Source: Alphaproteobacteria bacterium (GTDB lineage: Bacteria; Pseudomonadota; Alphaproteobacteria; Micropepsales; Micropepsaceae). Taken from it: a stretch of DNA of 64,000 nucleotides. The position numbers and the translations under genes are program-made. The DNA lies in contig CANIHD010000005.1 in the NCBI GenBank assembly GCA_947467345.1, forward strand, positions 62,001 to 126,000, written 5' to 3'. The notes under the pieces are model-generated. The model worked only from the letters and a program-made list of their open reading frames with translations. It had not been told where the DNA came from and did no database searches. Below are positions 1 to 64,000 of this stretch, one piece after another; the stretch's first letter is position 1; each line of letters opens with the position of its first letter.

Positions 1-67
1 GGGCATTTTCCTCCGCCCCTCCGTGGAGGGACTGTCATAAATCGAGGGGGGCGGGCAGGGCGACGGC
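1..67. other. left-edge intergenic stretch
   Basis: GC-rich non-coding stretch downstream of the DUF815 gene. It holds a short inverted repeat (CCCTCC / GGAGGG, around 16-30) without a T-tract. I see no gene here. Confidence 0.4.
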
Positions 68-952
68 TTAAGTCAGCTTCTTTCCCAATTCGCCGGCCAG
101 GTCCTGAATGAATTGCCAAGCGACCCGGCCGCTGCGTGAACCGCGCGTGGCCGCCCAGGTGATGGCCCGTGCATCGCGCTCCTCTTTGGGCAAGCGCAAT
201 TGAAAATGCTGGGCGTACGCCTCGATCATCGCGAGATATTCGTCCTGGCTGCAATTGTGGAAGCCCAGCCACAGGCCGAAACGATCCGACAGCGAGACTT
301 TTTCTTCCACGGTTTCGGAGGCGATGATCGCGGTGGAGCGTTCGTTCTCCATCATGTCGCGTGGCATCAGATGCCGCCTATTCGATGTCGCATAGAACAC
401 GACATTGGCCGGCCGTCCCTCGACGCCGCCTTCCAAGGCCGCCTTCAAAGATTTGTAGCTGGTGTCGTCGCGGTCGAAAGAAAGATCGTCGCAGAACAGC
501 ACCACGCGTCTTTTGGCTTTGCGTAAGCGCCGCAACAGCAAAGGCAGACTGGAAATATCTTCACGCGGGATCTCGATCAGCGCCAATCGGGCGACGCCTT
601 TACGTGACCTGTTCACCTCGGCATGCAGCGCTTTGACAAGCGAACTCTTGCCCATGCCGCGCGCGCCCCACAGAAGCGCATTATTGGCGGGCAGGCCGTC
701 AGCGAAGCGGCGGGTATTCTCGAGCAGCGTATCGCGTGAGGTGTCGACGCCCTTGAGAAGGGGCAGGGGCAAATGCGCCGTCTCCGTCACCGGTATCAGA
801 TGTGCCCCGTCGGCTTCCCAGATAAAAACATCGGCCCCTGTCAGGCCCAGTTCGGCCTCGGTACCGCTGTTTCCGAAACGCCGCTCCAGCACCGCGGCGA
901 TCCGCTTCAGGGCCTTTTCCGTGCCCGTCTCTTTTTTCATTTTTGCAACCAT
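68..952 (-). CDS. DUF815 family AAA+ ATPase
   Basis: Predicted P-loop ATPase of the DUF815 family (about 294 aa from the chosen start), a widespread proteobacterial family without an assigned reaction. A Walker A motif (GARGMGKSS) follows LLW in the first half. A hydrophobic Walker-B-like strand, VVLFCDDLSFD, follows, and then sensor-like FYATSNRRHLMPRDM. The C-terminal basic/aromatic segment (GSRSGRVAWQFIQDL) is typical of the family. An upstream start at 1036 would add 28 Pro/Gly-rich residues, so the MVAKMKK start at 952 is preferred from the family's length. It is divergent from yajC. The family call is firm; the function is unknown. Confidence 0.85.
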   Translation of the reverse strand: MVAKMKKETGTEKALKRIAAVLERRFGNSGTEAELGLTGADVFIWEADGAHLIPVTETAHLPLPLLKGVDTSRDTLLENTRRFADGLPANNALLWGARGMGKSSLVKALHAEVNRSRKGVARLALIEIPREDISSLPLLLRRLRKAKRRVVLFCDDLSFDRDDTSYKSLKAALEGGVEGRPANVVFYATSNRRHLMPRDMMENERSTAIIASETVEEKVSLSDRFGLWLGFHNCSQDEYLAMIEAYAQHFQLRLPKEERDARAITWAATRGSRSGRVAWQFIQDLAGELGKKLT

Positions 953-1100
953 TGGTGGTGTTCCTGGGAAGGGCGTGCGTTCGCCAAAAGCCCGGCCGGC
1001 GGCGGCCAAATTGCTGTGCCTCGGGTCCGGTTGCAATGGGGGGCCGCCCGGCTATAGTCCGCGCCTTCTGACGCCGTTTTTCGCCCGAGAAGGCCTTGCA

Positions 1101-1385
1101 ATGAACCAAGATTTTATCATGCAGATGGTGCCACTGGTCCTGCTCTTCGCCATCTTCTATTTCCTTTTGATCCGGCCTCAGCAGCAACGCGCCAAACAGC
1201 ATCAGCAAATGATCGAAGCCGTGAAGCGGGGCGACACGGTGGTGACCGGCGGCGGCCTGGTCGGCAAGGTCACAAAGGTCAAGGATGACGGCGAGATCAT
1301 GGTGGAGCTTGCTGACGGGGTGCAATTTCGCGTGGTGAAATCGACGCTCTCCGACGTGCGCGCCAAGAGCCCGGAAAAGGAATAG
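1101..1385 (+). CDS. yajC: preprotein translocase subunit YajC
   Basis: Small inner-membrane accessory subunit of the Sec translocon (94 aa, usual length). One N-terminal membrane helix (about residues 7-25, VPLVLLFAIFYFLLI) is followed at once by the family signature RPQQQRAKQHQQM. A cytosolic beta-rich domain follows, with the conserved GDTVVTGGGLVGKV segment. YajC normally precedes secDF; here the next gene on the strand is an unrelated membrane protein, so secDF must lie elsewhere. The ATG at 1101 is preceded by a GAGAAGG ribosome site. Confidence 0.95.
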   Translation: MNQDFIMQMVPLVLLFAIFYFLLIRPQQQRAKQHQQMIEAVKRGDTVVTGGGLVGKVTKVKDDGEIMVELADGVQFRVVKSTLSDVRAKSPEKE

Positions 1386-1504
1386 GGCCGAAAGTACCAG
1401 TGCCCCGTTGACCGCTCCGGTATGGAACCCGATGGAGGGTTCCGGCCACATGCTGTAGCTTCAATGGACTCAACGATGCTCAACGGGTCTGGGGAGGCTC
1501 TTCG

Positions 1505-2125
1505 ATGACCGTCATTCTGACCAATCTGCGCTACGCGGTGATCACGGGTTTCGTGCTCGCGGCGCTCATGGCCGTAATCTACGTGTCCTACACCGATTTT
1601 GACGGCAACGTGTTTTGGCCGTTCCTGGTGCGCTGGCTGCATGTGCTGTCCAGCATCATGTGGATCGGGCTGCTCTATTATTTCAACTTCGTGCAGACCC
1701 CGACCATGCCCAAAATACCGGACGAGTTTAAGCCCGGTGTGTCGCGCTTCATCGCGCCCGAGGCTCTGTTCTGGTTTCGCTGGGCGGCGATGTCGACCAT
1801 ATTTTTCGGCATCATTCTCGCGCATCTCAATGGCTATCTGCTCGAAGCCTATACGCTGGGCGCCACGCAAGGCTTCGCCGATTTGCGCACGGTGCTGATC
1901 GGCTTCGGCATGTGGTTCGGCACCATCATGTGGTTCAACGTGTGGTTCGTCATCTGGCCGAACCAGCAGAAGGCCCTGAACATCGCCAATGCTTTCCCGA
2001 CCCTCGCCGCCGATCAGAAGGCCAAAGCGGGAAGGACGGCCGGCCTGTTTTCACGCGTGAACATGATCCTGTCGGTGCCCATGCTCTTCTGCATGGTCGC
2101 CGCGACCCATATTTTCACTGGCTAG
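1505..2125 (+). CDS. PuuD / urate-oxidase-N type membrane protein
   Basis: Integral membrane protein of 206 aa resembling the N-terminal membrane domain of urate hydroxylase PuuD (Urate_ox_N family). Visible helices lie at about residues 8-28, 38-60, 93-113, 125-150 and 182-204. Family-like features are RWLHVLSSIMWIGLLYYFNF near the N terminus, FGTIMWFNVWFVIWPNQQK in the fourth helix, and conserved His and Trp residues. Full PuuD proteins carry a C-terminal cytochrome c domain; none is present, and no purine genes are nearby. A role in urate oxidation is therefore unproven. A hairpin terminator follows. Confidence 0.7.
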   Translation: MTVILTNLRYAVITGFVLAALMAVIYVSYTDFDGNVFWPFLVRWLHVLSSIMWIGLLYYFNFVQTPTMPKIPDEFKPGVSRFIAPEALFWFRWAAMSTIFFGIILAHLNGYLLEAYTLGATQGFADLRTVLIGFGMWFGTIMWFNVWFVIWPNQQKALNIANAFPTLAADQKAKAGRTAGLFSRVNMILSVPMLFCMVAATHIFTG

Positions 2126-2144
2126 GCTGAACTCCAGCATAAGG

Positions 2145-2177
2145 AAGGCCGCTCGGAGACGATCCGGGCGGCCTTTT
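2145..2177 (+). terminator. rho-independent terminator after the PuuD-like gene
   Basis: Perfect 8-bp stem AAGGCCGC / GCGGCCTT (2145-2152 with 2168-2175), 15-base loop, then TTTT and a further T-rich stretch. It lies 20 bases past the upstream stop and just before the next start at 2189. Confidence 0.65.
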
Positions 2178-2188
2178 CGTTTCCGGGT

Positions 2189-3019
2189 ATGAGCGAGATT
2201 TCTGCCTCCAGTGCGAGCGTGGTCCGTGCCGCGGATTATGACCGCTTCCTGTCGGGGCTGTTTGTGCCCGAGGCGCGCCGCAATCACCTCTTCGCGCTCT
2301 ATGCCTTCAATCATGAGATCGCCAAGACGGCGGAAATCGTCACCCAGCCAGTGATGGGGCAGATACGTCTGCAATGGTGGCGCGAAACGATTGCCGGGAT
2401 TTACACCGGCGGCGTCCGCCGGCACGAAACGGCGCTGGCCTTGGCTGACGCGATTGATGCCTATGGCCTGCCACAGGCGCTTTTCGACACGCTGATCGAC
2501 GCGCGCGAACGCGATATTTTCCGCGACGAATTTGCCACGCTTGTGGACCTTGAGACCTATGCCGATGCAACATCGGGCGGTTTGATGCGACTTGCGGTTC
2601 GGATCTTAGGCGGCGGCGACACGCTGGAAGAGACTGCGAAGGAGGCCGGCATCGCCTATGCGCTGACCGGGCTTTTGCGCGCCATTCCGTTTCATGCAGC
2701 GCAGCAGCGGTTGATGCTGCCGGCGGACGTTATGCGCGGCGCGGGCCTTTCGGGTGAGGATGTTTTTGCCCATGACGGCGCGCGGCTTTCGCCGGTGATT
2801 TCGCATCTTTCCGCCGCTGTGCGCTCACACATGAAACTGGCGTCAGGCGCACCTATAGCGCGCAACCTTTTACCGGCTTTGCTGCCGGCCTCTCTGGTAC
2901 AACCCTATTTGCGCCGGCTGATGCACGAAAATTTCGATGTTTTTCGAGATGCAGCGGATCTCTCGGTGCCACGGCGCCAGCTTGTCATGCTCGGCACGAT
3001 GATACGCGGACGCTTGTAA
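2189..3019 (+). CDS. squalene/phytoene synthase family protein, NDUFAF6-like
   Basis: All-alpha trans-isoprenyl-synthase-fold protein (276 aa). It shows LFALYAFNHEIAKT and the family hallmark QIRLQWWRETI. The Asp-rich DxxxD substrate-magnesium motif expected in real squalene/phytoene synthases is degenerate (NHEIAKTAE), and the second motif is also poor. That resembles the mitochondrial complex I assembly factor NDUFAF6 and its alphaproteobacterial relatives. It probably does not make phytoene; no carotenoid or hopanoid genes are nearby. Its stop codon directly abuts the convergent trmFO stop (3017-3019 and 3020-3022). Confidence 0.8.
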   Translation: MSEISASSASVVRAADYDRFLSGLFVPEARRNHLFALYAFNHEIAKTAEIVTQPVMGQIRLQWWRETIAGIYTGGVRRHETALALADAIDAYGLPQALFDTLIDARERDIFRDEFATLVDLETYADATSGGLMRLAVRILGGGDTLEETAKEAGIAYALTGLLRAIPFHAAQQRLMLPADVMRGAGLSGEDVFAHDGARLSPVISHLSAAVRSHMKLASGAPIARNLLPALLPASLVQPYLRRLMHENFDVFRDAADLSVPRRQLVMLGTMIRGRL

Positions 3020-4369
3020 TTATTCCGCTGCAGCGCGGCGTCCGAGCCAGAGATCGAGATCGGCAAGGGCGCGGTGCGCCATGAATTTCTTGCGATCGCG
3101 CCCGCGCACCTTGGCATCGTCCACCGGCGGGAAGAGCCCGAAATTCACATTCATCGGCTGAAAGGTTTTTTCGTCGGCACCTTTGGTGATGTGATGGAGA
3201 AGCGCGCCCAAAGCGGTGGTTGTCGGCGGCGAAGAAATTGCAGTGCCGGCAGCGTCGGCGGCCGCGAAACGTCCGGCCAAAAGTCCGATGGCAGCGCTTT
3301 CGACATAGCCTTCCACGCCCGTAACCTGCCCGGCAAAGCGCAGGCGCGGCTGCACTTTCAAGCGCAGCGATTCATCCAGCAGGCGCGGCGAATTCAAAAA
3401 CGTGTTGCGGTGAATGCCGCCGAGGCGCGCAAAGCGCGCATTATCCAAACCGGGAATGGCGCGGAAGATGCGCGTCTGTTCGCCGTGCTTCAGCTTGGTT
3501 TGAAAACCCACCATGTTCCACAGCGTGCCCAGCGCATTGTCCTGCCGCAATTGCACCACCGCATAAGGGCGTCGGTTATTGTGCGGATCAAACAGGCCGA
3601 CCGGCTTCATGGGTCCGAAGCGCAATGTTTCTTCGCCGCGCACCGCCATCACTTCAATGGGAAGACAGCCTTCGAAATAGGGCGTGTTCTTTTCCCATTC
3701 TTTGAATGTCGTCGTGTCACCTTCGCGCAGCGCGGCTACGAAATCGCGATATTGCACATCGCTCATCGGGCAATTGATGTAGTCCGCGTCGCCGCCGCCA
3801 GGGCCCTTTTTGTCGTAACGCGATTGCAACCACGCGACCGACATATCGATGGAGTCGTGCTCGACAATCGGCGCGATGGCGTCGAAGAACGCCAGGGATT
3901 CTTCACCGCTAAGCGCGCGCAAAGACTCTGCAAGGGCAGGCGAAGTCAGCGGCCCCGTGGCGATGATGACATTTTCCCAATCGGCGGGCGGCAATCCGGC
4001 GATTTCTTCGCGAGAGATGCGGATGCGCGGATGCGCGACAATCGATGCTTCTACGGCACGGCTGAATCCATCGCGATCGACCGCTAAAGCGCCGCCTGCG
4101 GGCAGCTTGTGCGTATCCGCGGCGGAAAGAATAAGCGAACCGGCGCGGCGCATTTCTTCATGCAGCAGGCCGACGGCGTTGTTTTCCCAATCGTCCGATC
4201 GGAAGGAATTGGAGCAGACGAGTTCCGCCAGCCCCTCGCCGGAATGGGCCTCGGTCATGCGAACGGGACGCATTTCGTGCAGGACGACATCGAGCCCCGC
4301 TTCCGCCGCCTGCCAGGCAGCTTCGGAGCCGGCCAAGCCGCCGCCAATCACATGAATTGTCTGTGTCAT
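3020..4369 (-). CDS. trmFO: methylenetetrahydrofolate-tRNA-(uracil-5-)-methyltransferase TrmFO
   Basis: FAD- and folate-dependent enzyme that forms ribothymidine at position 54 of the tRNA T-loop. About 449 aa from the second Met, the usual size. The N-terminal FAD fold [16 protein letters not shown] is followed by the diagnostic [14 protein letters not shown] (containing the catalytic Cys) and LLHEEMRR. The C-terminal [16 protein letters not shown] GidA-like segment is present. An upstream start at 4378 would add only three residues. It is convergent with the NDUFAF6-like gene with no spacer. Confidence 0.95.
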
Positions 4370-4493
4370 GGCCGCCACTTAGCCTAGGAAGGCGGCTGGG
4401 TGCAATTACCTGGGACCGGACGCAATTTGACCCGGCAACATCCCTTCAATATCGGATAGAATCCCGGCTTCTACTTCGATTCAGGAGTGAGAC

Positions 4494-5609
4494 ATGAAGC
4501 GTCAGCGATTGGGTTTCTGTGCTCTGAGTGTTGCGACACTTGCGTCGATCGCCCAGGCGCAGGCCGCGGCCACTCCGGCACGTCCGGTTCCCATATTCGA
4601 GCTCGATCCGAATTGGCCAAAACTGCCCGAGAATTTCCGGGCGCCCTTCGTTTCCGGTGTGCTCATAGATTCTCAGGACAACGCCTGGCTGATTACGCGG
4701 CGACTTCGCTCGGTCGCGGACGGTGACAAGGTCAACGGTCCGGCGGTCATGATACTCGACCCAAACGGAAACTATATCCGCGGGTGGGGCGGGCCGGGTG
4801 AGGGCTATGAATGGCCGGCGTCGGAACACAACGCCTACATCGACCACAAGGGCTTCTTCTGGATTTCAGGTGACGGGTGCTCAGCGGAAGGACGCAACGA
4901 ACCGGATGACGATCAAATTTTGAAGTTTGATCTGAACGGCAAATTCGTCATGCAGATCGGGCGCAGCAATGCCGGACAAGGCGATGGTGACACACTAAAT
5001 TTCAGACGCCCGCCGAACGTTCAGGTAAATCCCAAAACCAACGAATTGTTCGTCGCGGATGGATATGGCAATCACCGGATCGTCGTGCTGGACGCCGACA
5101 CCGGAAAATTCAAGCGCATGTGGGGCGCGTTCGGCAATACGCCTACTTTTACGGGTGAGATGCCGTGCTTCGCTCCGGAAGCGAAAACATTCGACGGCGT
5201 GGGCGCGATGAACTTCAGCATCCCGCACGTGCTTCTGCTGAGCCACGACGGCCTTTTATATGTTGCTGACCGCAACAACAGGCGTATCCAGGTTTTTACC
5301 CCCGAAGGAAAATTTGTCCGTCAGGTGGTAAGATACGAAGCGGAGTTTGCACGCAATCTCGCTTTTTCTCCGGACCCCGAACAGACCTATTTGTACACGG
5401 GTACTGGCGATGGCATCGCCATGTACGACCGCAAGTCGCTGGAGTTTATCGGGTTGGTGGAGGTCCATGGAGTCGTGACTGGACCGGGTCATCAGATTTC
5501 GATGGATTCCAAGGGCAATTTGTATGTCACCGGCGGCGCTATGGGCACTCTTCCCAAGCATCTGACCGCAGGAAGGCTCATCTTTAAAGGGATGAGCACT
5601 CCGCAATAG
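4494..5609 (+). CDS. secreted NHL-repeat beta-propeller protein
   Basis: Predicted periplasmic or secreted protein (371 aa) with a Sec signal peptide (basic MKRQR, hydrophobic GFCALSVATLA, cleavage near AQA-QA). Repeated strand motifs such as ELFVADGYGNHRIVVLDADTG, LLYVADRNNRRIQVFTPEG and FVRQV are NHL repeats, consistent with a six-bladed propeller. Such proteins are lyases, hydrolases (peptidylglycine lyase or virginiamycin B lyase-like) or scaffolds; no active site can be assigned. A purine-rich CAGGAGTGAG precedes the ATG. It may be monocistronic, as no partner gene is evident. Confidence 0.8.
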   Translation: MKRQRLGFCALSVATLASIAQAQAAATPARPVPIFELDPNWPKLPENFRAPFVSGVLIDSQDNAWLITRRLRSVADGDKVNGPAVMILDPNGNYIRGWGGPGEGYEWPASEHNAYIDHKGFFWISGDGCSAEGRNEPDDDQILKFDLNGKFVMQIGRSNAGQGDGDTLNFRRPPNVQVNPKTNELFVADGYGNHRIVVLDADTGKFKRMWGAFGNTPTFTGEMPCFAPEAKTFDGVGAMNFSIPHVLLLSHDGLLYVADRNNRRIQVFTPEGKFVRQVVRYEAEFARNLAFSPDPEQTYLYTGTGDGIAMYDRKSLEFIGLVEVHGVVTGPGHQISMDSKGNLYVTGGAMGTLPKHLTAGRLIFKGMSTPQ

Positions 5610-5635
5610 GTGATTAGTGGGATAGATCTCGGTCG

Positions 5636-6569
5636 ATGCGAAAAACCAACAAACTTCCTATCGGCCAAACCATTGCGCGCGCCTATGGCTTTGTATTCGG
5701 CCATGTCGGCACGCTCGTCCGGATCACCTGGGTGCCGGCGCTATTGAGCGCCGTTTTGGGGTTCGTCATGGACCGCAACAGCCTGCGCTTACAGGACGCC
5801 GCGGCGGGGGGGCGAAGATGCTGGGCTCTATGTGCTGATGGGCTCGCTCAGTCTGACAACGTCGCTGTTCCTAAGCGCGGTTGCAGCATCCGGAATCATT
5901 CGCGAAGTGCTGGAGCCCGGCACGGCGCGGGGCATTTTCTATTTTCCCACCGGAAAGACGGAACTACGCCTTTTCATGGCCAATCTGCGCATGACATTGG
6001 CCATCACCGCGTTGTTCGTTCTGGCGTTCCTTGTGACCATTGCCGCGCTGGCGCTTGCGGGCGTCAATATTATGGATGCTGAAGAGCCACCTGCGACTCT
6101 CGCCACTTTCGCTGCCGGAATGGTCACAATTGCCGCATTTGTTTACGTCCTCGTCAGCGCGCTGCGGCTGGCGTTCTTCCTGCCGGCGGCCGTCGTGGTG
6201 GAAATCGGCGCGGGGCTTCGCCGCGCGCACGCTCTCAGTGAGGGAAATTTCTTCCGTGCATTGACGGTGTTGGTTGCGATCCTATTCCCGATCGTCATGG
6301 TTGTGGTGATGGGACAGTTCGCTTTGCTTCTTCTTGTCGACGGTTCGGCAGCGCTGCAGCAACCGGTTGACGTCGTGAGAGCGAGCATACAGGCCGCAAT
6401 CCAACAGAATTTGCTGTTGTGGGAAATCTTCGGCGCTTTTGTGTTCATCCTGACGTCGGGTTTGCTCTACAGCGCATCCGCCTATGGCTATGCCGCCATT
6501 GTGCCGCCGGCAGCATCGTTGCCGGGCTCGCCCTCTACATCAGTTCCCGAGGTTACGCCGACGCCCTAA
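5636..6569 (+). pseudogene. integral membrane protein, frameshifted at a G7 run
   Basis: Two frames together encode one multi-spanning protein of about 310 aa. The first opens with MRKTNKLPIGQTIARAYGFV and runs to 5812; the second carries GLYVLMGSLSLTTSL onward to 6569. The frames join if the seven-G run at 5806-5812 is read as six, giving AAAGGEDAGLYVLM. The C-terminal half alone, from a GTG at 5832, would be 245 aa with four or five helices. No named family was recognised. It may be a sequencing error, a real lesion or a slippage-controlled gene. Its stop is one base from that of convergent uvrA. Confidence 0.6.
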
Positions 6570-6570
6570 T

Positions 6571-9459
6571 CTACTCGGCGGCGTTCGCCTGTTTCGGCGC
6601 TGGGCGCTGTTTCAGCATCGGCTTCAGATATTGGCCCGTGTAGGAGCGCGCGCTCTTGGCCATAGTTTCGGGCGTTCCAGCGGCAATGATTTCGCCGCCG
6701 CCTTCGCCGCCCTCGGGGCCGAGATCGATGATCCAATCGGCGGTCTTGATGACCTCCAAATTGTGCTCGATCACCACCACGGTGTTTCCTGAATCGACCA
6801 GCTCGTGCAGCACTTCCAGAAGTTTGCGCACGTCCTCGAAATGCAGACCCGTCGTCGGCTCATCCAGAATATACAACGTGCGGCCGGTGGCGCGGCGCGA
6901 CAATTCCTTGGCCAGTTTCACGCGCTGTGCTTCGCCGCCCGAGAGGGTGGGCGCCTGCTGGCCCACTTTGACGTAGCCGAGCCCGACGCGCGTCAGCGTT
7001 TCCATTTTTTCGCGCACGCTGGGCACAGCCTTGAAGAGTTCGCCCGCCGCTTCGACGGTCATGTCCAGCACTTCGGCGATGGAGTGGCCGCGGAATTTCA
7101 CGTCCAAAGTTTCGCGGTTGTAGCGTTTGCCCTGACAGACATCGCATTGCACATAGACGTCGGGCAGAAAATGCATCTCGATCTTGAGGACGCCGTCGCC
7201 CTGGCAGGCTTCGCAGCGCCCGCCTTTGACGTTGAATGAGAAACGCCCCGGGCCGTAACCGCGCGCTTTGGCTTCGGGCAATCCGGCAAACCATTCGCGG
7301 ATCGGCGTGAAGGCGCCGGTATAGGTCGCCGGATTGGAACGCGGCGTGCGCCCGATCGGCGACTGATCGATATCGATGACCTTGTCGAGGAATTCGAGGC
7401 CGAGAATTTTTTCGTGCGGCGCGGGATGTTCGCGCGCGTCGTTCAGCCGCCGTGCCACCGCTTTGTAGAGCGTCTCAATGGTGAGCGTGGATTTGCCGCC
7501 GCCGGAAACGCCGGTAACGCAGGTGAAGGTGCCGAGCGGCACCTCTGCCGTCACATGCTTCAAATTATTGCCGCTGGCGCCCACAACTTTCAGCCAACGA
7601 TTATGCGTGGCTGTGCGCCGTTTCGCCGGAATGGGAATTTGCCGCGTGCCGACCAGATATTGTCCGGTGATGCTGTCCGGATGGCGCATGATGTCGTCGG
7701 GCGTTCCTTCGGCAATGACGACCCCGCCGTGAAGCCCGGCGCCTGGTCCCATATCAATGACGTAATCGGCAATGCGAATGGCTTCGTCGTCGTGCTCGAC
7801 CACGATCACCGTGTTGCCGAGATCGCGCAGGCCCTTCAACGATTCCAAAAGCTTGGCGTTGTCGCGCTGGTGCAGGCCGATCGAAGGTTCGTCCAGCACA
7901 TACAACACACCCGAAAGGCCGGACCCGATCTGCGATGCCAGCCGAATGCGCTGGCTTTCGCCACCCGAGAGCGTGCCCGACGAGCGGGCGAGGGTGAGAT
8001 ATTCCAGCCCGACATCGTTGAGAAATTTCAGACGGGCGCGAATTTCTTTGAGGATGCGCGCGGCGATCTCACGCTGTTTGGGGTTGAGCTTGGAATCCAA
8101 TTCCTTAAACCAGACATCGGCGGCGCGGATCGATTGCTCACACACCTGGCCGATATGCATGCCAGCCATACGCACGCACAAAGCCTCCGGCTTCAGGCGA
8201 TAGCCGTTGCAAACTTCGCATGGGCTTTCCGATTGGTAGCGCTCAAGCTCCTCGCGCATCCAGGCGGATTCGGTTTCCTTGTAGCGCCGCTCCATATTGG
8301 CGACGACGCCTTCGAAGGGCTTCTTGATGTCGTAGCGCTTCAGCCCGTCATCATAGGAAAATTTGATCTCATCCTCGCCGGAGCCGTGCAGGATTACGTC
8401 CTTGACCTTTTTCGGCAAATCTTCCCACGGGGCGGTCAGGCTGAATTTGTAGTGACGCGCCAAAGCGTCCAGCGTTTGCAGGTAATAGGGCGACGAGGAT
8501 TTCGACCACGGCGCGATGGCGCCTTTGCGCAACGGCAAGGCGGTGTTGGGCACGACAAGATCGGCATCGAAATAGAGCTTCATGCCCAATCCGTCGCATT
8601 CGGGACAGGCGCCGTGCGGATTGTTGAACGAGAAAAGCCGTGGCTCGATTTCGGGAATGGTGAAATCCGAAACAGGGCAGGCGAATTTGGATGACATGAC
8701 CAGCCGCTTGGGTTCGGTCTTGTTGCCGATCTTTTCGGTCTCGTCGGCGAATTCGACCACCACCAAGCCGTCGGCCAATTGCAGCGCCGTCTCGATAGAG
8801 TCCGGCAAGCGGTTGCCGATGTCTGGCTTCACGACGATGCGGTCCACCACCACGTCGAGATCATGCTTCAGCTTTTTATCCAGCGTGGGCGCTTGGCCGA
8901 TATCGTAGAAAGCGCCATCCACTTTGACGCGCTGAAAGCCTTTCTTCTGCAATTCGGCCAGTTCTTTGCGGTATTCGCCTTTGCGTCCGCGCACGATCGG
9001 CGCCAGCAGGAACAGGCGCGTGCCTTCCGGCAGCGTCAAAATCCGGTCCGCCATCTGGCTGACGGTCTGGCTTTCGATCGGAAGCCCCGTCGCAGGCGAA
9101 TAGGGAATGCCGGCGCGCGCATAGAGCAGGCGCAAATAATCGTAGATCTCGGTAACGGTGCCGACCGTCGAACGCGGATTGCGCGAGGTGGTGCGCTGCT
9201 CGATGGAGATGGCCGGCGACAGCCCGTCGATATGATCGACGTCGGGCTTTTGCATCATCTCCAAAAATTGGCGGGCATAGGCCGAGAGGCTTTCGACATA
9301 GCGCCTCTGGCCCTCGGCATAGATCGTATCGAACGCCAGCGACGATTTGCCCGAGCCGGACAGACCGGTGATCACTACCAGCTTGTCGCGTGGGATATCG
9401 ACATCAACATTGCGGAGATTGTGCTCGCGGGCGCCGCGAACGGAGATGGTCTTGTGCAT
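6571..9459 (-). CDS. uvrA: excinuclease ABC subunit A
   Basis: DNA-damage recognition ATPase of nucleotide excision repair (962 aa, full length). Two ABC ATPase modules are visible: Walker [10 protein letters not shown] near residue 33 and GVSGGGKST near 640, with signatures [12 protein letters not shown] and [12 protein letters not shown]. Zinc modules include CPVSDF...CPECDGLG, where one Cys of the first finger is Ser, as I recall is common in alphaproteobacteria, and [10 protein letters not shown]...CDVCQGKRY. It is divergent from ssb; a LexA-type operator about 95 bases upstream points to SOS control. The C-terminal tail is short and basic. Confidence 0.97.
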
Positions 9460-9550
9460 CGCAAAACGGCTTTCCGCCGGGGGGCTAATGGTTACCTATG
9501 GCGGTTTTCCGGCACACCCCGCAAGCGCCGGCTGGCGAGAATCGCATCTG

Positions 9551-9565
9551 GAACAAAAAGAGAAC
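9551..9565. promoter_or_regulatory. LexA (SOS) operator between uvrA and ssb
   Basis: Exact direct repeat GAAC-AAAAAGA-GAAC, equal to GTTC-N7-GTTC on the other strand and to the alphaproteobacterial LexA consensus. It lies 92 bases upstream of the uvrA start and 128 upstream of ssb, so LexA could repress either or both. Confidence 0.75.
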
Positions 9566-9693
9566 ACATGCTACCAAGCCTGTCCACGTATCGTGAATTC
9601 GTACGTGGACAACCGGGTTTGGCGCATGGCGTCGCTGAGGCCCGGAGGATAGTTTCGGCCTCCAAGACGGCCGCGCGAGAAGGAGAAGTGGTT

Positions 9694-10152
9694 ATGGCAG
9701 GTAGCGTCAACAAGGTGGTCCTGATCGGCAATCTCGGCCGCGATCCGGAAACACGCCGGCTCACCAGCGGCGATCCGGTGGTCAATCTGTCCATTGCGAC
9801 GTCGGAAACCTGGCGCGACAAGGCCTCGGGTGAACGCAAAGAGCGCACCGAGTGGCACCGCGTGGTGATCTTCAACGAGAACCTCGCCAAGGTGGCGGAG
9901 CAATATTTGCGCAAGGGTTCCAAGGTCTACCTCGAAGGGGCTCTTCAGACCCGCAAATGGACCGATAAGGACGGCGCCGAGAAATACTCGACCGAAATCG
10001 TCCTACAGAAGTTCCGCGGCGAGCTGGTGATGCTGGATGGCCGTGGCGAAGGCGGCGGTAGCGGCGAACGCGAGCGTCCAGCCCTTGCCGGCGCGGCCGA
10101 AGGCTCTCGCAGTTTCCAGCGCGACGATCTGGACGACGAAATCCCGTTCTAA
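9694..10152 (+). CDS. ssb: single-stranded DNA-binding protein
   Basis: SSB of 152 aa that coats single-stranded DNA in replication and repair. The N-terminal OB fold begins [20 protein letters not shown] and includes [22 protein letters not shown] and [14 protein letters not shown] Gly/Ser/Arg linker and the acidic partner-binding tail DDLDDEIPF close the chain. The start is fixed by AGGAGAAG seven to eight bases before the ATG at 9694; longer in-frame upstream sequence is antisense to uvrA and is not coding. It is divergent from uvrA and shares the intergenic LexA-type site. Confidence 0.97.
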
Positions 10153-10427
10153 GCAGCAATTTTCGTAGCTTGAATAGCCAGCGAGCGGGCCATTTGGCCC
10201 TCTCGCAGTGCTCCTGTGCGTGCCTCGCTTGGGGCTTGCGCCGGCTGTCGATTTAGCGGGTGCTCGAATCACTTAGTGAGCCGCGTGCAACCCGCTGAAA
10301 AATAGACGAAAAAAGGACGCTTCGGGGCGCGGAAAGACTCGCTGAAACAGCGAGAAAATGTTAGAAATTTTTCCCTCGCGGCATGAGGCTCGAATTAGGC
10401 TTCTGCCGCTTCTTTTTAGGGGCCTGC
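10153..10427. other. ssb-gyrA intergenic region with two hairpins
   Basis: No gene seen. It contains a GC-rich hairpin at 10181-10206 (GCGAG/CTCGC outer and GGGCC/GGCCC inner stems) and a perfect 7-bp stem, 3-base loop hairpin at 10338-10354 (CTCGCTG-AAA-CAGCGAG). Neither has a T-tract, so they look like leader or attenuating structures in front of gyrA rather than standard terminators. Confidence 0.4.
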
Positions 10428-13166
<2,739 letters not shown>

Positions 13167-13169
13167 GCA

Positions 13170-13688
13170 ATGACTGTGCGCCGCGTCGGTCTCTATCCCG
13201 GAACCTTCGATCCCGTGACGCTCGGCCATACGGACATTATCAAGCGCGCGGTGAAACTGGTCGATCATCTCGTCATTGGCGTGGCCGAGAACCCTTCCAA
13301 GTCGCAGGTGTTTTCGCGCGACGAACGCATCGCCTTTCTCAAACACGAGACCGCATCGCTAGCGGGCGAGGGGCGGGCGTCGATTGAAGTCACCGGCTTC
13401 GATACGCTGCTGGTACATTTCGCGCGGGATATCGGTGCCACGGTTATTATTCGTGGCCTGCGCGCCGTCTCCGATTTCGAGTACGAGTTCCAGATGGTGG
13501 GCATGAATCAGCGCCTGGCCCCCAAAATCGAAACCGTGTTTCTGATGGCCGATCCTCGCCACCAGGCCATCGCGTCACGCCTCGTGAAAGAAATCGCCTC
13601 CCTCGGGGGCGATATTTCCCACTTCACCAGCCCTTATATCGCTGAAGCGCTGCGCACGCGGTTCCCTCAAGGCAAGCCCGGGAATTAA
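13170..13688 (+). CDS. coaD: pantetheine-phosphate adenylyltransferase
   Basis: Transfers AMP from ATP to 4'-phosphopantetheine to make dephospho-CoA, the penultimate step of coenzyme A synthesis (172 aa). The nucleotidyltransferase signature is present as GTFDPVTLGHTDII near the N terminus. RGLRAVSDFEYEFQM and the C-terminal ISSR-like SRLVKEIASLGGDISHF segment are typical. It starts three bases after the gyrA stop, implying translational linkage, and precedes the cyclophilin gene, a common alphaproteobacterial arrangement. Confidence 0.96.
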   Translation: MTVRRVGLYPGTFDPVTLGHTDIIKRAVKLVDHLVIGVAENPSKSQVFSRDERIAFLKHETASLAGEGRASIEVTGFDTLLVHFARDIGATVIIRGLRAVSDFEYEFQMVGMNQRLAPKIETVFLMADPRHQAIASRLVKEIASLGGDISHFTSPYIAEALRTRFPQGKPGN

Positions 13689-13777
13689 CGGCCGATCAGC
13701 GTAATCCCCTAGGTCCGGGGTGCTTCCGGCCTTCTCGAATTCATGCCAAACAGGCTTGCACACATAGGAAAGCGACG

Positions 13778-14242
13778 ATGGCCGACCAGATTTATTTGGA
13801 CCTGAAGGATGGCCGTGTGGTCATCGAACTCCGCCCCGATCTTGCGCCCAAGCATATCGAGCGCATCAAGGAATTGACCGCCGCCGGGTTTTACGACGGC
13901 ATAGTCTTCCATCGCGTGATCCCCGATTTCATGGCGCAGACCGGCGATCCGACCGGCACCGGCGGCGGCCGCTCCGAGAAGCCGAATTTGAAAGCTGAGT
14001 TTTCCAAGGAGCCGCATGTGCGCGGCACCGTGTCGATGGCCCGCTCTTCGTCGCCGGACAGCGCCAACAGCCAGTTCTTCATCTGCTTCGCCGACGCGCC
14101 GTGGCTCAACAATCAATACACCGTCTGGGGCCAAGTCGTTGAAGGCATGGAGCATGTCGACTCGATCAAAAAGGGCGGCGCTCATAACAACGGCGAAATC
14201 TCCGGCACGCCCGACAAGATCGTGAAAATGAGCCTGGCGTGA
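13778..14242 (+). CDS. cyclophilin-type peptidyl-prolyl isomerase
   Basis: Cytosolic cyclophilin (154 aa) without a signal peptide, expected to isomerise prolyl bonds. Family residues are clear: FYDGIVFHRVIPDFMAQTGDPTGTG contains the catalytic Arg, followed by VSMARSSSPDSANSQFFIC and the active-site Trp in WLNNQYTVWGQVVEGM. It resembles PpiB in being compact and soluble. It is preceded by AGGAAAG and lies in the coaD-queA-tgt block. Confidence 0.93.
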   Translation: MADQIYLDLKDGRVVIELRPDLAPKHIERIKELTAAGFYDGIVFHRVIPDFMAQTGDPTGTGGGRSEKPNLKAEFSKEPHVRGTVSMARSSSPDSANSQFFICFADAPWLNNQYTVWGQVVEGMEHVDSIKKGGAHNNGEISGTPDKIVKMSLA

Positions 14243-14353
14243 CGGCTGCCTTGCGGCGCGGGCGACAAGGTTCGACAAGAACCGTCACATCGCGTGACTT
14301 GCCGGCGCTCCTCTGCCGGTGATATCGCCGGCCGAAAGCAAGAGTGCCCAATT

Positions 14354-15481
14354 TTGAGCCAGGCGATTCCGTTTATTGACCTGCAGGCCCAGCGCAAGCG
14401 CCTTGGCGCTTCGCTGGAGCGCGCCATCGCGGAAGCGGTCGAGGGCGGGCAATGGATTCTGGGGCCGCAAGTCGCGGAGCTTGAGAAACAATTGGCGTCC
14501 TTTGTAGGCGTGAAGCATGCGGTGACGTGCGCCAACGGCACCGACGCGCTGCTGTTGATTTTGCGCGCCTGGAATATCGGGCCCGGCGATGCCGTGTTTG
14601 TTCCGGCGTTCACCTTCGTTGCCACCGCAGAAGTGGTGGTTCTTGCGGGTGCCACGCCGGTCTTCGTCGATGTCTTGCCGGACAGCTACAATATCGATCC
14701 CGCCAGCCTCGAAGCCGCGATAGCCATGGTGAAGAAGGACGGCGGCTTGCGTCCCCGCGCCATCATTCCGGTCGATCTCTTCGGACAGCCTGCGGATTAC
14801 CGCCGCCTTCTGCCCATTGCTGCGCGCGAAAAGCTGCTTGTCTTGTGCGATACCGCGCAAGGTTTCGGCGGTATGCTGGACAACACGCGCATGGGCGCCT
14901 TCGGCGACGCCACGGGCACCAGTTTCTTTCCCGCCAAACCGCTCGGATGCTATGGCGACGGCGGCGCCTGTTTTACCGATGACGATGCTTTGGCGGAGAC
15001 GTTGCGGTCCTTACGCATGCACGGCCAGGGCAGCGAACGCTACCAGCATGTGCATGTGGGTATGAATTCGCGCCTCGATACGATCCAGGCTGCGATCCTT
15101 ATCGAAAAGCTCGGTATTTTCCTGGACGAGATCGAACATCGCGAACGGGTGGCGCAGCGCTACACCAACGTATTTTCGGCCAGCGATCGCGTGACGGTGC
15201 CAGCAATCATTCCGGGCGCGCGTTCGGTATGGGCGCAATACACGCTTTTGGTGGACGACCGCGCGAAACTTCAGGCGGCTTTAGCGGCAGACGGGATTCC
15301 AACCGCGGTTTACTATCCGCTGCCGCTGAACGCGCAGCCGGCCTATCGCGGATTTCCCGGCGTGCCGGCGCCGGTGAGCGCGCAGCTTGCCTCCCGCGTG
15401 ATGAGCCTGCCGATGCACCCTTATCTCGACGAGGCCACGCAAGATCGCATCATCGCGTCGGTCTTGAAGAACGTCGCGTGA
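14354..15481 (+). CDS. DegT/DnrJ/EryC1/StrS sugar aminotransferase (WbpE-like)
   Basis: PLP-dependent aminotransferase acting on nucleotide-linked keto-sugars (about 375 aa). It opens with IPFIDLQAQRKRLG, has the substrate loop CANGTDALLL, and the PLP Lys lies in SFFPAKPLGCYGDGGA. This stretch recalls WbpE-type enzymes, which aminate C3 of UDP-sugars; the exact substrate cannot be read. The start is uncertain: a TTG at 14354 fits the family N terminus, whereas an ATG at 14294 would add 20 atypical residues. It sits apart from the sugar cluster, between the cyclophilin gene and queA. Confidence 0.88.
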   Translation: MSQAIPFIDLQAQRKRLGASLERAIAEAVEGGQWILGPQVAELEKQLASFVGVKHAVTCANGTDALLLILRAWNIGPGDAVFVPAFTFVATAEVVVLAGATPVFVDVLPDSYNIDPASLEAAIAMVKKDGGLRPRAIIPVDLFGQPADYRRLLPIAAREKLLVLCDTAQGFGGMLDNTRMGAFGDATGTSFFPAKPLGCYGDGGACFTDDDALAETLRSLRMHGQGSERYQHVHVGMNSRLDTIQAAILIEKLGIFLDEIEHRERVAQRYTNVFSASDRVTVPAIIPGARSVWAQYTLLVDDRAKLQAALAADGIPTAVYYPLPLNAQPAYRGFPGVPAPVSAQLASRVMSLPMHPYLDEATQDRIIASVLKNVA

Positions 15482-15505
15482 CGGCGTCGCCCGAGCCGGT
15501 TCCCG

Positions 15506-16579
15506 ATGCGCGTTGATCTGTTCGATTTCGAACTGCCCGATGAGCGGATCGCGTTGCGACCTGCCGTGCCTCGCGATGCGTCGCGACTGCTGGTCGTGGA
15601 TAATGCTGGCGCGCTAACTCAAGCGCATATGACCGATTTGCCGCGCCTTTTGCGCGAAGGCGACGTGCTCGTTGTCAATGACACCAAAGTATTTCCGGCG
15701 CGGCTACGGGGCGTAAGAGAACCTCGCGCGGGGGCAGAGAGCGGCGCGAATATCGAAGCTTTGCTGTGCCGTCGCTTGAGCGAAAATTCCTATCGCGCGT
15801 TGACGCGCCCCGCGAAGCGTCTGCGCCCCGGCGATCATGTTCGCTTCGGACCCAGTTTGAATGCGCGCGTCACGAAGCGAGACGGCGGCGAAGCGGATCT
15901 GGTATTCGACCAATCGGGACCGATGCTTGATGCAGCGGTCGCGCTGGCGGGCGAAATGCCGCTGCCGCCTTACATTGCCGGCAAGCGTAAGGCCGATGCG
16001 CGCGACACACTGGACTATCAAACTGTCTATGCCGCCGAAGCGGGCGCTGTGGCCGCGCCGACCGCCGGGCTTCATTTCACGCGGCAATTGCTGGAACAAC
16101 TGAAAGAGGCAGGTGTTTCACGCGAAACCATCACTTTGCATGTCGGCGTCGGGACTTTTCTTCCTGTTACGGCGGACACCACCGAACAACATATTATGCA
16201 TGGCGAGTGGGCGCGGCTCTCGGCCGAAACGGCCGCGCGGTTGAACGATGTTCGAAAAGTGGGCGGACGCATCATCGCGGTGGGATCAACGGCGCTTCGC
16301 ACACTGGAAACAGCGTCGGACGAAGACGGCGTGCTTCACGCATTCGAAGGCGAGACGGATCTGTTCATTTCGCCCGGTTACCGCTTCAAATGCATCGACG
16401 CGATGGTGACGAATTTCCATTTGCCGCGCTCGACGCTGTTTATGCTCGTCTGCGCCCTTTGCGGCATCGAAACGATGACGAACGCCTATAAGACCGCCAT
16501 CGCGATGGAGTATCGCTTTTACTCCTATGGTGATGCGTGTTTGCTGTTTCCATCGAATGAAGCAAAGGCCCGTTCATGA
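15506..16579 (+). CDS. queA: S-adenosylmethionine:tRNA ribosyltransferase-isomerase
   Basis: Adds epoxyqueuosine to the wobble base of GUN-anticodon tRNAs by transferring the ribosyl part of SAM (357 aa). The sequence starts [19 protein letters not shown], a clear family signature, and contains [28 protein letters not shown] and [11 protein letters not shown]. It ends four bases inside tgt (ATGA overlap, 16576-16579), so the two queuosine genes are translationally coupled. Confidence 0.97.
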
Positions 16580-17730
16580 TCCCCTTTCGTTTCGGGAAAT
16601 TGGGACAAGACGGGGCGGCGCGGCACGGGATTGTGCATACGGCGCGTGGGCAAATTCGCACGCCCGCCTTCATGCCGGTTGGCACCGCGGCGACGGTGAA
16701 AGCCATGCTGCCGGCCAGTGTCGCGTCCACCGGCGCCGACATCGTGCTCGGCAACACCTATCATTTGATGCTGCGTCCCGGTGCCGAGCGGATCGCTGGC
16801 CTCGGCGGTCTGCATCGTTTCATGGATTGGCAAAAGCCGATCCTCACCGATTCCGGCGGCTTTCAGGTGATGTCGCTCTCGAAATTGCGCAAGCTCAGTG
16901 AGGACGGCGTCAAATTCCGCTCGCACATCGACGGCTCCGAACATTTTCTCAGCCCCGAACGCGCGATGGAAATCCAACGTCTTCTGGGCTCCGACATTCA
17001 GATGGTTCTGGATGAATGCCCGGCATTTCCCGCCACCGAAGCGGAGATCGAAAAATCCCTCGCGCTGTCGATGCGATGGGCGGCGCGTTCGAAGGCGGCA
17101 TTCGGCATGCAGCCGGAGCGCGCCTGTTTCGGCATTGTGCAAGGCGGTATCTATCCGCATCTTCGTGCCCGCTCGGCGGAAGAGCTTCAGCGAATCGGTT
17201 TTGACGGTTACGCGGTGGGCGGCCTTGCGGTGGGGGAGGGGCAGGAGCGCATGTTCGATACGCTCGACGCCACGGTGCCGCACCTACCCACAGATCGCCC
17301 GCGCTATCTGATGGGTGTTGGCAAGCCGAGCGACATTGTCGGCGCGGTGCTGCGCGGCATCGATATGTTCGATTGCGTCCTGCCGACGCGTTCGGGGCGT
17401 AATGGTCAGGCCTTCACCGGGCGCGGTGCGGTGAACTTGCGCAATGCGCGTTTCGCCGACGATCCCGAACCCCTCGATAGTGCCTGCAGTTGCCCCGCCT
17501 GCATCGGCTATTCGCGGGCCTATCTGCACCACGTGGTCAAGGCCGGCGAGATCATCGCCTCGATGCTCCTGACCTGGCACAATTTACAGTTCTTTCAGGA
17601 CCTGATGGCGGGATTGCGGGTGGCCATCGCAGCCGGCGAAGTCCAGGCTTTCGCCCGCAATTTTGCCGCGAGGCAGGGGGCCGAAAAGGATGCTGCCGAA
17701 AGCGTTGACCCGTCCCCTTCGGCGTCCTAA
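16576..17730 (+). CDS. tgt: queuine tRNA-ribosyltransferase
   Basis: Exchanges guanine for preQ1 at the wobble position of GUN-anticodon tRNAs (384 aa). Typical sequence includes [21 protein letters not shown] and [11 protein letters not shown]. The nucleophile Asp region [15 protein letters not shown] is present, and the C-terminal zinc site is [17 protein letters not shown]...TWHNL. Start overlap ATGA with queA. The gene ends 15 bases before a tRNA-Lys gene; the C terminus is slightly extended and acidic/Ser-rich. Confidence 0.97.
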
Positions 17731-17745
17731 AGCTGCGCCCCTGGC

Positions 17746-17820
17746 GAGCCCGTAGCTCAGGGGTAGAGCATCTGACTTTTAATCAGAGGGCCGATGGTTC
17801 GATCCCATCCGGGCTCACCA
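17746..17820 (+). tRNA. tRNA-Lys (UUU anticodon)
   Basis: A 75-base cloverleaf. Acceptor stem GAGCCCG pairs with CGGGCTC; the discriminator A and encoded CCA end the gene. The anticodon arm TCTGA-CTTTTAA-TCAGA carries TTT at 17778-17780, and the T-arm contains GGTTCGATCC. It follows tgt by 15 bases. A near-perfect inverted copy of the anticodon-arm region lies about 120 bases downstream. Confidence 0.97.
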
Positions 17821-17911
17821 GTAATCACTTGAAATATGTGAGAACACCCAACACCGCTGGCGCGAAGCCTGGCGGTGGACGATGAAGCTGCGACGCGTCT
17901 GCCCTTGAAGC

Positions 17912-17938
17912 TCGGCCCTCTGATTAAAAGTCAGAAGC
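17912..17938 (-). repeat. inverted copy of the tRNA-Lys anticodon arm
   Basis: Read on the minus strand, this segment matches tRNA-Lys 17768-17794 at 26 of 27 positions, with 24 contiguous identities covering the anticodon stem-loop and variable region. The fcl stop codon (17931-17933) falls inside the copy. It resembles a tRNA-derived attachment-site remnant but in opposite orientation to the intact tRNA. Confidence 0.75.
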
Positions 17939-18884
17939 GTTCGGCCCGCGACAAATACCACGCATAGGTGCGGGCGAGGCCTTCGTCGAGCGAGACACGC
18001 GGTGACCAGCCGGTGGCGGTTAGCTTGCTGATGTCGAGCAATTTGCTTGGCGTGCCGTCGGGCTTGCTGGGATCGGTCACTAGCTTCGCGGTTAGCCCGA
18101 CTGTCGTCATGACTTTGCGCGCCACCTCGGCGATTGTCAGATCCTCGCCGCAGCCGACATTGACGTGACTCTCGCCGCTATAGTGCTTCATTAAATGCAC
18201 GATGGCGTCGGCGCAATCATCGACATAGAGAAATTCGCGCTTGTGTGTTCCGCTGCCCCAGATCATCATTTCGCTCGCGCCCGCCGCTTTCGCGTCATGG
18301 GCTTTGCGGATCAAAGCGGGAAGGACATGCGATGATTTCAGATCGAAATTATCGCCCGGTCCGTAAAGATTTGTCGGCATCGCGGAAATGAAATCGTTGC
18401 CATGCTGGCGCCGATAGGCTTGGCAAAGCTTGATGCCCGCGATCTTGGCAATCGCATACCATTCGTTCGTGGGCTCCAGCGGGCCGGTGAGAAGCGCATC
18501 CTCGCGAATGGGTTGGTCCGCGAATTTCGGATAGATGCAGGATGAGCCAAGAAACAACAGCTTGCGCACGCCGGCCTGATGACTGCCGTGGATGACGTTG
18601 GAAGTCATCATGACATTCTCGTAGAGAAAATTTGCCGGGTAGGTGTCGTTGGCAAGAATGCCACCGACCTTAGCTGCCGCCATGATGACGCCGTCGGGTT
18701 TTGTGTCGGCAAGAAAACGCGAAACCTGGTCCTGATTGAGCAGATCCACTTCATCGCGGCCGGCCGTCAGGACTTCGCAATTCTCTGTCGAGAGGCGGCG
18801 CACGACCGCCTGGCCCACCATGCCGCGATGGCCTGCAACCCAAAGCCGTTTGCCGGCAAGCGGAAAGAGAATTCCAGGAGCCAT
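17931..18884 (-). CDS. fcl: GDP-L-fucose synthase
   Basis: Short-chain dehydrogenase that epimerises and reduces GDP-4-keto-6-deoxymannose to GDP-L-fucose (317 aa). The NADP motif GHRGMVG is N-terminal. The catalytic triad is visible as Ser in FLGSSCIYP and Tyr/Lys in NEWYAIAKIAG; PTNLYGPGDNFD is typical. Downstream of gmd (26-base gap), together completing GDP-fucose synthesis from GDP-mannose. The last codon and stop enter a tRNA-Lys-derived sequence, so the 3' end may have been set by recombination; length is near normal. Confidence 0.95.
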   Translation of the reverse strand: MAPGILFPLAGKRLWVAGHRGMVGQAVVRRLSTENCEVLTAGRDEVDLLNQDQVSRFLADTKPDGVIMAAAKVGGILANDTYPANFLYENVMMTSNVIHGSHQAGVRKLLFLGSSCIYPKFADQPIREDALLTGPLEPTNEWYAIAKIAGIKLCQAYRRQHGNDFISAMPTNLYGPGDNFDLKSSHVLPALIRKAHDAKAAGASEMMIWGSGTHKREFLYVDDCADAIVHLMKHYSGESHVNVGCGEDLTIAEVARKVMTTVGLTAKLVTDPSKPDGTPSKLLDISKLTATGWSPRVSLDEGLARTYAWYLSRAERF

Positions 18885-18910
18885 GGCGCGCGCGCGTTCC
18901 GTCGATGATT

Positions 18911-19984
18911 TCAGTCGTGGCGATTTTCGCGCGTTTCAAGCGCAACTTCTTTCAAGTCCGCATCCACCATTTCGGCGACGAGTTCTTGGAATCCGATTTC
19001 GTGTTTCCAGCCCAGTTTTTGTTGGGCCTTGCGCGGATCGCCGAGCAGTTGCTCGACTTCGGTCGGGCGGAAATAGCGTGAATCCACACGCACCAGAACG
19101 TTGCCGCTCTTGGCGTCTTTTCCGACTTCGTCGACACCGGTGCCGGTCCAGATAATTTTTCGACCGACGCGTCCGAATGCAAGCTCCGCGAATTCGCGCA
19201 CAGAATGCATTTCGCCCGTGGCCAAAATGTAATCGTCGGGTTCGGGTTGCTGCAACATCATCCACATGCCTTTGACGTAGTCGCGGGCGTGGCCCCAATC
19301 GCGCAGCACATCGAGATTGCCGAGAAAGAGTGTGTTCTGCAGGCCGAGTTCGATTCCTGCCACCGCGCGCGAGATTTTACGCGTGACAAAGGTCTCGCCG
19401 CGAACGGGGCTCTCATGATTGAACAGAATGCCGTTCGAAGCGTGAATGCCGTAAGCCTCGCGATAATTCACCGTCACCCAATAGGCGTAGAGCTTAGCGG
19501 CAGCATAGGGCGAACGCGGATAGAACGGCGTCGTTTCGCGTTGGGGAACTTCCTGCACCTTGCCGTAAAGTTCGGAGGTCGAGGCCTGATAAAAACGCGT
19601 CTTCTCTACGAGGCCGAGAAGCCGAATGGCTTCGAGAATGCGCAACGGCCCAATCGCGTCGGCATTGGCGGTATATTCCGCGGTTTCAAAACTCACCTGC
19701 ACATGGGATTGCGCCGCGAGATTGTAAATTTCTGTCGGCTGAACCTCCTGAACGATCCGCGTCAGATTCGTGCCATCGGTCAAATCGCCATAATGTAAAA
19801 AAAACGCGCTGTCCGTGTCATGCGGGTCTTTATAAAATTGATCGATGCGCTTTGTGTTGAACGAGGACGACCGGCGCTTGACGCCATGAACCTCATAACC
19901 TTTCGCGAGCAGCAACTCGACAAGGTAGCTGCCGTCCTGCCCGGTAACACCCGTAATGAGTGCCCGATCCTTACGCCTCGCCAT
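18911..19984 (-). CDS. gmd: GDP-mannose 4,6-dehydratase
   Basis: Converts GDP-D-mannose to GDP-4-keto-6-deoxymannose, first step to GDP-fucose or GDP-rhamnose (about 357 aa). The Rossmann motif reads [16 protein letters not shown], followed by [15 protein letters not shown]. Catalytic Thr/Ser/Tyr/Lys occur in [12 protein letters not shown] and [26 protein letters not shown] is diagnostic. A start at 19999 would add five residues. It is divergent from manC, which makes its substrate. Confidence 0.97.
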
Positions 19985-20274
19985 TGACGCTGTCTCCATA
20001 GGGGTTCGGCTGGGTGCCGCGCTCAGCCAACTGATACGCCGGCCAATTGATAGCCGTGTATGTTAAAAGTGATGTGTCCCGCACCAGGAACTTGGCAGGA
20101 ACAATAGATTGACCTGCCATTTACCTTGGTTGGAATAAACTATCCAGGGCAAGAAATGTGGCCCTTCGCGCGATTCCTTCTTGTATTGTAAGCAGGGGAG
20201 CGGGGACTGGTTGTTTTACCGCCTCAGGCCCGCGTGGCCATTCGATCATAGGGGTACGCGTGCAAGGAGAAATA
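19985..20274. promoter_or_regulatory. divergent gmd/manC promoter region
   Basis: About 290 bases, more AT-rich than the flanks, between the divergent gmd and manC starts. No ORF here looks real. It must hold both promoters, but I cannot pick convincing -35/-10 pairs. The manC ribosome site AAGGAGA is at 20264-20270. Confidence 0.45.
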
Positions 20275-21678
20275 ATGCGTCTGGTTGTGTTGTGCGGGGG
20301 AGCGGGGACGAGGCTTTGGCCTTTGTCGCGTTGCTTGGAACCGAAGCAATTTCTCGCTTTGCCGAGCGACATTACGCTGCTCGAACAGACGGTGCGCCGT
20401 GTGGCGGCCTATGGCATCAACCATAAGCCCATTCTGGTCTGCGGCGCGGAGCATGCGGCTCTCGTCGAAGCGCATATGAAGCGCGCCGGCATTGACGCCC
20501 GGCTGGTCTTGGAACCTGGCAGGCGCAACACCGCAGCCGCCATTGCTGCTGTGGCCGAGATTCTTCTGGCCGAAGACCCCGACGCACAGATGCTCGTCAC
20601 CCCGGCCGATCATTTCATCTCAGATCCTACGCCGCTCGCGCGCACCCTCTCGGTCGCGAGTGAACTGGTCGCGAAGGGTGGGATCGTCACGTTCGGCATC
20701 ACGCCGCGTGGCCCTTCGACGAGCTACGGCTATATCGAAATGGGCGAGGCAGCTACGCCGCCGGCGCGGCGCGTGAAACGCTTTGTCGAAAAACCGTCGC
20801 GCGATGTGGCGGAAAAGTTTCTTCGCTCCGGCGGCTTCACCTGGAACAGCGGAATATTTCTGTTCCGTGCCGATACTTTCCTTTCGGAACTGAAAACGTT
20901 TGAGCCTTCTATTGCCAGGGCGATTGCGAAATCCGCTAGGGAAGCGGTCGTATCGGGCGCGCAAATTCGCCTAGGCGCAGAGGCATTTCTTTCGTCGCCG
21001 GACAAATCCATCGACTACGCCGTGATGGAACGTACGCAAAAAGCATTCGTTGTTCCGGTAGAACTCAGCTGGAGCGATTTGGGTACCTGGGACGCGATCT
21101 GGGAAGTGCTGGACAAAGACAAAGCCGGCAATGTTCTCCAAGGCGATGTTGTCGCGCTTGATAGCCACAATTCCTTATTCCGGAGTGGCGGTCGTCTTGT
21201 TGCTGCGGTCGGCGTCGAGAATCTGGTGGTGATCGATACACAAGACGCCGTGATGGTTGCGCCGCGCGAGCGCGCGCATGAGGTGAAAGCGGTGGTTGAC
21301 GAATTGCGTCGCAAGGGCCGCGTCGAAGCCGACACACCAGCCATCGTCGAACGCCCGTGGGGCACATACCAAACGCTGTTCGAGACGCCGGGCTACAAGG
21401 TGAAGCGCATTCGCATCTATCCGGGTGCGGCCATCTCGCTGCAATTCCACAATCAACGCGAAGAGCATTGGACCATCACGTCCGGCACTGGCGTGTTCAC
21501 GCTGGATGCGGACGAGCAGAAGGTTGTCCGCGGTAACACGGTCCATATTCCTGTGCGCGCGCATCACCGCCTTCGTAATGACGGCGCCGAGGTGCTGGAA
21601 TTTATCGAAGTCCAGCTTGGGCCCTATCTCGGCGAGGACGATATCGTTCGGATCACCGACGATTACGGCCGCGCTTGA
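20275..21678 (+). CDS. manC: mannose-1-phosphate guanylyltransferase / mannose-6-phosphate isomerase
   Basis: Bifunctional type II enzyme giving GDP-mannose (467 aa). N-terminal guanylyltransferase: LCGGAGTRLWPLSR and EPKQFLAL, then VTPADHFI, YGYIEMG and VKRFVEKPS. C-terminal cupin isomerase half: GAAISLQFHNQREEHWTITSG; family members usually have a His cluster (HHHR) where this reads HNQR, so a metal ligand may be lost. Start fixed by AAGGAGA four bases before the ATG at 20275; an upstream frame adds 39 unlikely residues. Divergent from gmd/fcl, which use its product. Confidence 0.94.
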   Translation: MRLVVLCGGAGTRLWPLSRCLEPKQFLALPSDITLLEQTVRRVAAYGINHKPILVCGAEHAALVEAHMKRAGIDARLVLEPGRRNTAAAIAAVAEILLAEDPDAQMLVTPADHFISDPTPLARTLSVASELVAKGGIVTFGITPRGPSTSYGYIEMGEAATPPARRVKRFVEKPSRDVAEKFLRSGGFTWNSGIFLFRADTFLSELKTFEPSIARAIAKSAREAVVSGAQIRLGAEAFLSSPDKSIDYAVMERTQKAFVVPVELSWSDLGTWDAIWEVLDKDKAGNVLQGDVVALDSHNSLFRSGGRLVAAVGVENLVVIDTQDAVMVAPRERAHEVKAVVDELRRKGRVEADTPAIVERPWGTYQTLFETPGYKVKRIRIYPGAAISLQFHNQREEHWTITSGTGVFTLDADEQKVVRGNTVHIPVRAHHRLRNDGAEVLEFIEVQLGPYLGEDDIVRITDDYGRA

Positions 21679-21906
21679 GGAGCATTTTCCGAGTATTTCG
21701 GCTGTTTTTCGCCCTCATAAAACTGCAACCAGTTGGCTGTATCCTACGGCCGGCATTCGGAAATTCTTTTACCTGGGGTTGCGCCTGAGGGCCGCTTGAA
21801 GCTATCAAGCCGCAAATAGACGTGTTGTTTGTGTAATTAGTTTCATACCACATTTATTATACTATGAATTGTGCATCTATCCGTCGATTGAAAGTGGCTT
21901 GGTCTG
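21679..21906. other. manC-cysD intergenic region
   Basis: 228 bases without a convincing gene. The last 80 bases are AT-rich and include a TATACT -10-like hexamer at 21858-21863, some 44 bases before the cysD start, but no good -35 at normal spacing. Confidence 0.35.
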
Positions 21907-22826
21907 ATGACTGTGAACACCGTGCTTGCCGCGTCCCGCCTGTCGCATCTGCAACGTCTCGAAGCAGAGAGCATTCATATCATGCGCGAGGTTGCGGCGG
22001 AGTTCGCCAATCCAGTGATGATGTATTCCATCGGCAAAGACTCGTCGGTGATGCTGCATCTGGCGATGAAGGCATTCCATCCGTCGAAGCCGCCATTTCC
22101 GCTTCTGCATGTCGATACGACATGGAAGTTCCGCGACATGATTTCCTTCCGCGATGAAACGGCTTGGCCTCGATCTCATCGTTCATATCAATGAAGACGG
22201 CGTGCAGCGCGGGATCAATCCGTTCGATTCCGGCTCGAATCTTCATACGCAGGTGATGAAGACTGACGGTCTGAAACAGGCCCTGGACAAATACGGTTTC
22301 GACGCGGCCTTCGGCGGCGCCCGCCGCGACGAAGAAAAGAGCCGCGCCAAGGAACGTATTTTCTCGTTCCGCTCGGAAAATCATTCCTGGGATCCGAAGA
22401 ACCAGCGCCCTGAACTTTGGCGCCTCTACAACGCGCGCGTCCGCAAAGGCGAGTCGATCCGCGTTTTCCCGCTATCGAATTGGACCGAACTCGACGTCTG
22501 GCAATATGTGATGGCCGAAAAGATTCCGATCGTGCCGCTCTATTTTGCCAAAGAACGGCCCGTGGTGGATCGCAACGGCACGCTCATCATGGTCGATGAC
22601 GAGCGCATGCGCCTTCGGCCCGGCGAGGTTCCGGAGATGAAAAATGTACGATTCCGTACGCTCGGTTGTTATCCGCTCTCGGGCGCTATCGAATCGCCGG
22701 CCGCTTCGATTTGAGGCGATTGTCGCCGAGATGCTGCGTGCGACGACCTCCGAACGCCAGGGGCGCCTGATAGACCAAGACGAAGGCGCCTCGATGGACA
22801 AGAAAAAGCGGGAGGGCTATTTCTGA
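21907..22826 (+). pseudogene. cysD: sulfate adenylyltransferase subunit 2 (CysD), two frameshifts
   Basis: CysD makes APS from sulfate and ATP together with GTPase CysN. Coding starts [19 protein letters not shown], with PP-loop [13 protein letters not shown] and [13 protein letters not shown]. It breaks at 22156-22163 (next frame: [14 protein letters not shown]) and again at the TTT of 22710-22712, where [10 protein letters not shown] must join [17 protein letters not shown] to reach the normal ending KKKREGYF. The first break is explained by loss of one copy of an 8-base GAAACGGC direct repeat, which would restore ETAKRLG. The longest uninterrupted piece is about 187 codons, so active protein is unlikely if the sequence is right. 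Confidence 0.85.
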
Positions 22827-24716
22827 TGAAGCCGCCGCAATTTACCGATCTCACGGCCCATCTGGCTTCGCAGGAAAAAAGTCGCTGCTCCGCTTTCTTA
22901 CCTGCGGCAGTGTAGATGACGGCAAGTCCACATTGATTGGGCGTCTGCTCTACGACTCCAAACTGATTTTCGAAGATCATTTGGCGGCGCTGACCAAGGA
23001 TTCGAAGAAACACGGCACGACAGGCGAGGACATCGATTTGGCTTTGCTGGTCGATGGCCTCGAAGCCGAGCACCAGCAGGGTATTACCATCGACGTCGCC
23101 TTCCGGTTTTTCTCCACGGCGGAGCGTAAATTCATTGTCGCCGACACGCCGGGTCATGAGCAATACACCCGCAACATGGCGACCGGCGCCTCGAATTCCG
23201 AGCTCGCGGTCATATTGATTAACGCACGCAAGGGCGTGCTGACTCAGACGCGCCGCCACGCCTACATCGTTTCTTTGCTCGGCATTCGACATGTCGTTCT
23301 GGCGGTGAACAAGACCGATCTGGTCGATTGCTCGCAAGACGTCTTCGACAGGATCGTCGCCGAGTTCGGCGATTTCGCCGCCAAGATCAATCTCAACAAT
23401 GTCGTTTCCATCCCGATCTCGGCTCGCTACGGCGAGAACGTCACCGAAGTCTCGGAGAAGACGCCCTGGTATCGCGGGCCGTCGCTGCTTGAGCATCTGG
23501 AAACCGTCGATGTTGAAACTGAGCTTTCTGACAAACCGTTCCGCATGCCGGTGCAATGGGTCAATCGTCCCGACCTCGATTTCCGGGGGTTCTCGGGAAC
23601 GATTGTCAGCGGACGCATTCGCAGCGGCGACACAGTCGCGGTTGCGAAATCGGGCTGCGCGTCGAAGGTCAAACGGATCGTGACCTATGACGGCGATCTT
23701 GAAGAGGCGTTTGCCGGAAACGCGGTGACACAGGTTCTGTCAGACGAAATCGAGATTCACGCGGCGACATGCTGGTGCCGCCGGAGGACCGACCCGAGGT
23801 TTCGGATCAGTTTGCAGCCCATGTGCTTTGGATGACGGAAGAGGAAATGCTTCCTCATCGCCAATATCTCATCAAGGTGGAAACGCAGACGGTTCCCGCG
23901 CAGGTGACGCAGCTCAAGCACAAGGTCGACGTCAATACCCTGGATTCGTTTGCCGCGCGCACGCTGCAATTGAACGAAGTCGGCTACTGCAATCTCTCGA
24001 CCAGCGAGCCAATCGTATTCGATTCCTACGCCGACAATCGCGATACCGGCGCCTTCGTCATCATCGACCGCGTCACCAACGGCACCGTCGGTGCCGGCAT
24101 GATCGAATTCGGCTTGCGCCGCGCCACTAATGTCCATTGGCAGGCCTTGGACGTGAATAAGGAGGCGCGCGCCGGCCTTAAACATCAGAAGCCATGCGTA
24201 TTGTGGTTCACCGGGCTTTCGGGTTCGGGAAAATCGACTATCGCGAACCTGGTCGAGAAGCGGCTCTTCGCGCAAGGACGTCACACCTACATTCTTGACG
24301 GCGACAATGTGCGCCATGGCTTGAATCAGGATCTGGGTTTCACCGATGCCGACCGGGTGGAGAATATTTGCCGTGTTGCGGAAGCGTCGAAACTCTTTGT
24401 CAATTCCGGCGTGATCGTTCTGGTGTCATTCATCTCGCCGTTCCGTTCGGAACGCCGCATGGCGCGCGAGTTGATGCAGGACGGCGAGTTTATCGAAATC
24501 TATGTCGACACACCGCTTGAGGTCTGCCGCGCACGCGATCCCAAGGGGCTCTATGCGCGTGCCGATGCGGGTCAGATCAAAAACTTCACCGGCATCGACA
24601 GCCCTTATGAGGCGCCGGAGGCCCCCTAGTTGGTTATTTCAACGGAGAATACCGATCCGGAACTTCTCGCCGAACGGGTCGTTGCCTATCTTCGGGAACA
24701 AGGGCGCGTACCGTAG
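22826..24716 (+). pseudogene. cysNC: CysN-CysC fusion (NodQ-like), two frameshifts and a premature stop
   Basis: Fused sulfate adenylyltransferase GTPase (CysN) and APS kinase (CysC), making PAPS. ATG at 22826 overlaps the cysD stop. GTPase motifs: [24 protein letters not shown]. CysC part: P-loop [30 protein letters not shown]. Lesions: an A6 run at 22875-22880 that must be A7 to join QEK to [10 protein letters not shown]; a missing base near 23756, where EI must join [13 protein letters not shown]; and an in-frame TAG at 24627-24629 followed by some 28 still-coding residues (DPELLAERVVAYL) up to 24716. The part 23769-24629 is a long intact frame containing the whole kinase core. Confidence 0.85.
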
Positions 24717-24837
24717 AACGTTTTACTTCCACAATATTTACGGTGGCCCAGGCAAATGCTCGCAAGCTGAGGGCGGGGTGTGCGACTTTGGGCTACGTTA
24801 ACCTCCCCTGTAATAGGTTTGCGTACGGAGGAATTTC

Positions 24838-25818
24838 ATGACTGTTTTGGTTACAGGCGGCACCGAATATATCGGCAGCCACATGGTCCACACGCTTCTG
24901 GATCGTGGTCGCAAAGTCGTGGTGCTCGACTATTTGTCCACGGGCGTCCGCGCCAATGTCGCGCAGGATGCGTCCTTTGTGCTTGGCAGCGTCGGTGACA
25001 CAGCGCTCATGAAGCGCGTGCTCGCGGAACATGCGGTTGAGACGGTGATTCATTTTTCCGGGTCGGTCATCGTCCCCGAATCCGTCGAAAACCCCATTCT
25101 CTATTACAGCAACAATACGTTCGCTTCGCTGCATCTGGTCAATGCGTTTATCCATAGCGGCGTAAAGAAATTCATTTTCTCGTCCACTGCTGCGGTCTAC
25201 GGCATTACGGAACGCAATCCGGTGTCGGAAAAAGACGAGACAAACCCGATCAATCCCTACGGCCGCTCGAAGCTGATGACGGAGTGGCTGCTGGATGATG
25301 CGGCCCACGCGCATGATTTCCGCTTTGTTGCGCTGCGCTATTTCAATGTCGCCGGCGCTGACCCGAAAGGGCGCACCGGGCAATCGACGCCGCGCGCGAC
25401 CCACCTCATCAAGCGGGCCTGTCAGGCGGCGCTGGGGCGTGTTCCGCAGTTGGAAATATTCGGCACCGATTTTCCGACCAGAGACGGCACGGGCATTCGC
25501 GATTATATTCACGTCAGCGATCTCGCCGAAGTGCATGCACTGGCGCTGGAATATCTGGGCGACGGTGGCGAATCCCAAATTCTCAATTGCGGCTATGGCC
25601 GCGGATTCTCGGTACGTGAAGTCATTGACGTGGTGTCGAAGGTTTCACAACGGCCTTTGCCGACACGCGAAGCGCCGCGCCGCGCCGGAGATCCGCCGGT
25701 AATCGTCGCCGATTGCTCGCGTGTAACGTCGGAATTCGGTTGGCAGCCGCGCCACAACCATCTCGAAGAGATCGTCTCTACGGCCTATGCCTGGGAGCGG
25801 CGCCTTAACGCCGCCTAA
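24838..25818 (+). CDS. galE: UDP-glucose 4-epimerase, altered NAD motif
   Basis: Interconverts UDP-glucose and UDP-galactose (326 aa, normal length). Catalytic Ser in FSSTAAVYG and Tyr/Lys in NPYGRSKLMTEW are intact, as are LRYFNVAGAD and GTGIRDYIHVSDL. The NAD glycine motif, normally TGGAGYIGSH, reads TGGTEYIGSH: the central Gly is Glu at residue 10 (GAA at 24865-24867). This would place a charged side chain at the pyrophosphate loop and could impair NAD binding. The frame is otherwise clean. It follows the broken cysNC gene. Confidence 0.92.
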   Translation: MTVLVTGGTEYIGSHMVHTLLDRGRKVVVLDYLSTGVRANVAQDASFVLGSVGDTALMKRVLAEHAVETVIHFSGSVIVPESVENPILYYSNNTFASLHLVNAFIHSGVKKFIFSSTAAVYGITERNPVSEKDETNPINPYGRSKLMTEWLLDDAAHAHDFRFVALRYFNVAGADPKGRTGQSTPRATHLIKRACQAALGRVPQLEIFGTDFPTRDGTGIRDYIHVSDLAEVHALALEYLGDGGESQILNCGYGRGFSVREVIDVVSKVSQRPLPTREAPRRAGDPPVIVADCSRVTSEFGWQPRHNHLEEIVSTAYAWERRLNAA

Positions 25819-25839
25819 GGCGGCGTCAGTTCAGCAAAA

Positions 25840-26724
25840 CTATTTCGGCAGGCTCGCAAGAATCTTCCGCAATGCCGGCGCGATGTCCGGGCGTTGCAAT
25901 CCGAGCGCGATATTGGCGTGCAGGAAGCCCACCTTGTCGCCGCAATCGTAGCGTGCGCATTCCGTCTTCACCGCATGGAAGGGCTCATGCCCCAAGAGCT
26001 TTGCCATGCCGTCGGTGAGTTGAATTTCGTTACCGGCGCCGCGCTCCATGCGTTCCAATTGCGCGAAGATGGACGGCGGAAGAATATAACGCCCGATCAC
26101 GCATAGCGTGGACGGCGCATTTTCCGGTGCAGGTTTCTCGACAATGCCCTTAACTTCCACGGTATTGCCGTGCCACTTTCCGGGATCGACCACGCCGTAG
26201 CGACGTGTTTCTTCGCGTGGCTTTTCTTCGACCGCAACGATGATGCCGCCGCCGACTTCGTTATAGGCTTTAATCATCTGCGATAGGGCGCCCGGCGTGC
26301 CGACCATAAGATCGTCCGGCAAGATGACCGCGAAGGGTTCGTCGCTCACGAAATGGCGCGCACACCACACCGCATGGCCAAGGCCAAGCGGGCGCTGCTG
26401 ACGGGTGAAGCTGACCGACCCGTTGGGGGGCAGGCTTTCCAGAAGCCCTGCCAGGGCCTTCAGCTTGCCGCTGCCTTCAAGCTGCGATTCCAGCTCATAG
26501 GCGTGATCGAAATGGTCCGAGATCACGTGTTTCCCCCGGCCTGTCACGAAAATGAATTGTTCGATCCCCGCTTCGCGTGCTTCCTCGACGGCATATTGAA
26601 TGACAGGCTTGTCTACGACGGGCAGCATTTCCTTCGGGATGGCTTTGGTGGCCGGAAGGAAGCGGGTGCCGAGACCGGCGACCGGGAAAACAGCTTTGCG
26701 AACAGGGCGGGGGGTGCTTGTCAT
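25840..26724 (-). CDS. galU: UTP-glucose-1-phosphate uridylyltransferase
   Basis: Makes UDP-glucose from UTP and glucose-1-phosphate (294 aa). The pyrophosphorylase signature KAVFPVAGLGTRFLPATKAIPKEM is N-terminal, then VDKPVIQYAVEEA, FVTGRGKHVISDHFD, AVILPDDLM and GIVEKPAPENAPS. It is convergent with galE and supplies UDP-glucose to galE and ugd in the same block. No anomaly seen. Confidence 0.97.
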   Translation of the reverse strand: MTSTPRPVRKAVFPVAGLGTRFLPATKAIPKEMLPVVDKPVIQYAVEEAREAGIEQFIFVTGRGKHVISDHFDHAYELESQLEGSGKLKALAGLLESLPPNGSVSFTRQQRPLGLGHAVWCARHFVSDEPFAVILPDDLMVGTPGALSQMIKAYNEVGGGIIVAVEEKPREETRRYGVVDPGKWHGNTVEVKGIVEKPAPENAPSTLCVIGRYILPPSIFAQLERMERGAGNEIQLTDGMAKLLGHEPFHAVKTECARYDCGDKVGFLHANIALGLQRPDIAPALRKILASLPK

Positions 26725-26917
26725 GTTGAAACCAATCAGGCTAAAGCGCTGACATCCTTAAAGGCTTTTCCGGGACAAGGAAATTGGAAAGCACCGCCTT
26801 AGGAATTCATGGCAATTTCTCTGCTATCTGTACGGTGGCTTAGGCCTGAGGCCAGCTTTAAATTCAAGCCTGGTTAAAGCCTAGCTTGGTTAAGACCAAG
26901 TCTGTTCAAGGGTTGTC
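26725..26917. promoter_or_regulatory. divergent galU/epimerase control region with direct repeats
   Basis: 193-base divergent promoter region. Two related 14-mers with the shared core TGGTTAA lie 16 bases apart (26868-26881 and 26884-26897, 11 of 14 identical) just before the epimerase start, and an 11-base palindrome GGCCTGAGGCC lies at about 26843. These could be an operator; no regulator can be named. Confidence 0.35.
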
Positions 26918-27892
26918 ATGCGAATTTTACTTACCGGCGCTGCAGGATTCATCGGCTCTCATACAGCCCTCGCTCTCATGGCGCGGGGGCATGACATCGT
27001 TGGGCTGGATTCGATCAACTCGTATTACGATCCAGCGTTGAAGCATGCGCGCCTGGCGCGGCTTTCGGGGAACTCTGCATTTCGTTTCGCGCATGTCGAT
27101 ATTGCCGATGCCGAAGCGTTGTCGAGCGCGGTGCGCGGTGAGCATTTCGACGCTATCCTACATTTGGCGGCGCAAGCCGGCGTGCGTTATGCGCTGCAAG
27201 ATCCTGCGTCCTACACGCGTTCCAATTTGGTCGGGCATCAGAATATTTTGGAACTCGCGCGCCACATGAAGGGGCTTGGCCATCTCGTCTATGCGTCGTC
27301 GAGTTCCGTCTATGGCAACGACACAGCGGCGCCCTATTCCGAAGATGCGCGCGCTGACCGTCCGGTTTCGTACTACGGCGCGACCAAGAGGGCTGGGGAA
27401 CTTTTGTCTTACTCGTACGCCGGATTGTTCGGGCTTAAGCAGACGGGCCTGCGCTTCTTCACGGTCTACGGAACCTGGGGCCGTCCGGATATGGCCTACT
27501 GGCTATTCACGGATGCGATCTTGCGCGGACGCGCTTTGCCGCTGTTCGGCGGCGGTAAGTTGCGGCGCGATTTCACCTGGATCGACGACATCGTCGCCGG
27601 CATCGTTGCCGTGCTGGAAACGCCTTACGCCGCCACCGAAGGCGCGCCGCATCGCGTCTACAATCTGGGCAACAGCCATCCGGAAGAAGCCATCACGCTG
27701 GTCCGCGCGATTGAAGAGGCAACCGGCAAACAGGCGATCATTCATTATACCGACGGCCCGCCAGGAGATGTGATCGAGACCTATGCCGACGTCACGAAGG
27801 CGTCACGCGATTTCGGTTACGCGCCAACAACGAGCTTGGCCGAAGGCATTCCACGCTTCGTTTCGTGGTTCCGCGAATATCATAAGGTCTAA
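26918..27892 (+). CDS. NAD-dependent epimerase, UDP-glucuronate 4-epimerase-like
   Basis: Extended short-chain dehydrogenase/epimerase (324 aa) resembling LspL/CapI UDP-glucuronate 4-epimerases, which give UDP-galacturonate. NAD motif LLTGAAGFIGSHTA, HLAAQAGVRYAL, catalytic Ser in YASSSSVYG, Tyr/Lys in SYYGATKRAGE, and the family-specific LRFFTVYGTWGRPDMA, RRDFTWIDDIV. Its stop is two bases from the convergent ugd, whose product UDP-glucuronate would be its substrate. A related 4-epimerase specificity is possible. Confidence 0.88.
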   Translation: MRILLTGAAGFIGSHTALALMARGHDIVGLDSINSYYDPALKHARLARLSGNSAFRFAHVDIADAEALSSAVRGEHFDAILHLAAQAGVRYALQDPASYTRSNLVGHQNILELARHMKGLGHLVYASSSSVYGNDTAAPYSEDARADRPVSYYGATKRAGELLSYSYAGLFGLKQTGLRFFTVYGTWGRPDMAYWLFTDAILRGRALPLFGGGKLRRDFTWIDDIVAGIVAVLETPYAATEGAPHRVYNLGNSHPEEAITLVRAIEEATGKQAIIHYTDGPPGDVIETYADVTKASRDFGYAPTTSLAEGIPRFVSWFREYHKV

Positions 27893-27894
27893 GC

Positions 27895-29208
27895 CTATTT
27901 CGGCTTTACCGTCGCGCGTCCCACGCTGACATAGGTGTAACCGGCGTCGGCCATCAGTTGCGGCCGGTAGATGTTTCGCAAATCCACCATCAGCGGGCGC
28001 TTCAGAAGTTTCTTGGTCTTCACAAGATCAAGTGCGCGGAACTCATTCCACTCAGTCAGGATCACAACGCCGTCGGCGCCGTTCAGCGCCGTGTAGGCGT
28101 CGGGGCAATGCGTAACGTCCAAGAGCTTCTCGGCTTCCTTCTTGCCCTCAGGATCGTAAGCGTGGATGTCGGCACCATGTTCTTTCAACCACGGAACGAT
28201 GACGAGGCTGGGCGCGTCACGCATGTCGTCGGTATTCGGTTTGAAGGTCAGGCCAAGCACAGCAATGCGCTTGCCCTTCACGCCGCCAAAGGCCGCGTCG
28301 ATCTTTTCGGCCATAGCAATTTTGCGCCGGTCATTGGCCTGCACGACGGCGGCCACAATAGCTGTCGGCGCGTTGACCTCCTCAGCGGTGCGCAGCAGCG
28401 CGAGCGTGTCCTTCGGAAAACACGAACCGCCATAGCCCGGTCCCGCATTCAGAAATTTCTTGCCGATGCGGCCGTCCAAGCCGATGCCGCGTGCGACATC
28501 CTGAACATTTGCGCCGACGCGCTCGCAAATATCGGCCATCTCGTTGATGAACATGATCTTGGTCGCGAGAAACGCGTTGCCGGCATATTTGATCAGTTCC
28601 GAACTTTCGCGCGACGTGAACACGATAGGCGTCTCGTTCAAGAACAGCGGGCGATAGAGCTCGCGCAATACGTTGGCAGCGCGTTCGCTTGTCGTGCCGC
28701 ACACAATCCGGTCGGGATGGCGGAAATCTTCAATCGCCGAACCCTCGCGCAGGAATTCCGGATTCGATGCGACGTCGAAATCGGCATCGGGACGAACGGA
28801 GCGGATCGTGTCTTCGACCTTCTGGCCGGTGCCCACCGGCACGGTCGATTTGTTGACGACGACGGTGTAGCCGACAAGCGCCTCGGCAATTTCTTTGGCG
28901 GCGCCGAACATATAGGCAAGGTCGGCGTGGCCGTCACCGCGACGCGACGGTGTTCCGACCGCGATGAACACGGCGTCGGCTTCCGGAACCGCGCTTTTCA
29001 AATCCGTGGTGAAGGAAAGACGGCCGGCCTTCACATTGGCGGCCACAACTTCATCCAGCCCCGGTTCGAAGATCGGAATCTTGCCGGCCTTCAGAGCCTC
29101 GATCTTGCTGGCGTCCTTATCGACGCAAACAACATGATGGCCGAACTCAGAGAAGCAGGCACCGGAAACAAGGCCCACATAACCAGTTCCGATCATGGCA
29201 ACGCGCAT
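27895..29208 (-). CDS. ugd: UDP-glucose 6-dehydrogenase
   Basis: Oxidises UDP-glucose twice to UDP-glucuronate with NAD (437 aa). N-terminal Rossmann motif AMIGTGYVGLVSGACFSEFG, FIAVGTPSRRGDG, STVPVGTG. Catalytic Cys lies in GPGYGGSCFPKDT, and the C-terminal domain has LTFKPNTDDMRDAPS. It links galU (substrate supply) to the epimerase gene it faces. Full length, no defect. Confidence 0.97.
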   Translation of the reverse strand: MRVAMIGTGYVGLVSGACFSEFGHHVVCVDKDASKIEALKAGKIPIFEPGLDEVVAANVKAGRLSFTTDLKSAVPEADAVFIAVGTPSRRGDGHADLAYMFGAAKEIAEALVGYTVVVNKSTVPVGTGQKVEDTIRSVRPDADFDVASNPEFLREGSAIEDFRHPDRIVCGTTSERAANVLRELYRPLFLNETPIVFTSRESSELIKYAGNAFLATKIMFINEMADICERVGANVQDVARGIGLDGRIGKKFLNAGPGYGGSCFPKDTLALLRTAEEVNAPTAIVAAVVQANDRRKIAMAEKIDAAFGGVKGKRIAVLGLTFKPNTDDMRDAPSLVIVPWLKEHGADIHAYDPEGKKEAEKLLDVTHCPDAYTALNGADGVVILTEWNEFRALDLVKTKKLLKRPLMVDLRNIYRPQLMADAGYTYVSVGRATVKPK

Positions 29209-29400
29209 GGATGATGCTTTCTGTTATATCGCCGGTTCAATTACCCACCAGGCCGGGCATTGCAAGTCCGTTTGCTTATTTACCGCAGGGGGCGTTTCGG
29301 AGCGGTTAATTGCGCGGGCCTAGCCTGCGGAAACACAGGCGTTTTCGGTAATACGCCGCGTGGAACTCTCACCCACCTTAACGATTCGAAAATAAATATG
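29209..29400. other. recG-ugd intergenic region
   Basis: 192 bases between the recG stop and the ugd start, both genes on the minus strand; presumably holds the ugd promoter. It contains a weak GCCTG/CAGGC inverted repeat without T-tract. No gene seen, and no second copy of the tRNA-Lys fragment. Confidence 0.4.
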
Positions 29401-31497
29401 TCATCCGGCGCGCAAGTAACGCACGGCTTCGTCGCGGCCGAACAGATAGAGCAGGGTGCGTAACGCCTCGCCGCGTGGTGATTTCAGCTCCGGATCGCGG
29501 CCGAGGATCAGTTTGGAATCATCGCGCGCGGTCGCCAGCAGCTCTCCGTGTACGGACAGGTCGGCGAAGCGGAACTTCGGCATGCCGCTTTGTTTGACGC
29601 CCAGCAATTCGCCTGCGCCGCGCAGGCGAAGATCTTCCTCGGCAATTACAAAGCCGTCGTCGGTGCGCCGGAGAGCCGCCAGGCGTTGTTTGGCCGTGGG
29701 ACCAAGCGGTGGGTGATAGACGAGGAGGCAGGTGGAGCGCGCCGCGCCGCGTCCGACGCGCCCGCGCAATTGGTGCAATTGCGCGAGGCCAAAACGCTCG
29801 GCGTGTTCGATGACGATGATGCTGGCTTCCGGAACATCGACGCCGACTTCGATCACGGTTGTGGCCACCAGAATTTTGGTTTCGCCGGATTTGAATTCCG
29901 CCATGGCCGCGTCGCGGTCGGGGCTTTTCATGCGGCCATGCGCGAGACCAACAGTCTGGCCCATAGCTTTGGTCAAATAGTCGGCGCGTTCCTCGGCTGC
30001 GGCGAGGTCGATCTTCTCGGACTCTTCCACGAGCGGACACACCCAATAGGCGCGCGCATCGCGTGCAATCGCCCGGCGCAACGCCTCGATGACCTCGTCC
30101 AGACGTGACGCAGGCAATACGCGCGTTTCCACCGGTTTGCGTCCAGGCGGCTTGCCGCCGAGGCGCGAGACATCCATGTCGCCATAGGCGGTCAATTGCA
30201 GGGTTCGTGGGATTGGCGTTGCGGTCATCACCAGAACATCGGCGGGCTCCTCCCCTTTGCCTTGTAGTTTCAAGCGTTGATGAACGCCGAAACGATGCTG
30301 TTCATCGACCACGGCAAGGCCGAGATCGCGGAACGCGACGTCATCCGAGAACAGCGCATGCGTGCCGATCACGATATCGATCGCTCCGGCGGTGAGTGCT
30401 TCGAGCAGCTTGACGCGATTTGGTCCGCGTTCGCGTCCAGTTAGCAACGCAAGGCGCACACCTGCCGCGCGCGCCATGAGGTCCAGCGATGTTGCGTGCT
30501 GGCGGGCGAGAAGTTCGGTGGGCGCCATGAACGCGCCTTGCGTGCCGGCCTCCACCGCCGTCAGAAGCGCCATCATCGCGACCACGGTTTTGCCCGATCC
30601 GACATCGCCTTGCAGCAGCCGCACCATGCGCGACGGGCTTGCCATGTCGTCTTCGATTTCGCGATTGGCCTGAATTTGCGCGTAGGTCAGTGTGAAGGGG
30701 AGCGCTTGCAGCGCTTTGAGGCGCAGCCTTCCATCGCCTTTGAGCTTGCGGCCCGGTCGCGCGCGCTGATGCTGCCGGATCAGCGTGATCGCCAACTGAT
30801 TGGCGAGAAGTTCGTCATAGGCCAGCCGCATGCGCTCGGGCGCACCGGCCGCAAGCGCGTCGGACGTGGCGGGCAGATGCGCTTTGCGCAGCGCCTCCGC
30901 GAAAGCGGGAAAATGTCGCTGCTTGAGATAGGCTTGATCTTGCCATTCCGGCATTGCGGGAACATCCGCTAGCGCGCGTGCAATCACCCGCCCGAGCACA
31001 CGCGCGGACAGGCCCTCGGTTGTGGGATAGAGCGGCTCCATCTCGGGAATGCGGACCGCTTGCTCGGGCGGCACCACATAATCGGGATGCGCCATTTGCA
31101 GACGCCCGTCGAACATCTCGATGCGCCCCGAAATGACGCGCGTCGATCCCGTCGGGAGGTTGCGCTTTATCGTGTCCTCGTAAGGCGTGAAATAAACGAG
31201 ATCGATCGTGCCTGTGGCGTCGCTGCAGGAGACGCGATAGGGCTGGCGCTTACGGGGCGGCGGCGCTTTGTGCTCGCCCACTTGGACGGTGACGGTGGCA
31301 ATGCGTCCGGGCTCGGCCGTGGCTAGCGTTGGCTGGTAGCTGCGGTCGATGATCCCGGCCGGCAAATGGAATACAAGATCGAGGCAGCGGGGCGGCATCC
31401 GCCCGACGACTTTGCCGATCAGCTTCTCCACCTTCGGACCCACGCCGGGCAGGTTCCGGGCGTCCTTGAACAGGGTATTGAGAATCGCTGGCCGCAT
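29401..31497 (-). CDS. recG: ATP-dependent DNA helicase RecG
   Basis: Branch-migrating helicase for stalled forks and recombination intermediates (698 aa). N-terminal wedge begins LFKDARNLPGVGPKVEKL; helicase motifs follow: LLQGDVGSGKTVVA (Walker A), MAPTELLARQH, IVIGTHALF, VVDEQHRFGVHQR, MTATPIPRTL, TTVIEVGVDVPEAS and QLHQLRGRVGRG. The start at 31497 (MRPAILNTLF) matches the family; the longer upstream frame is antisense to sdhE. Divergent from sdhE and mfd. Confidence 0.97.
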   Translation of the reverse strand: MRPAILNTLFKDARNLPGVGPKVEKLIGKVVGRMPPRCLDLVFHLPAGIIDRSYQPTLATAEPGRIATVTVQVGEHKAPPPRKRQPYRVSCSDATGTIDLVYFTPYEDTIKRNLPTGSTRVISGRIEMFDGRLQMAHPDYVVPPEQAVRIPEMEPLYPTTEGLSARVLGRVIARALADVPAMPEWQDQAYLKQRHFPAFAEALRKAHLPATSDALAAGAPERMRLAYDELLANQLAITLIRQHQRARPGRKLKGDGRLRLKALQALPFTLTYAQIQANREIEDDMASPSRMVRLLQGDVGSGKTVVAMMALLTAVEAGTQGAFMAPTELLARQHATSLDLMARAAGVRLALLTGRERGPNRVKLLEALTAGAIDIVIGTHALFSDDVAFRDLGLAVVDEQHRFGVHQRLKLQGKGEEPADVLVMTATPIPRTLQLTAYGDMDVSRLGGKPPGRKPVETRVLPASRLDEVIEALRRAIARDARAYWVCPLVEESEKIDLAAAEERADYLTKAMGQTVGLAHGRMKSPDRDAAMAEFKSGETKILVATTVIEVGVDVPEASIIVIEHAERFGLAQLHQLRGRVGRGAARSTCLLVYHPPLGPTAKQRLAALRRTDDGFVIAEEDLRLRGAGELLGVKQSGMPKFRFADLSVHGELLATARDDSKLILGRDPELKSPRGEALRTLLYLFGRDEAVRYLRAG

Positions 31498-31557
31498 AGG
31501 GCGCACGATAGGGACGAAGCGGTGGAAGTGGGAGCGGCGCCGCGCTATGAGAGCGCG

Positions 31558-31845
31558 ATGGACGCCGCAATCGCCCCCAAGGATATCGAAACCCGCAGGA
31601 GAATGCTGCTTTTTCGGGCTCAGCGCCGCGGATTTCGCGAGATGGACCTGATTTTCGGCGCCTATTCCGATGCCCATCTGGGGCGCCTGGGCGCCGCCGA
31701 GCTCGACCGTTTCGAGGCACTGCTCGATGTCCCCGATTGGGTGCTGTGGGGTTGGATCGTGGGGAACGATCCGGTTCCGGCCGAGTTCGATGACGAGGTC
31801 TTCGCGCAACTCAGCGCCTATCGCGACAATATTCGCATCGCTTGA
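31558..31845 (+). CDS. sdhE: succinate dehydrogenase assembly factor 2 family (SdhE)
   Basis: Small protein (95 aa) that promotes covalent flavinylation of SdhA. The family core is FRAQRRGFREMDLIFGAY, containing the RGxxE motif, followed by LDRFEALLDVPDWVLWGWI. Its location between recG and mfd is common in Alphaproteobacteria. The ATG at 31558 is chosen from domain length; a GTG upstream is possible. mfd begins 10 bases after its stop. Confidence 0.9.
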   Translation: MDAAIAPKDIETRRRMLLFRAQRRGFREMDLIFGAYSDAHLGRLGAAELDRFEALLDVPDWVLWGWIVGNDPVPAEFDDEVFAQLSAYRDNIRIA

Positions 31846-31855
31846 AGGGTTTTCC

Positions 31856-34800
31856 TTGGAACGCTTGACCGCTCTCGCCCGCGACCCGGCGCGCCTCTCC
31901 GTCAGTGGCGCGCCCGAAGGGTACGATGCCTATGCCGCTGCCGAAGCCGCGCGCCGCCGGAACGGGCTTGTTCTGTTCGTGGCGCCGGATGACCAGCGCG
32001 CCAATGCCGCCGTGGATGCGGCGCGGTTTTTTGCGCCCAATTTGCGGGTGCTGCATTTCCCCGCGTGGGATTGCCTTCCCTTCGATCGTGTGTCGCCGCG
32101 CGGAGATATTGAAAGCGAGCGTCTCGCGACGCTAGCAGTGCTTGCGGCGCGCGGCGAAAACGCCGGTCCCGCTTTGGTCGTCACCACGGTGAACGCCGCC
32201 ATTCAGCGCGTGCCGCCGCGGAAATTCGTCGCCGAGGCAAGCTTCCTCGCCAGGGCCGGCGCCTATGTCGATCTCGACGCGCTGACATTATTTCTCGCGC
32301 GTAATTCCTATGTTCGCACCAGCACGGTGCGCGAGCCCGGCGAATATGCCTTGCGCGGCGGCATCGTCGATCTGTGGCCGCCGGGGACCGATGAACCTCT
32401 GCGGTTGGATTTCTTCGGAACGCATTTGGAAACCATTCGCCGCTTCGATGCGGAGTCGCAGCGCTCCAGCGACTCTGTGCCGGAAATCGAACTCCTCCCG
32501 GCCAGCGAAGCGCCGCTTGATCCAGAGTCTATCAGCCGGTTTCGCACCGGCTATGTGGCGACATTCAGTGCTGTCACCGACGGCGATCCGCTTTACGAAG
32601 CGGTCAGCGCCGGGCGCAAACACGCCGGCATGGAGCATTGGCTACCGCTTTATTACGACGGCCTGGACACATTGTTCGACTATATCGGCCGCGTGCCGGT
32701 GTTTTTGGGTCCGCAAGTTGGCGAGGCCCTGCACGCGCGCCTCGAATTGGTGGCGGATTATTACGCAACGCGTAAAGCGCTGCGTGCCGGCGAGGGCGAA
32801 CACAAAGGTACGGCGGTTGCGGCGCCCTATAAACCGTTGAAACCGGCTGCTCTCTATCTCACCGAGAAAGAATGGGAGCAGGCGCTCTGCAACCGGCCCG
32901 TGCGCACGCTTTCTCCTTACGCGGCGCCCGATTCCAAAAACGCGCTCGACGCAGGCGGAAAGCCGGGACGCGATTTCGCGCCCGAGCGCGCGCAAGAGGC
33001 AGGCACGGCCGCCGTCGAAACCGGCTTACGCGTGAACGTTTTCGACGTTGCCGCCGCGCATATCAAAGCGCTGCAGCAAAAGGGCAAGCGCGTGCTGATC
33101 GCGTGTTGGAGCGAAGGCTCCGCCGAGCGCATGGGCGGGGTTCTGTCCGATCATGGCATTGCTGCTGTCAAACGCGTGGACGATTGGCGCGGGGCAGAAG
33201 CGCTTCATGTCAGTGCTTTAGCCCTGGGCGTTCTTGGCATCGAGCACGGATTCGAGGCGCCTGATTTTGCCGTCATCACCGAACAAGACGTTCTTGGCGA
33301 CCGCATGGTGCGCCAGCGTTCGCGCCAGAAGCGTTCGCAGAATTTCCTGTTCGAAGCCTCTGCGCTTTCGCCCGGCGATCTTGTTACGCACATCGAACAC
33401 GGCGTCGGGCGCTATGTCGGGTTGAAGACCATCGAGGTCACCGGCGCGCCGCATGATTGCCTGGAATTGAAATATGACGGCGGAAAATTGTTTTTGCCGG
33501 TTGAGAATATCGAACTTCTGACGCGTTACGGTTCGGAAGATTCAGAAATTCAGCTCGATAAGCTCGGCGGTGGCGCCTGGCAAAGCCGCAAAGCGAAGAT
33601 GCGCCAGCGCGTGCGCGAAATCGCAGCAGAGCTGATCCGCGTCGCCGCTGCACGCGCGATCAAGCAAGTCGCCGCCATGGACCCGCCCACCGGCATCTAT
33701 GATGAATTCTGCGCGCGCTTTCCCTACCAAGAAACCGAGGATCAGGAACGCGCCATTGCCGATGTGATCGAAGATCTTGCCCGGGGCCGCCCCATGGATC
33801 GGTTGATCTGCGGCGATGTCGGGTTCGGCAAGACCGAAGTCGCGCTCCGCGCCGCTTTCATCGTGGCCATGACCGGCAAGCAAGTTGCCGTGGTCGTGCC
33901 GACCACACTCCTCGCGCGCCAGCATTTCCGCAATTTCTCGGCGCGGTTCGCCGGATATCCGCTGCGTCTGGGCCAGCTCTCACGCTTCGCGACCAACAAG
34001 GAAGCGAAGGAAACAAAAATTGGGCTGGGCAGTGGCGATGTCGATATCGTCATCGGCACACATGCGCTTCTGGCGAAAGACATTACGTTCAAAAATCTCG
34101 GTCTCGTTATTGTCGATGAAGAGCAACATTTCGGCGTGGTGCATAAAGAACGCCTGAAAGGCCTCCGCTCCGATGTTCATGTGCTTACGCTCACCGCGAC
34201 CCCGATTCCGCGCACCTTGCAGCTTGCGTTGTCCGGTGTTCGCGATCTCTCGCTGATCACGACCCCACCGGTCGACCGCTTGGCGGTACGCACCTATGTC
34301 ACGCCTTACGACCCGCTCATCATTCGCGAGTCGCTTCTGCGCGAGCACTATCGCGGCGGACAAAGTTTCTATGTCGTGCCGCGCATCGCGGATCTCGTCT
34401 CCGCTGCGGAATATTTGAAGGAGACCGTGCCGGAGGTAAAAATCACCACCGCGCACGGCCAGATGCCGACGGCGCAGCTCGAAGATGCGATGACAGCTTT
34501 TTACGACGGCAAGATCGACGTTCTGCTCTCCACCAATATCGTGGAGAGCGGCCTCGATATTCCGACGGCGAACACCTTGATCGTGCATCGCGCCGACATG
34601 TTCGGCCTGTCGCAGCTCTATCAATTGCGCGGCCGCATCGGGCGCTCCAAGCAACGCGCTTACGCCTATCTGACGACACCGGCCGACCGCAAACTCACCG
34701 ACACCGCCGAGCGCCGCCTGCATGTGCTCTCGTCGCTGGATACGCTGGGCGCGGGCTTCTCGGTAGCTAGCCACGATCTGGATATTCGCGGCGCCGGCAA

Positions 34801-35377
34801 TCTGGTCGGCGACGAACAATCCGGCCATGTGCGTGAAGTCGGCATCGAGCTCTATCAGAACATGCTGGAAGAGGCCGTCGCATCGATGCGCGAAGGCGGC
34901 GAGGGCGCGGAAGAAAGCGAGACCTGGTCGCCGCAGATCAGCCTGGGCGCGCCGGTTCTCATCCCGGAAACCTATGTGTCTGACCTCACCGTGCGTATGG
35001 CGCTCTATCGCCGCCTGTCAGAGCTTGCCGACAGCAATGAGATCGAGGGCTTCGCGGCGGAACTGATCGACCGCTTCGGCCCCATCCCGGATGAGGTGAA
35101 GAATCTCCTCAAGATCGTTGCGATCAAACAGCTTTGCCATATCGCGCAAGTCGAGAAAATCGACGCCGGTCCCAAGGGCGCGACCATCGCCTTCCGCAAC
35201 AAATCCTTCCCAAACCCAACGGGCCTCATCCGCCTGATCACCGAAAACCCCAGTGTCATGCGTGTGCGGCCCGACCAAACGCTCGTCATCATGCGCGAAT
35301 GGCCGACGCCGGAGGCGCGGCTTAAGGCGGCCGAAGCGGTTCTGGGGCAGCTCGCACGCCTCGCCCAAGCGGCCTGA
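31856..35377 (+). CDS. mfd: transcription-repair coupling factor
   Basis: Removes stalled RNA polymerase and recruits UvrA (about 1173 aa). N-terminal UvrB-homology region contains FPAWDCLPFDRVSP and REPGEYALRGGIVDLWPPG; the polymerase-binding region has GDLVTHIEHGVGRYVGL; the RecG-like motor has ICGDVGFGKTEVA, VVPTTLLARQH, VDEEQHFGVVHKERLK, LTATPIPRTL, STNIVESGLDIP and QLRGRIGRS; the C-terminal TRCF domain ends the chain. A TTG at 31856, six bases after GAAGGG, is the best start: no ATG fits and upstream codons overlap sdhE. Confidence 0.96.
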   Translation: MERLTALARDPARLSVSGAPEGYDAYAAAEAARRRNGLVLFVAPDDQRANAAVDAARFFAPNLRVLHFPAWDCLPFDRVSPRGDIESERLATLAVLAARGENAGPALVVTTVNAAIQRVPPRKFVAEASFLARAGAYVDLDALTLFLARNSYVRTSTVREPGEYALRGGIVDLWPPGTDEPLRLDFFGTHLETIRRFDAESQRSSDSVPEIELLPASEAPLDPESISRFRTGYVATFSAVTDGDPLYEAVSAGRKHAGMEHWLPLYYDGLDTLFDYIGRVPVFLGPQVGEALHARLELVADYYATRKALRAGEGEHKGTAVAAPYKPLKPAALYLTEKEWEQALCNRPVRTLSPYAAPDSKNALDAGGKPGRDFAPERAQEAGTAAVETGLRVNVFDVAAAHIKALQQKGKRVLIACWSEGSAERMGGVLSDHGIAAVKRVDDWRGAEALHVSALALGVLGIEHGFEAPDFAVITEQDVLGDRMVRQRSRQKRSQNFLFEASALSPGDLVTHIEHGVGRYVGLKTIEVTGAPHDCLELKYDGGKLFLPVENIELLTRYGSEDSEIQLDKLGGGAWQSRKAKMRQRVREIAAELIRVAAARAIKQVAAMDPPTGIYDEFCARFPYQETEDQERAIADVIEDLARGRPMDRLICGDVGFGKTEVALRAAFIVAMTGKQVAVVVPTTLLARQHFRNFSARFAGYPLRLGQLSRFATNKEAKETKIGLGSGDVDIVIGTHALLAKDITFKNLGLVIVDEEQHFGVVHKERLKGLRSDVHVLTLTATPIPRTLQLALSGVRDLSLITTPPVDRLAVRTYVTPYDPLIIRESLLREHYRGGQSFYVVPRIADLVSAAEYLKETVPEVKITTAHGQMPTAQLEDAMTAFYDGKIDVLLSTNIVESGLDIPTANTLIVHRADMFGLSQLYQLRGRIGRSKQRAYAYLTTPADRKLTDTAERRLHVLSSLDTLGAGFSVASHDLDIRGAGNLVGDEQSGHVREVGIELYQNMLEEAVASMREGGEGAEESETWSPQISLGAPVLIPETYVSDLTVRMALYRRLSELADSNEIEGFAAELIDRFGPIPDEVKNLLKIVAIKQLCHIAQVEKIDAGPKGATIAFRNKSFPNPTGLIRLITENPSVMRVRPDQTLVIMREWPTPEARLKAAEAVLGQLARLAQAA

Positions 35378-35398
35378 TACGGCAGCCGGATTGGAAAT

Positions 35399-35421
35399 TC
35401 CTCTCCTGCAGGGGGAGAGGA
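35399..35421 (+). terminator. hairpin downstream of mfd
   Basis: Perfect 8-bp stem TCCTCTCC / GGAGAGGA with a 7-base loop, 22 bases past the mfd stop. No T-run follows directly, so termination is only suggested. Confidence 0.4.
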
Positions 35422-35521
35422 AGGCTTTGGCCGGGATTTTGGGGTTTTAAACCTCCATCTCCCAATAGACGCGCGCGCCTCCCGTGCTAGGTTTGGGCTT
35501 CTCGGAATCGGGGTTGTTGTC

Positions 35522-36496
35522 ATGAATTTCGGCATTGCCGCGCGCATCGTGGTTGCGTTGGCCTTGGCTTGCACATCGGTCTACGCGCAGGACGCGGCTG
35601 CACCGGCGGAAGAATTGCCGACGCCGCTCTTTCCGCTGGAAGTCACTGACGCCGACTATCCGATCGATTCGCTTCTGGCGGCCGAGGAAGGGCGCGTCGT
35701 TCTGAACGTGGAGATCGGCGCCGACGGTCTGGTGAAGAACGTCTTTGTCGAAGGCTCCAGCGGCTTCCCCCGACTCGATGCCGCCGCGGCCTATTTCGCC
35801 AAAGCACGCTGGCGCTTCAAAACCTCGGCGGCCGCAACGATCCGAGTTGTCGTGCCGTGGAACGTGCCGAGCGCAGGCGCAGAACGCTATTTGATCTACG
35901 TGCCGGCGCCGGGGCAGGGAACGGTCGCAGCGACGCGCCGGCCGCCGCTGCCCAACGCGCCCATTGTGAACGAATATCCCGATCCCGCTTTGCGCCTTGC
36001 CGAGCAGGGCATTGCCGGCGTGACCTATCGCGTTCTTGAAAATGGCACGGTTGGCGAAGTGCGGATTGTGGAATCGAGCGGCTCTCCGCGCCTGGACGAC
36101 GCGGTGTATCGGATGATGATCGATCGCTGGCGCTTTGAGCCCGCCAAGTTCGATGGCAAGTCAGTCGCTACATTCAGAAGTTCGGCCATCGCTTTTATCA
36201 TTCCCGGTGCGCCGCCAACCCGCGTCTGTCACCGCCGTCCGGTGATCGCCCAGGAAGAAACGCGCGTTTTCGGACGGCTGGATTTTGCACCCGACGCGCC
36301 TGTGCAGCGCCTCATCAATAAGTGGGTGTTCGTTGGCGCCGATGGCATGCTTGCCGATGCGCTTCTGCTGACCAACAAGGGGTGGGTCCACCTCGGCCGG
36401 CGCGGCGCCGAACGTGTCACCGGCGGCGCAGCCTTTCCGCGTCCCACCACTCCCGAAGGTTGCTGGTATTTCGATCCGGTTCCGCTGGCGGGGTAG
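35522..36496 (+). CDS. periplasmic protein with two TonB C-terminal-like domains
   Basis: Exported protein (324 aa): signal peptide MNFGIAARIVVALALACTSVYA, cleavage near YAQ-DA. Two TonB_C-like modules occur in tandem: residues about 40-100 (EEGRVVLNVEIGADGLVKNV...SSGFPRLD...ARWRFKT) and about 145-215 (EQGIAGVTYRVLENGTVGEV...SSGSPRLDDAV...RWRFEPA). A third region of about 100 residues has no recognised domain. There is no membrane anchor or Pro-rich spacer as in true TonB, and no exbBD or receptor nearby, so energy transduction is unlikely; a periplasmic binding role is more plausible. Confidence 0.75.
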   Translation: MNFGIAARIVVALALACTSVYAQDAAAPAEELPTPLFPLEVTDADYPIDSLLAAEEGRVVLNVEIGADGLVKNVFVEGSSGFPRLDAAAAYFAKARWRFKTSAAATIRVVVPWNVPSAGAERYLIYVPAPGQGTVAATRRPPLPNAPIVNEYPDPALRLAEQGIAGVTYRVLENGTVGEVRIVESSGSPRLDDAVYRMMIDRWRFEPAKFDGKSVATFRSSAIAFIIPGAPPTRVCHRRPVIAQEETRVFGRLDFAPDAPVQRLINKWVFVGADGMLADALLLTNKGWVHLGRRGAERVTGGAAFPRPTTPEGCWYFDPVPLAG

Positions 36497-36554
36497 GGCG
36501 CACACCGCCCGAGATTCTCAATACATCACATCCGTTCAAGAGGCATCTCTCCCC

Positions 36555-39529
36555 ATGCCATCCGTTCTTAGTCCCGCCGAAGCCCTGGGGCTTTCCGGCG
36601 CTACGCTTGAGGGCCGCGTCCTGCGCGCCGCGCATCACGTTTCCGACGCGACCTACGCACGGATGGCCGACCGGCTGCGTGCGGACGCCTGGGCCAGCAA
36701 GATGATCTAGAGCATGAAGGCGTCGAAGAGGCCGTGCGCATCATGCTGCGTCCGCTCCTCGTGATGCCGGAGCAGCTTTCATATGTTCATCACGTCTGCC
36801 TGCAGTTGACCGAGGCGCTCAAGCGCTTGCCGACGCTCTATCTCGAAGATGAACGCGTCCGGGAGATCGTCGCGATCACGCCGGACGAGGAGCGCTGGCT
36901 GCGCGATACGTGGACGCCCGCGCATCAGCATTTCAATTCCATCTATGGCCGTCTCGATGCAGTGTGCGACTTCACAGGCGCGGCCTGGCAGGATTCGCTC
37001 CATTTCATGGAGGCCAATCTTTCCAGCGTCGGCGGCATTCATTTCTCGCCCGTGGCGGAAGATCTCGTCATGCGCGACGTGGTGCCGACTCTATTCGCGC
37101 ATAATCCCGAATTGCGGATTTCAATGCCGCGCGACCAGCGCGACCTCTTCGTGCAGCTTCTGATCGACCACGCCCGCGCCATTGGCCGCGAGAGCTGCAA
37201 CCTCTGCTTTGTCGAAGCGAAATATGTCCATGACGGCCCCAACGAACAATCGATTCTCAGCGAATATCTTTCAAAGAAGCACGATCTCACCATTGCGCAT
37301 GCCGATCCGCGCGAGCTGCGCGTCGTCGGCGACGAAGTCTATTGCGGCGATGTACGGATCGACGTCGCCTATCGCGACTATGAGGTGCGCGAGCTGATCG
37401 CGCGCGAGAAGGAAAATGGCGCGCCGCTCGAAGCCATGCGGCTTCTGTTCCGGCAAAACCGCGTGATCTCTTCGATGGTCGGCGATTTCGACCACAAAAG
37501 CGGCCTCGAAATTCTCACCGATCCGGTGCTATCCGAAAAATATTTCGGCACCGATGACCGCCGTCTGTTTGGCCGCCATGTGCTGTGGACGCGGGTGATC
37601 GGCGAACGCAAGACGAGCTTGCCGGGCGGCCGCGAAGGCGAGCTTATGTCCTACGCACGGCGGAACCGCGAAATCCTGGTGCTGAAGCCCAACCGTGCCT
37701 ATGGCGGAACCGGCGTTGTGCTCGGAGCATCCGCCAGCCAGGCCGAATGGGAGAAGGCGCTGGACGAAGCGGCTTCTCTTTCCGCGAACCCTGAATTGTC
37801 ATCGGTGGTCCAGACCGCGACACGGCTTCCGGTGCATGAGTTTCCGGTGGTGGGTGCTGATGGGCGCGTGTTCAGCGAGCCCTTCTATGCGGTGATGGGT
37901 TTCGCCGCGACCGAGAACGGCCTCGGCACCATGTGTCGCGTGTCGCAGAAGCAAGTCGTCAACGTCGCGCAGCGCGGTGGTCTTGCGGCGCTCTTGGAAG
38001 CGGAAGCGCCGCCGGAACTGACGATCCCCACACGCTCGATGAACCGCGCCGCGGGCGCTGAAACGGATTTGCGCGAACACATTCGCGAGCTTCGCCATCT
38101 CGACAACACGATCGGCGTTCTGGGCTGGGCTGAAGAAACCATGCTGCCCGCCGCTGGCCGCGGCGAGCGCGGCGCGCAATTGGCGGTGCTGGAAGGCCTC
38201 CGCCACGCGCTGCTTGTTTCTGACAGCCTGGGCGATCTTGTCGAGGAGGTTGCAGGGCAGACCGAGCTTTCCGGCAATTGGCCGCGCGAGATTCAGCTAC
38301 TGCGCCGCCTGCGCCGCCAGTCTCTGGCATTGCCGCAGGACCTTGTTCGCCATTTCGCCGCCGCGCGGTCCAAAGCTTTGGGCGCTTGGGAAGACGCGCG
38401 CGAGAAGAATGATTTCGGTGTGTTCGCGCGTCCCTTCGACGAATTGCTCGGTCTCCTGCGCGCCAAGGCGTCAGCACTTTCCAGCGATGGCGATCCCTAC
38501 AACGCGCTGCTGGATGAAAACGAACCGGGCATGACACGGGCGCGACTCGATCCTGTCTTGAGCGAAATCCGCACACGGCTCATTCCGATGGCGCGGCGCG
38601 CGGCGGAAACGACAGCGAAGCATGATGGCCTTCTAAAAGGCCGCGTGTTTGCGGAAAGTCAGCAATGGGAGTTATGCCGCCAATTGCTGGGCTCGATAGG
38701 GTTTGAATTCGAGCGTGGGCGGCTGGACCGCTCGACGCATCCGTTCACGCTCTATGTTGGCGCGAACGACGTGCGTCTGACGATTCGTGTGGATGAGAAC
38801 GATCTCTCGTCAGCGCTTCTCGCTTTGCTGCACGAGGGCGGGCACGGGCTCTACGACCAAGGGTACGATCCGGGGGATCAGGGAACGCTTCTGGGCGAAG
38901 CCCCGGGCATGGGCATCCACGAATGCCAGGCGCGGCTATGGGAAAACCATGTCGGACGCAGCCCCGCATTTTGGCGGTTTCTGTTTCCGCGCCTGCGCGA
39001 ATTGTTTCCCGATGCGGTGAAGAATCTTGACGCCGACACGATGTGCAGCGCTGTCAATGTGGTGCGTCCCGGCGTGAATCGCGTTTCCGCCGACGAGATG
39101 TCATACCATTTGCACATCATGCTGCGTTACGAGCTGGAGGTCGCGCTGATTTTCGGTGAGCTTGCCGTTCGCGATCTTCCTGCCGAGTGGGCGGAGCGCA
39201 GCGGCGCGCTGATCGGCGCGGTGCCATCGTCGGATCTCGACGGCGTTCTTCAGGACGTGCATTGGGCGCTCGGCAGTTTCGGTTTTTTCCCGACCTACAC
39301 GCTGGGAAGCATCTATGCGGCGCAACTCGTAGAAGCCTATGGGCGCGATCGTCCTTTGCAGGATGAAATCGCGCGCGGCGAATTCGGCGGCTTGCGCGGC
39401 TGGCTCAGCACACATGTGTATCGCCTAGGCCATCGCGTCGAAGCGGAAGATATCATCGCCAAGGCCACGGGTAGTGGCCTCGACAGCGGCGCCTTCTTTC
39501 GCCACCTGGAGGCGAAATTCGAACGCTGA
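36555..39529 (+). CDS. ATP-grasp-like domain fused to M32 carboxypeptidase, probable frameshift near 36703
   Basis: A single frame from a GTG at 36734 encodes 931 aa. Its first half (to about residue 430) has FMEANLSSVGGIHF and LVLKPNRAYGGTGVVLG, resembling a permuted ATP-grasp or glutathionylspermidine-synthase-type ligase; this part is tentative. The second half is a clear M32 (Taq-type) metallocarboxypeptidase: LGWAEETMLPAAG, zinc site HEGGH at about residue 700, and the third ligand in GIHECQARLWENHVGR about 26 residues on. The upstream frame (ATG at 36555, LSPAEALGLSGATLEGR...WASK) continues into DLEHEGVEEAVRIMLRP if one G is added near 36703, giving about 991 aa. Confidence 0.75.
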
Positions 39530-39531
39530 TT

Positions 39532-40059
39532 TTAGGCGCGGATAAGCATCCGCATCATCTGGCGGCTGTGCACCAGGCGCATATAGACCCAGGAGGCGGC
39601 GCCGGCCCCGGCGCCGCAAATGCCGCCGACCAGCCAGATCAAACGCTGGTCCTCGTGAAACGGCGTGGCGAAGAGAAGCTTCGTCAGTTCGATATTTCCG
39701 TGCGACCAGTCATCGCTGATGAGATATCCCACCATGCCGGTAACGGCACCGCCGGCGACATAGGCGAACACATTCCAGTGGCGCGACAGGCCCCAATAAA
39801 GAACGACGAGGCCAGGCAGGCCCCATATGCCCGCCATGCCGGCGAAGACACCGGCGAAGAACGGCTTCATCACCGCGATGCCGAATTGCGCCGCCTGCAC
39901 GAGGTTTTGCAGCGTCGGTATGCGTCCCTCGGTGATGGCTTCATTGAGCGCGCGCGACGGAAAATAGAGCAACATCGCCGTCACCAATCCAATCGCGATA
40001 GCGATGACGCGATTGCGCCAGGACACGGTTTCCAAGGAGGGGCGCGCGGATATGTTCAT
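39532..40059 (-). CDS. integral membrane protein of unknown function
   Basis: 175 aa with four likely membrane helices: about 18-36 (VIAIAIGLVTAMLLYF), 62-88, 92-112 and 142-163 (IWLVGGICGAGAGAASWVYM). Basic N and C termini (SRQMMRMLIRA). No family recognised. It is convergent with the peptidase fusion gene, stops two bases apart, and lies downstream of the aldehyde dehydrogenase on the same strand, with a 65-base gap, so cotranscription is possible. Confidence 0.65.
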   Translation of the reverse strand: MNISARPSLETVSWRNRVIAIAIGLVTAMLLYFPSRALNEAITEGRIPTLQNLVQAAQFGIAVMKPFFAGVFAGMAGIWGLPGLVVLYWGLSRHWNVFAYVAGGAVTGMVGYLISDDWSHGNIELTKLLFATPFHEDQRLIWLVGGICGAGAGAASWVYMRLVHSRQMMRMLIRA

Positions 40060-40124
40060 CTGCAGGCTCGGGGCGGATTGTCGCCTCGAAAAATGTCAGC
40101 GCTGCGTTAATATTTGCTGACCCG

Positions 40125-41612
40125 CTATCCGAGTTTGATGTAGGTCGCCTTGAGCTGGGTATATTTTTCCAGCGCGTGTAAGGATTTGTCTCGGCCGAAT
40201 CCGGATTGTTTATAGCCGCCGAACGGCACCACGATGCCGCCGGCGTCGCGCGTGTTGATGGTGACAACGCCCGCACGCAAAGCTCGCGCCGTTTTATGCG
40301 CCTTGGTCAGATCATTGGTCCAGATATTGGCTTCCAGCCCATAGATGGAATCGTTGGCGATGCGAATGGCTTCGTCGGCGGTGCTGAACGGGATGGTGGC
40401 GAGCACGGGACCGAAGATCTCTTCGCGCGCGATTTTCATTTGGTTGTCGACACCCGCGAAAATGGTCGGCTCGATATAGAAACCGCCGGTCTCGATGCGG
40501 GCTTGCTTGCCGCCGACTTTCAGCGCGGCGCCTTCTGACTTTCCAGTTTCGATGTATCCCAGCACGCGGTCCATTTGGGTTCGGTCCACCATCGATCCCA
40601 TGATAGTGTCGGGATCGAGCGGATCGCGTGGTTTGTATTTACGCGACAACTCCGAAACCTTCGCCAGAAATGCGTCGTGGATTTTCTCTTCCACCAGCAG
40701 GCGCGAGCCGGCGTCGCACACCTGTCCGCTATTGCCGAAAATTCCATCGGCCGCGACTTCCGCGGCGGCATCGAGATCCGGCGCGTCTGCAAAGACGATG
40801 TTCGGTGATTTACCGCCGCACTCCAGGCTCACGCTTTTCATGTTGGATTCGCCGGCATAGCGCAGAAAGAGTTTTCCGACCGACGTCGATCCGGTGAACG
40901 CGATAGCATCGACATCCATATGTCGGCCAAGTGCTTGTCCGGCGGTTTCGCCGAAGCCGGGCACGACATTAAACACACCGGCTGGAATACCGGCTTCGAT
41001 GGCGAGTTCGGCGACACGCAAGATCGAGAGCGGTGATTGCTCGGCCGGTTTCAGAACAACGGAATTGCCGGTGGCGAGCGCGGGCGCGAATTTCCACGCC
41101 GCCATCAGCAGCGGATAGTTCCAGGGCACGACTGCGGCGACGATTCCGACAGGCTCACGCGTGATAAGCGCCAGCGCATCGCGCGGCGTTGGTGCGATCT
41201 CGTCATAGAGCTTATCGATGGCTTCGCCGTACCAGCGCACGCACTCTGCAACAGCGGCCACGTCGCCGCGCGCGTCGCGTACGGGCTTGCCCATATCCAG
41301 CGTTTCAAGCAGCGCAAGCTCGTTGGCATGCTTGGCGATAAGATCAGCTAGTTTAATGAGGGTGCGTTTGCGTTGCCGCGGCGCCACTTCCGACCACGAA
41401 CCCTTCTCAAACGCGGCTCGCGCGGCTGCAACCGCGCGGTCGATATCGGCGGCATCGCAGGCCGCGACATGCGCGAGCACTCTGCCGTCAATGGGCGAGA
41501 TCGTATCGAAGGTTTTGCCGCTGATGGCCGGTGTAAACCTGCCGTCGATGAAGGCTTGGTTGCGAAAGTCGAGTCTGGCAGCTTCCGCGCGCCAATCGAT
41601 AGGGCTGTTCAT
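40125..41612 (-). CDS. NAD(P)-dependent aldehyde dehydrogenase, PuuC/AldH-like
   Basis: Oxidises an aldehyde to its acid (495 aa from MNSPIDW). Catalytic Glu in SLECGGKSPN and nucleophile Cys in GNSGQVCDAGSRLLVEE; NAD-binding PWNYPLLMAAWK, KPAEQSPLS and AFTGSTSVGK; C-terminal NTRDAGGIVVPFGGYKQSGFGRD. The closest recognised group is gamma-glutamyl-gamma-aminobutyraldehyde or betaine-aldehyde type dehydrogenases; the substrate cannot be read from this context. An upstream start at 41675 would add 21 atypical residues. Confidence 0.9.
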   Translation of the reverse strand: MNSPIDWRAEAARLDFRNQAFIDGRFTPAISGKTFDTISPIDGRVLAHVAACDAADIDRAVAAARAAFEKGSWSEVAPRQRKRTLIKLADLIAKHANELALLETLDMGKPVRDARGDVAAVAECVRWYGEAIDKLYDEIAPTPRDALALITREPVGIVAAVVPWNYPLLMAAWKFAPALATGNSVVLKPAEQSPLSILRVAELAIEAGIPAGVFNVVPGFGETAGQALGRHMDVDAIAFTGSTSVGKLFLRYAGESNMKSVSLECGGKSPNIVFADAPDLDAAAEVAADGIFGNSGQVCDAGSRLLVEEKIHDAFLAKVSELSRKYKPRDPLDPDTIMGSMVDRTQMDRVLGYIETGKSEGAALKVGGKQARIETGGFYIEPTIFAGVDNQMKIAREEIFGPVLATIPFSTADEAIRIANDSIYGLEANIWTNDLTKAHKTARALRAGVVTINTRDAGGIVVPFGGYKQSGFGRDKSLHALEKYTQLKATYIKLG

Positions 41613-41720
41613 TTTGAGTCCGCGAAACGTGCGATTTGCGGAGTACAGCCTCGGCGTTGCGAACGCGGCGCGCAACCCCGGAAGAGGCGGTTCGTTAAGC
41701 GGCTTCTATTACGGCGTGGG

Positions 41721-41753
41721 TAAAATCGCTTTGCGAATGATCGGTCGCAAGCG
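41721..41753 (-). terminator. probable terminator downstream of rpmG
   Basis: On the minus strand, CGCTTGCGA pairs with TCGCAAAGCG (one bulge) and is followed by ATTTTA. It lies between the rpmG stop and the aldehyde dehydrogenase gene. Confidence 0.45.
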
Positions 41754-41765
41754 GGCAGGCAAAAC

Positions 41766-41933
41766 CTATTTGATTTTGCCTTCTTTGAACTCTACGTGCT
41801 TGCGGAGAACGGGGTCGTATTTCCGCACCGTGAATTTCTCGGTCATGGTGCGCGAGTTCTTCTTGGTCACATAGAAGAAGCCCGTGTCGCCCTCGCTATT
41901 GAGACGGATCTTGATGGTGGTGGGCTTCGCCAT
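41766..41933 (-). CDS. rpmG: 50S ribosomal protein L33
   Basis: A 55-aa L33 read on the minus strand: [20 protein letters not shown], then [20 protein letters not shown] and a basic end FKEGKIK. Size and sequence are those of alphaproteobacterial L33; the cysteines of zinc-binding L33 forms are absent (C-minus type). It lies between cytochrome c and aldehyde dehydrogenase genes, in the rnr/topA neighbourhood usual for Alphaproteobacteria. Confidence 0.95.
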
Positions 41934-42058
41934 GGACTGCTCCCGAAACGCTTGTCAAACAATTGATTGAGCGCGGCAAATTAGTGTTGTGGGCTTCATT
42001 GTCAAGGCAGGTGCGGCCTTCGCCCAAGCAAACCCAGGCTTTTTGCCGCGCACGCCAT

Positions 42059-42092
42059 AAAAAATCGGGCCCCGGTGTTGCCGGAGCCCGAT
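42059..42092 (-). terminator. rho-independent terminator of the cytochrome c gene
   Basis: On the minus strand a 12-bp stem (ATCGGGCTCCGG / CCGGGGCCCGAT, one G-U pair) with a 5-base loop is followed by T6. It lies 28 bases past the cytochrome stop. Confidence 0.85.
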
Positions 42093-42120
42093 TCTCATGC
42101 AGCCCGAAAGGGCCGTGAAA

Positions 42121-42534
42121 CTATTTCACCGTCTGGAGATAGGCGATCAGATCGGCCTCTTCCTTCGGATCGGAGAAGCCCGGAAAGCCCATCTTCGTGC
42201 CGGGGACCATCTTCGCCGGAGCGGCGAGGTAGGTCTTCAATGTGTCGGCGGACCACGTCACGTTCGCCTTCATCATTGCGGCAGAATAGGTGTAGCCGGT
42301 CGCGGTCGCGGATTTGCGGCCAATAACTCCGAACAGGTTCGGACCCACTTTGTGTGCGCCGCCCTTGGTTTCCGTATGGCAGATGCCGCAATTGTCGGCG
42401 AAGACTGTCTTACCGTTGGCAGCATTGCCTGCTGCAGCCGCCGCTTGAGCGGGCGCGCTGAACAATACGGCCGCCGTTACCAGACCGGCGACAGCGCCGG
42501 TTGCCTTCATGAATCCAGCCACGTTTTTCCTCAT
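42121..42534 (-). CDS. periplasmic class I cytochrome c (c2-like)
   Basis: Soluble electron carrier (137 aa) exported by Sec: signal peptide with LVTAAVLFSAPAQA, cleavage near AQA-AA. One heme site CGICH (about residues 49-53), the typical HKVGPNLFGVIGRK, and the axial Met in GTKMGFPGF; C-terminal helix EEADLIAYLQTVK. It could accept or donate electrons for the three heme-containing paralogues beyond rnr, but only proximity supports that. Confidence 0.92.
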   Translation of the reverse strand: MRKNVAGFMKATGAVAGLVTAAVLFSAPAQAAAAAGNAANGKTVFADNCGICHTETKGGAHKVGPNLFGVIGRKSATATGYTYSAAMMKANVTWSADTLKTYLAAPAKMVPGTKMGFPGFSDPKEEADLIAYLQTVK

Positions 42535-42629
42535 GCTCTAAAAATGTCCCTCGTGCCGGTCATGTACCGGAAACCCATGGCGAAGTTAAGGCATTTGTAT
42601 TCGTTGACCGTACAACTTTCCTTGTTTGG

Positions 42630-44897
42630 TTAGCGCCTTGGTTTGCGCCCGCCTTTGGGGCGGGGCTTAGAGCCCGGTTTAATGCCGGGCTTAGCGCTGG
42701 GTTTGGGAGCAGGGCGGCCTCGGTTCTGCCGGCCGGCAGTCTCGCTCCCCTCGGCAAGGTCGAATCGGAGGCCTCCGGTAAGGGGGGCTGCTTCCGCGAG
42801 ACGGACCTGGACGTGCTCGCCCAGCCGATAGGTTTTCCCCGTTCGCTGGCCCACCAAAGCGTGTCTTTTCTCGTCGTGGCGGTAGAAATCCGTGCCTAAA
42901 GCACGCATCGGAAGAAGTCCGTCGGCGCCGGTGTCGGCGAGGCGCAGAAAGAGGCCGAACCTTGTGACGCCCGTAATGCGCGCATTGAACTCGGCGCCGA
43001 TTCTTTCTTCCATAAAGGCGGCGATGTAGCGGTCGGCGGAGTCGCGTTCGGCTGCCATGGCGCGCCGTTCCGTCACCGAAATGTGTTCCGCCGTGTCGGA
43101 CAGCCGCGCCATTTCGTCGCCGGTCAGCCCGTCGTCGCCGAAGCGCAATCCGCGAATCAATGCGCGATGCACGACGAGGTCGGCATAGCGGCGAATCGGC
43201 GAGGTGAAATGCGCGTAATGCTCGAGGTTGAGTCCGAAATGGCCGAGATTCTCCGGCGCGTAAACCGCTTGTGCCTGCGTGCGCAGCACCACGTCGTTCA
43301 TGATGTCCTGATGCGGCGTGCCCTTGCTGCGCGCCAGGATCTGGTTGAAGAGCGCCGGCTTCATCACCTGCCCCTTGGCGAACGGAATGCCGATGGTGCG
43401 CAAATAATCTGAGAAGGCGACGACCTTCTCTTGGCTCGGCTCTTCATGGATGCGGTAGATGAGCGGCGAACGGCCTTTCTCCAGCGCTTCGGCAGCCGCG
43501 ACATTGGCCTGGATCATGAACTCTTCGATGAGGCGCATGGATTCCAGGCGGTCGCGAAAGGCGATGGATTTCACTTTGCCGTCTTCGCCCAAAATGATCC
43601 GCCGCTCGGGCAAATCGAGATCGAGCGGCGAGCGCTTGTCGCGCGCTTTCGCGGCAACTTGATAGGCATCCCATAGTGGTTGCAAAACGGTCTTCTGCAA
43701 CGGTGCGGCCTTCGCGTCCGGCTTGCCATCGAATGCAGCTTGCGCTTGCGCATAGGTCAGTTTCGCCGCCGAGCGCATGAGCCCGCGCATGAATTCATGG
43801 CGGCGTTTATTGCCATCGGCATCAAACACCAAACGCACGGCAAGGCAGGCGCGGTCTTCTCCTTCGCGCAACGAACAGAGATCCGCCGACAATGCCTCCG
43901 GCAACATCGGCACCACGCGATCCGGGAAATAGGCGGAGTTGCCGCGCTTGCGTGCTTCTTTGTCGAGCGACGATCCGGTTCGCACATAATGCGCAACGTC
44001 TGCGATGGCGACGATGACGACATAACCGCCTGGATTGCTGCGGTCGGTGTCGGGCGCGGCCCACACCGCGTCGTCGTGATCGCGCGCGTCTTCGGGATCG
44101 ATGGTGACAAGCGGGAATTGCCGTAAATCCGTGCGGCCGTCCAAACTCACCGGTTGTGCGCGTTCCGCTTCCGCAATCGCGTCGCGCGGAAATTCAGTTG
44201 GAATGCCATGGGCGTGAATCGCGATGAGGCTGACAGCTTTGGGCTCATTCATGGAGCCGAGCTGTTCGATGATGCGCGCGCGTGGACTTCCCGAAGCGCG
44301 ACCGGCCAAAGGTTCGACCAACACCAATTGCCCGCTTTCGGGGATGTTGCGCTCGCGTGAGTCCAGAATGAATCCGTAACGCGATTTCTTATCGATCGGA
44401 TCGATACGCACGATATCGCCTTCATGCTTCACCACGCCAAGCACGCGTTCAACGCCGGCGCCGAGGCGCTTGATAATGCGCCCCTCATATCCGTTGTTGG
44501 TGCGGGAGATGCGGGCGAGGATGCGTTCGCCGCGCCCAATCGCCGGCCCGGCATCTTCCTTGCCCGGCACAATGACAACGGAAGGCGCTTCGTCCTCACT
44601 CGTCCAATGCGCGGGCTTGCCGATGGGTTCGCCGTCCACATCTTCGCCGACGATTTCCAGCACCGTCACTTCGGGCAACGCGCCGGGCGGCAGGAAGGAT
44701 TTTTTCTTGCCGCGCTCCAGCGCGCCGTCATCGGCGAGTTCCTTGAGGATGCGCTTCAGCTGCTGACGCTCGTCACCTCTGACGCCCAGCGCGCGCGCCA
44801 GATCGCGCTTGGTATCGCCCGGATGCGCGGCGAGATGCGCCAAGATCGCCTCTTTCGAGAGCGCCGGCGCGAGAGTGTTCTTGGGACGTTTCGGCAC
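42630..44897 (-). CDS. rnr: ribonuclease R
   Basis: 3'-5' exoribonuclease that degrades structured RNA (755 aa). N-terminal winged-helix segment (LSKEAILAHLAAHPGDTKRDL), cold-shock/OB domains, and the RNB catalytic core with acidic cluster TIDPEDARDHDDAVW and the segment SPIRRYADLVVHRAL. A C-terminal S1 domain (VTRFGLFLRLADTGADGLLPM) ends in a Lys/Pro/Gly-rich tail. 38 bases separate it from the upstream cytochrome paralogue and no terminator is seen between them, so it may be cotranscribed. Confidence 0.96.
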   Translation of the reverse strand: MPKRPKNTLAPALSKEAILAHLAAHPGDTKRDLARALGVRGDERQQLKRILKELADDGALERGKKKSFLPPGALPEVTVLEIVGEDVDGEPIGKPAHWTSEDEAPSVVIVPGKEDAGPAIGRGERILARISRTNNGYEGRIIKRLGAGVERVLGVVKHEGDIVRIDPIDKKSRYGFILDSRERNIPESGQLVLVEPLAGRASGSPRARIIEQLGSMNEPKAVSLIAIHAHGIPTEFPRDAIAEAERAQPVSLDGRTDLRQFPLVTIDPEDARDHDDAVWAAPDTDRSNPGGYVVIVAIADVAHYVRTGSSLDKEARKRGNSAYFPDRVVPMLPEALSADLCSLREGEDRACLAVRLVFDADGNKRRHEFMRGLMRSAAKLTYAQAQAAFDGKPDAKAAPLQKTVLQPLWDAYQVAAKARDKRSPLDLDLPERRIILGEDGKVKSIAFRDRLESMRLIEEFMIQANVAAAEALEKGRSPLIYRIHEEPSQEKVVAFSDYLRTIGIPFAKGQVMKPALFNQILARSKGTPHQDIMNDVVLRTQAQAVYAPENLGHFGLNLEHYAHFTSPIRRYADLVVHRALIRGLRFGDDGLTGDEMARLSDTAEHISVTERRAMAAERDSADRYIAAFMEERIGAEFNARITGVTRFGLFLRLADTGADGLLPMRALGTDFYRHDEKRHALVGQRTGKTYRLGEHVQVRLAEAAPLTGGLRFDLAEGSETAGRQNRGRPAPKPSAKPGIKPGSKPRPKGGRKPRR

Positions 44898-44935
44898 GTC
44901 GAAGCCTCAAAACCCGTTTCGGTTCGGAATGGACG

Positions 44936-47104
44936 TCAGTGTGCCAGCGGATCGGGGCGCAGCTGGAAGTGGACGACCTTGCTGGTGGTACCTTTCCCGC
45001 CCTCGAAATGCCAGACCGGTCTGGCGGAGAAGCCAGACCACAGCCCGCGTCCTTTCCAGCCGGCGTTGGGATCGTCGATACGGCCATCCAGCGCCTTGGC
45101 GTAGAAGCCTATTGGGTAGGGCACGCGCAAGGTCACGAAGTTTCCGTCTTTAAGCGCGAACAGCGCATCGGAATTGTTCCCAGTATTGATCGGGGTGTCG
45201 GCGCCGAGGCCAAACGTATCGAAGCGATCGACATAGGTGAAATAGCCGCCTTCGTGACTCCCCGTGTCCGACACGCCTTCGAATTGCGGGCCGGGGAAGG
45301 GATGCAATGTCCAACCTTCGGGGCAATGGGCGCCCGTAGCATTCGCGCCGTTGAGCGGTCCCGTGCATTTGCGGCGATCGAAACTCGCCAGATGCCCGCT
45401 GATCATCGACACCCACGCGACGCCATCGCCATCAACATCCAGCCCGCGCGGCGAATAGCCTGGCATGTTTTCATTCTGCCACGGCAATTCGTAATACTCG
45501 GTCAGTGAGGTTGAGGGCGGGTTCGCACCAGGCGCGAGCCGCGAAATGCTGCCTGGATAGCCGATGTTAGAACCCCATATCGCGCCATCTGGCGCCACAG
45601 TTAAGGCATAGAAGCCTGCATTGACGCGGCGGTCTTTGGCGCGATCGGCAGGCGCATCAGGCTCGACAAACGCGTCGCGCACGCCATTGCCGTTCGTATC
45701 GATCACATGCGCGATCCAGCCTTGCGAGGTTTGTTCGTTGCCGGTGGAGTCGAACGCGTTGGTGTCGAACCATCCCGTCGTCTCGGTCGGCTGCGTGCCG
45801 CCGCTGAACCACAACACGGCCTTGTCGTCGAATGCCATGTGATGCGTTGGAAAGCAGGTGTCGATCAGCGTGAATTTTTTGGTCGTCAAATCGTAGAACG
45901 ACAATTGCCGTGACGATTCCGCAATCGGAAAGGCCTTCGCGGATGGATGTTCGGAGCCCGCTTTGCACCACGCCGGGTTCGCATCATTGCGGATACGCGT
46001 GGTTATCCAGACGCGTCCCTTTTGGTCGAACATGGCATGGCGAGGATTGCCCTGGCTGTCCCAGATGCGTTCGTCGCCCCAATAGGGCGAGGGTGCGAAC
46101 ATCGGCAGATCGCGCGTCGTCGTTGTGTCGGCATCGCGCACCGGAAGCACGATCTCGCTTTTGGTGTTCGTTTTGGGATCAAGGATCGGAATAATATTGG
46201 AGCTGACTTCGGGCGCGCCGAAAATCGGGCCATAGGCGTTGTAATTGGGATTGCGGCGATCGGCGGAGCCTTGATCGTCGATGTAATGGGTGGGCCGCGA
46301 CCAATCCCATAGAGTAATAACAATATTGCGTTCCACGCCTTGCGGACGTTCTGGCTTCTGCTTGGGAAGCTCGCCATTGGCGATGCGGTCGGTCCAACCG
46401 GCTAACGATTTGATCCACCGTTCGGCACCCAAAGTATTCGCCGCGCGCATCATATTCGCGCTGGCTTGGCCCGATTGCAGACGGCGCGTCCACGCATCCT
46501 CGGAACTGGCGAATTTTCCAAGCGAAGGTGGAAAGGTGCGCGTCGCCTTGTTGCCGATCTGATGGCACGACATGCAGCCGTCCATCTTCACGAAATCCAA
46601 ATAGGCGCCTTGCGTCTTTATGTCTTCGGCAATGCCGTTGCCGCCTTCGCCCGTTCCGGTGCCGGGGAATTCGCTTTCCGCCGGAATTTTCAGCATCGAG
46701 TACCAATATCCTGCCGGATAATACTCGGCTGCCGCCGCATCGTCGGGCGCTGGAACTGCGGCGAGATTAAGCGTCACGCCTGGTTTGGTTTCGCGCTTCG
46801 GTGAGTCGATCAGCCCGTAACCGCGTACCCAGATTGTGTAATTTGCGGGGGGCAGATCGGGAATGAGATAGTGGCCCTCATCATCGGTCACCACGATCTT
46901 GGCGAGCTTAGTCGGAAGGTCGTTGGTCTCGGCGATAACCCACACGCCGGCCTCGGGACCATTCGGACCGGAGACAATTCCTGCAATGTCATCGTCATCA
47001 TGCGCGATTGTTTCGCTTTCGCCGAGGAGGCCATTTTGCACAGCGAAATACGCGAGAGCGGCGACAGCAGCCGTACCCAAAAGAATGCCAGCAATACGGT
47101 TCAT
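44936..47104 (-). CDS. membrane-anchored heme/propeller protein, paralogue A
   Basis: 722 aa, unknown function. An N-terminal helix (about 4-27, GILLGTAAVAALAYFAV) is an uncleaved anchor; unlike the two paralogues it has no lipobox. Residues about 38-120 form a carboxypeptidase-regulatory-like beta-sandwich (GPEAGVWVIAETNDLPTK...GHYLIPDLPPANYTIWVRGYG). One heme c site CMSCH at 177-181. The C-terminal 480 residues show propeller-like strands (GRVWITTRIR, GAIWGSNIGYPG, GVAWVSMISGH), conserved Cys in NPAWCKAG, IDTCF and RRKC...HCPEGW, and a Ca-site-like DTNGNGVRD. Presumably periplasmic. Third gene of the tandem array in transcription order. Confidence 0.8.
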   Translation of the reverse strand: MNRIAGILLGTAAVAALAYFAVQNGLLGESETIAHDDDDIAGIVSGPNGPEAGVWVIAETNDLPTKLAKIVVTDDEGHYLIPDLPPANYTIWVRGYGLIDSPKRETKPGVTLNLAAVPAPDDAAAAEYYPAGYWYSMLKIPAESEFPGTGTGEGGNGIAEDIKTQGAYLDFVKMDGCMSCHQIGNKATRTFPPSLGKFASSEDAWTRRLQSGQASANMMRAANTLGAERWIKSLAGWTDRIANGELPKQKPERPQGVERNIVITLWDWSRPTHYIDDQGSADRRNPNYNAYGPIFGAPEVSSNIIPILDPKTNTKSEIVLPVRDADTTTTRDLPMFAPSPYWGDERIWDSQGNPRHAMFDQKGRVWITTRIRNDANPAWCKAGSEHPSAKAFPIAESSRQLSFYDLTTKKFTLIDTCFPTHHMAFDDKAVLWFSGGTQPTETTGWFDTNAFDSTGNEQTSQGWIAHVIDTNGNGVRDAFVEPDAPADRAKDRRVNAGFYALTVAPDGAIWGSNIGYPGSISRLAPGANPPSTSLTEYYELPWQNENMPGYSPRGLDVDGDGVAWVSMISGHLASFDRRKCTGPLNGANATGAHCPEGWTLHPFPGPQFEGVSDTGSHEGGYFTYVDRFDTFGLGADTPINTGNNSDALFALKDGNFVTLRVPYPIGFYAKALDGRIDDPNAGWKGRGLWSGFSARPVWHFEGGKGTTSKVVHFQLRPDPLAH

Positions 47105-47157
47105 GATGGCGGCTCCCGTCGCGCTCTATGTCTCAGCGCTTTGCATCATGCTAGCCG

Positions 47158-47192
47158 AAAAAAAGCGCGCGCAGACTCTGTCTACGCGCGCT
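47158..47192 (-). terminator. terminator between paralogues B and A
   Basis: On the minus strand a 13-bp GC-rich stem (AGCGCGCGTAGAC / GTCTGCGCGCGCT, one G-U) with a 3-base loop is followed by T7. It lies 21 bases past the paralogue B stop and should uncouple A from B. Confidence 0.85.
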
Positions 47193-47212
47193 CGTAAAGG
47201 ATTGATCTCTAA

Positions 47213-49378
47213 TCAGTGCGCTAACGGATCAGGCCGGACTTGGAATTTCACGGCCTTCGGCTTGGTGCCTTTGCCGCCTTCCAGATGATACGGCGTGCGA
47301 TTGCCGAAGGTCGACCAGACGCCGCGCCCTTTCCAGCCGCCATTGGGATCGTCGATGCGCCCATCCGCGTTCTTGGCGAAGAAGCCCATCGGATAGGGAA
47401 CGCGGAAGGTCACAAAGTTCCCGTCCTTCAGCGCGAACAGCGCGTCGGATGCGTTGCCCATGATGAACGGCGTGGCCTCGCCAAGCCCCGATGTGTTGTG
47501 TTGATCGACCCAGGTGTAATAGGGCGCCTCGGCACTGCCCGAGCCTGGCACGCCTTCGAATTGCGGACCGGGCAACGGATACATGGTCCAGCCTTCAGGA
47601 CAATGTTTGCCGGTGGCGTTGGGCCCGTTCAACGGCGCCGTGCATTTGCGGCGGTCGAAGCTGGCCATATGACCGGATTGCAGCGAAGCCCAGACGACAC
47701 CGTCTTTGTCGACATCCATGCCGCGGGGTGAATGCCCACCGGTGGTTTCATAGGGGACTTCGAACACTTCCGAGATCGCGGATTCCGGCGGGTTGTCGCC
47801 GAGCACAGTACGCGTGATGAAGCCCGGGAAGCCGAGCGTGTTGCCCCATACAGCGCCGTCGGCGCTTTGACCAATGCCGTAGGGATAGGCGTTGATACGC
47901 TTGTCCTTGGTGGGATCGACCGGCACGTCGGGCTCCACATAGCCTTCGTCGCGCACGCCGTTGCCATTGGTGTCGAGAATGAACGGCGTCCAGCCCTGTG
48001 AAAGTTTCTCGTCCTTCGTCTCGTCATAGGTGGCGACATCGAGCCATGCGAGCACCGGGCCACCGACCGGAAATCCGGTGCTGAGCCAGAGCGGGTTTTT
48101 CGGGCCATACCCGAACACTAGATGATGCGTGCCGAAACACGTGTCGATGGTTTCCCATTTGCCGGTGGTCTTGTCGTACATGTCGAGCTGACGCGGCGAA
48201 GCGTTGAGCGGAAACAGTTTCGCCGAAGGATGATCAGATCCCGCCTTACACCACGCCGGATTGTCCATGTTGCGAATGCGCGCCGTTTCCCACATGCGCG
48301 ATTTCTGATCGTACATGGGATTGTGCATATTGGTCTGGCTGTCCCAGATAATCTCATCGCCGTAATATGGCGACGGCGCGAACATCGGGTCGTCTTTCGT
48401 CGACACTGTATTCGGATCGCGCACCGGTGCCTTGATCGTGCTGGCCGTGTGCGTGACCGGATCGAGCATCGGAATTTCATCGGTCGACAATTCCGGTGAC
48501 CCGAAGATCGGCCCATTGGGATTCAATGTCGGATCGCGCCGGTCGGTCGAAATTTCGTCATGCAGATAGGTCTTCTCGCTCGCCCAATCCCACAGCGTGA
48601 TGACCATGTTGCGCTCGACGCCTTGCGGACGTTCGGGTTTGGCGGACGGAAGTTCGCCGCCATTGATGCGATCCGTCCAACCAGCGAATTCCTTCAGCGC
48701 GCGCTGCGCACCGATCGCGCCGATATTGCGCACCATATTGCCGGACGCTTGCCCGGATTGAATCCGGCGCGTCCACGCGTCGACCGTTGTTTCGAACGTG
48801 CCAAGCTCGGGATGCAAAACGCGCGTCGCTTCATTGCCGAGCTGATGGCAGGAATAGCAGCCTTCCGTTTTCAGCATGCGGATCCATTGCGCCTGGTTCT
48901 GCATGGCTTCGGTGATGCCGTTGCCCGCATCGCCGGTGCCCGGAAACTCATTGACGCCGGGCACCTTCAACATCGCCCACCAATAGAGCGCCGGATAATA
49001 ATGCGCGGCCGCTTTTTCATCGGGTGCGGCGACGGCGGTGAGATTGAGATTGCCGCCCGGTTTCGCCTGCATCTTCTCGGAATCGACGAGGCCATATCCG
49101 CGCACCCACACCGAATAATTGGCGGCGGGCAGATCCGGAATGACGTAACGGCCTTGATCGTCGGTGACGACGATCTTCGCGTATTTGGTCGGAAGATCGG
49201 TTGTCTCAGCGATAACCCAGACGCCGGCTTCCGGACCGTTCGCGCCGGTCACCACGCCGCCGAGATCGTCGGCGTCGACGGCGATTTCGGGCGCCGCTTG
49301 ATTGCAGCCGGCTAGCGCGATCGCAGCCAGTGCGATGGCTGCACCCGTCGTCAACAATGTCGATTTACTCGATCTCAT
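47213..49378 (-). CDS. lipoprotein heme/propeller protein, paralogue B
   Basis: 721 aa from the start preceded by GGGAGAGATGAA; an upstream frame to 49474 adds an unlikely 32 residues across a terminator. Signal with lipobox LAGC (Cys25) predicts a lipoprotein. The same order as A: beta-sandwich GPEAGVWVIAETTDLPTK, heme site CYSCH at 174-178, linker PERPQGVERNMVITLWDW, propeller region with FAPSPYYGDEIIWDSQ, NPAWCKAGSDHPSAK, IDTCFGTHH, DTNGNGVRD, RRKC...KHCPEGW, end RPDPLAH. Shares long identical blocks with A and C, so the trio arose by duplication. Confidence 0.8.
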   Translation of the reverse strand: MRSSKSTLLTTGAAIALAAIALAGCNQAAPEIAVDADDLGGVVTGANGPEAGVWVIAETTDLPTKYAKIVVTDDQGRYVIPDLPAANYSVWVRGYGLVDSEKMQAKPGGNLNLTAVAAPDEKAAAHYYPALYWWAMLKVPGVNEFPGTGDAGNGITEAMQNQAQWIRMLKTEGCYSCHQLGNEATRVLHPELGTFETTVDAWTRRIQSGQASGNMVRNIGAIGAQRALKEFAGWTDRINGGELPSAKPERPQGVERNMVITLWDWASEKTYLHDEISTDRRDPTLNPNGPIFGSPELSTDEIPMLDPVTHTASTIKAPVRDPNTVSTKDDPMFAPSPYYGDEIIWDSQTNMHNPMYDQKSRMWETARIRNMDNPAWCKAGSDHPSAKLFPLNASPRQLDMYDKTTGKWETIDTCFGTHHLVFGYGPKNPLWLSTGFPVGGPVLAWLDVATYDETKDEKLSQGWTPFILDTNGNGVRDEGYVEPDVPVDPTKDKRINAYPYGIGQSADGAVWGNTLGFPGFITRTVLGDNPPESAISEVFEVPYETTGGHSPRGMDVDKDGVVWASLQSGHMASFDRRKCTAPLNGPNATGKHCPEGWTMYPLPGPQFEGVPGSGSAEAPYYTWVDQHNTSGLGEATPFIMGNASDALFALKDGNFVTFRVPYPMGFFAKNADGRIDDPNGGWKGRGVWSTFGNRTPYHLEGGKGTKPKAVKFQVRPDPLAH

Positions 49379-49474
49379 TTCATCTCTCCCGCCGGGCATT
49401 CGCCCCATGTTTTGCCGCGCCCCCAATAGACGAGGCATTTGCCGCAATAATACCGTCCCTTGGGACAAAAGCAC

Positions 49475-49509
49475 AAAAAAATGGGGAGAGACTTTCGCCT
49501 CTCCCCATT
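49475..49509 (-). terminator. terminator between paralogues C and B
   Basis: On the minus strand a perfect 11-bp stem (AATGGGGAGAG / CTCTCCCCATT) with an 8-base loop is followed by a T-run. It lies 22 bases past the stop of paralogue C. Confidence 0.88.
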
Positions 49510-49531
49510 CGGGTACTCAAATTTTCGTCGC

Positions 49532-51727
49532 TTATTTGTCGAGCGGCGAGCTACGCACTTGGAAGTGATAGACCTTTGGCTTCGTGCCTTTGCCGGTCTC
49601 CATGTGCGCCATTGTTCGCTGGCCGGACGAAACCCAAAGGCCACGGCCTTTCCAGCCGGCATTCGGATCGTCGATGCGGCCTTCCAGACCTTTGGCGAAG
49701 AAGCCGGTCGGGTAGGGGACGTGCATCGTAACGACCTTGCCGTCCACAAGGGCGAGGAGCGACTCGGACGCATTGCCGATGATCACCGGCGTATTGTCGC
49801 CAAGGTTCGATGTGTTGAACTGATCGACCCACGCGTAATAGCTGGTGTCGGCGCTGCCCGGTGCATCCTTCATGTTCTTGAAGTTCGGTCCCGGCATTTC
49901 ATAGAACGCCCAGCCTTCCGGGCAATGATCGCCGGTTGCATTCGGGCCGTTCAGCGGGGCCTTACACTTGCGCACGTCGAAGCTGGCAATGTGCCCGCTG
50001 CCGACGCCCGCCCACATCACGCCGTTGCGGTCGATATCGGCGCCACGAATGGAGTGGCCCTTCACCGGCGAGTTGGGGTCGTTGTACGGCATGCGATAGA
50101 ACTGCGTCAGCGTCGTCTCCGGCGGATGATCGCCAGGGATCACGCGCATGAAGCCGCTCGGGAAGGGCACAACGGCGCCCCAGATCGAACCGTCGACCGG
50201 GCTGATCGAAACTGAGTAATTGCCCAGCTCCATGATCTTGTCCTTCGTCGGATCGACCGGATCATTCGGGCCAACCGGATTCGGGTCCCGCTTGCCATTG
50301 CCGTTGGTGTCGACAACGAAGGTTGTCCAACCTTGGCTCGCGGCTTCGTCGCCGGTCTCTTCGTATTTCTTGGTGTCGAACCAGCCGATGGTGAGACCAG
50401 CCGCGTTCACGCCGCCGCGCGAGAACCAGAGGGTGTTCTTACCGTCTTCGGTGAACGCAAGGTGATGCGTGTCGAAGCAGGTGCGGATCAATTTCCATTC
50501 GCCGGTGGCCGGATCGAACATCGACAAATGACGACCGGAGCGTTCGATCGGCGTCAGCTTCGCGGACGGATGATCGGAGCCCGCTTTGCAGAATGCCGGA
50601 TTGTCCGCAGGTCCAATGCGCGAGGCAAACCAAACGCGGCCGCGCTCGTCCATCATGTGGTTGTGCGTCACCGTCTGGCTGTCCCAAATCGGCTGGTCGC
50701 CCCAGATTGTGGAGGGCGCGAAGATCGGATCATCCTTGGTGGAAGGCGTGGCGGGATCGCGAACCGGGATTTTGATTTCGGTCACTGTATTCGCCACGGG
50801 ATCGAGAACGGGAATGAGGTCCGTCGAAAGTTCCGGCGCGCCATAGAGTTTGCCGTATCCATTCACGGTCGGCGTGCGACGGTCCGTCGACATCGCGTCG
50901 TGCAGATAGAATTGCGGCTGCGACCAATCCCAAGTCGTGGTCACAACATTACGCTCGATGCCTTCGGGCCGCGTCGGCTTCTCGAACGGCAATTCGCCGG
51001 CTTTGATGCGGTCGGTCCAATCGGCGTATTCTTCCATCGCGCGCTTCGGACCCATGCGTGTCGCGCTGTCGACCATGCTGGTCGCGGCCTGACCCGACAT
51101 GATGCGGCGTGTCCAAGCGTCAACCGCATTGTCGAATTCGCCGAGTTCCGGCTGGATCTCGCGCACATGCTCGCTGCCGAATTGATGGCAGGAGTAACAG
51201 CCCGTCGACTTTACGTAGTGAATCCATTGGCCGCGGGTCTTCACGTCGGTGGAAATGCCGTTGCCTTCCTGACCGGTGCCGGGAAAATTACTGTCGTCGG
51301 GAATGTTGAGAAGCGAGAACCAATAGAGCGACGGATAAATTTTTGCAGCGGCAGCTTCGTCGGGCGCGACAGTCGGCGCGAGATTGAGATGCACACCCGG
51401 CTTCGCCGTGACGCGCGGTGAATCGACCAAACCGTAGCCGCGTGCGAACAGCTGATAATTCGCTGCCGGAAGATCGGGCATCACATAGCGGCCCTGATCG
51501 TCGGTGACGACGCTGCGGACGAATTTGGTTCCCAGATCGTCGGTTTCGGCGACGACCCACACGCCGGCCTCAGGGCCGTTCGCGCTAGTCACCACACCGG
51601 CAATATCGTCGTTGTCGATTGCGATGTCGGCGCCGGGTGCTTCTTGCTGGCAGCCCGCCAGTCCGAATGCGCCGAGGGCCAGAATGCCGCTTGCCGCGGC
51701 TAAAAATGCCGCCTTCCGATTCGCCAT
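49532..51727 (-). CDS. lipoprotein heme/propeller protein, paralogue C
   Basis: 731 aa, start backed by GGAGGAA. Lipobox LAGC with Cys26. The same architecture: beta-sandwich (GPEAGVWVVAETDDLGTK...YVMPDLPAANYQLFARGYG), heme site CYSCH at 177-181, WTRRIMSGQA and WTDRIKAGELP, RPEGIERNVVTTTWDW, propeller strands, NPAFCKAGSDHPSAK, IRTCFDTHH, DTNGNGKRD, RKC...DHCPEGW. Most diverged of the three (EHVRE in place of EATR after the heme). First of the array, 58 bases after topA with no clear terminator between them. Confidence 0.8.
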   Translation of the reverse strand: MANRKAAFLAAASGILALGAFGLAGCQQEAPGADIAIDNDDIAGVVTSANGPEAGVWVVAETDDLGTKFVRSVVTDDQGRYVMPDLPAANYQLFARGYGLVDSPRVTAKPGVHLNLAPTVAPDEAAAAKIYPSLYWFSLLNIPDDSNFPGTGQEGNGISTDVKTRGQWIHYVKSTGCYSCHQFGSEHVREIQPELGEFDNAVDAWTRRIMSGQAATSMVDSATRMGPKRAMEEYADWTDRIKAGELPFEKPTRPEGIERNVVTTTWDWSQPQFYLHDAMSTDRRTPTVNGYGKLYGAPELSTDLIPVLDPVANTVTEIKIPVRDPATPSTKDDPIFAPSTIWGDQPIWDSQTVTHNHMMDERGRVWFASRIGPADNPAFCKAGSDHPSAKLTPIERSGRHLSMFDPATGEWKLIRTCFDTHHLAFTEDGKNTLWFSRGGVNAAGLTIGWFDTKKYEETGDEAASQGWTTFVVDTNGNGKRDPNPVGPNDPVDPTKDKIMELGNYSVSISPVDGSIWGAVVPFPSGFMRVIPGDHPPETTLTQFYRMPYNDPNSPVKGHSIRGADIDRNGVMWAGVGSGHIASFDVRKCKAPLNGPNATGDHCPEGWAFYEMPGPNFKNMKDAPGSADTSYYAWVDQFNTSNLGDNTPVIIGNASESLLALVDGKVVTMHVPYPTGFFAKGLEGRIDDPNAGWKGRGLWVSSGQRTMAHMETGKGTKPKVYHFQVRSSPLDK

Positions 51728-51785
51728 TTTTATGTTCCTCCAGGACGAGCTGCGTTCGCTCGATAGGCTGTGTTATCAGCCGTCC

Positions 51786-54428
51786 TTAGGCCTTCGCAAC
51801 GGCCTTCTTGGGAGCAGCCCGCTTTTTGGCGGGTGTTTTGGCCTTCACTTTTGCGGGCTTGGCTCCGGCGGCCGGAGCGGCCTTTGCAACTGCCGCAGTC
51901 TTCCGCGCTGGCTTCTTGCCTTTGACGGGGCCCTTGGCTGCACGCGCCGCGAGCAAGGCGATCGCTTCATCTAAATTTATTGCAATGGGATCGCTATCCT
52001 TCGGCAACGTGGCATTCACCTTGCCGTCCGTGACGTACGGCCCGTAACGGCCCTTCATCACCCGGATCACGGCGTCGCTATCGGGCGCTTTGCCTAGCTC
52101 TTTCAAGGGCTCGCCGCCGCGCATACGGGGGCCCTTGGCCTTGCGCTCGGCCAACAGGCTTACGCCACGGTTGATGCCGACCGTGAAAACTTCGTCCGGT
52201 CCATCGAGCGACGCATAGCTGCCGTCGTGAGACACGTAAGGTCCAAAGCGCCCGAAGCCCGCAACAATCGGCTTGCCCGTTTCGGGGTGAAGGCCGATTT
52301 CGCGTGGAAGGGAAAGCAGCCTGAGCGCTTGCTCGAGATCGATGGTCTCAGGTGTCGTAAATCCCTTGGGAATGCTCGCGCGCTGCGGCTTCTCGCCTTC
52401 GCCGAGCTGAACATAGGGTCCGAAGCGTCCCACCTTAAGAGCGATATCCTGTCCAGTCTCGGGATCCTGTCCGAGCACACGCGGATCGGCGGCACCGGCT
52501 TCATCACCGCGGCCCAATTGGCGCGTGTGGCGGCATTCCGGATAGTTCGAACAGCCGATGAAGGCGCCGAAGCGGCCGAGCTTCAGACTGAGACGGCCAT
52601 TGCCGCAGGTCGGACATACGCGCGGATCGCCGCCGTCTTCGCGCGCCGGAAACATATGCGGGCCAAGGATCGCATCCAATGCGTCGATCACGTTGGCGAA
52701 TTTTAGCTCTTTGGTCTCTTCCGCCGCGGCGTGGAAATGTTTCCAGAAATCGCGCAGCAGATCTTTCCACGCCATCGTGCCGGCGGAGACTTCGTCGAGT
52801 TTCTCTTCCAGATCGGCAGTGAAATCATATTCGACATAACGTTTGAAGAAACTGGTCAAAAAGGCGGTGACGACACGCCCTTTGGATTCGGGAATGAAAC
52901 GGTTCCGATCCATCCGCACATAGGCACGGTCGCGTAAGACCGAAAGAATGCTGGCGTAGGTAGACGGCCGGCCGATGCCTAGTTCTTCCAGTTTTTTGAC
53001 GAGGCTGGCTTCCGAATAACGCGGCGGCGGTTCGGTGGAATGTTGCTCCGGGCGAACCTCGTTTAACGTCAGGCCGTCGCCCTGCACAAGACGCGGCAAA
53101 TTGCGATCTTCGCTGTCACCGTCGTCGTCACGACCTTCTTGATACAGCGCCAGAAAGCCGTTGAAGAGCGTAACCGTGCCGACGGCGCGTAAGCGCGTAT
53201 TGCCGTCACGCGAAACGACTTCAACAGTTGTGCGCTCCTGCTCGGCGCTTTCGATCTGCGACGCGAGTGCGCGCTTCCAGATCAGCTCGTAAAGACGCGC
53301 CTGATCGGAATCGAGATGTTTCGCCACCATTTCCGGCGTGCGCGAAAAACTCGTCGGGCGGATGGCTTCATGCGCTTCCTGCGCATTCTTCGCCTTCGAG
53401 GAATAGGCGCGCGGCACGCCGGGCACATATTCCTTGCCGAGACGGTCGCCGATGACGTGTCTCGCTTCTGCGATCGCTTCGCCGGCCATGGAGACGCCGT
53501 CGGTTCGCATATAGGTGATAAGACCGGTGGTTTCGCCGCCGATGGTCACGCCTTCATAGAGGCCTTGCGCAATCTTCATCGTGCGCGCCGCCGCGAATCC
53601 AAGTTTGCGCGCTGCTTCCTGCTGCAGAGTCGAGGTGATGAATGGTGGCGAGGGATGGCGTTTGACCGGCTTCTTTTCCACTTCACCAACGGCGAAATGT
53701 CCGGCGCGAATGGCAGCGACCGCGCGCGTGGCACTGGCTTCATCGCCGAGCGACAGCTTGGAAAGTTTCTTGCCTTCGAAATGGGTCAGGCTGGTGGTGA
53801 AATTTCCGCTCGCTGCGGCAAAGTCCGCATCGACGGTCCAATATTCCTGCGCCTTGAACGCTTCGATTTCGAGCTCACGCTCGCAGATGAGGCGAAGCGC
53901 GACCGATTGCACGCGGCCTGCCGAACGGGCGCCGGGCAATTTGCGCCACAGCACCGGCGACAGCGTGAAGCCGACCAGATAGTCGAGCGCGCGCCGCGCG
54001 AGATAGGCGTCAACCAGCTCGACATTGATGTCGCGCGGATGGGCCATGCCGTCGAGCACGGCCTTCTGGGTGATAGCGTTGAAAACGACGCGTTGAACTT
54101 TGGTTCCGGTGAGGACGCGGCGCTGTTTCAGCGTCTCCAGCAAATGCCAGGAAATGGCTTCGCCTTCGCGGTCCGGGTCGGTGGCGAGGATCAGGCGGTC
54201 GGCGTTCTTCACGGCGTCGGCGATCTCCTTCAGGCGCTTTTGCGCCTTCGGGTCGATCTCCCAGATCATGGCGAAGTCTTCGTCGGGCTTCACCGAACCC
54301 TCTTTGGAGGGCAGATCGCGGATATGACCGAAGCTGGCCAGGACGACGTAGTCCTTGCCCAGATATTTGTTGATCGTCTTCGCCTTAGCAGGAGACTCGA
54401 CGACAACGACGTTGGACGGTTCGGCCAT
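51786..54428 (-). CDS. topA: DNA topoisomerase I
   Basis: Type IA topoisomerase that relaxes negative supercoils (880 aa from MAEPSNVVVVESPAKAKTI). Toprim acid cluster LATDPDREGEAISWHLL, catalytic Tyr in GLITYMRTDGVSM, and one C4 zinc module CPTCGNGRLSLKLGRF...CSNYPEC followed by repeated KVGRFGPYV/GFGRFGPYV modules. The tail is Lys/Ala/Pro-rich, as often in this clade. A longer frame to 54515 adds an unlikely Cys/Pro-rich N terminus. dprA lies 150 bases upstream. Confidence 0.97.
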   Translation of the reverse strand: MAEPSNVVVVESPAKAKTINKYLGKDYVVLASFGHIRDLPSKEGSVKPDEDFAMIWEIDPKAQKRLKEIADAVKNADRLILATDPDREGEAISWHLLETLKQRRVLTGTKVQRVVFNAITQKAVLDGMAHPRDINVELVDAYLARRALDYLVGFTLSPVLWRKLPGARSAGRVQSVALRLICERELEIEAFKAQEYWTVDADFAAASGNFTTSLTHFEGKKLSKLSLGDEASATRAVAAIRAGHFAVGEVEKKPVKRHPSPPFITSTLQQEAARKLGFAAARTMKIAQGLYEGVTIGGETTGLITYMRTDGVSMAGEAIAEARHVIGDRLGKEYVPGVPRAYSSKAKNAQEAHEAIRPTSFSRTPEMVAKHLDSDQARLYELIWKRALASQIESAEQERTTVEVVSRDGNTRLRAVGTVTLFNGFLALYQEGRDDDGDSEDRNLPRLVQGDGLTLNEVRPEQHSTEPPPRYSEASLVKKLEELGIGRPSTYASILSVLRDRAYVRMDRNRFIPESKGRVVTAFLTSFFKRYVEYDFTADLEEKLDEVSAGTMAWKDLLRDFWKHFHAAAEETKELKFANVIDALDAILGPHMFPAREDGGDPRVCPTCGNGRLSLKLGRFGAFIGCSNYPECRHTRQLGRGDEAGAADPRVLGQDPETGQDIALKVGRFGPYVQLGEGEKPQRASIPKGFTTPETIDLEQALRLLSLPREIGLHPETGKPIVAGFGRFGPYVSHDGSYASLDGPDEVFTVGINRGVSLLAERKAKGPRMRGGEPLKELGKAPDSDAVIRVMKGRYGPYVTDGKVNATLPKDSDPIAINLDEAIALLAARAAKGPVKGKKPARKTAAVAKAAPAAGAKPAKVKAKTPAKKRAAPKKAVAKA

Positions 54429-54578
54429 GTATGGATTCTTGTGCTCGCAGGGGCGGCAAGGGCGCGGACACTGATTGAAGCACGGGAGCGGTGTCAACCA
54501 TGACAACACAACCATAGATTGTGGAATGTAGCTTCTGACCGGGTCGGCGATCTACAGAACATTAATGTCTTCAGTGGC

Positions 54579-55691
54579 TTAACGCCAGGAAACGCGATTT
54601 CCAGAATGGCGCAGCGCGCGGCCGCCCAGTTCGAGCTCAAGCAGCGCCGTCAGCACAATGGCCGCCGGCAGGCCGCATTGGCGGATCAATTCATCGACTT
54701 CGACCGGCGAGGGCGACAGCATCTCTTCTATAATGTGTCGGGTGCGGTCGACCTCGCTTTCGGTAATGACGCCAGTGCTCGCGGCCGGAGCCTCGTTTTC
54801 CTGTTCCTCGAAGCCGGTGGCCAGGATCGGTCGCAGTACGGTCAACTCGTCCTCAGCGTTCTCGGTGAGGGTTGCTCCCTCGCGGATCAGGCGGTTGGTA
54901 CCCTTGGCCCTTGGATCGAGGGGAGAGCCCGGCACGGCAAAGACTTCACGGCCCTGTTCCAGCGCGTAATTGGCGGTGATCAGCGACCCCGAGCGCTCTG
55001 CCGCCTCGATGACCACCGTTCCGCGCGCCAGTCCGGAGATGATGCGGTTTCGGCGCGGAAAATGCCGCGGAAGCGGCGGCAGACCCAAGGGCATCTCCGC
55101 CACGATGAGGCCGCGTTCCCGAATAGAATCGTACAACGCTCGGTTTTCCGGTGGGTAGACCACGTCGGCGCCGCCTGCCACCACGGCCACGGTGCCGGTC
55201 TCTAACGATCCCGTATGGGCGGCCTGATCGATACCGCGCGCCAAGCCAGAGACGACAACCAATCCCGCCGCTCCAAGGTCGTTTGCGATGTTGCGGGCGA
55301 ATTTGATTCCGAGTGCCGAGGCGTTGCGGGCGCCCACCATCGCAACCATGTCGCGCGCCAGTAAAGCCGGATCGCCGAGAACGGAGATCAACGGAGGCGG
55401 TGGATCAAGCGCCGCGAGCGCCGCCGGGAAGGTGGGTTCGATCGAGGCAATCATGCGGCCGCCGAGCGAAGCTAGCTTTTCCAATTCGCGGCCTGCGTCC
55501 GAGGCGGTAGGCACTTTCAATTCGCCGCCGCCTCGCCGTGCCATCCGGGGTGCAGCGTCGAGCGCCTCGCGTATGTCCGGAAATCGGTTCAGCAGAGCGG
55601 CAAATGTTGTCGGTCCGATGGTCTCGGTGCGCGAGAGGCGAAGCCAGGCCACGCGTTCGTCATGTTTCAGAACGCGCCGCGCACTGCTCAT
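54579..55691 (-). CDS. dprA: DNA-processing protein DprA
   Basis: Loads RecA on incoming single-stranded DNA in natural transformation (370 aa). An N-terminal SAM-like region is followed by a Rossmann core: MVGARNASALGIKFA, VVSGLARGIDQAAH, AGGADVVYPPENRALY, FPRRNRIISGLARGTVVIEA and GSLITANYALEQGREVFAVPG. A C-terminal winged-helix segment (LIRQCGLPAAIVLTALLELELGG) completes the alphaproteobacterial form. Starts within the end of plsY (4-base overlap). Confidence 0.95.
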   Translation of the reverse strand: MSSARRVLKHDERVAWLRLSRTETIGPTTFAALLNRFPDIREALDAAPRMARRGGGELKVPTASDAGRELEKLASLGGRMIASIEPTFPAALAALDPPPPLISVLGDPALLARDMVAMVGARNASALGIKFARNIANDLGAAGLVVVSGLARGIDQAAHTGSLETGTVAVVAGGADVVYPPENRALYDSIRERGLIVAEMPLGLPPLPRHFPRRNRIISGLARGTVVIEAAERSGSLITANYALEQGREVFAVPGSPLDPRAKGTNRLIREGATLTENAEDELTVLRPILATGFEEQENEAPAASTGVITESEVDRTRHIIEEMLSPSPVEVDELIRQCGLPAAIVLTALLELELGGRALRHSGNRVSWR

Positions 55692-56329
55692 TTGCCGATT
55701 CGTGGTTCCGTTCCGGCAAAGAGCCGCGTGATGTTTTGGCGATGGGTGAACATGATGAGGATGGCGAGCAGTACCGCGAGCAGGGCGAACAGGGTCAGAT
55801 CGTTGAATTCATCGAACTCGCCGACATAGTAGAAGTAGACCGGTGTCATAATTGCGGCGAGGAGTGCTGCCAGTGACGAAAGTCGTGTGACGAGCGCTAC
55901 GAATAACCAGGTTGCGCAAGTAAAAATCCCGACGGGCCAATAGAGAGCGAGCGCGATGCCGATGAACGTCGCCACGCCCTTGCCGCCTCGGAAGCGAAGC
56001 CACACTGGAAAGAGGTGGCCGAGAAAGGCCCCAAGCGCGGCGAATATGGCGAAGAGATCGCCGAGGTAATATCGCGCGATCAGCACCGGCAGGGCGCCTT
56101 TTCCCGCGTCGAAAATCAGCGTGGCCGCCGCCGCCCATTTGTTGCCGGTGCGCAGGACATTGGTGGCGCCGATATTGCCGGAGCCGATTTTGCGCACGTC
56201 GCCCGCGCCGGCGAGACGCGCGAAGAGAAGTCCGAACGGGATTGATCCTAAAAAATATCCGGCCGCCAAGACGGCGCCAAGATAGGGCGCGAGGTCCATC
56301 CATAATACGAGGGCAAGGCTGCTCAACAT
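55688..56329 (-). CDS. plsY: glycerol-3-phosphate acyltransferase PlsY
   Basis: Inner-membrane enzyme using acyl-phosphate to acylate glycerol-3-phosphate, the first step of phospholipid synthesis (213 aa). Family motifs: YFLGSIPFGLLFARLAGAGDVRKIGSGNIGATN, FDAGKGALPVL, GHLFPVWLRFRGGKGVAT. About five membrane helices. Overlaps dprA by four bases; a 44-base gap separates it from the pyrB gene upstream. Confidence 0.95.
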   Translation of the reverse strand: MLSSLALVLWMDLAPYLGAVLAAGYFLGSIPFGLLFARLAGAGDVRKIGSGNIGATNVLRTGNKWAAAATLIFDAGKGALPVLIARYYLGDLFAIFAALGAFLGHLFPVWLRFRGGKGVATFIGIALALYWPVGIFTCATWLFVALVTRLSSLAALLAAIMTPVYFYYVGEFDEFNDLTLFALLAVLLAILIMFTHRQNITRLFAGTEPRIGK

Positions 56330-56373
56330 TGTTCGCCTTACGAGAATGCGCCGCGGGCGGCACGTAATACCGG

Positions 56374-57885
56374 TTACAGTCTAGGTGTCGATTTTTTTCC
56401 AGGCTTGCCGGTGTAGAGCGCCGCTTCCGCCTCGGCCGCGCTCGCGAAGAAGACAATGTCGTTGACGTTCTTTGGAAGCGGGCCGGGATTCTCCGCGTGC
56501 GGCTCGTAGGTTTTCTGCTTCTTGTTTCCGACAACGAAGCTTTGAATGTCGCGCTCGCAATAGAGGCAGCGCAGGCGGCGCCCCTGATGCTCGATCAGGT
56601 GAAACTTGTTTTTGGTGTATTTCCCATCGAAAGGGTCATGCACGATGCAGTTCGGGTTGCTGCAGCGAATGCCGAGTTCGCGCGGCTGCTGATACAGCGT
56701 CGCATGCCCGCCGCGGAAACCGTCTTCGAAAATTTCGAAGGCGTTATCTTTTTCAATCCCCAGCAATAGCGAAACGAGTGCCATGCGGATCGGCACGCCA
56801 TAGGCCGCCTGGCGGAAATATACCGCGCGCGGATCGCTATCGAGCGCGACGTCGAGTTCACCGACGCGCGGCAGCGGGTGCATCACGCGGCTGTCGGAAA
56901 ATTCGCGCCCCTTGAGGAAATCGGCGTCGACCGTCGGATAGTCTTGGTCCGTGTCGGCCCAGCGCTCCTTCTGGAAACGGGTGACATAGACGGCGTCGAT
57001 ATTTTTTTTCTTTCGCGCCGCCGTCTTTTCGAGGTGGACATCGATGGCTTCCGGCTCGGCGATGAGCGCGAGCTGGTGCGGCTGATCGGCGGTCACATAG
57101 AGAGCGTCAACGGAGGCTTCCTCCGGCTCTTTGGGCTCGGGTGTATGATTGAATTCCTGGCTCAGGCGCCAGAGCACATGTTCCGGCAGCTCCATGCCTT
57201 TTGCCGGCATCAGCGTGATTTGCGCGCCGAAGCGCGCCAGCGCATAGACGAAAGAATGGATCGTCCGGCTGCCCTTCAGATCGCCGGAAATGGCGACATT
57301 CATATTGCGGAGGTCCTTGTTCTCTCTTTTCAAAGTGAACAGGTCGCACAACGTCTGCGTCGGATGTTCGTGGGCACCATCGCCGCCATTGATCACCGGA
57401 ACGCTGGAATATTCGGCGGCGAAACGCGCCGCGCCATCGCGCGGATGGCGGATCACCAGAACGTCGGCGTAGTTGGAAGCGACGCGCACAGTGTCGGCCA
57501 GACTTTCGCCTTTGGCGGCGGAGCTGGTGGTCGGGTCGGCGCTGGAGATGGATTTGCCACCCAGCCGGATCATGGCCGTCTCGAACGACAATCTTGTACG
57601 CGTGCTGGGTTCGTAAAATAGCGTGGCGAGGATCGACCCGCGGGCCGCCTCCATGCTCCGGCCGATCCGGTAATCAATCGCGGGATCACCGAGTTCGCGT
57701 AGATATTTATCGGCAAGGGCAAACACCGCCTCGATCTCGTCGATCCGAAGATCGTTGATCGAGGTGAGATGGCGGATTCGCTTGGCGTGGAGAGGTGTCA
57801 TTAAAGGAGGGCTTATAGGCATGCTTGCCACCGAATCCAAGCCGGGAAGTCTGTCCTGTGGATTGAAAGCGCTGAGCCGCCTCAC
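56374..57885 (-). CDS. pyrB: aspartate carbamoyltransferase with C-terminal PyrI-like zinc domain
   Basis: Condenses carbamoyl phosphate with aspartate in pyrimidine synthesis. Catalytic chain motifs: FYEPSTRTRLSFE, the Lys loop DPTTSSAAKGESL, HEHPTQTLCDLF, MHPLPRVGELD, YFRQAAYGVPIRMAL. Unusually, it continues into a zinc domain like the PyrI regulatory chain (CSNPNC...CLYC) with no PyrI allosteric domain. The chain also has an extra insertion of about 40 residues before VYVTRFQKERW. The GTG at 57885 overlaps the ruvX stop (GTGA), giving 503 aa; Met codons at 57822 or 57801 are alternatives matching the catalytic start (HLTSINDL). Confidence 0.9.
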   Translation of the reverse strand: MRRLSAFNPQDRLPGLDSVASMPISPPLMTPLHAKRIRHLTSINDLRIDEIEAVFALADKYLRELGDPAIDYRIGRSMEAARGSILATLFYEPSTRTRLSFETAMIRLGGKSISSADPTTSSAAKGESLADTVRVASNYADVLVIRHPRDGAARFAAEYSSVPVINGGDGAHEHPTQTLCDLFTLKRENKDLRNMNVAISGDLKGSRTIHSFVYALARFGAQITLMPAKGMELPEHVLWRLSQEFNHTPEPKEPEEASVDALYVTADQPHQLALIAEPEAIDVHLEKTAARKKKNIDAVYVTRFQKERWADTDQDYPTVDADFLKGREFSDSRVMHPLPRVGELDVALDSDPRAVYFRQAAYGVPIRMALVSLLLGIEKDNAFEIFEDGFRGGHATLYQQPRELGIRCSNPNCIVHDPFDGKYTKNKFHLIEHQGRRLRCLYCERDIQSFVVGNKKQKTYEPHAENPGPLPKNVNDIVFFASAAEAEAALYTGKPGKKSTPRL

Positions 57886-58349
57886 GGGACCATGCGAAGC
57901 CGGTCCAATACGGTCTGCAAAATATAGGCGGCGGCCATTTTATCCACGACTTCGGCGCGGCGCCGGCGCGACGCATCGGCATCTATCAGCGTGCGCGTGA
58001 CGGCCGCCGTCGACAGGCGCTCGTCCTGCATCAGGACAGGTAGCTCGGAAATGGCGCTGAAATTGCGCACGAAAGCGGAAGCCGATTGCGCCGATGGCCC
58101 CGACGATCCGTCCATATTCAGCGGCAGCCCGACGATGAGGCCGCCGACGCGGTGCTCGCTCATGATGTCGAGCAGACTTTGCGCGTCCGCTTTGAATTTG
58201 CCGCGCGCCAAGGTTTTGAACGGGGTTGCCACCGTTAAGCTTGTGTCGGAGAGCGCGATGCCGATGGTCTTTTCGCCCAAATCGAGGCCGAGCAGTCGTT
58301 GGCCCGGCGCAAGCGCGGCTTTCAGGGCAGGAAGTTCGACACTTGCCAT
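57882..58349 (-). CDS. ruvX: Holliday junction resolvase-like RNase, YqgF/RuvX family
   Basis: RNase H-fold protein (155 aa) for 16S rRNA 5'-end processing or junction resolution. Catalytic acids in LLGLDLGEKTIGIALSD, LIVGLPLNMDGSSGP and MQDERLSTAAV, with late acid VVDKMAAAYILQ. Stop overlaps the possible GTG of pyrB, so the two are probably coupled. Divergent from gatC. Confidence 0.95.
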   Translation of the reverse strand: MASVELPALKAALAPGQRLLGLDLGEKTIGIALSDTSLTVATPFKTLARGKFKADAQSLLDIMSEHRVGGLIVGLPLNMDGSSGPSAQSASAFVRNFSAISELPVLMQDERLSTAAVTRTLIDADASRRRRAEVVDKMAAAYILQTVLDRLRMVP

Positions 58350-58424
58350 ATTCGGTCCACGCGCTTGCCAGTGGGGGAGGCGGGTTGCTAGCTAGACCTA
58401 GCAGAAACCCGAGCTCCATCTCCC

Positions 58425-58712
58425 ATGTCCGTCGACAAAGATACCGTCAAGCGCATAGCACGTCTGGCGCGGCTTGCCCTCGATGAGGAGCAGGCGGGAC
58501 ATATGCAGACCGAATTGAACGCTATTCTCGCCTGGGTCCAGCAATTGGACGAGGTCGATGTCAGTGGCGTCGCGCCTTTGACCAGCGTGGTCGAACAGCG
58601 CCTGAAGATGCGCGACGATGTGGTGACCGACGGTGGTTATCCGGAAGATCTAATGAAGAACGCGCCTTTGTCGGAAGGCACATTCTTTGTCGTGCCCAAG
58701 GTGGTTGAGTAA
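58425..58712 (+). CDS. gatC: glutamyl-tRNA(Gln)/aspartyl-tRNA(Asn) amidotransferase subunit C
   Basis: Small subunit (95 aa) that stabilises the GatCAB complex, which makes Gln-tRNA and, where needed, Asn-tRNA by amidation. The typical start is [17 protein letters not shown], with [19 protein letters not shown] and [10 protein letters not shown]. Its last base is the first base of the gatA start codon (TAATG). Confidence 0.96.
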
Positions 58713-60205
58713 TGGTGCAGCCTGCCGATCCCGCAAAATTCACCCTCACCGATGCGCGCGATGCCATCCGCGCCAAGAGCATTTCGTCGCGCGAGCTGAC
58801 GGAGGCCTGCATTGGCGCCATCGGTGCTGCCCGCTCACTCAATGCGTTCGTAACCGAAACGCCCGAGCGCGCCATGGAAGGCGCCGCCGAAGCCGATGCA
58901 CGGATTGCAAAGGGAAGCGCGCGCCCCCTCGAAGGGCTGCCGCTAGCAATCAAAGATCTCTTCTGCACCAAGGGCGTCCGCACGACAGCCGGCAGCCGCA
59001 TGCTCGACAATTTCGTGCCGACCTATGAATCGACCGTCACGCAGAACATTTGGGACGCCGGCGCAGTGCTGCTCGGCAAGACAAATATGGACGAGTTCGC
59101 AATGGGCTCTTCCAACGAGACCAGCTTCTTCGGTCCGGTGATCAATCCGTGGCGTGCACGCGGGCGCAACGAAGACCTCGTCCCCGGAGGATCGTCCGGC
59201 GGATCGGCCGCCTCGGTCGCCGGCGATCTTTGTCTTGCCGCGACTGGAACGGACACCGGCGGTTCGATCCGTCAGCCTGCAGCCGTCACCGGCACGGTCG
59301 GGATCAAACCAACTTATGGCCGCTGCTCGCGCTGGGGCATCATCGCGTTCGCGTCGTCGCTCGACCAGGCCGGGCCGATGACGAAGACTGTCGCCGATGC
59401 CGCGCTGATGCTGCAGGTGATGGCGGGACACGATCCCAAGGATTCCACCAGCGTGGATATTCCGGTGCCGGATTATTCCGCCGGGTTGGAAGGAAGCATC
59501 AAGGGATTGCGGGTCGGCATTCCGAAGGAATACCGCATCGATGGCGCGCCGCCCGAAATTGATACGCTGTGGGCCAAGGGCGCTTCATGGCTCAAATCGC
59601 AAGGCGCCGAGATCGTCGACGTCTCCCTCCCGCACACGAAATACGCGCTGCCTGTCTATTATATAGTGGCGCCCGCCGAGGCCTCCTCGAATCTTGCGCG
59701 CTATGACGGTGTACGCTTCGGCCATCGCACCGAATCCCCTCGCGATCTCTTGGAGCTTTACGAGAAGAGCCGCGCCGAGGGTTTCGGCCGTGAAGTGAAG
59801 CGCCGGATCATCATCGGCACCTATGTTCTCTCGTCCGGCTATTACGATGCCTATTATGTGCGAGCGCAAAAACTGCGCACGCTGATCGCGCAGGATTTCA
59901 CCAGGGCTTTCGAAGCTTGCGATGTGCTGCTGACGCCGTCGACGCCGTCGGCTGCGTTCGCCGTCAACTCCAAGACCGCCGATCCGGTGTCCATGTATCT
60001 GAACGACGTGTTCACCGTGACGGTGAACCTGGCCGGACTGCCGGGATTATCCGTGCCGGCCGGACTTTCATCAGAAGGTTTGCCATTGGGTCTACAGGTG
60101 ATCGGCAAGGCGTTTGACGAGGCAACGGTGTTGAAGGCCGGGCGCGCCATAGAACGCGCTGCTGATTTCAAGCATGATGTTTCGCGGTGGTGGAGCACAC
60201 GATGA
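58712..60205 (+). CDS. gatA: glutamyl-tRNA(Gln) amidotransferase subunit A
   Basis: Amidase subunit releasing ammonia from glutamine (497 aa). Catalytic Lys in [17 protein letters not shown]; the Gly/Ser-rich signature [13 protein letters not shown] and the nucleophile Ser region [10 protein letters not shown] give the Ser-cisSer-Lys triad. [22 protein letters not shown] is standard. Stop overlaps the gatB start (ATGA). Together with gatC and gatB it forms one operon. Confidence 0.97.
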
Positions 60206-61680
60206 GCACGCGCAAGGCGCGCCCCATCAACGGCGCAACCGGACCATGGGAAATCGTGATCGGCATGGAGGTCCATGCCCAGGTCGCTTCCAACGCGAAA
60301 TTGTTTTCCGGCGCCTCCACGAAATTCGGCGCGGAGCCGAATGCCAATGTCAGCCTGGTCGATGCCGCCATGCCGGGCATGTTGCCGGTCATCAACCGCG
60401 TCGCGGTGGAGCAGGCGGTTCGTACCGGCCTCGGACTTAAAGCGCAGATCAATCTGAGTTCAGTGTTCGACCGGAAGAACTATTTCTATCCCGATCTGCC
60501 GGCCGGCTATCAGATCTCGCAATACAAGCAGCCCATCGTCGGTGAGGGCGAACTCGTCATCGATTTGGAAGGCGGCGACTCCGTCCATGTCGGCATCGAG
60601 CGCCTGCATCTCGAACAGGACGCCGGCAAGAGCCTGCACGATCAGCATCCCGACTATACCTATGTCGATCTCAACCGCGCCGGCGTGGCTCTGATGGAAA
60701 TCGTGTCCAAACCGGACATGCGCTCCGCCGAGGAAGCGGCTGGCTTCCTGCACAAATTGCGTTCGATCTTGCGCTATCTCGGGACTTGCGACGGCAATAT
60801 GGAGGAGGGCTCCATGCGCGCCGACGTCAACGTTTCGGTTCGCCGGCCGGGCGAAGCACTCGGAACACGTTGCGAAATCAAGAATGTGAATTCGGTGCGC
60901 TTTGTCGGACAAGCGGTCGAATACGAAGCTCGCCGTCAGGTGGACGTGATCGAAGCTGGCGGTACCATCCGCCAGGAAACCCGCCTGTTCGATGCGCGTT
61001 TGGGTGAAACGCGGCCCATGCGTTCCAAGGAAGAAGCCCACGATTATCGCTATTTTCCCGATCCCGATTTGATGCCGCTGGTGCTCGATCAGGCTCGCGT
61101 TGACGAGATTGCGGCGACCCTGCCGGAGCTTCCCGACGAGAAGAAAACGCGCTTCATCGCTTCCGGACTTTCCGCCTATGACGCCGGTGTTCTGGTGGCG
61201 GAACGCGAGACGGCTGACTATTTCGAAGAGATGATTGCGACCGGCGCCGAAGCGAAAGCCTCCGCGAACTGGCTGATCAACGAATATTTCGGACGTCTTA
61301 ATCGCGAGGGTTTGACTCTTGCCGACGCGCCGGTATCGGCGCGGGCGAACAGCCAGATCGTTCAGATGGTGACCTCCAATCTAATTTCCGGAAAGATCGC
61401 GAAGGACGTGCTCGATATCGTTTGGCATGAGCGCGATGCCGATCCGATGGTCGTCGTAGAGGCTCGCGGTTTGCGCCAAGTGAACGACGAGGGTGCCATC
61501 ATCACCGCCATCGAAGCCGTCATCGCCGCAAATCCACAGAAGGTGGAAGAGCTGAAAGCGAAACCGAAACTCGCCGGATGGTTTGTCGGTCAGGTGATGA
61601 AGCAGACCGGCGGAAAGGCAAATCCGCAGTCGGTGAATGCGATTTTGAAGAAGCGTTTGGACATCTCCGACGAGGGGTGA
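60202..61680 (+). CDS. gatB: glutamyl-tRNA(Gln) amidotransferase subunit B
   Basis: Kinase and tRNA-binding subunit (492 aa) that activates Glu-tRNA and passes ammonia. [24 protein letters not shown] at the N terminus, [44 protein letters not shown]-like [12 protein letters not shown], and the C-terminal YqeY domain ending [16 protein letters not shown]. Start at 60202 via ATGA overlap; an upstream start at 60187 adds five residues. Confidence 0.97.
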
Positions 61681-61924
61681 TTCGCGCCGATCTGCGCATT
61701 TTTCCATTCAGGGGGTGTTGTCAAGACATCCGCGCGGATTTTGATCCGCATACAGACGAACGCCGAAAGATCAATAAATATAGGTGTTTTATGACAAGCG
61801 CCGAATCGAGCCGGAAGCGGTCAACCCCCTGGTATTGCTTCATTAACTTAATCTCCCCATATTTTTCCACGTTTTTGGGGAATGCGTGTTGCAAGCCCCT
61901 AAACTAAGTAGAGGGAGTCGTTAC
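61681..61924. other. gatB to histone-like gene spacer
   Basis: 244 bases without a supported gene. The second half is AT-rich (CATTAACTTAATC, CATATTTTTCC) and probably holds the promoter of the histone-like gene, with a ribosome site AGAGGGAG at 61909-61916. Confidence 0.4.
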
Positions 61925-62173
61925 ATGCCGATGACTGCAAAAAAGAAGCCGACCCGTAAGAAAGTCTCGAAGAAGAAGCCGACCGTCCGTAAGGCCGCCG
62001 TGAAGAAGCCGGCGCGCAAGACGGCGAAAAAGAAAGTCGCGAAGAAGAAAACCGCGAAGCGCAAAGTCGCCAAAAAAGCGGCAAAAAAGCCGGCACGCAA
62101 AGCAGCGAAAAAGCGTAAACCTGCCAAAAAGCGGGCCAAAAAGGCTGCTGCTCCGGCTGCAGCGCCAATGTAA
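61925..62173 (+). CDS. histone H1-like Lys/Ala-rich nucleoid protein
   Basis: 82 aa almost wholly of Lys, Ala, Arg, Val, Pro and Thr: repeated KKPARK, KKKVAKKK and KKPTRKK modules and an AAAPAAAPM end. Resembles chlamydial Hc1/Hc2 and proteobacterial H1-like (AlgP/Bph-type) DNA-binding tails. Likely binds DNA or RNA non-specifically. It is monocistronic, with its own AT-rich upstream region and a strong terminator after it, suggesting high expression. The internal ATG at 61931 is an alternative start. Confidence 0.85.
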   Translation: MPMTAKKKPTRKKVSKKKPTVRKAAVKKPARKTAKKKVAKKKTAKRKVAKKAAKKPARKAAKKRKPAKKRAKKAAAPAAAPM

Positions 62174-62250
62174 ATCACCCTCGGGTGGTTTAAGGCAAAG
62201 GCCGCGGTTCCTCTCTGAGGGCCGCGGCCCGCCTGCTTAAGGATCTCAGG

Positions 62251-62282
62251 GGCCTCACCGCATATGCAGGGAGGCCTTTTTT
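62251..62282 (+). terminator. rho-independent terminator of the histone-like gene
   Basis: GGCCTC / GAGGCC stem (extendable by G-U pairs) with a 14-base loop and T6. A second inverted repeat with CCGCGG cores lies just upstream (about 62201-62228). Confidence 0.85.
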
Positions 62283-62331
62283 GTTGCCTCCGCTTGCATG
62301 GGCCTATGGCGCGGGCGTTATGATCGCCGCC

Positions 62332-63108
62332 ATGGCAAAGCCGAAAACCAAATCCAAACCACCCCTACCGAAGCCAACCGCGCGCAACGTCCGTAAAACC
62401 TCACCGCCGGCGAAGCCTATCTCGCTGTATTTTTGGCCGACGCCGAACGGCAAGAAGATCGCCATCATGTTGGAGGAGACGGGCCTCTCTTACGTGTTGC
62501 AGCCGGTCAACATCGGGCGCGGCGAGCAGTTCAAGCCCGAATTTCTCGCCATCTCACCCAACAACCGGATGCCCGCGATCGTCGATCCGGAGGGACCGGG
62601 TGGAAAGCCGATCTCCGTCTTCGAGTCCGGTGCCATCCTGCAATATCTCGGGCGCAAATCGGGTCGCTTCTATCCTGTGGCCGACCGCGCGCGTGTCGCC
62701 GTTGAGGAATGGCTCTATTGGCAGGTCGGTGGGCTCGGACCGATGGCCGGGCAGGTACATCATTTCCGCAACTACGTGACCGAGCCGCAGCCTTACGCCA
62801 CGCAGCGCTACATAAATGAAGTGAACCGCCTTTACGGCGTGATGGATAGGCGCCTTGGCAGCCGCGATTATCTCGCGGGTAGCTATTCAATCGCCGACAT
62901 GGCCGCTTTCCCGTGGGCGGTGGGCGCAGAATCCAAAGGTCAAAACATCGACGATTTTCCGAACGTGAAAGCATGGATCGAGCGCGTTGGTCGTCGCTCA
63001 GCAGTGATACGCGGCATGCATGTCGGTGCGGAATTACGCTCTGCGACTTACTCACTTCGTGACGATGAAGAGGCGAAGAAAATTCTCTTCGGCCAAAGAT
63101 CGCGATAA
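62332..63108 (+). CDS. glutathione S-transferase family protein (Nu-like)
   Basis: Thioredoxin-fold N-terminal domain and all-alpha C-terminal domain (about 258 aa). ISLYFWPTPNGKKIAIMLEE and ISPNNRMPAIVDPEGPGG followed by FESGAILQYLG resemble YfcG/YghU-type (Nu class) GSTs with disulfide reductase activity. The C-terminal half has YLAGSYSIADMAAFPW. A basic, Pro-rich N-terminal leader of about 25 residues precedes the fold. Start could be 62320 or 62332; the 62281 start lies in the upstream terminator. Confidence 0.9.
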   Translation: MAKPKTKSKPPLPKPTARNVRKTSPPAKPISLYFWPTPNGKKIAIMLEETGLSYVLQPVNIGRGEQFKPEFLAISPNNRMPAIVDPEGPGGKPISVFESGAILQYLGRKSGRFYPVADRARVAVEEWLYWQVGGLGPMAGQVHHFRNYVTEPQPYATQRYINEVNRLYGVMDRRLGSRDYLAGSYSIADMAAFPWAVGAESKGQNIDDFPNVKAWIERVGRRSAVIRGMHVGAELRSATYSLRDDEEAKKILFGQRSR

Positions 63109-63127
63109 CAGCGCTCGCGCTAATGCC

Positions 63128-63164
63128 TAACGCGCGTTAACGAAACATGAATTTCATCGTTAAC
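63128..63164. promoter_or_regulatory. palindromic TTAAC cluster upstream of the Sel1 gene
   Basis: Perfect 12-base palindrome TAACGCGCGTTA (63128-63139) overlapping a perfect inverted repeat GTTAACGA...TCGTTAAC (63136-63143 with 63157-63164, 13-base spacer). About 85 bases before the Sel1 start; looks like a regulator-binding array. Confidence 0.4.
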
Positions 63165-63248
63165 GTATCTTTAGCTTGATCGTCCCCAACATATGCATGC
63201 GCGAAAACGCAATGAAAAAGCGGGCTCGCGCATCGCGGAGGGGATTAC

Positions 63249-63518
63249 ATGGCTTATGTTGATTTCGATGCGCTGCGGCAGTTCGAAGTGGACGCCAAAT
63301 GCGGCCGCGCCGAAGCGCTTTACAATCTTGGACTCGCGTATTCGACGGGGCAGGGCGTGGCGGTGGATTATGTCGCCGCCCACAAATGGTTCAATCTGGC
63401 GGCGATGAAAGGTGTCGACGAAGCGTGTGCATGGCGGGCGCAATTGTCGGCCGAGATGAGCGCTCCTCAGATCGCCGAGGCGCAACGCCTCGCGCGCGAT
63501 TGGCTGCGCGTAGCCTAA
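63249..63518 (+). CDS. Sel1-like repeat protein
   Basis: 89 aa with about two Sel1 (TPR-like) repeats: AKCGRAEALYNLGLAYSTGQGV, then DYVAAHKWFNLAAMKGVDEA. Such units form superhelical protein-binding surfaces. No signal peptide. ATG preceded by GGAGGGGAT. Its stop overlaps the convergent hydrolase stop. Confidence 0.85.
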   Translation: MAYVDFDALRQFEVDAKCGRAEALYNLGLAYSTGQGVAVDYVAAHKWFNLAAMKGVDEACAWRAQLSAEMSAPQIAEAQRLARDWLRVA

Positions 63519-64000
63519 TAGTCTTCCAGCGTTCCCAGGAAATCGTCGATCGCCGTGAGCGCTTCAGGCTCGTCCAAGAACGGCACATGGCCGCGATTAG
63601 GGACCACCGCAACATGAAGGTCGAGCTTCATCTCTTTCATCTTCTCGACGGTTTCCGCCGATAGAAGATCGGAATTCTCGCCCCGTATCACCAGCGTGGG
63701 GCATCCCAGAACATTGTCGAATAGAGGCCATAGGCCGGACGGCGTACCAGCTTGGCGGTTGCGGGTGGACATCCGCATGGCGTCGCCGATTTTCGGATCG
63801 TAATCGGGTTTCAGAACACCGCCCTCTTCGCGGTAGAGCGCGTGGGCGAAAATAAGCCAGCGCTCTTGGGGCACCCCCGGAAACATCGCACCGTATTTCA
63901 CCTCCAGCGCCGCCGCGGCCGCATCCCAACTGGGTTGGCTAGGCTCATTGCCGACCGATTCCAGGATGCGGTCGAGGCCGGTGGGGCTAAGTTCGGCGCC
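63515..64000 (-). CDS. alpha/beta hydrolase, partial at the right edge
   Basis: C-terminal 161 residues of a hydrolase whose start lies beyond the window; the frame is open to 64000 (ELSPTGLDRILESVGNEPS). The catalytic Asp region VIRGENSDLLS and catalytic His in PNRGHVPFLDEPEAL are present; the nucleophile elbow is outside. Family residues resemble FGP-type esterase or haloperoxidase-like hydrolases; substrate unknown. A GTG at 63901 is internal, not the true start. Confidence 0.85.
   Translation of the reverse strand, partial: GAELSPTGLDRILESVGNEPSQPSWDAAAAALEVKYGAMFPGVPQERWLIFAHALYREEGGVLKPDYDPKIGDAMRMSTRNRQAGTPSGLWPLFDNVLGCPTLVIRGENSDLLSAETVEKMKEMKLDLHVAVVPNRGHVPFLDEPEALTAIDDFLGTLEDY

Follow-up and report, generated by a model that had tools for sequence, protein, structure and literature searches.

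Tandem paralogues joining a putative haem c domain to a predicted Vgb-like propeller, inserted between topA and rnr in an alphaproteobacterium

Background

Class I haem c is located beside a propeller active site in cytochrome cd1 nitrite reductase and in the quinohaemoprotein alcohol dehydrogenases. Seven-bladed propellers with histidine-bound metals are represented by carotenoid oxygenases and nitrous oxide reductase. Virginiamycin B lyase (Vgb, PF24684) is likewise a seven-bladed propeller, with the catalytic residues H228, E268, H270 and E284 (numbering checked against the Vgb sequence). The active site of Vgb is situated in blades 6 and 7 (PMC8916777). Blades of Vgb type carry a motif in which one residue stands about 11 positions ahead of the tryptophan; in blades 6 and 7 of Vgb this place is taken by the catalytic H228 and H270. 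In CylK, a Vgb-like propeller has been recruited to new chemistry within a fusion protein (PMC8916777).

Public databases also hold proteins that NCBI calls "carboxypeptidase-like regulatory domain-containing protein". This generic name derives from the N-terminal domain alone and assigns no function. Three proteins of the same family are encoded in the window studied here, a stretch of 64,000 nucleotides from the genome of an alphaproteobacterium (family Micropepsaceae). A sequence-only reading of the window had seen three clearly homologous proteins in a row between topA and rnr, and had suggested an extracytoplasmic redox or lyase family amplified by duplication, possibly with different substrates. 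Here we describe the architecture, relatives and origin of these proteins and propose a function for them.

Results

The array consists of three genes situated side by side on the minus strand: P0003 (first gene, 49532..51727), P0002 (second, 47213..49378) and P0001 (third, 44936..47104). It is flanked upstream by topA (51786..54515) and downstream by rnr (42630..44897), both on the minus strand. Each product has about 720 amino acids and consists of an anchor, a CarboxypepD_reg-type domain, a putative haem domain (motif CYSCH in P0003 and P0002, CMSCH in P0001) and a propeller, in this order. Over nearly the whole length, pairwise identity is 61% for P0001/P0002, 57% for P0002/P0003 and 53% for P0001/P0003, which is far beyond chance; the three are homologous, as had been read from the sequence alone. 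The open frame of P0002 begins with an upstream GTG at 49474, but its start is most likely the ATG at 49378, behind GGGAGAG. Hairpins resembling intrinsic terminators, each with 14 pairs and a T tail, follow P0003 (49479..49510, minus strand) and P0002 (47163..47193, minus strand). They are the longest stems in a terminator scan and fall exactly within the intergenic gaps, while the total of terminator-like sites in the scan is within about one standard deviation of shuffles, with no excess. The position of the two hairpins suggests that the three genes are probably transcribed as separate units.

Three other features of the window are worth recording. Immediately past rnr and in its orientation (42121-42534), the window encodes a small c550-like monohaem cytochrome, a possible electron acceptor; one is also found near rnr in genome G002, a relative of the window's genome. 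Positions 17931-29208 hold, as judged by eye, a group of nucleotide-sugar genes (GDP-mannose, UDP-sugar epimerases, dehydrogenases) that probably serves surface polysaccharide. Positions 4494-5609 code for a secreted protein of 371 amino acids, propeller-like by eye and free of a haem motif.

The membrane anchors, read earlier as one helix and two lipoboxes, are indeed of these kinds: P0001 has one hydrophobic helix and no lipobox, and P0002 and P0003 carry the lipobox LAGC. In E. coli, the residue after the lipid cysteine decides to which membrane a lipoprotein is sorted. Since this residue is Asn or Gln in P0002 and P0003, not Asp, the E. coli rule points to the outer membrane for both. The following segment, GPEAGVWVIAET, had been taken for a beta-sandwich domain and belongs to a CarboxypepD_reg-type domain by Pfam, the three proteins matching at E 6e-8 to 6e-5. 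P0003 alone (33.3 bits) exceeds the PF13620 cut-off of 32.3 bits, and P0001 and P0002 stay below it. The domain in P0003 covers residues 40-117 (51377..51610, minus strand; PF13620 E 6.1e-8), and its strands are present in the structural model.

The middle domain of P0003, residues 118-255 (50963..51376, minus strand), resembles a divergent class I cytochrome c. The single CXXCH that had been noted in each protein is placed at 51185..51199 in P0003 (C177-H181), at 48845..48859 in P0002 and at 46562..46576 in P0001, all on the minus strand. C177, C180, H181 and M218 (P0003 numbering is used throughout) are invariant in 92/92 aligned family sequences. The layout of class I cytochromes c is present, with CXXCH, a Met distal to it and a helix at the C-terminal end, and helices surround CXXCH and M218 both in the P0003 model and in a model of the isolated domain. 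The segment RRIQSGQAGxxM...FADWTDRI resembles the c551 stretch that contains the axial Met and the final helix; His181 and Met218 would be the haem ligands. In this domain, no Pfam family except Cytochrome_CBB3 and Cytochrom_C is matched by two or more members; the matches are weak (29/92 and 13/92 members, best E about 1e-3). Among solved chains, cytochromes c551/c552 are the sole cytochromes found, also weakly (E 0.6-0.7). A fold search with the isolated domain model (pLDDT 83.5) gave no match, nor did profile alignment to five cytochromes c (hhalign, 3.8%), which leaves membership of class I likely rather than proven. Cytochrome c assembly genes (PF01578) are present in the window's genome.

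The C-terminal part of P0003, residues 256-726 (49550..50962, minus strand), is modelled by AlphaFold2 as a seven-bladed propeller with high confidence (pLDDT 93.6, pTM 0.92), so that the propeller suspected earlier in this half withstands the refutation set for it, absence of the fold from a structure prediction. Its top solved match is Vgb (2z2n; VIA-align Z 23.3, rmsd 2.5 A over 288 residues), and the next propellers follow at Z 19.6. Two pairs of cysteines, already recognised by eye, are kept or lost jointly among the 92 aligned sequences: C380/C417 are both present in 89 and both absent in 3, C588/C602 both present in 91 and both absent in 1. Because the cysteines are lost in pairs, they fit two disulfides. 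The DTNGNGxRD loop pointed out in the same reading is conserved as well; in P0003 it is DTNGNGKRD, residues 473-481 (50285..50311, minus strand), with D473 in 92/92 sequences, N475 in 86 and G478 in 91, and it may be a calcium loop of EF-hand/dockerin type. None of the three proteins matches a PQQ or cytochrome D1 family in Pfam or NCBIfam at E<=1.

At the blade position held in Vgb by the catalytic histidines, blades 1-5 of the family carry, in turn, H276, H355, H421, Y504 and R561, each of them in 90-92/92 sequences. Three adjacent blades (1-3) thus bear histidine there, H422 adjoins H421, and the blade motif suggests that all these residues line the propeller channel as a ring. In blades 6 and 7 of the family, histidine is absent from the ring position. 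When H421 is equated with Vgb H270, no acid is conserved at the counterparts of E268 and E284, residue 419 being mostly S/G and residue 436 S in the 92 sequences.

The ring is altered in one copy of the array. P0001 has Asp at residue 276 (46277..46279, minus strand) and Arg at residue 355 (46040..46042, minus strand) for conserved ring histidines, according to the family alignment. Together with its orthologue L021 in the congener G004, P0001 shows eight common departures from sites conserved at 90%, seven of them at or near the ring (H276D, T281A, H355R, N356H, L423M, Y631F, W633Y), and two ring histidines are lost in both proteins. The P0002 and P0003 clades have four departures each from such sites, none of them in the ring. 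This contrast makes P0001 the copy most likely changed in function, its remodelled channel probably serving a different substrate or role. The suggestion of different substrates among the copies thus gains support for P0001; P0002 and P0003 keep the ring.

By database searches the three proteins are hardly recognised. Pfam finds CarboxypepD_reg alone, NCBIfam gives no match, and sequence comparison with the PDB detects no homologue beyond the N-terminal domain. Neither PF24684 nor the NCBIfam Vgb models match the three at E<=1, nor do they match P0004 (a fourth copy elsewhere in the window's genome) or the relatives L037 and L106. The earlier reading could name no characterised member, and we likewise found none in Pfam, NCBIfam, the PDB or the literature searched, which also contained no paper on the combination of CarboxypepD_reg, haem c and propeller.

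Shorter relatives of the same domain order place the family. The window's genome contains an intact protein of 556 amino acids with CarboxypepD_reg, CXXCH and Vgb_lyase (L127, G000:C16, 784-2454) and another three-domain relative with an in-frame TAA just before CXXCH (L005 1890-1845; L119, G000:C11), which is either a pseudogene or an assembly error. Relatives in this genome match Pfam Vgb_lyase strongly, with E 1.9e-37 and 1.4e-20. The family profile matches the shorter relatives across all three domains (hhalign 99.6%, E 8e-25), and for this reason the family looks like an enlarged, diverged branch of haem-c Vgb-like proteins. His, His, Tyr and Arg recur in the shorter relatives at blades 1, 2, 4 and 5. 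In a Beijerinckiaceae MAG (L039, 3183-9217), three shorter proteins of CarboxypepD_reg/Vgb type, two with CXXCH and one with CXXXCH, stand in a row near a family member. P0004 is accompanied by a gene of metallo-beta-lactamase fold and by P0005, a cytochrome-Vgb protein of 416 amino acids. A circular permutation relative to Vgb, hinted at by phmmer pieces of P0005, was rejected; the blades are repeats and their register is ambiguous.

At least 552 stretches of sequenced genomes match the family, many of them from Acidobacteriota and Gemmatimonadota. The best 79 of these loci come from Acidobacteriota, Gemmatimonadota, Rokubacteria, Myxococcota, Bacteroidota, Pseudomonadota and others. Within the window's phylum, an even sample yields the family in 3/299 genomes, the window's own included. 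Five of the seven genomes sampled from the window's genus have four to eight copies, and one of the 30 sampled from other genera of its taxonomic family has any copy. A protein on the Microvirga ossetica plasmid NZ_CP016619.1 is a family member with 53% identity over 94% of the query. Phage or plasmid origin was considered and rejected, with no relative in viral contigs and this plasmid match only.

In more than a dozen relatives, topA and rnr adjoin directly, with about 20-130 bp between aligned ends. Since the junction, which the sequence-only reading had proposed to look up in relatives, is empty in most of them, the array is an insertion at this site. Besides the window's genome (G000), two congeners have the gap filled: G004 (the lake MAG ErkenSummer_bin-2686) has three copies in topA orientation, in an array (L031) that shares synteny with the window, and G002 has four copies that run against topA. 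In G004, P0003 has two co-orthologues in the array and P0002 has one, and the orthologue of P0001 is found elsewhere in the genome; copy gain and movement therefore went on after the insertion. Separate insertions for the G000/G004 and G002/G003 arrays, into which a quick tree splits the copies, were rejected: a tree holding the topA-rnr copies together gains 20 log units, the AU test does not reject it (p-AU 0.68), and a single origin, compatible with it, is retained. The notion of a family outside the cytoplasm that bears haem, contains a propeller and grew by duplication is supported, with the propeller predicted and the junction empty in most relatives.

Gene neighbourhoods vary. Neither clustering of the neighbours nor Pfam counts over 370 neighbouring genes revealed an obligate operon partner, and the largest neighbour cluster consists of spurious antisense frames. 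In distant genomes the neighbourhood is heterogeneous; by raw recurrence it includes PQQ dehydrogenases, cytochromes c, gluconolactonase-like proteins and TctC solute receptors. At two loci (L135 and L136), a gene for a cytochrome with two CXXCH motifs comes immediately downstream of the family gene, in the same orientation. Members from the genus (L111, L118, L135) repeatedly have DUF6152 genes and genes of a "DxSGxW" protein family in their vicinity, and TctC- or NMT1-like receptors are encountered there too. The topA-rnr array of G002 (L110, G002:C14:38000-57900) encloses, at 12042-15655, genes for an MtrB/PioB porin (PF11854, E 9.5e-103) and an MtrA-like cytochrome with ten CXXCH motifs. 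MtrB occurs in 2/10 genomes searched, G002 and G003, and is missing from G000 and G004; the MtrA/MtrB pair of G003 is on a contig other than that of the array. MtrB is thus linked to the array in one genome, with no constant linkage of the family to MtrA and MtrB, and since only G003 besides G002 has MtrB among the genomes searched, the association is local.

Discussion

We tentatively propose, giving it not quite an even chance, that these proteins are envelope-anchored monohaem oxidoreductases, most likely dehydrogenases, whose propeller oxidises a small organic molecule and whose haem c carries the electrons onward. Anchored in the cell envelope, they would face the periplasm or the surface, with the CarboxypepD_reg domain as a stalk between anchor and catalytic part. 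A small organic substrate would bind in the central channel or on the top face of the Vgb-like propeller and be oxidised at the ring of H276, H355, H421/H422, Y504 and R561, possibly with a metal ion held there. The electron would move to the class I-like haem c of the middle domain (His181/Met218), from there to a soluble cytochrome c and finally to the respiratory chain. The copies would have arisen by duplication at the topA-rnr junction, and P0001, with its remodelled channel, would probably have a different substrate or role.

The proposal draws on the Vgb-like propeller, the invariant CXXCH and Met218, the weak cytochrome matches and the PF01578 genes, further on the conserved ring, the three-domain relatives and the P0001 channel changes. 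The cytochrome gene at L135 and L136, the recurring neighbours in distant genomes and the local MtrAB genes of G002 together favour envelope oxidoreductases that hand electrons to cytochrome c. Against it count the varying neighbours, none of them obligate, the haem domain without fold match and the failed cytochrome profile comparison. A ring of this kind might also be conserved for binding a ligand that is not turned over.

An unlikely alternative is that the proteins are non-catalytic lipoproteins for electron transfer or binding, in which haem c is an electron relay and the propeller serves to dock a partner or to bind a ligand, for example beside an MtrAB/PioAB conduit. The porin and decahaem-type genes enclosed in the G002 array agree with docking, as do the many docking platforms among the propellers in the structure-match list, but the distribution of MtrB over the ten genomes and its separate contig in G003 do not. 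Moreover, the ring is conserved across phyla and changed as a block in one paralogue, and this pattern suggests a small-molecule site.

Quite improbable is a metal-dependent oxygenase or peroxidase, whose histidine ring would bind Fe or Cu while haem c supplies or removes electrons. H276, H355 and H421 (with H422) on three adjacent blades, conserved in 90-92/92 sequences, would suit such an enzyme, and seven-bladed propellers with histidine-bound metals exist; yet neither carotenoid oxygenases nor nitrous oxide reductase appear among the fold matches listed, and P0001 has dropped two of the histidines with the rest of the protein kept.

More improbable still is a Vgb-type lyase or isomerase (non-redox C-O bond cleavage) with a structural or vestigial haem c: Vgb is the top solved match, relatives in the window's genome match Vgb_lyase and histidines stand at the blade position of the Vgb catalytic His, but these are on other blades than 6 and 7, P0001-P0003 themselves lack the Vgb_lyase match, no acid is conserved at the counterparts of E268 and E284, and the haem motif is invariant.

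Of the two roles contained in the sequence-only reading, redox or lyase, the first is more likely on account of the haem domain, and the second suffers from the acidic residues of Vgb (Mg site) not being conserved. Returning to the oxidoreductase proposal, we regard as doubtful its widest form, in which the family would form a large class, so far overlooked, of propeller oxidoreductases coupled to haem c, with a channel site of several histidines that may bind metal; this class would be spread over several bacterial phyla, amplified and diversified in this genus and, in one lineage, connected to an outer-membrane electron conduit.

The family is already present in public databases under its generic name, and its domain pairing is a Vgb-like propeller fused to haem c. 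With Vgb it shares the seven-bladed propeller and the blade motif, and remote homology by way of the shorter three-domain relatives; it differs in the added CarboxypepD_reg and haem c domains, in about 180 residues of propeller insertions, in the catalytic acids and in a propeller without Pfam match. The shorter unnamed proteins (about 540-620 aa; L127, L039) have the same domain order and a similar ring. They are 100-190 residues shorter, with classical Vgb blades, lack the DTNGNG loop and the disulfide pairs in the alignment, and are likewise uncharacterised. The layout of cytochrome cd1 and quinohaemoprotein alcohol dehydrogenases is analogous, but there is no sequence match and no d1-haem or PQQ family. 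CylK differs by its calcium-binding partner domain, the lack of haem and its alkylation chemistry.

Conclusions

The family is apparently unstudied though widespread: it occupies at least 552 genomic stretches, with several copies per genome in some lineages, under a label taken from its smallest domain. We found no characterised example of a cytochrome paired with a Vgb-like propeller. The three paralogues, one of them with a rebuilt channel, present a natural experiment on change of substrate range. If they are indeed oxidoreductases, a common envelope enzyme would be added to carbon turnover in soil and lakes.
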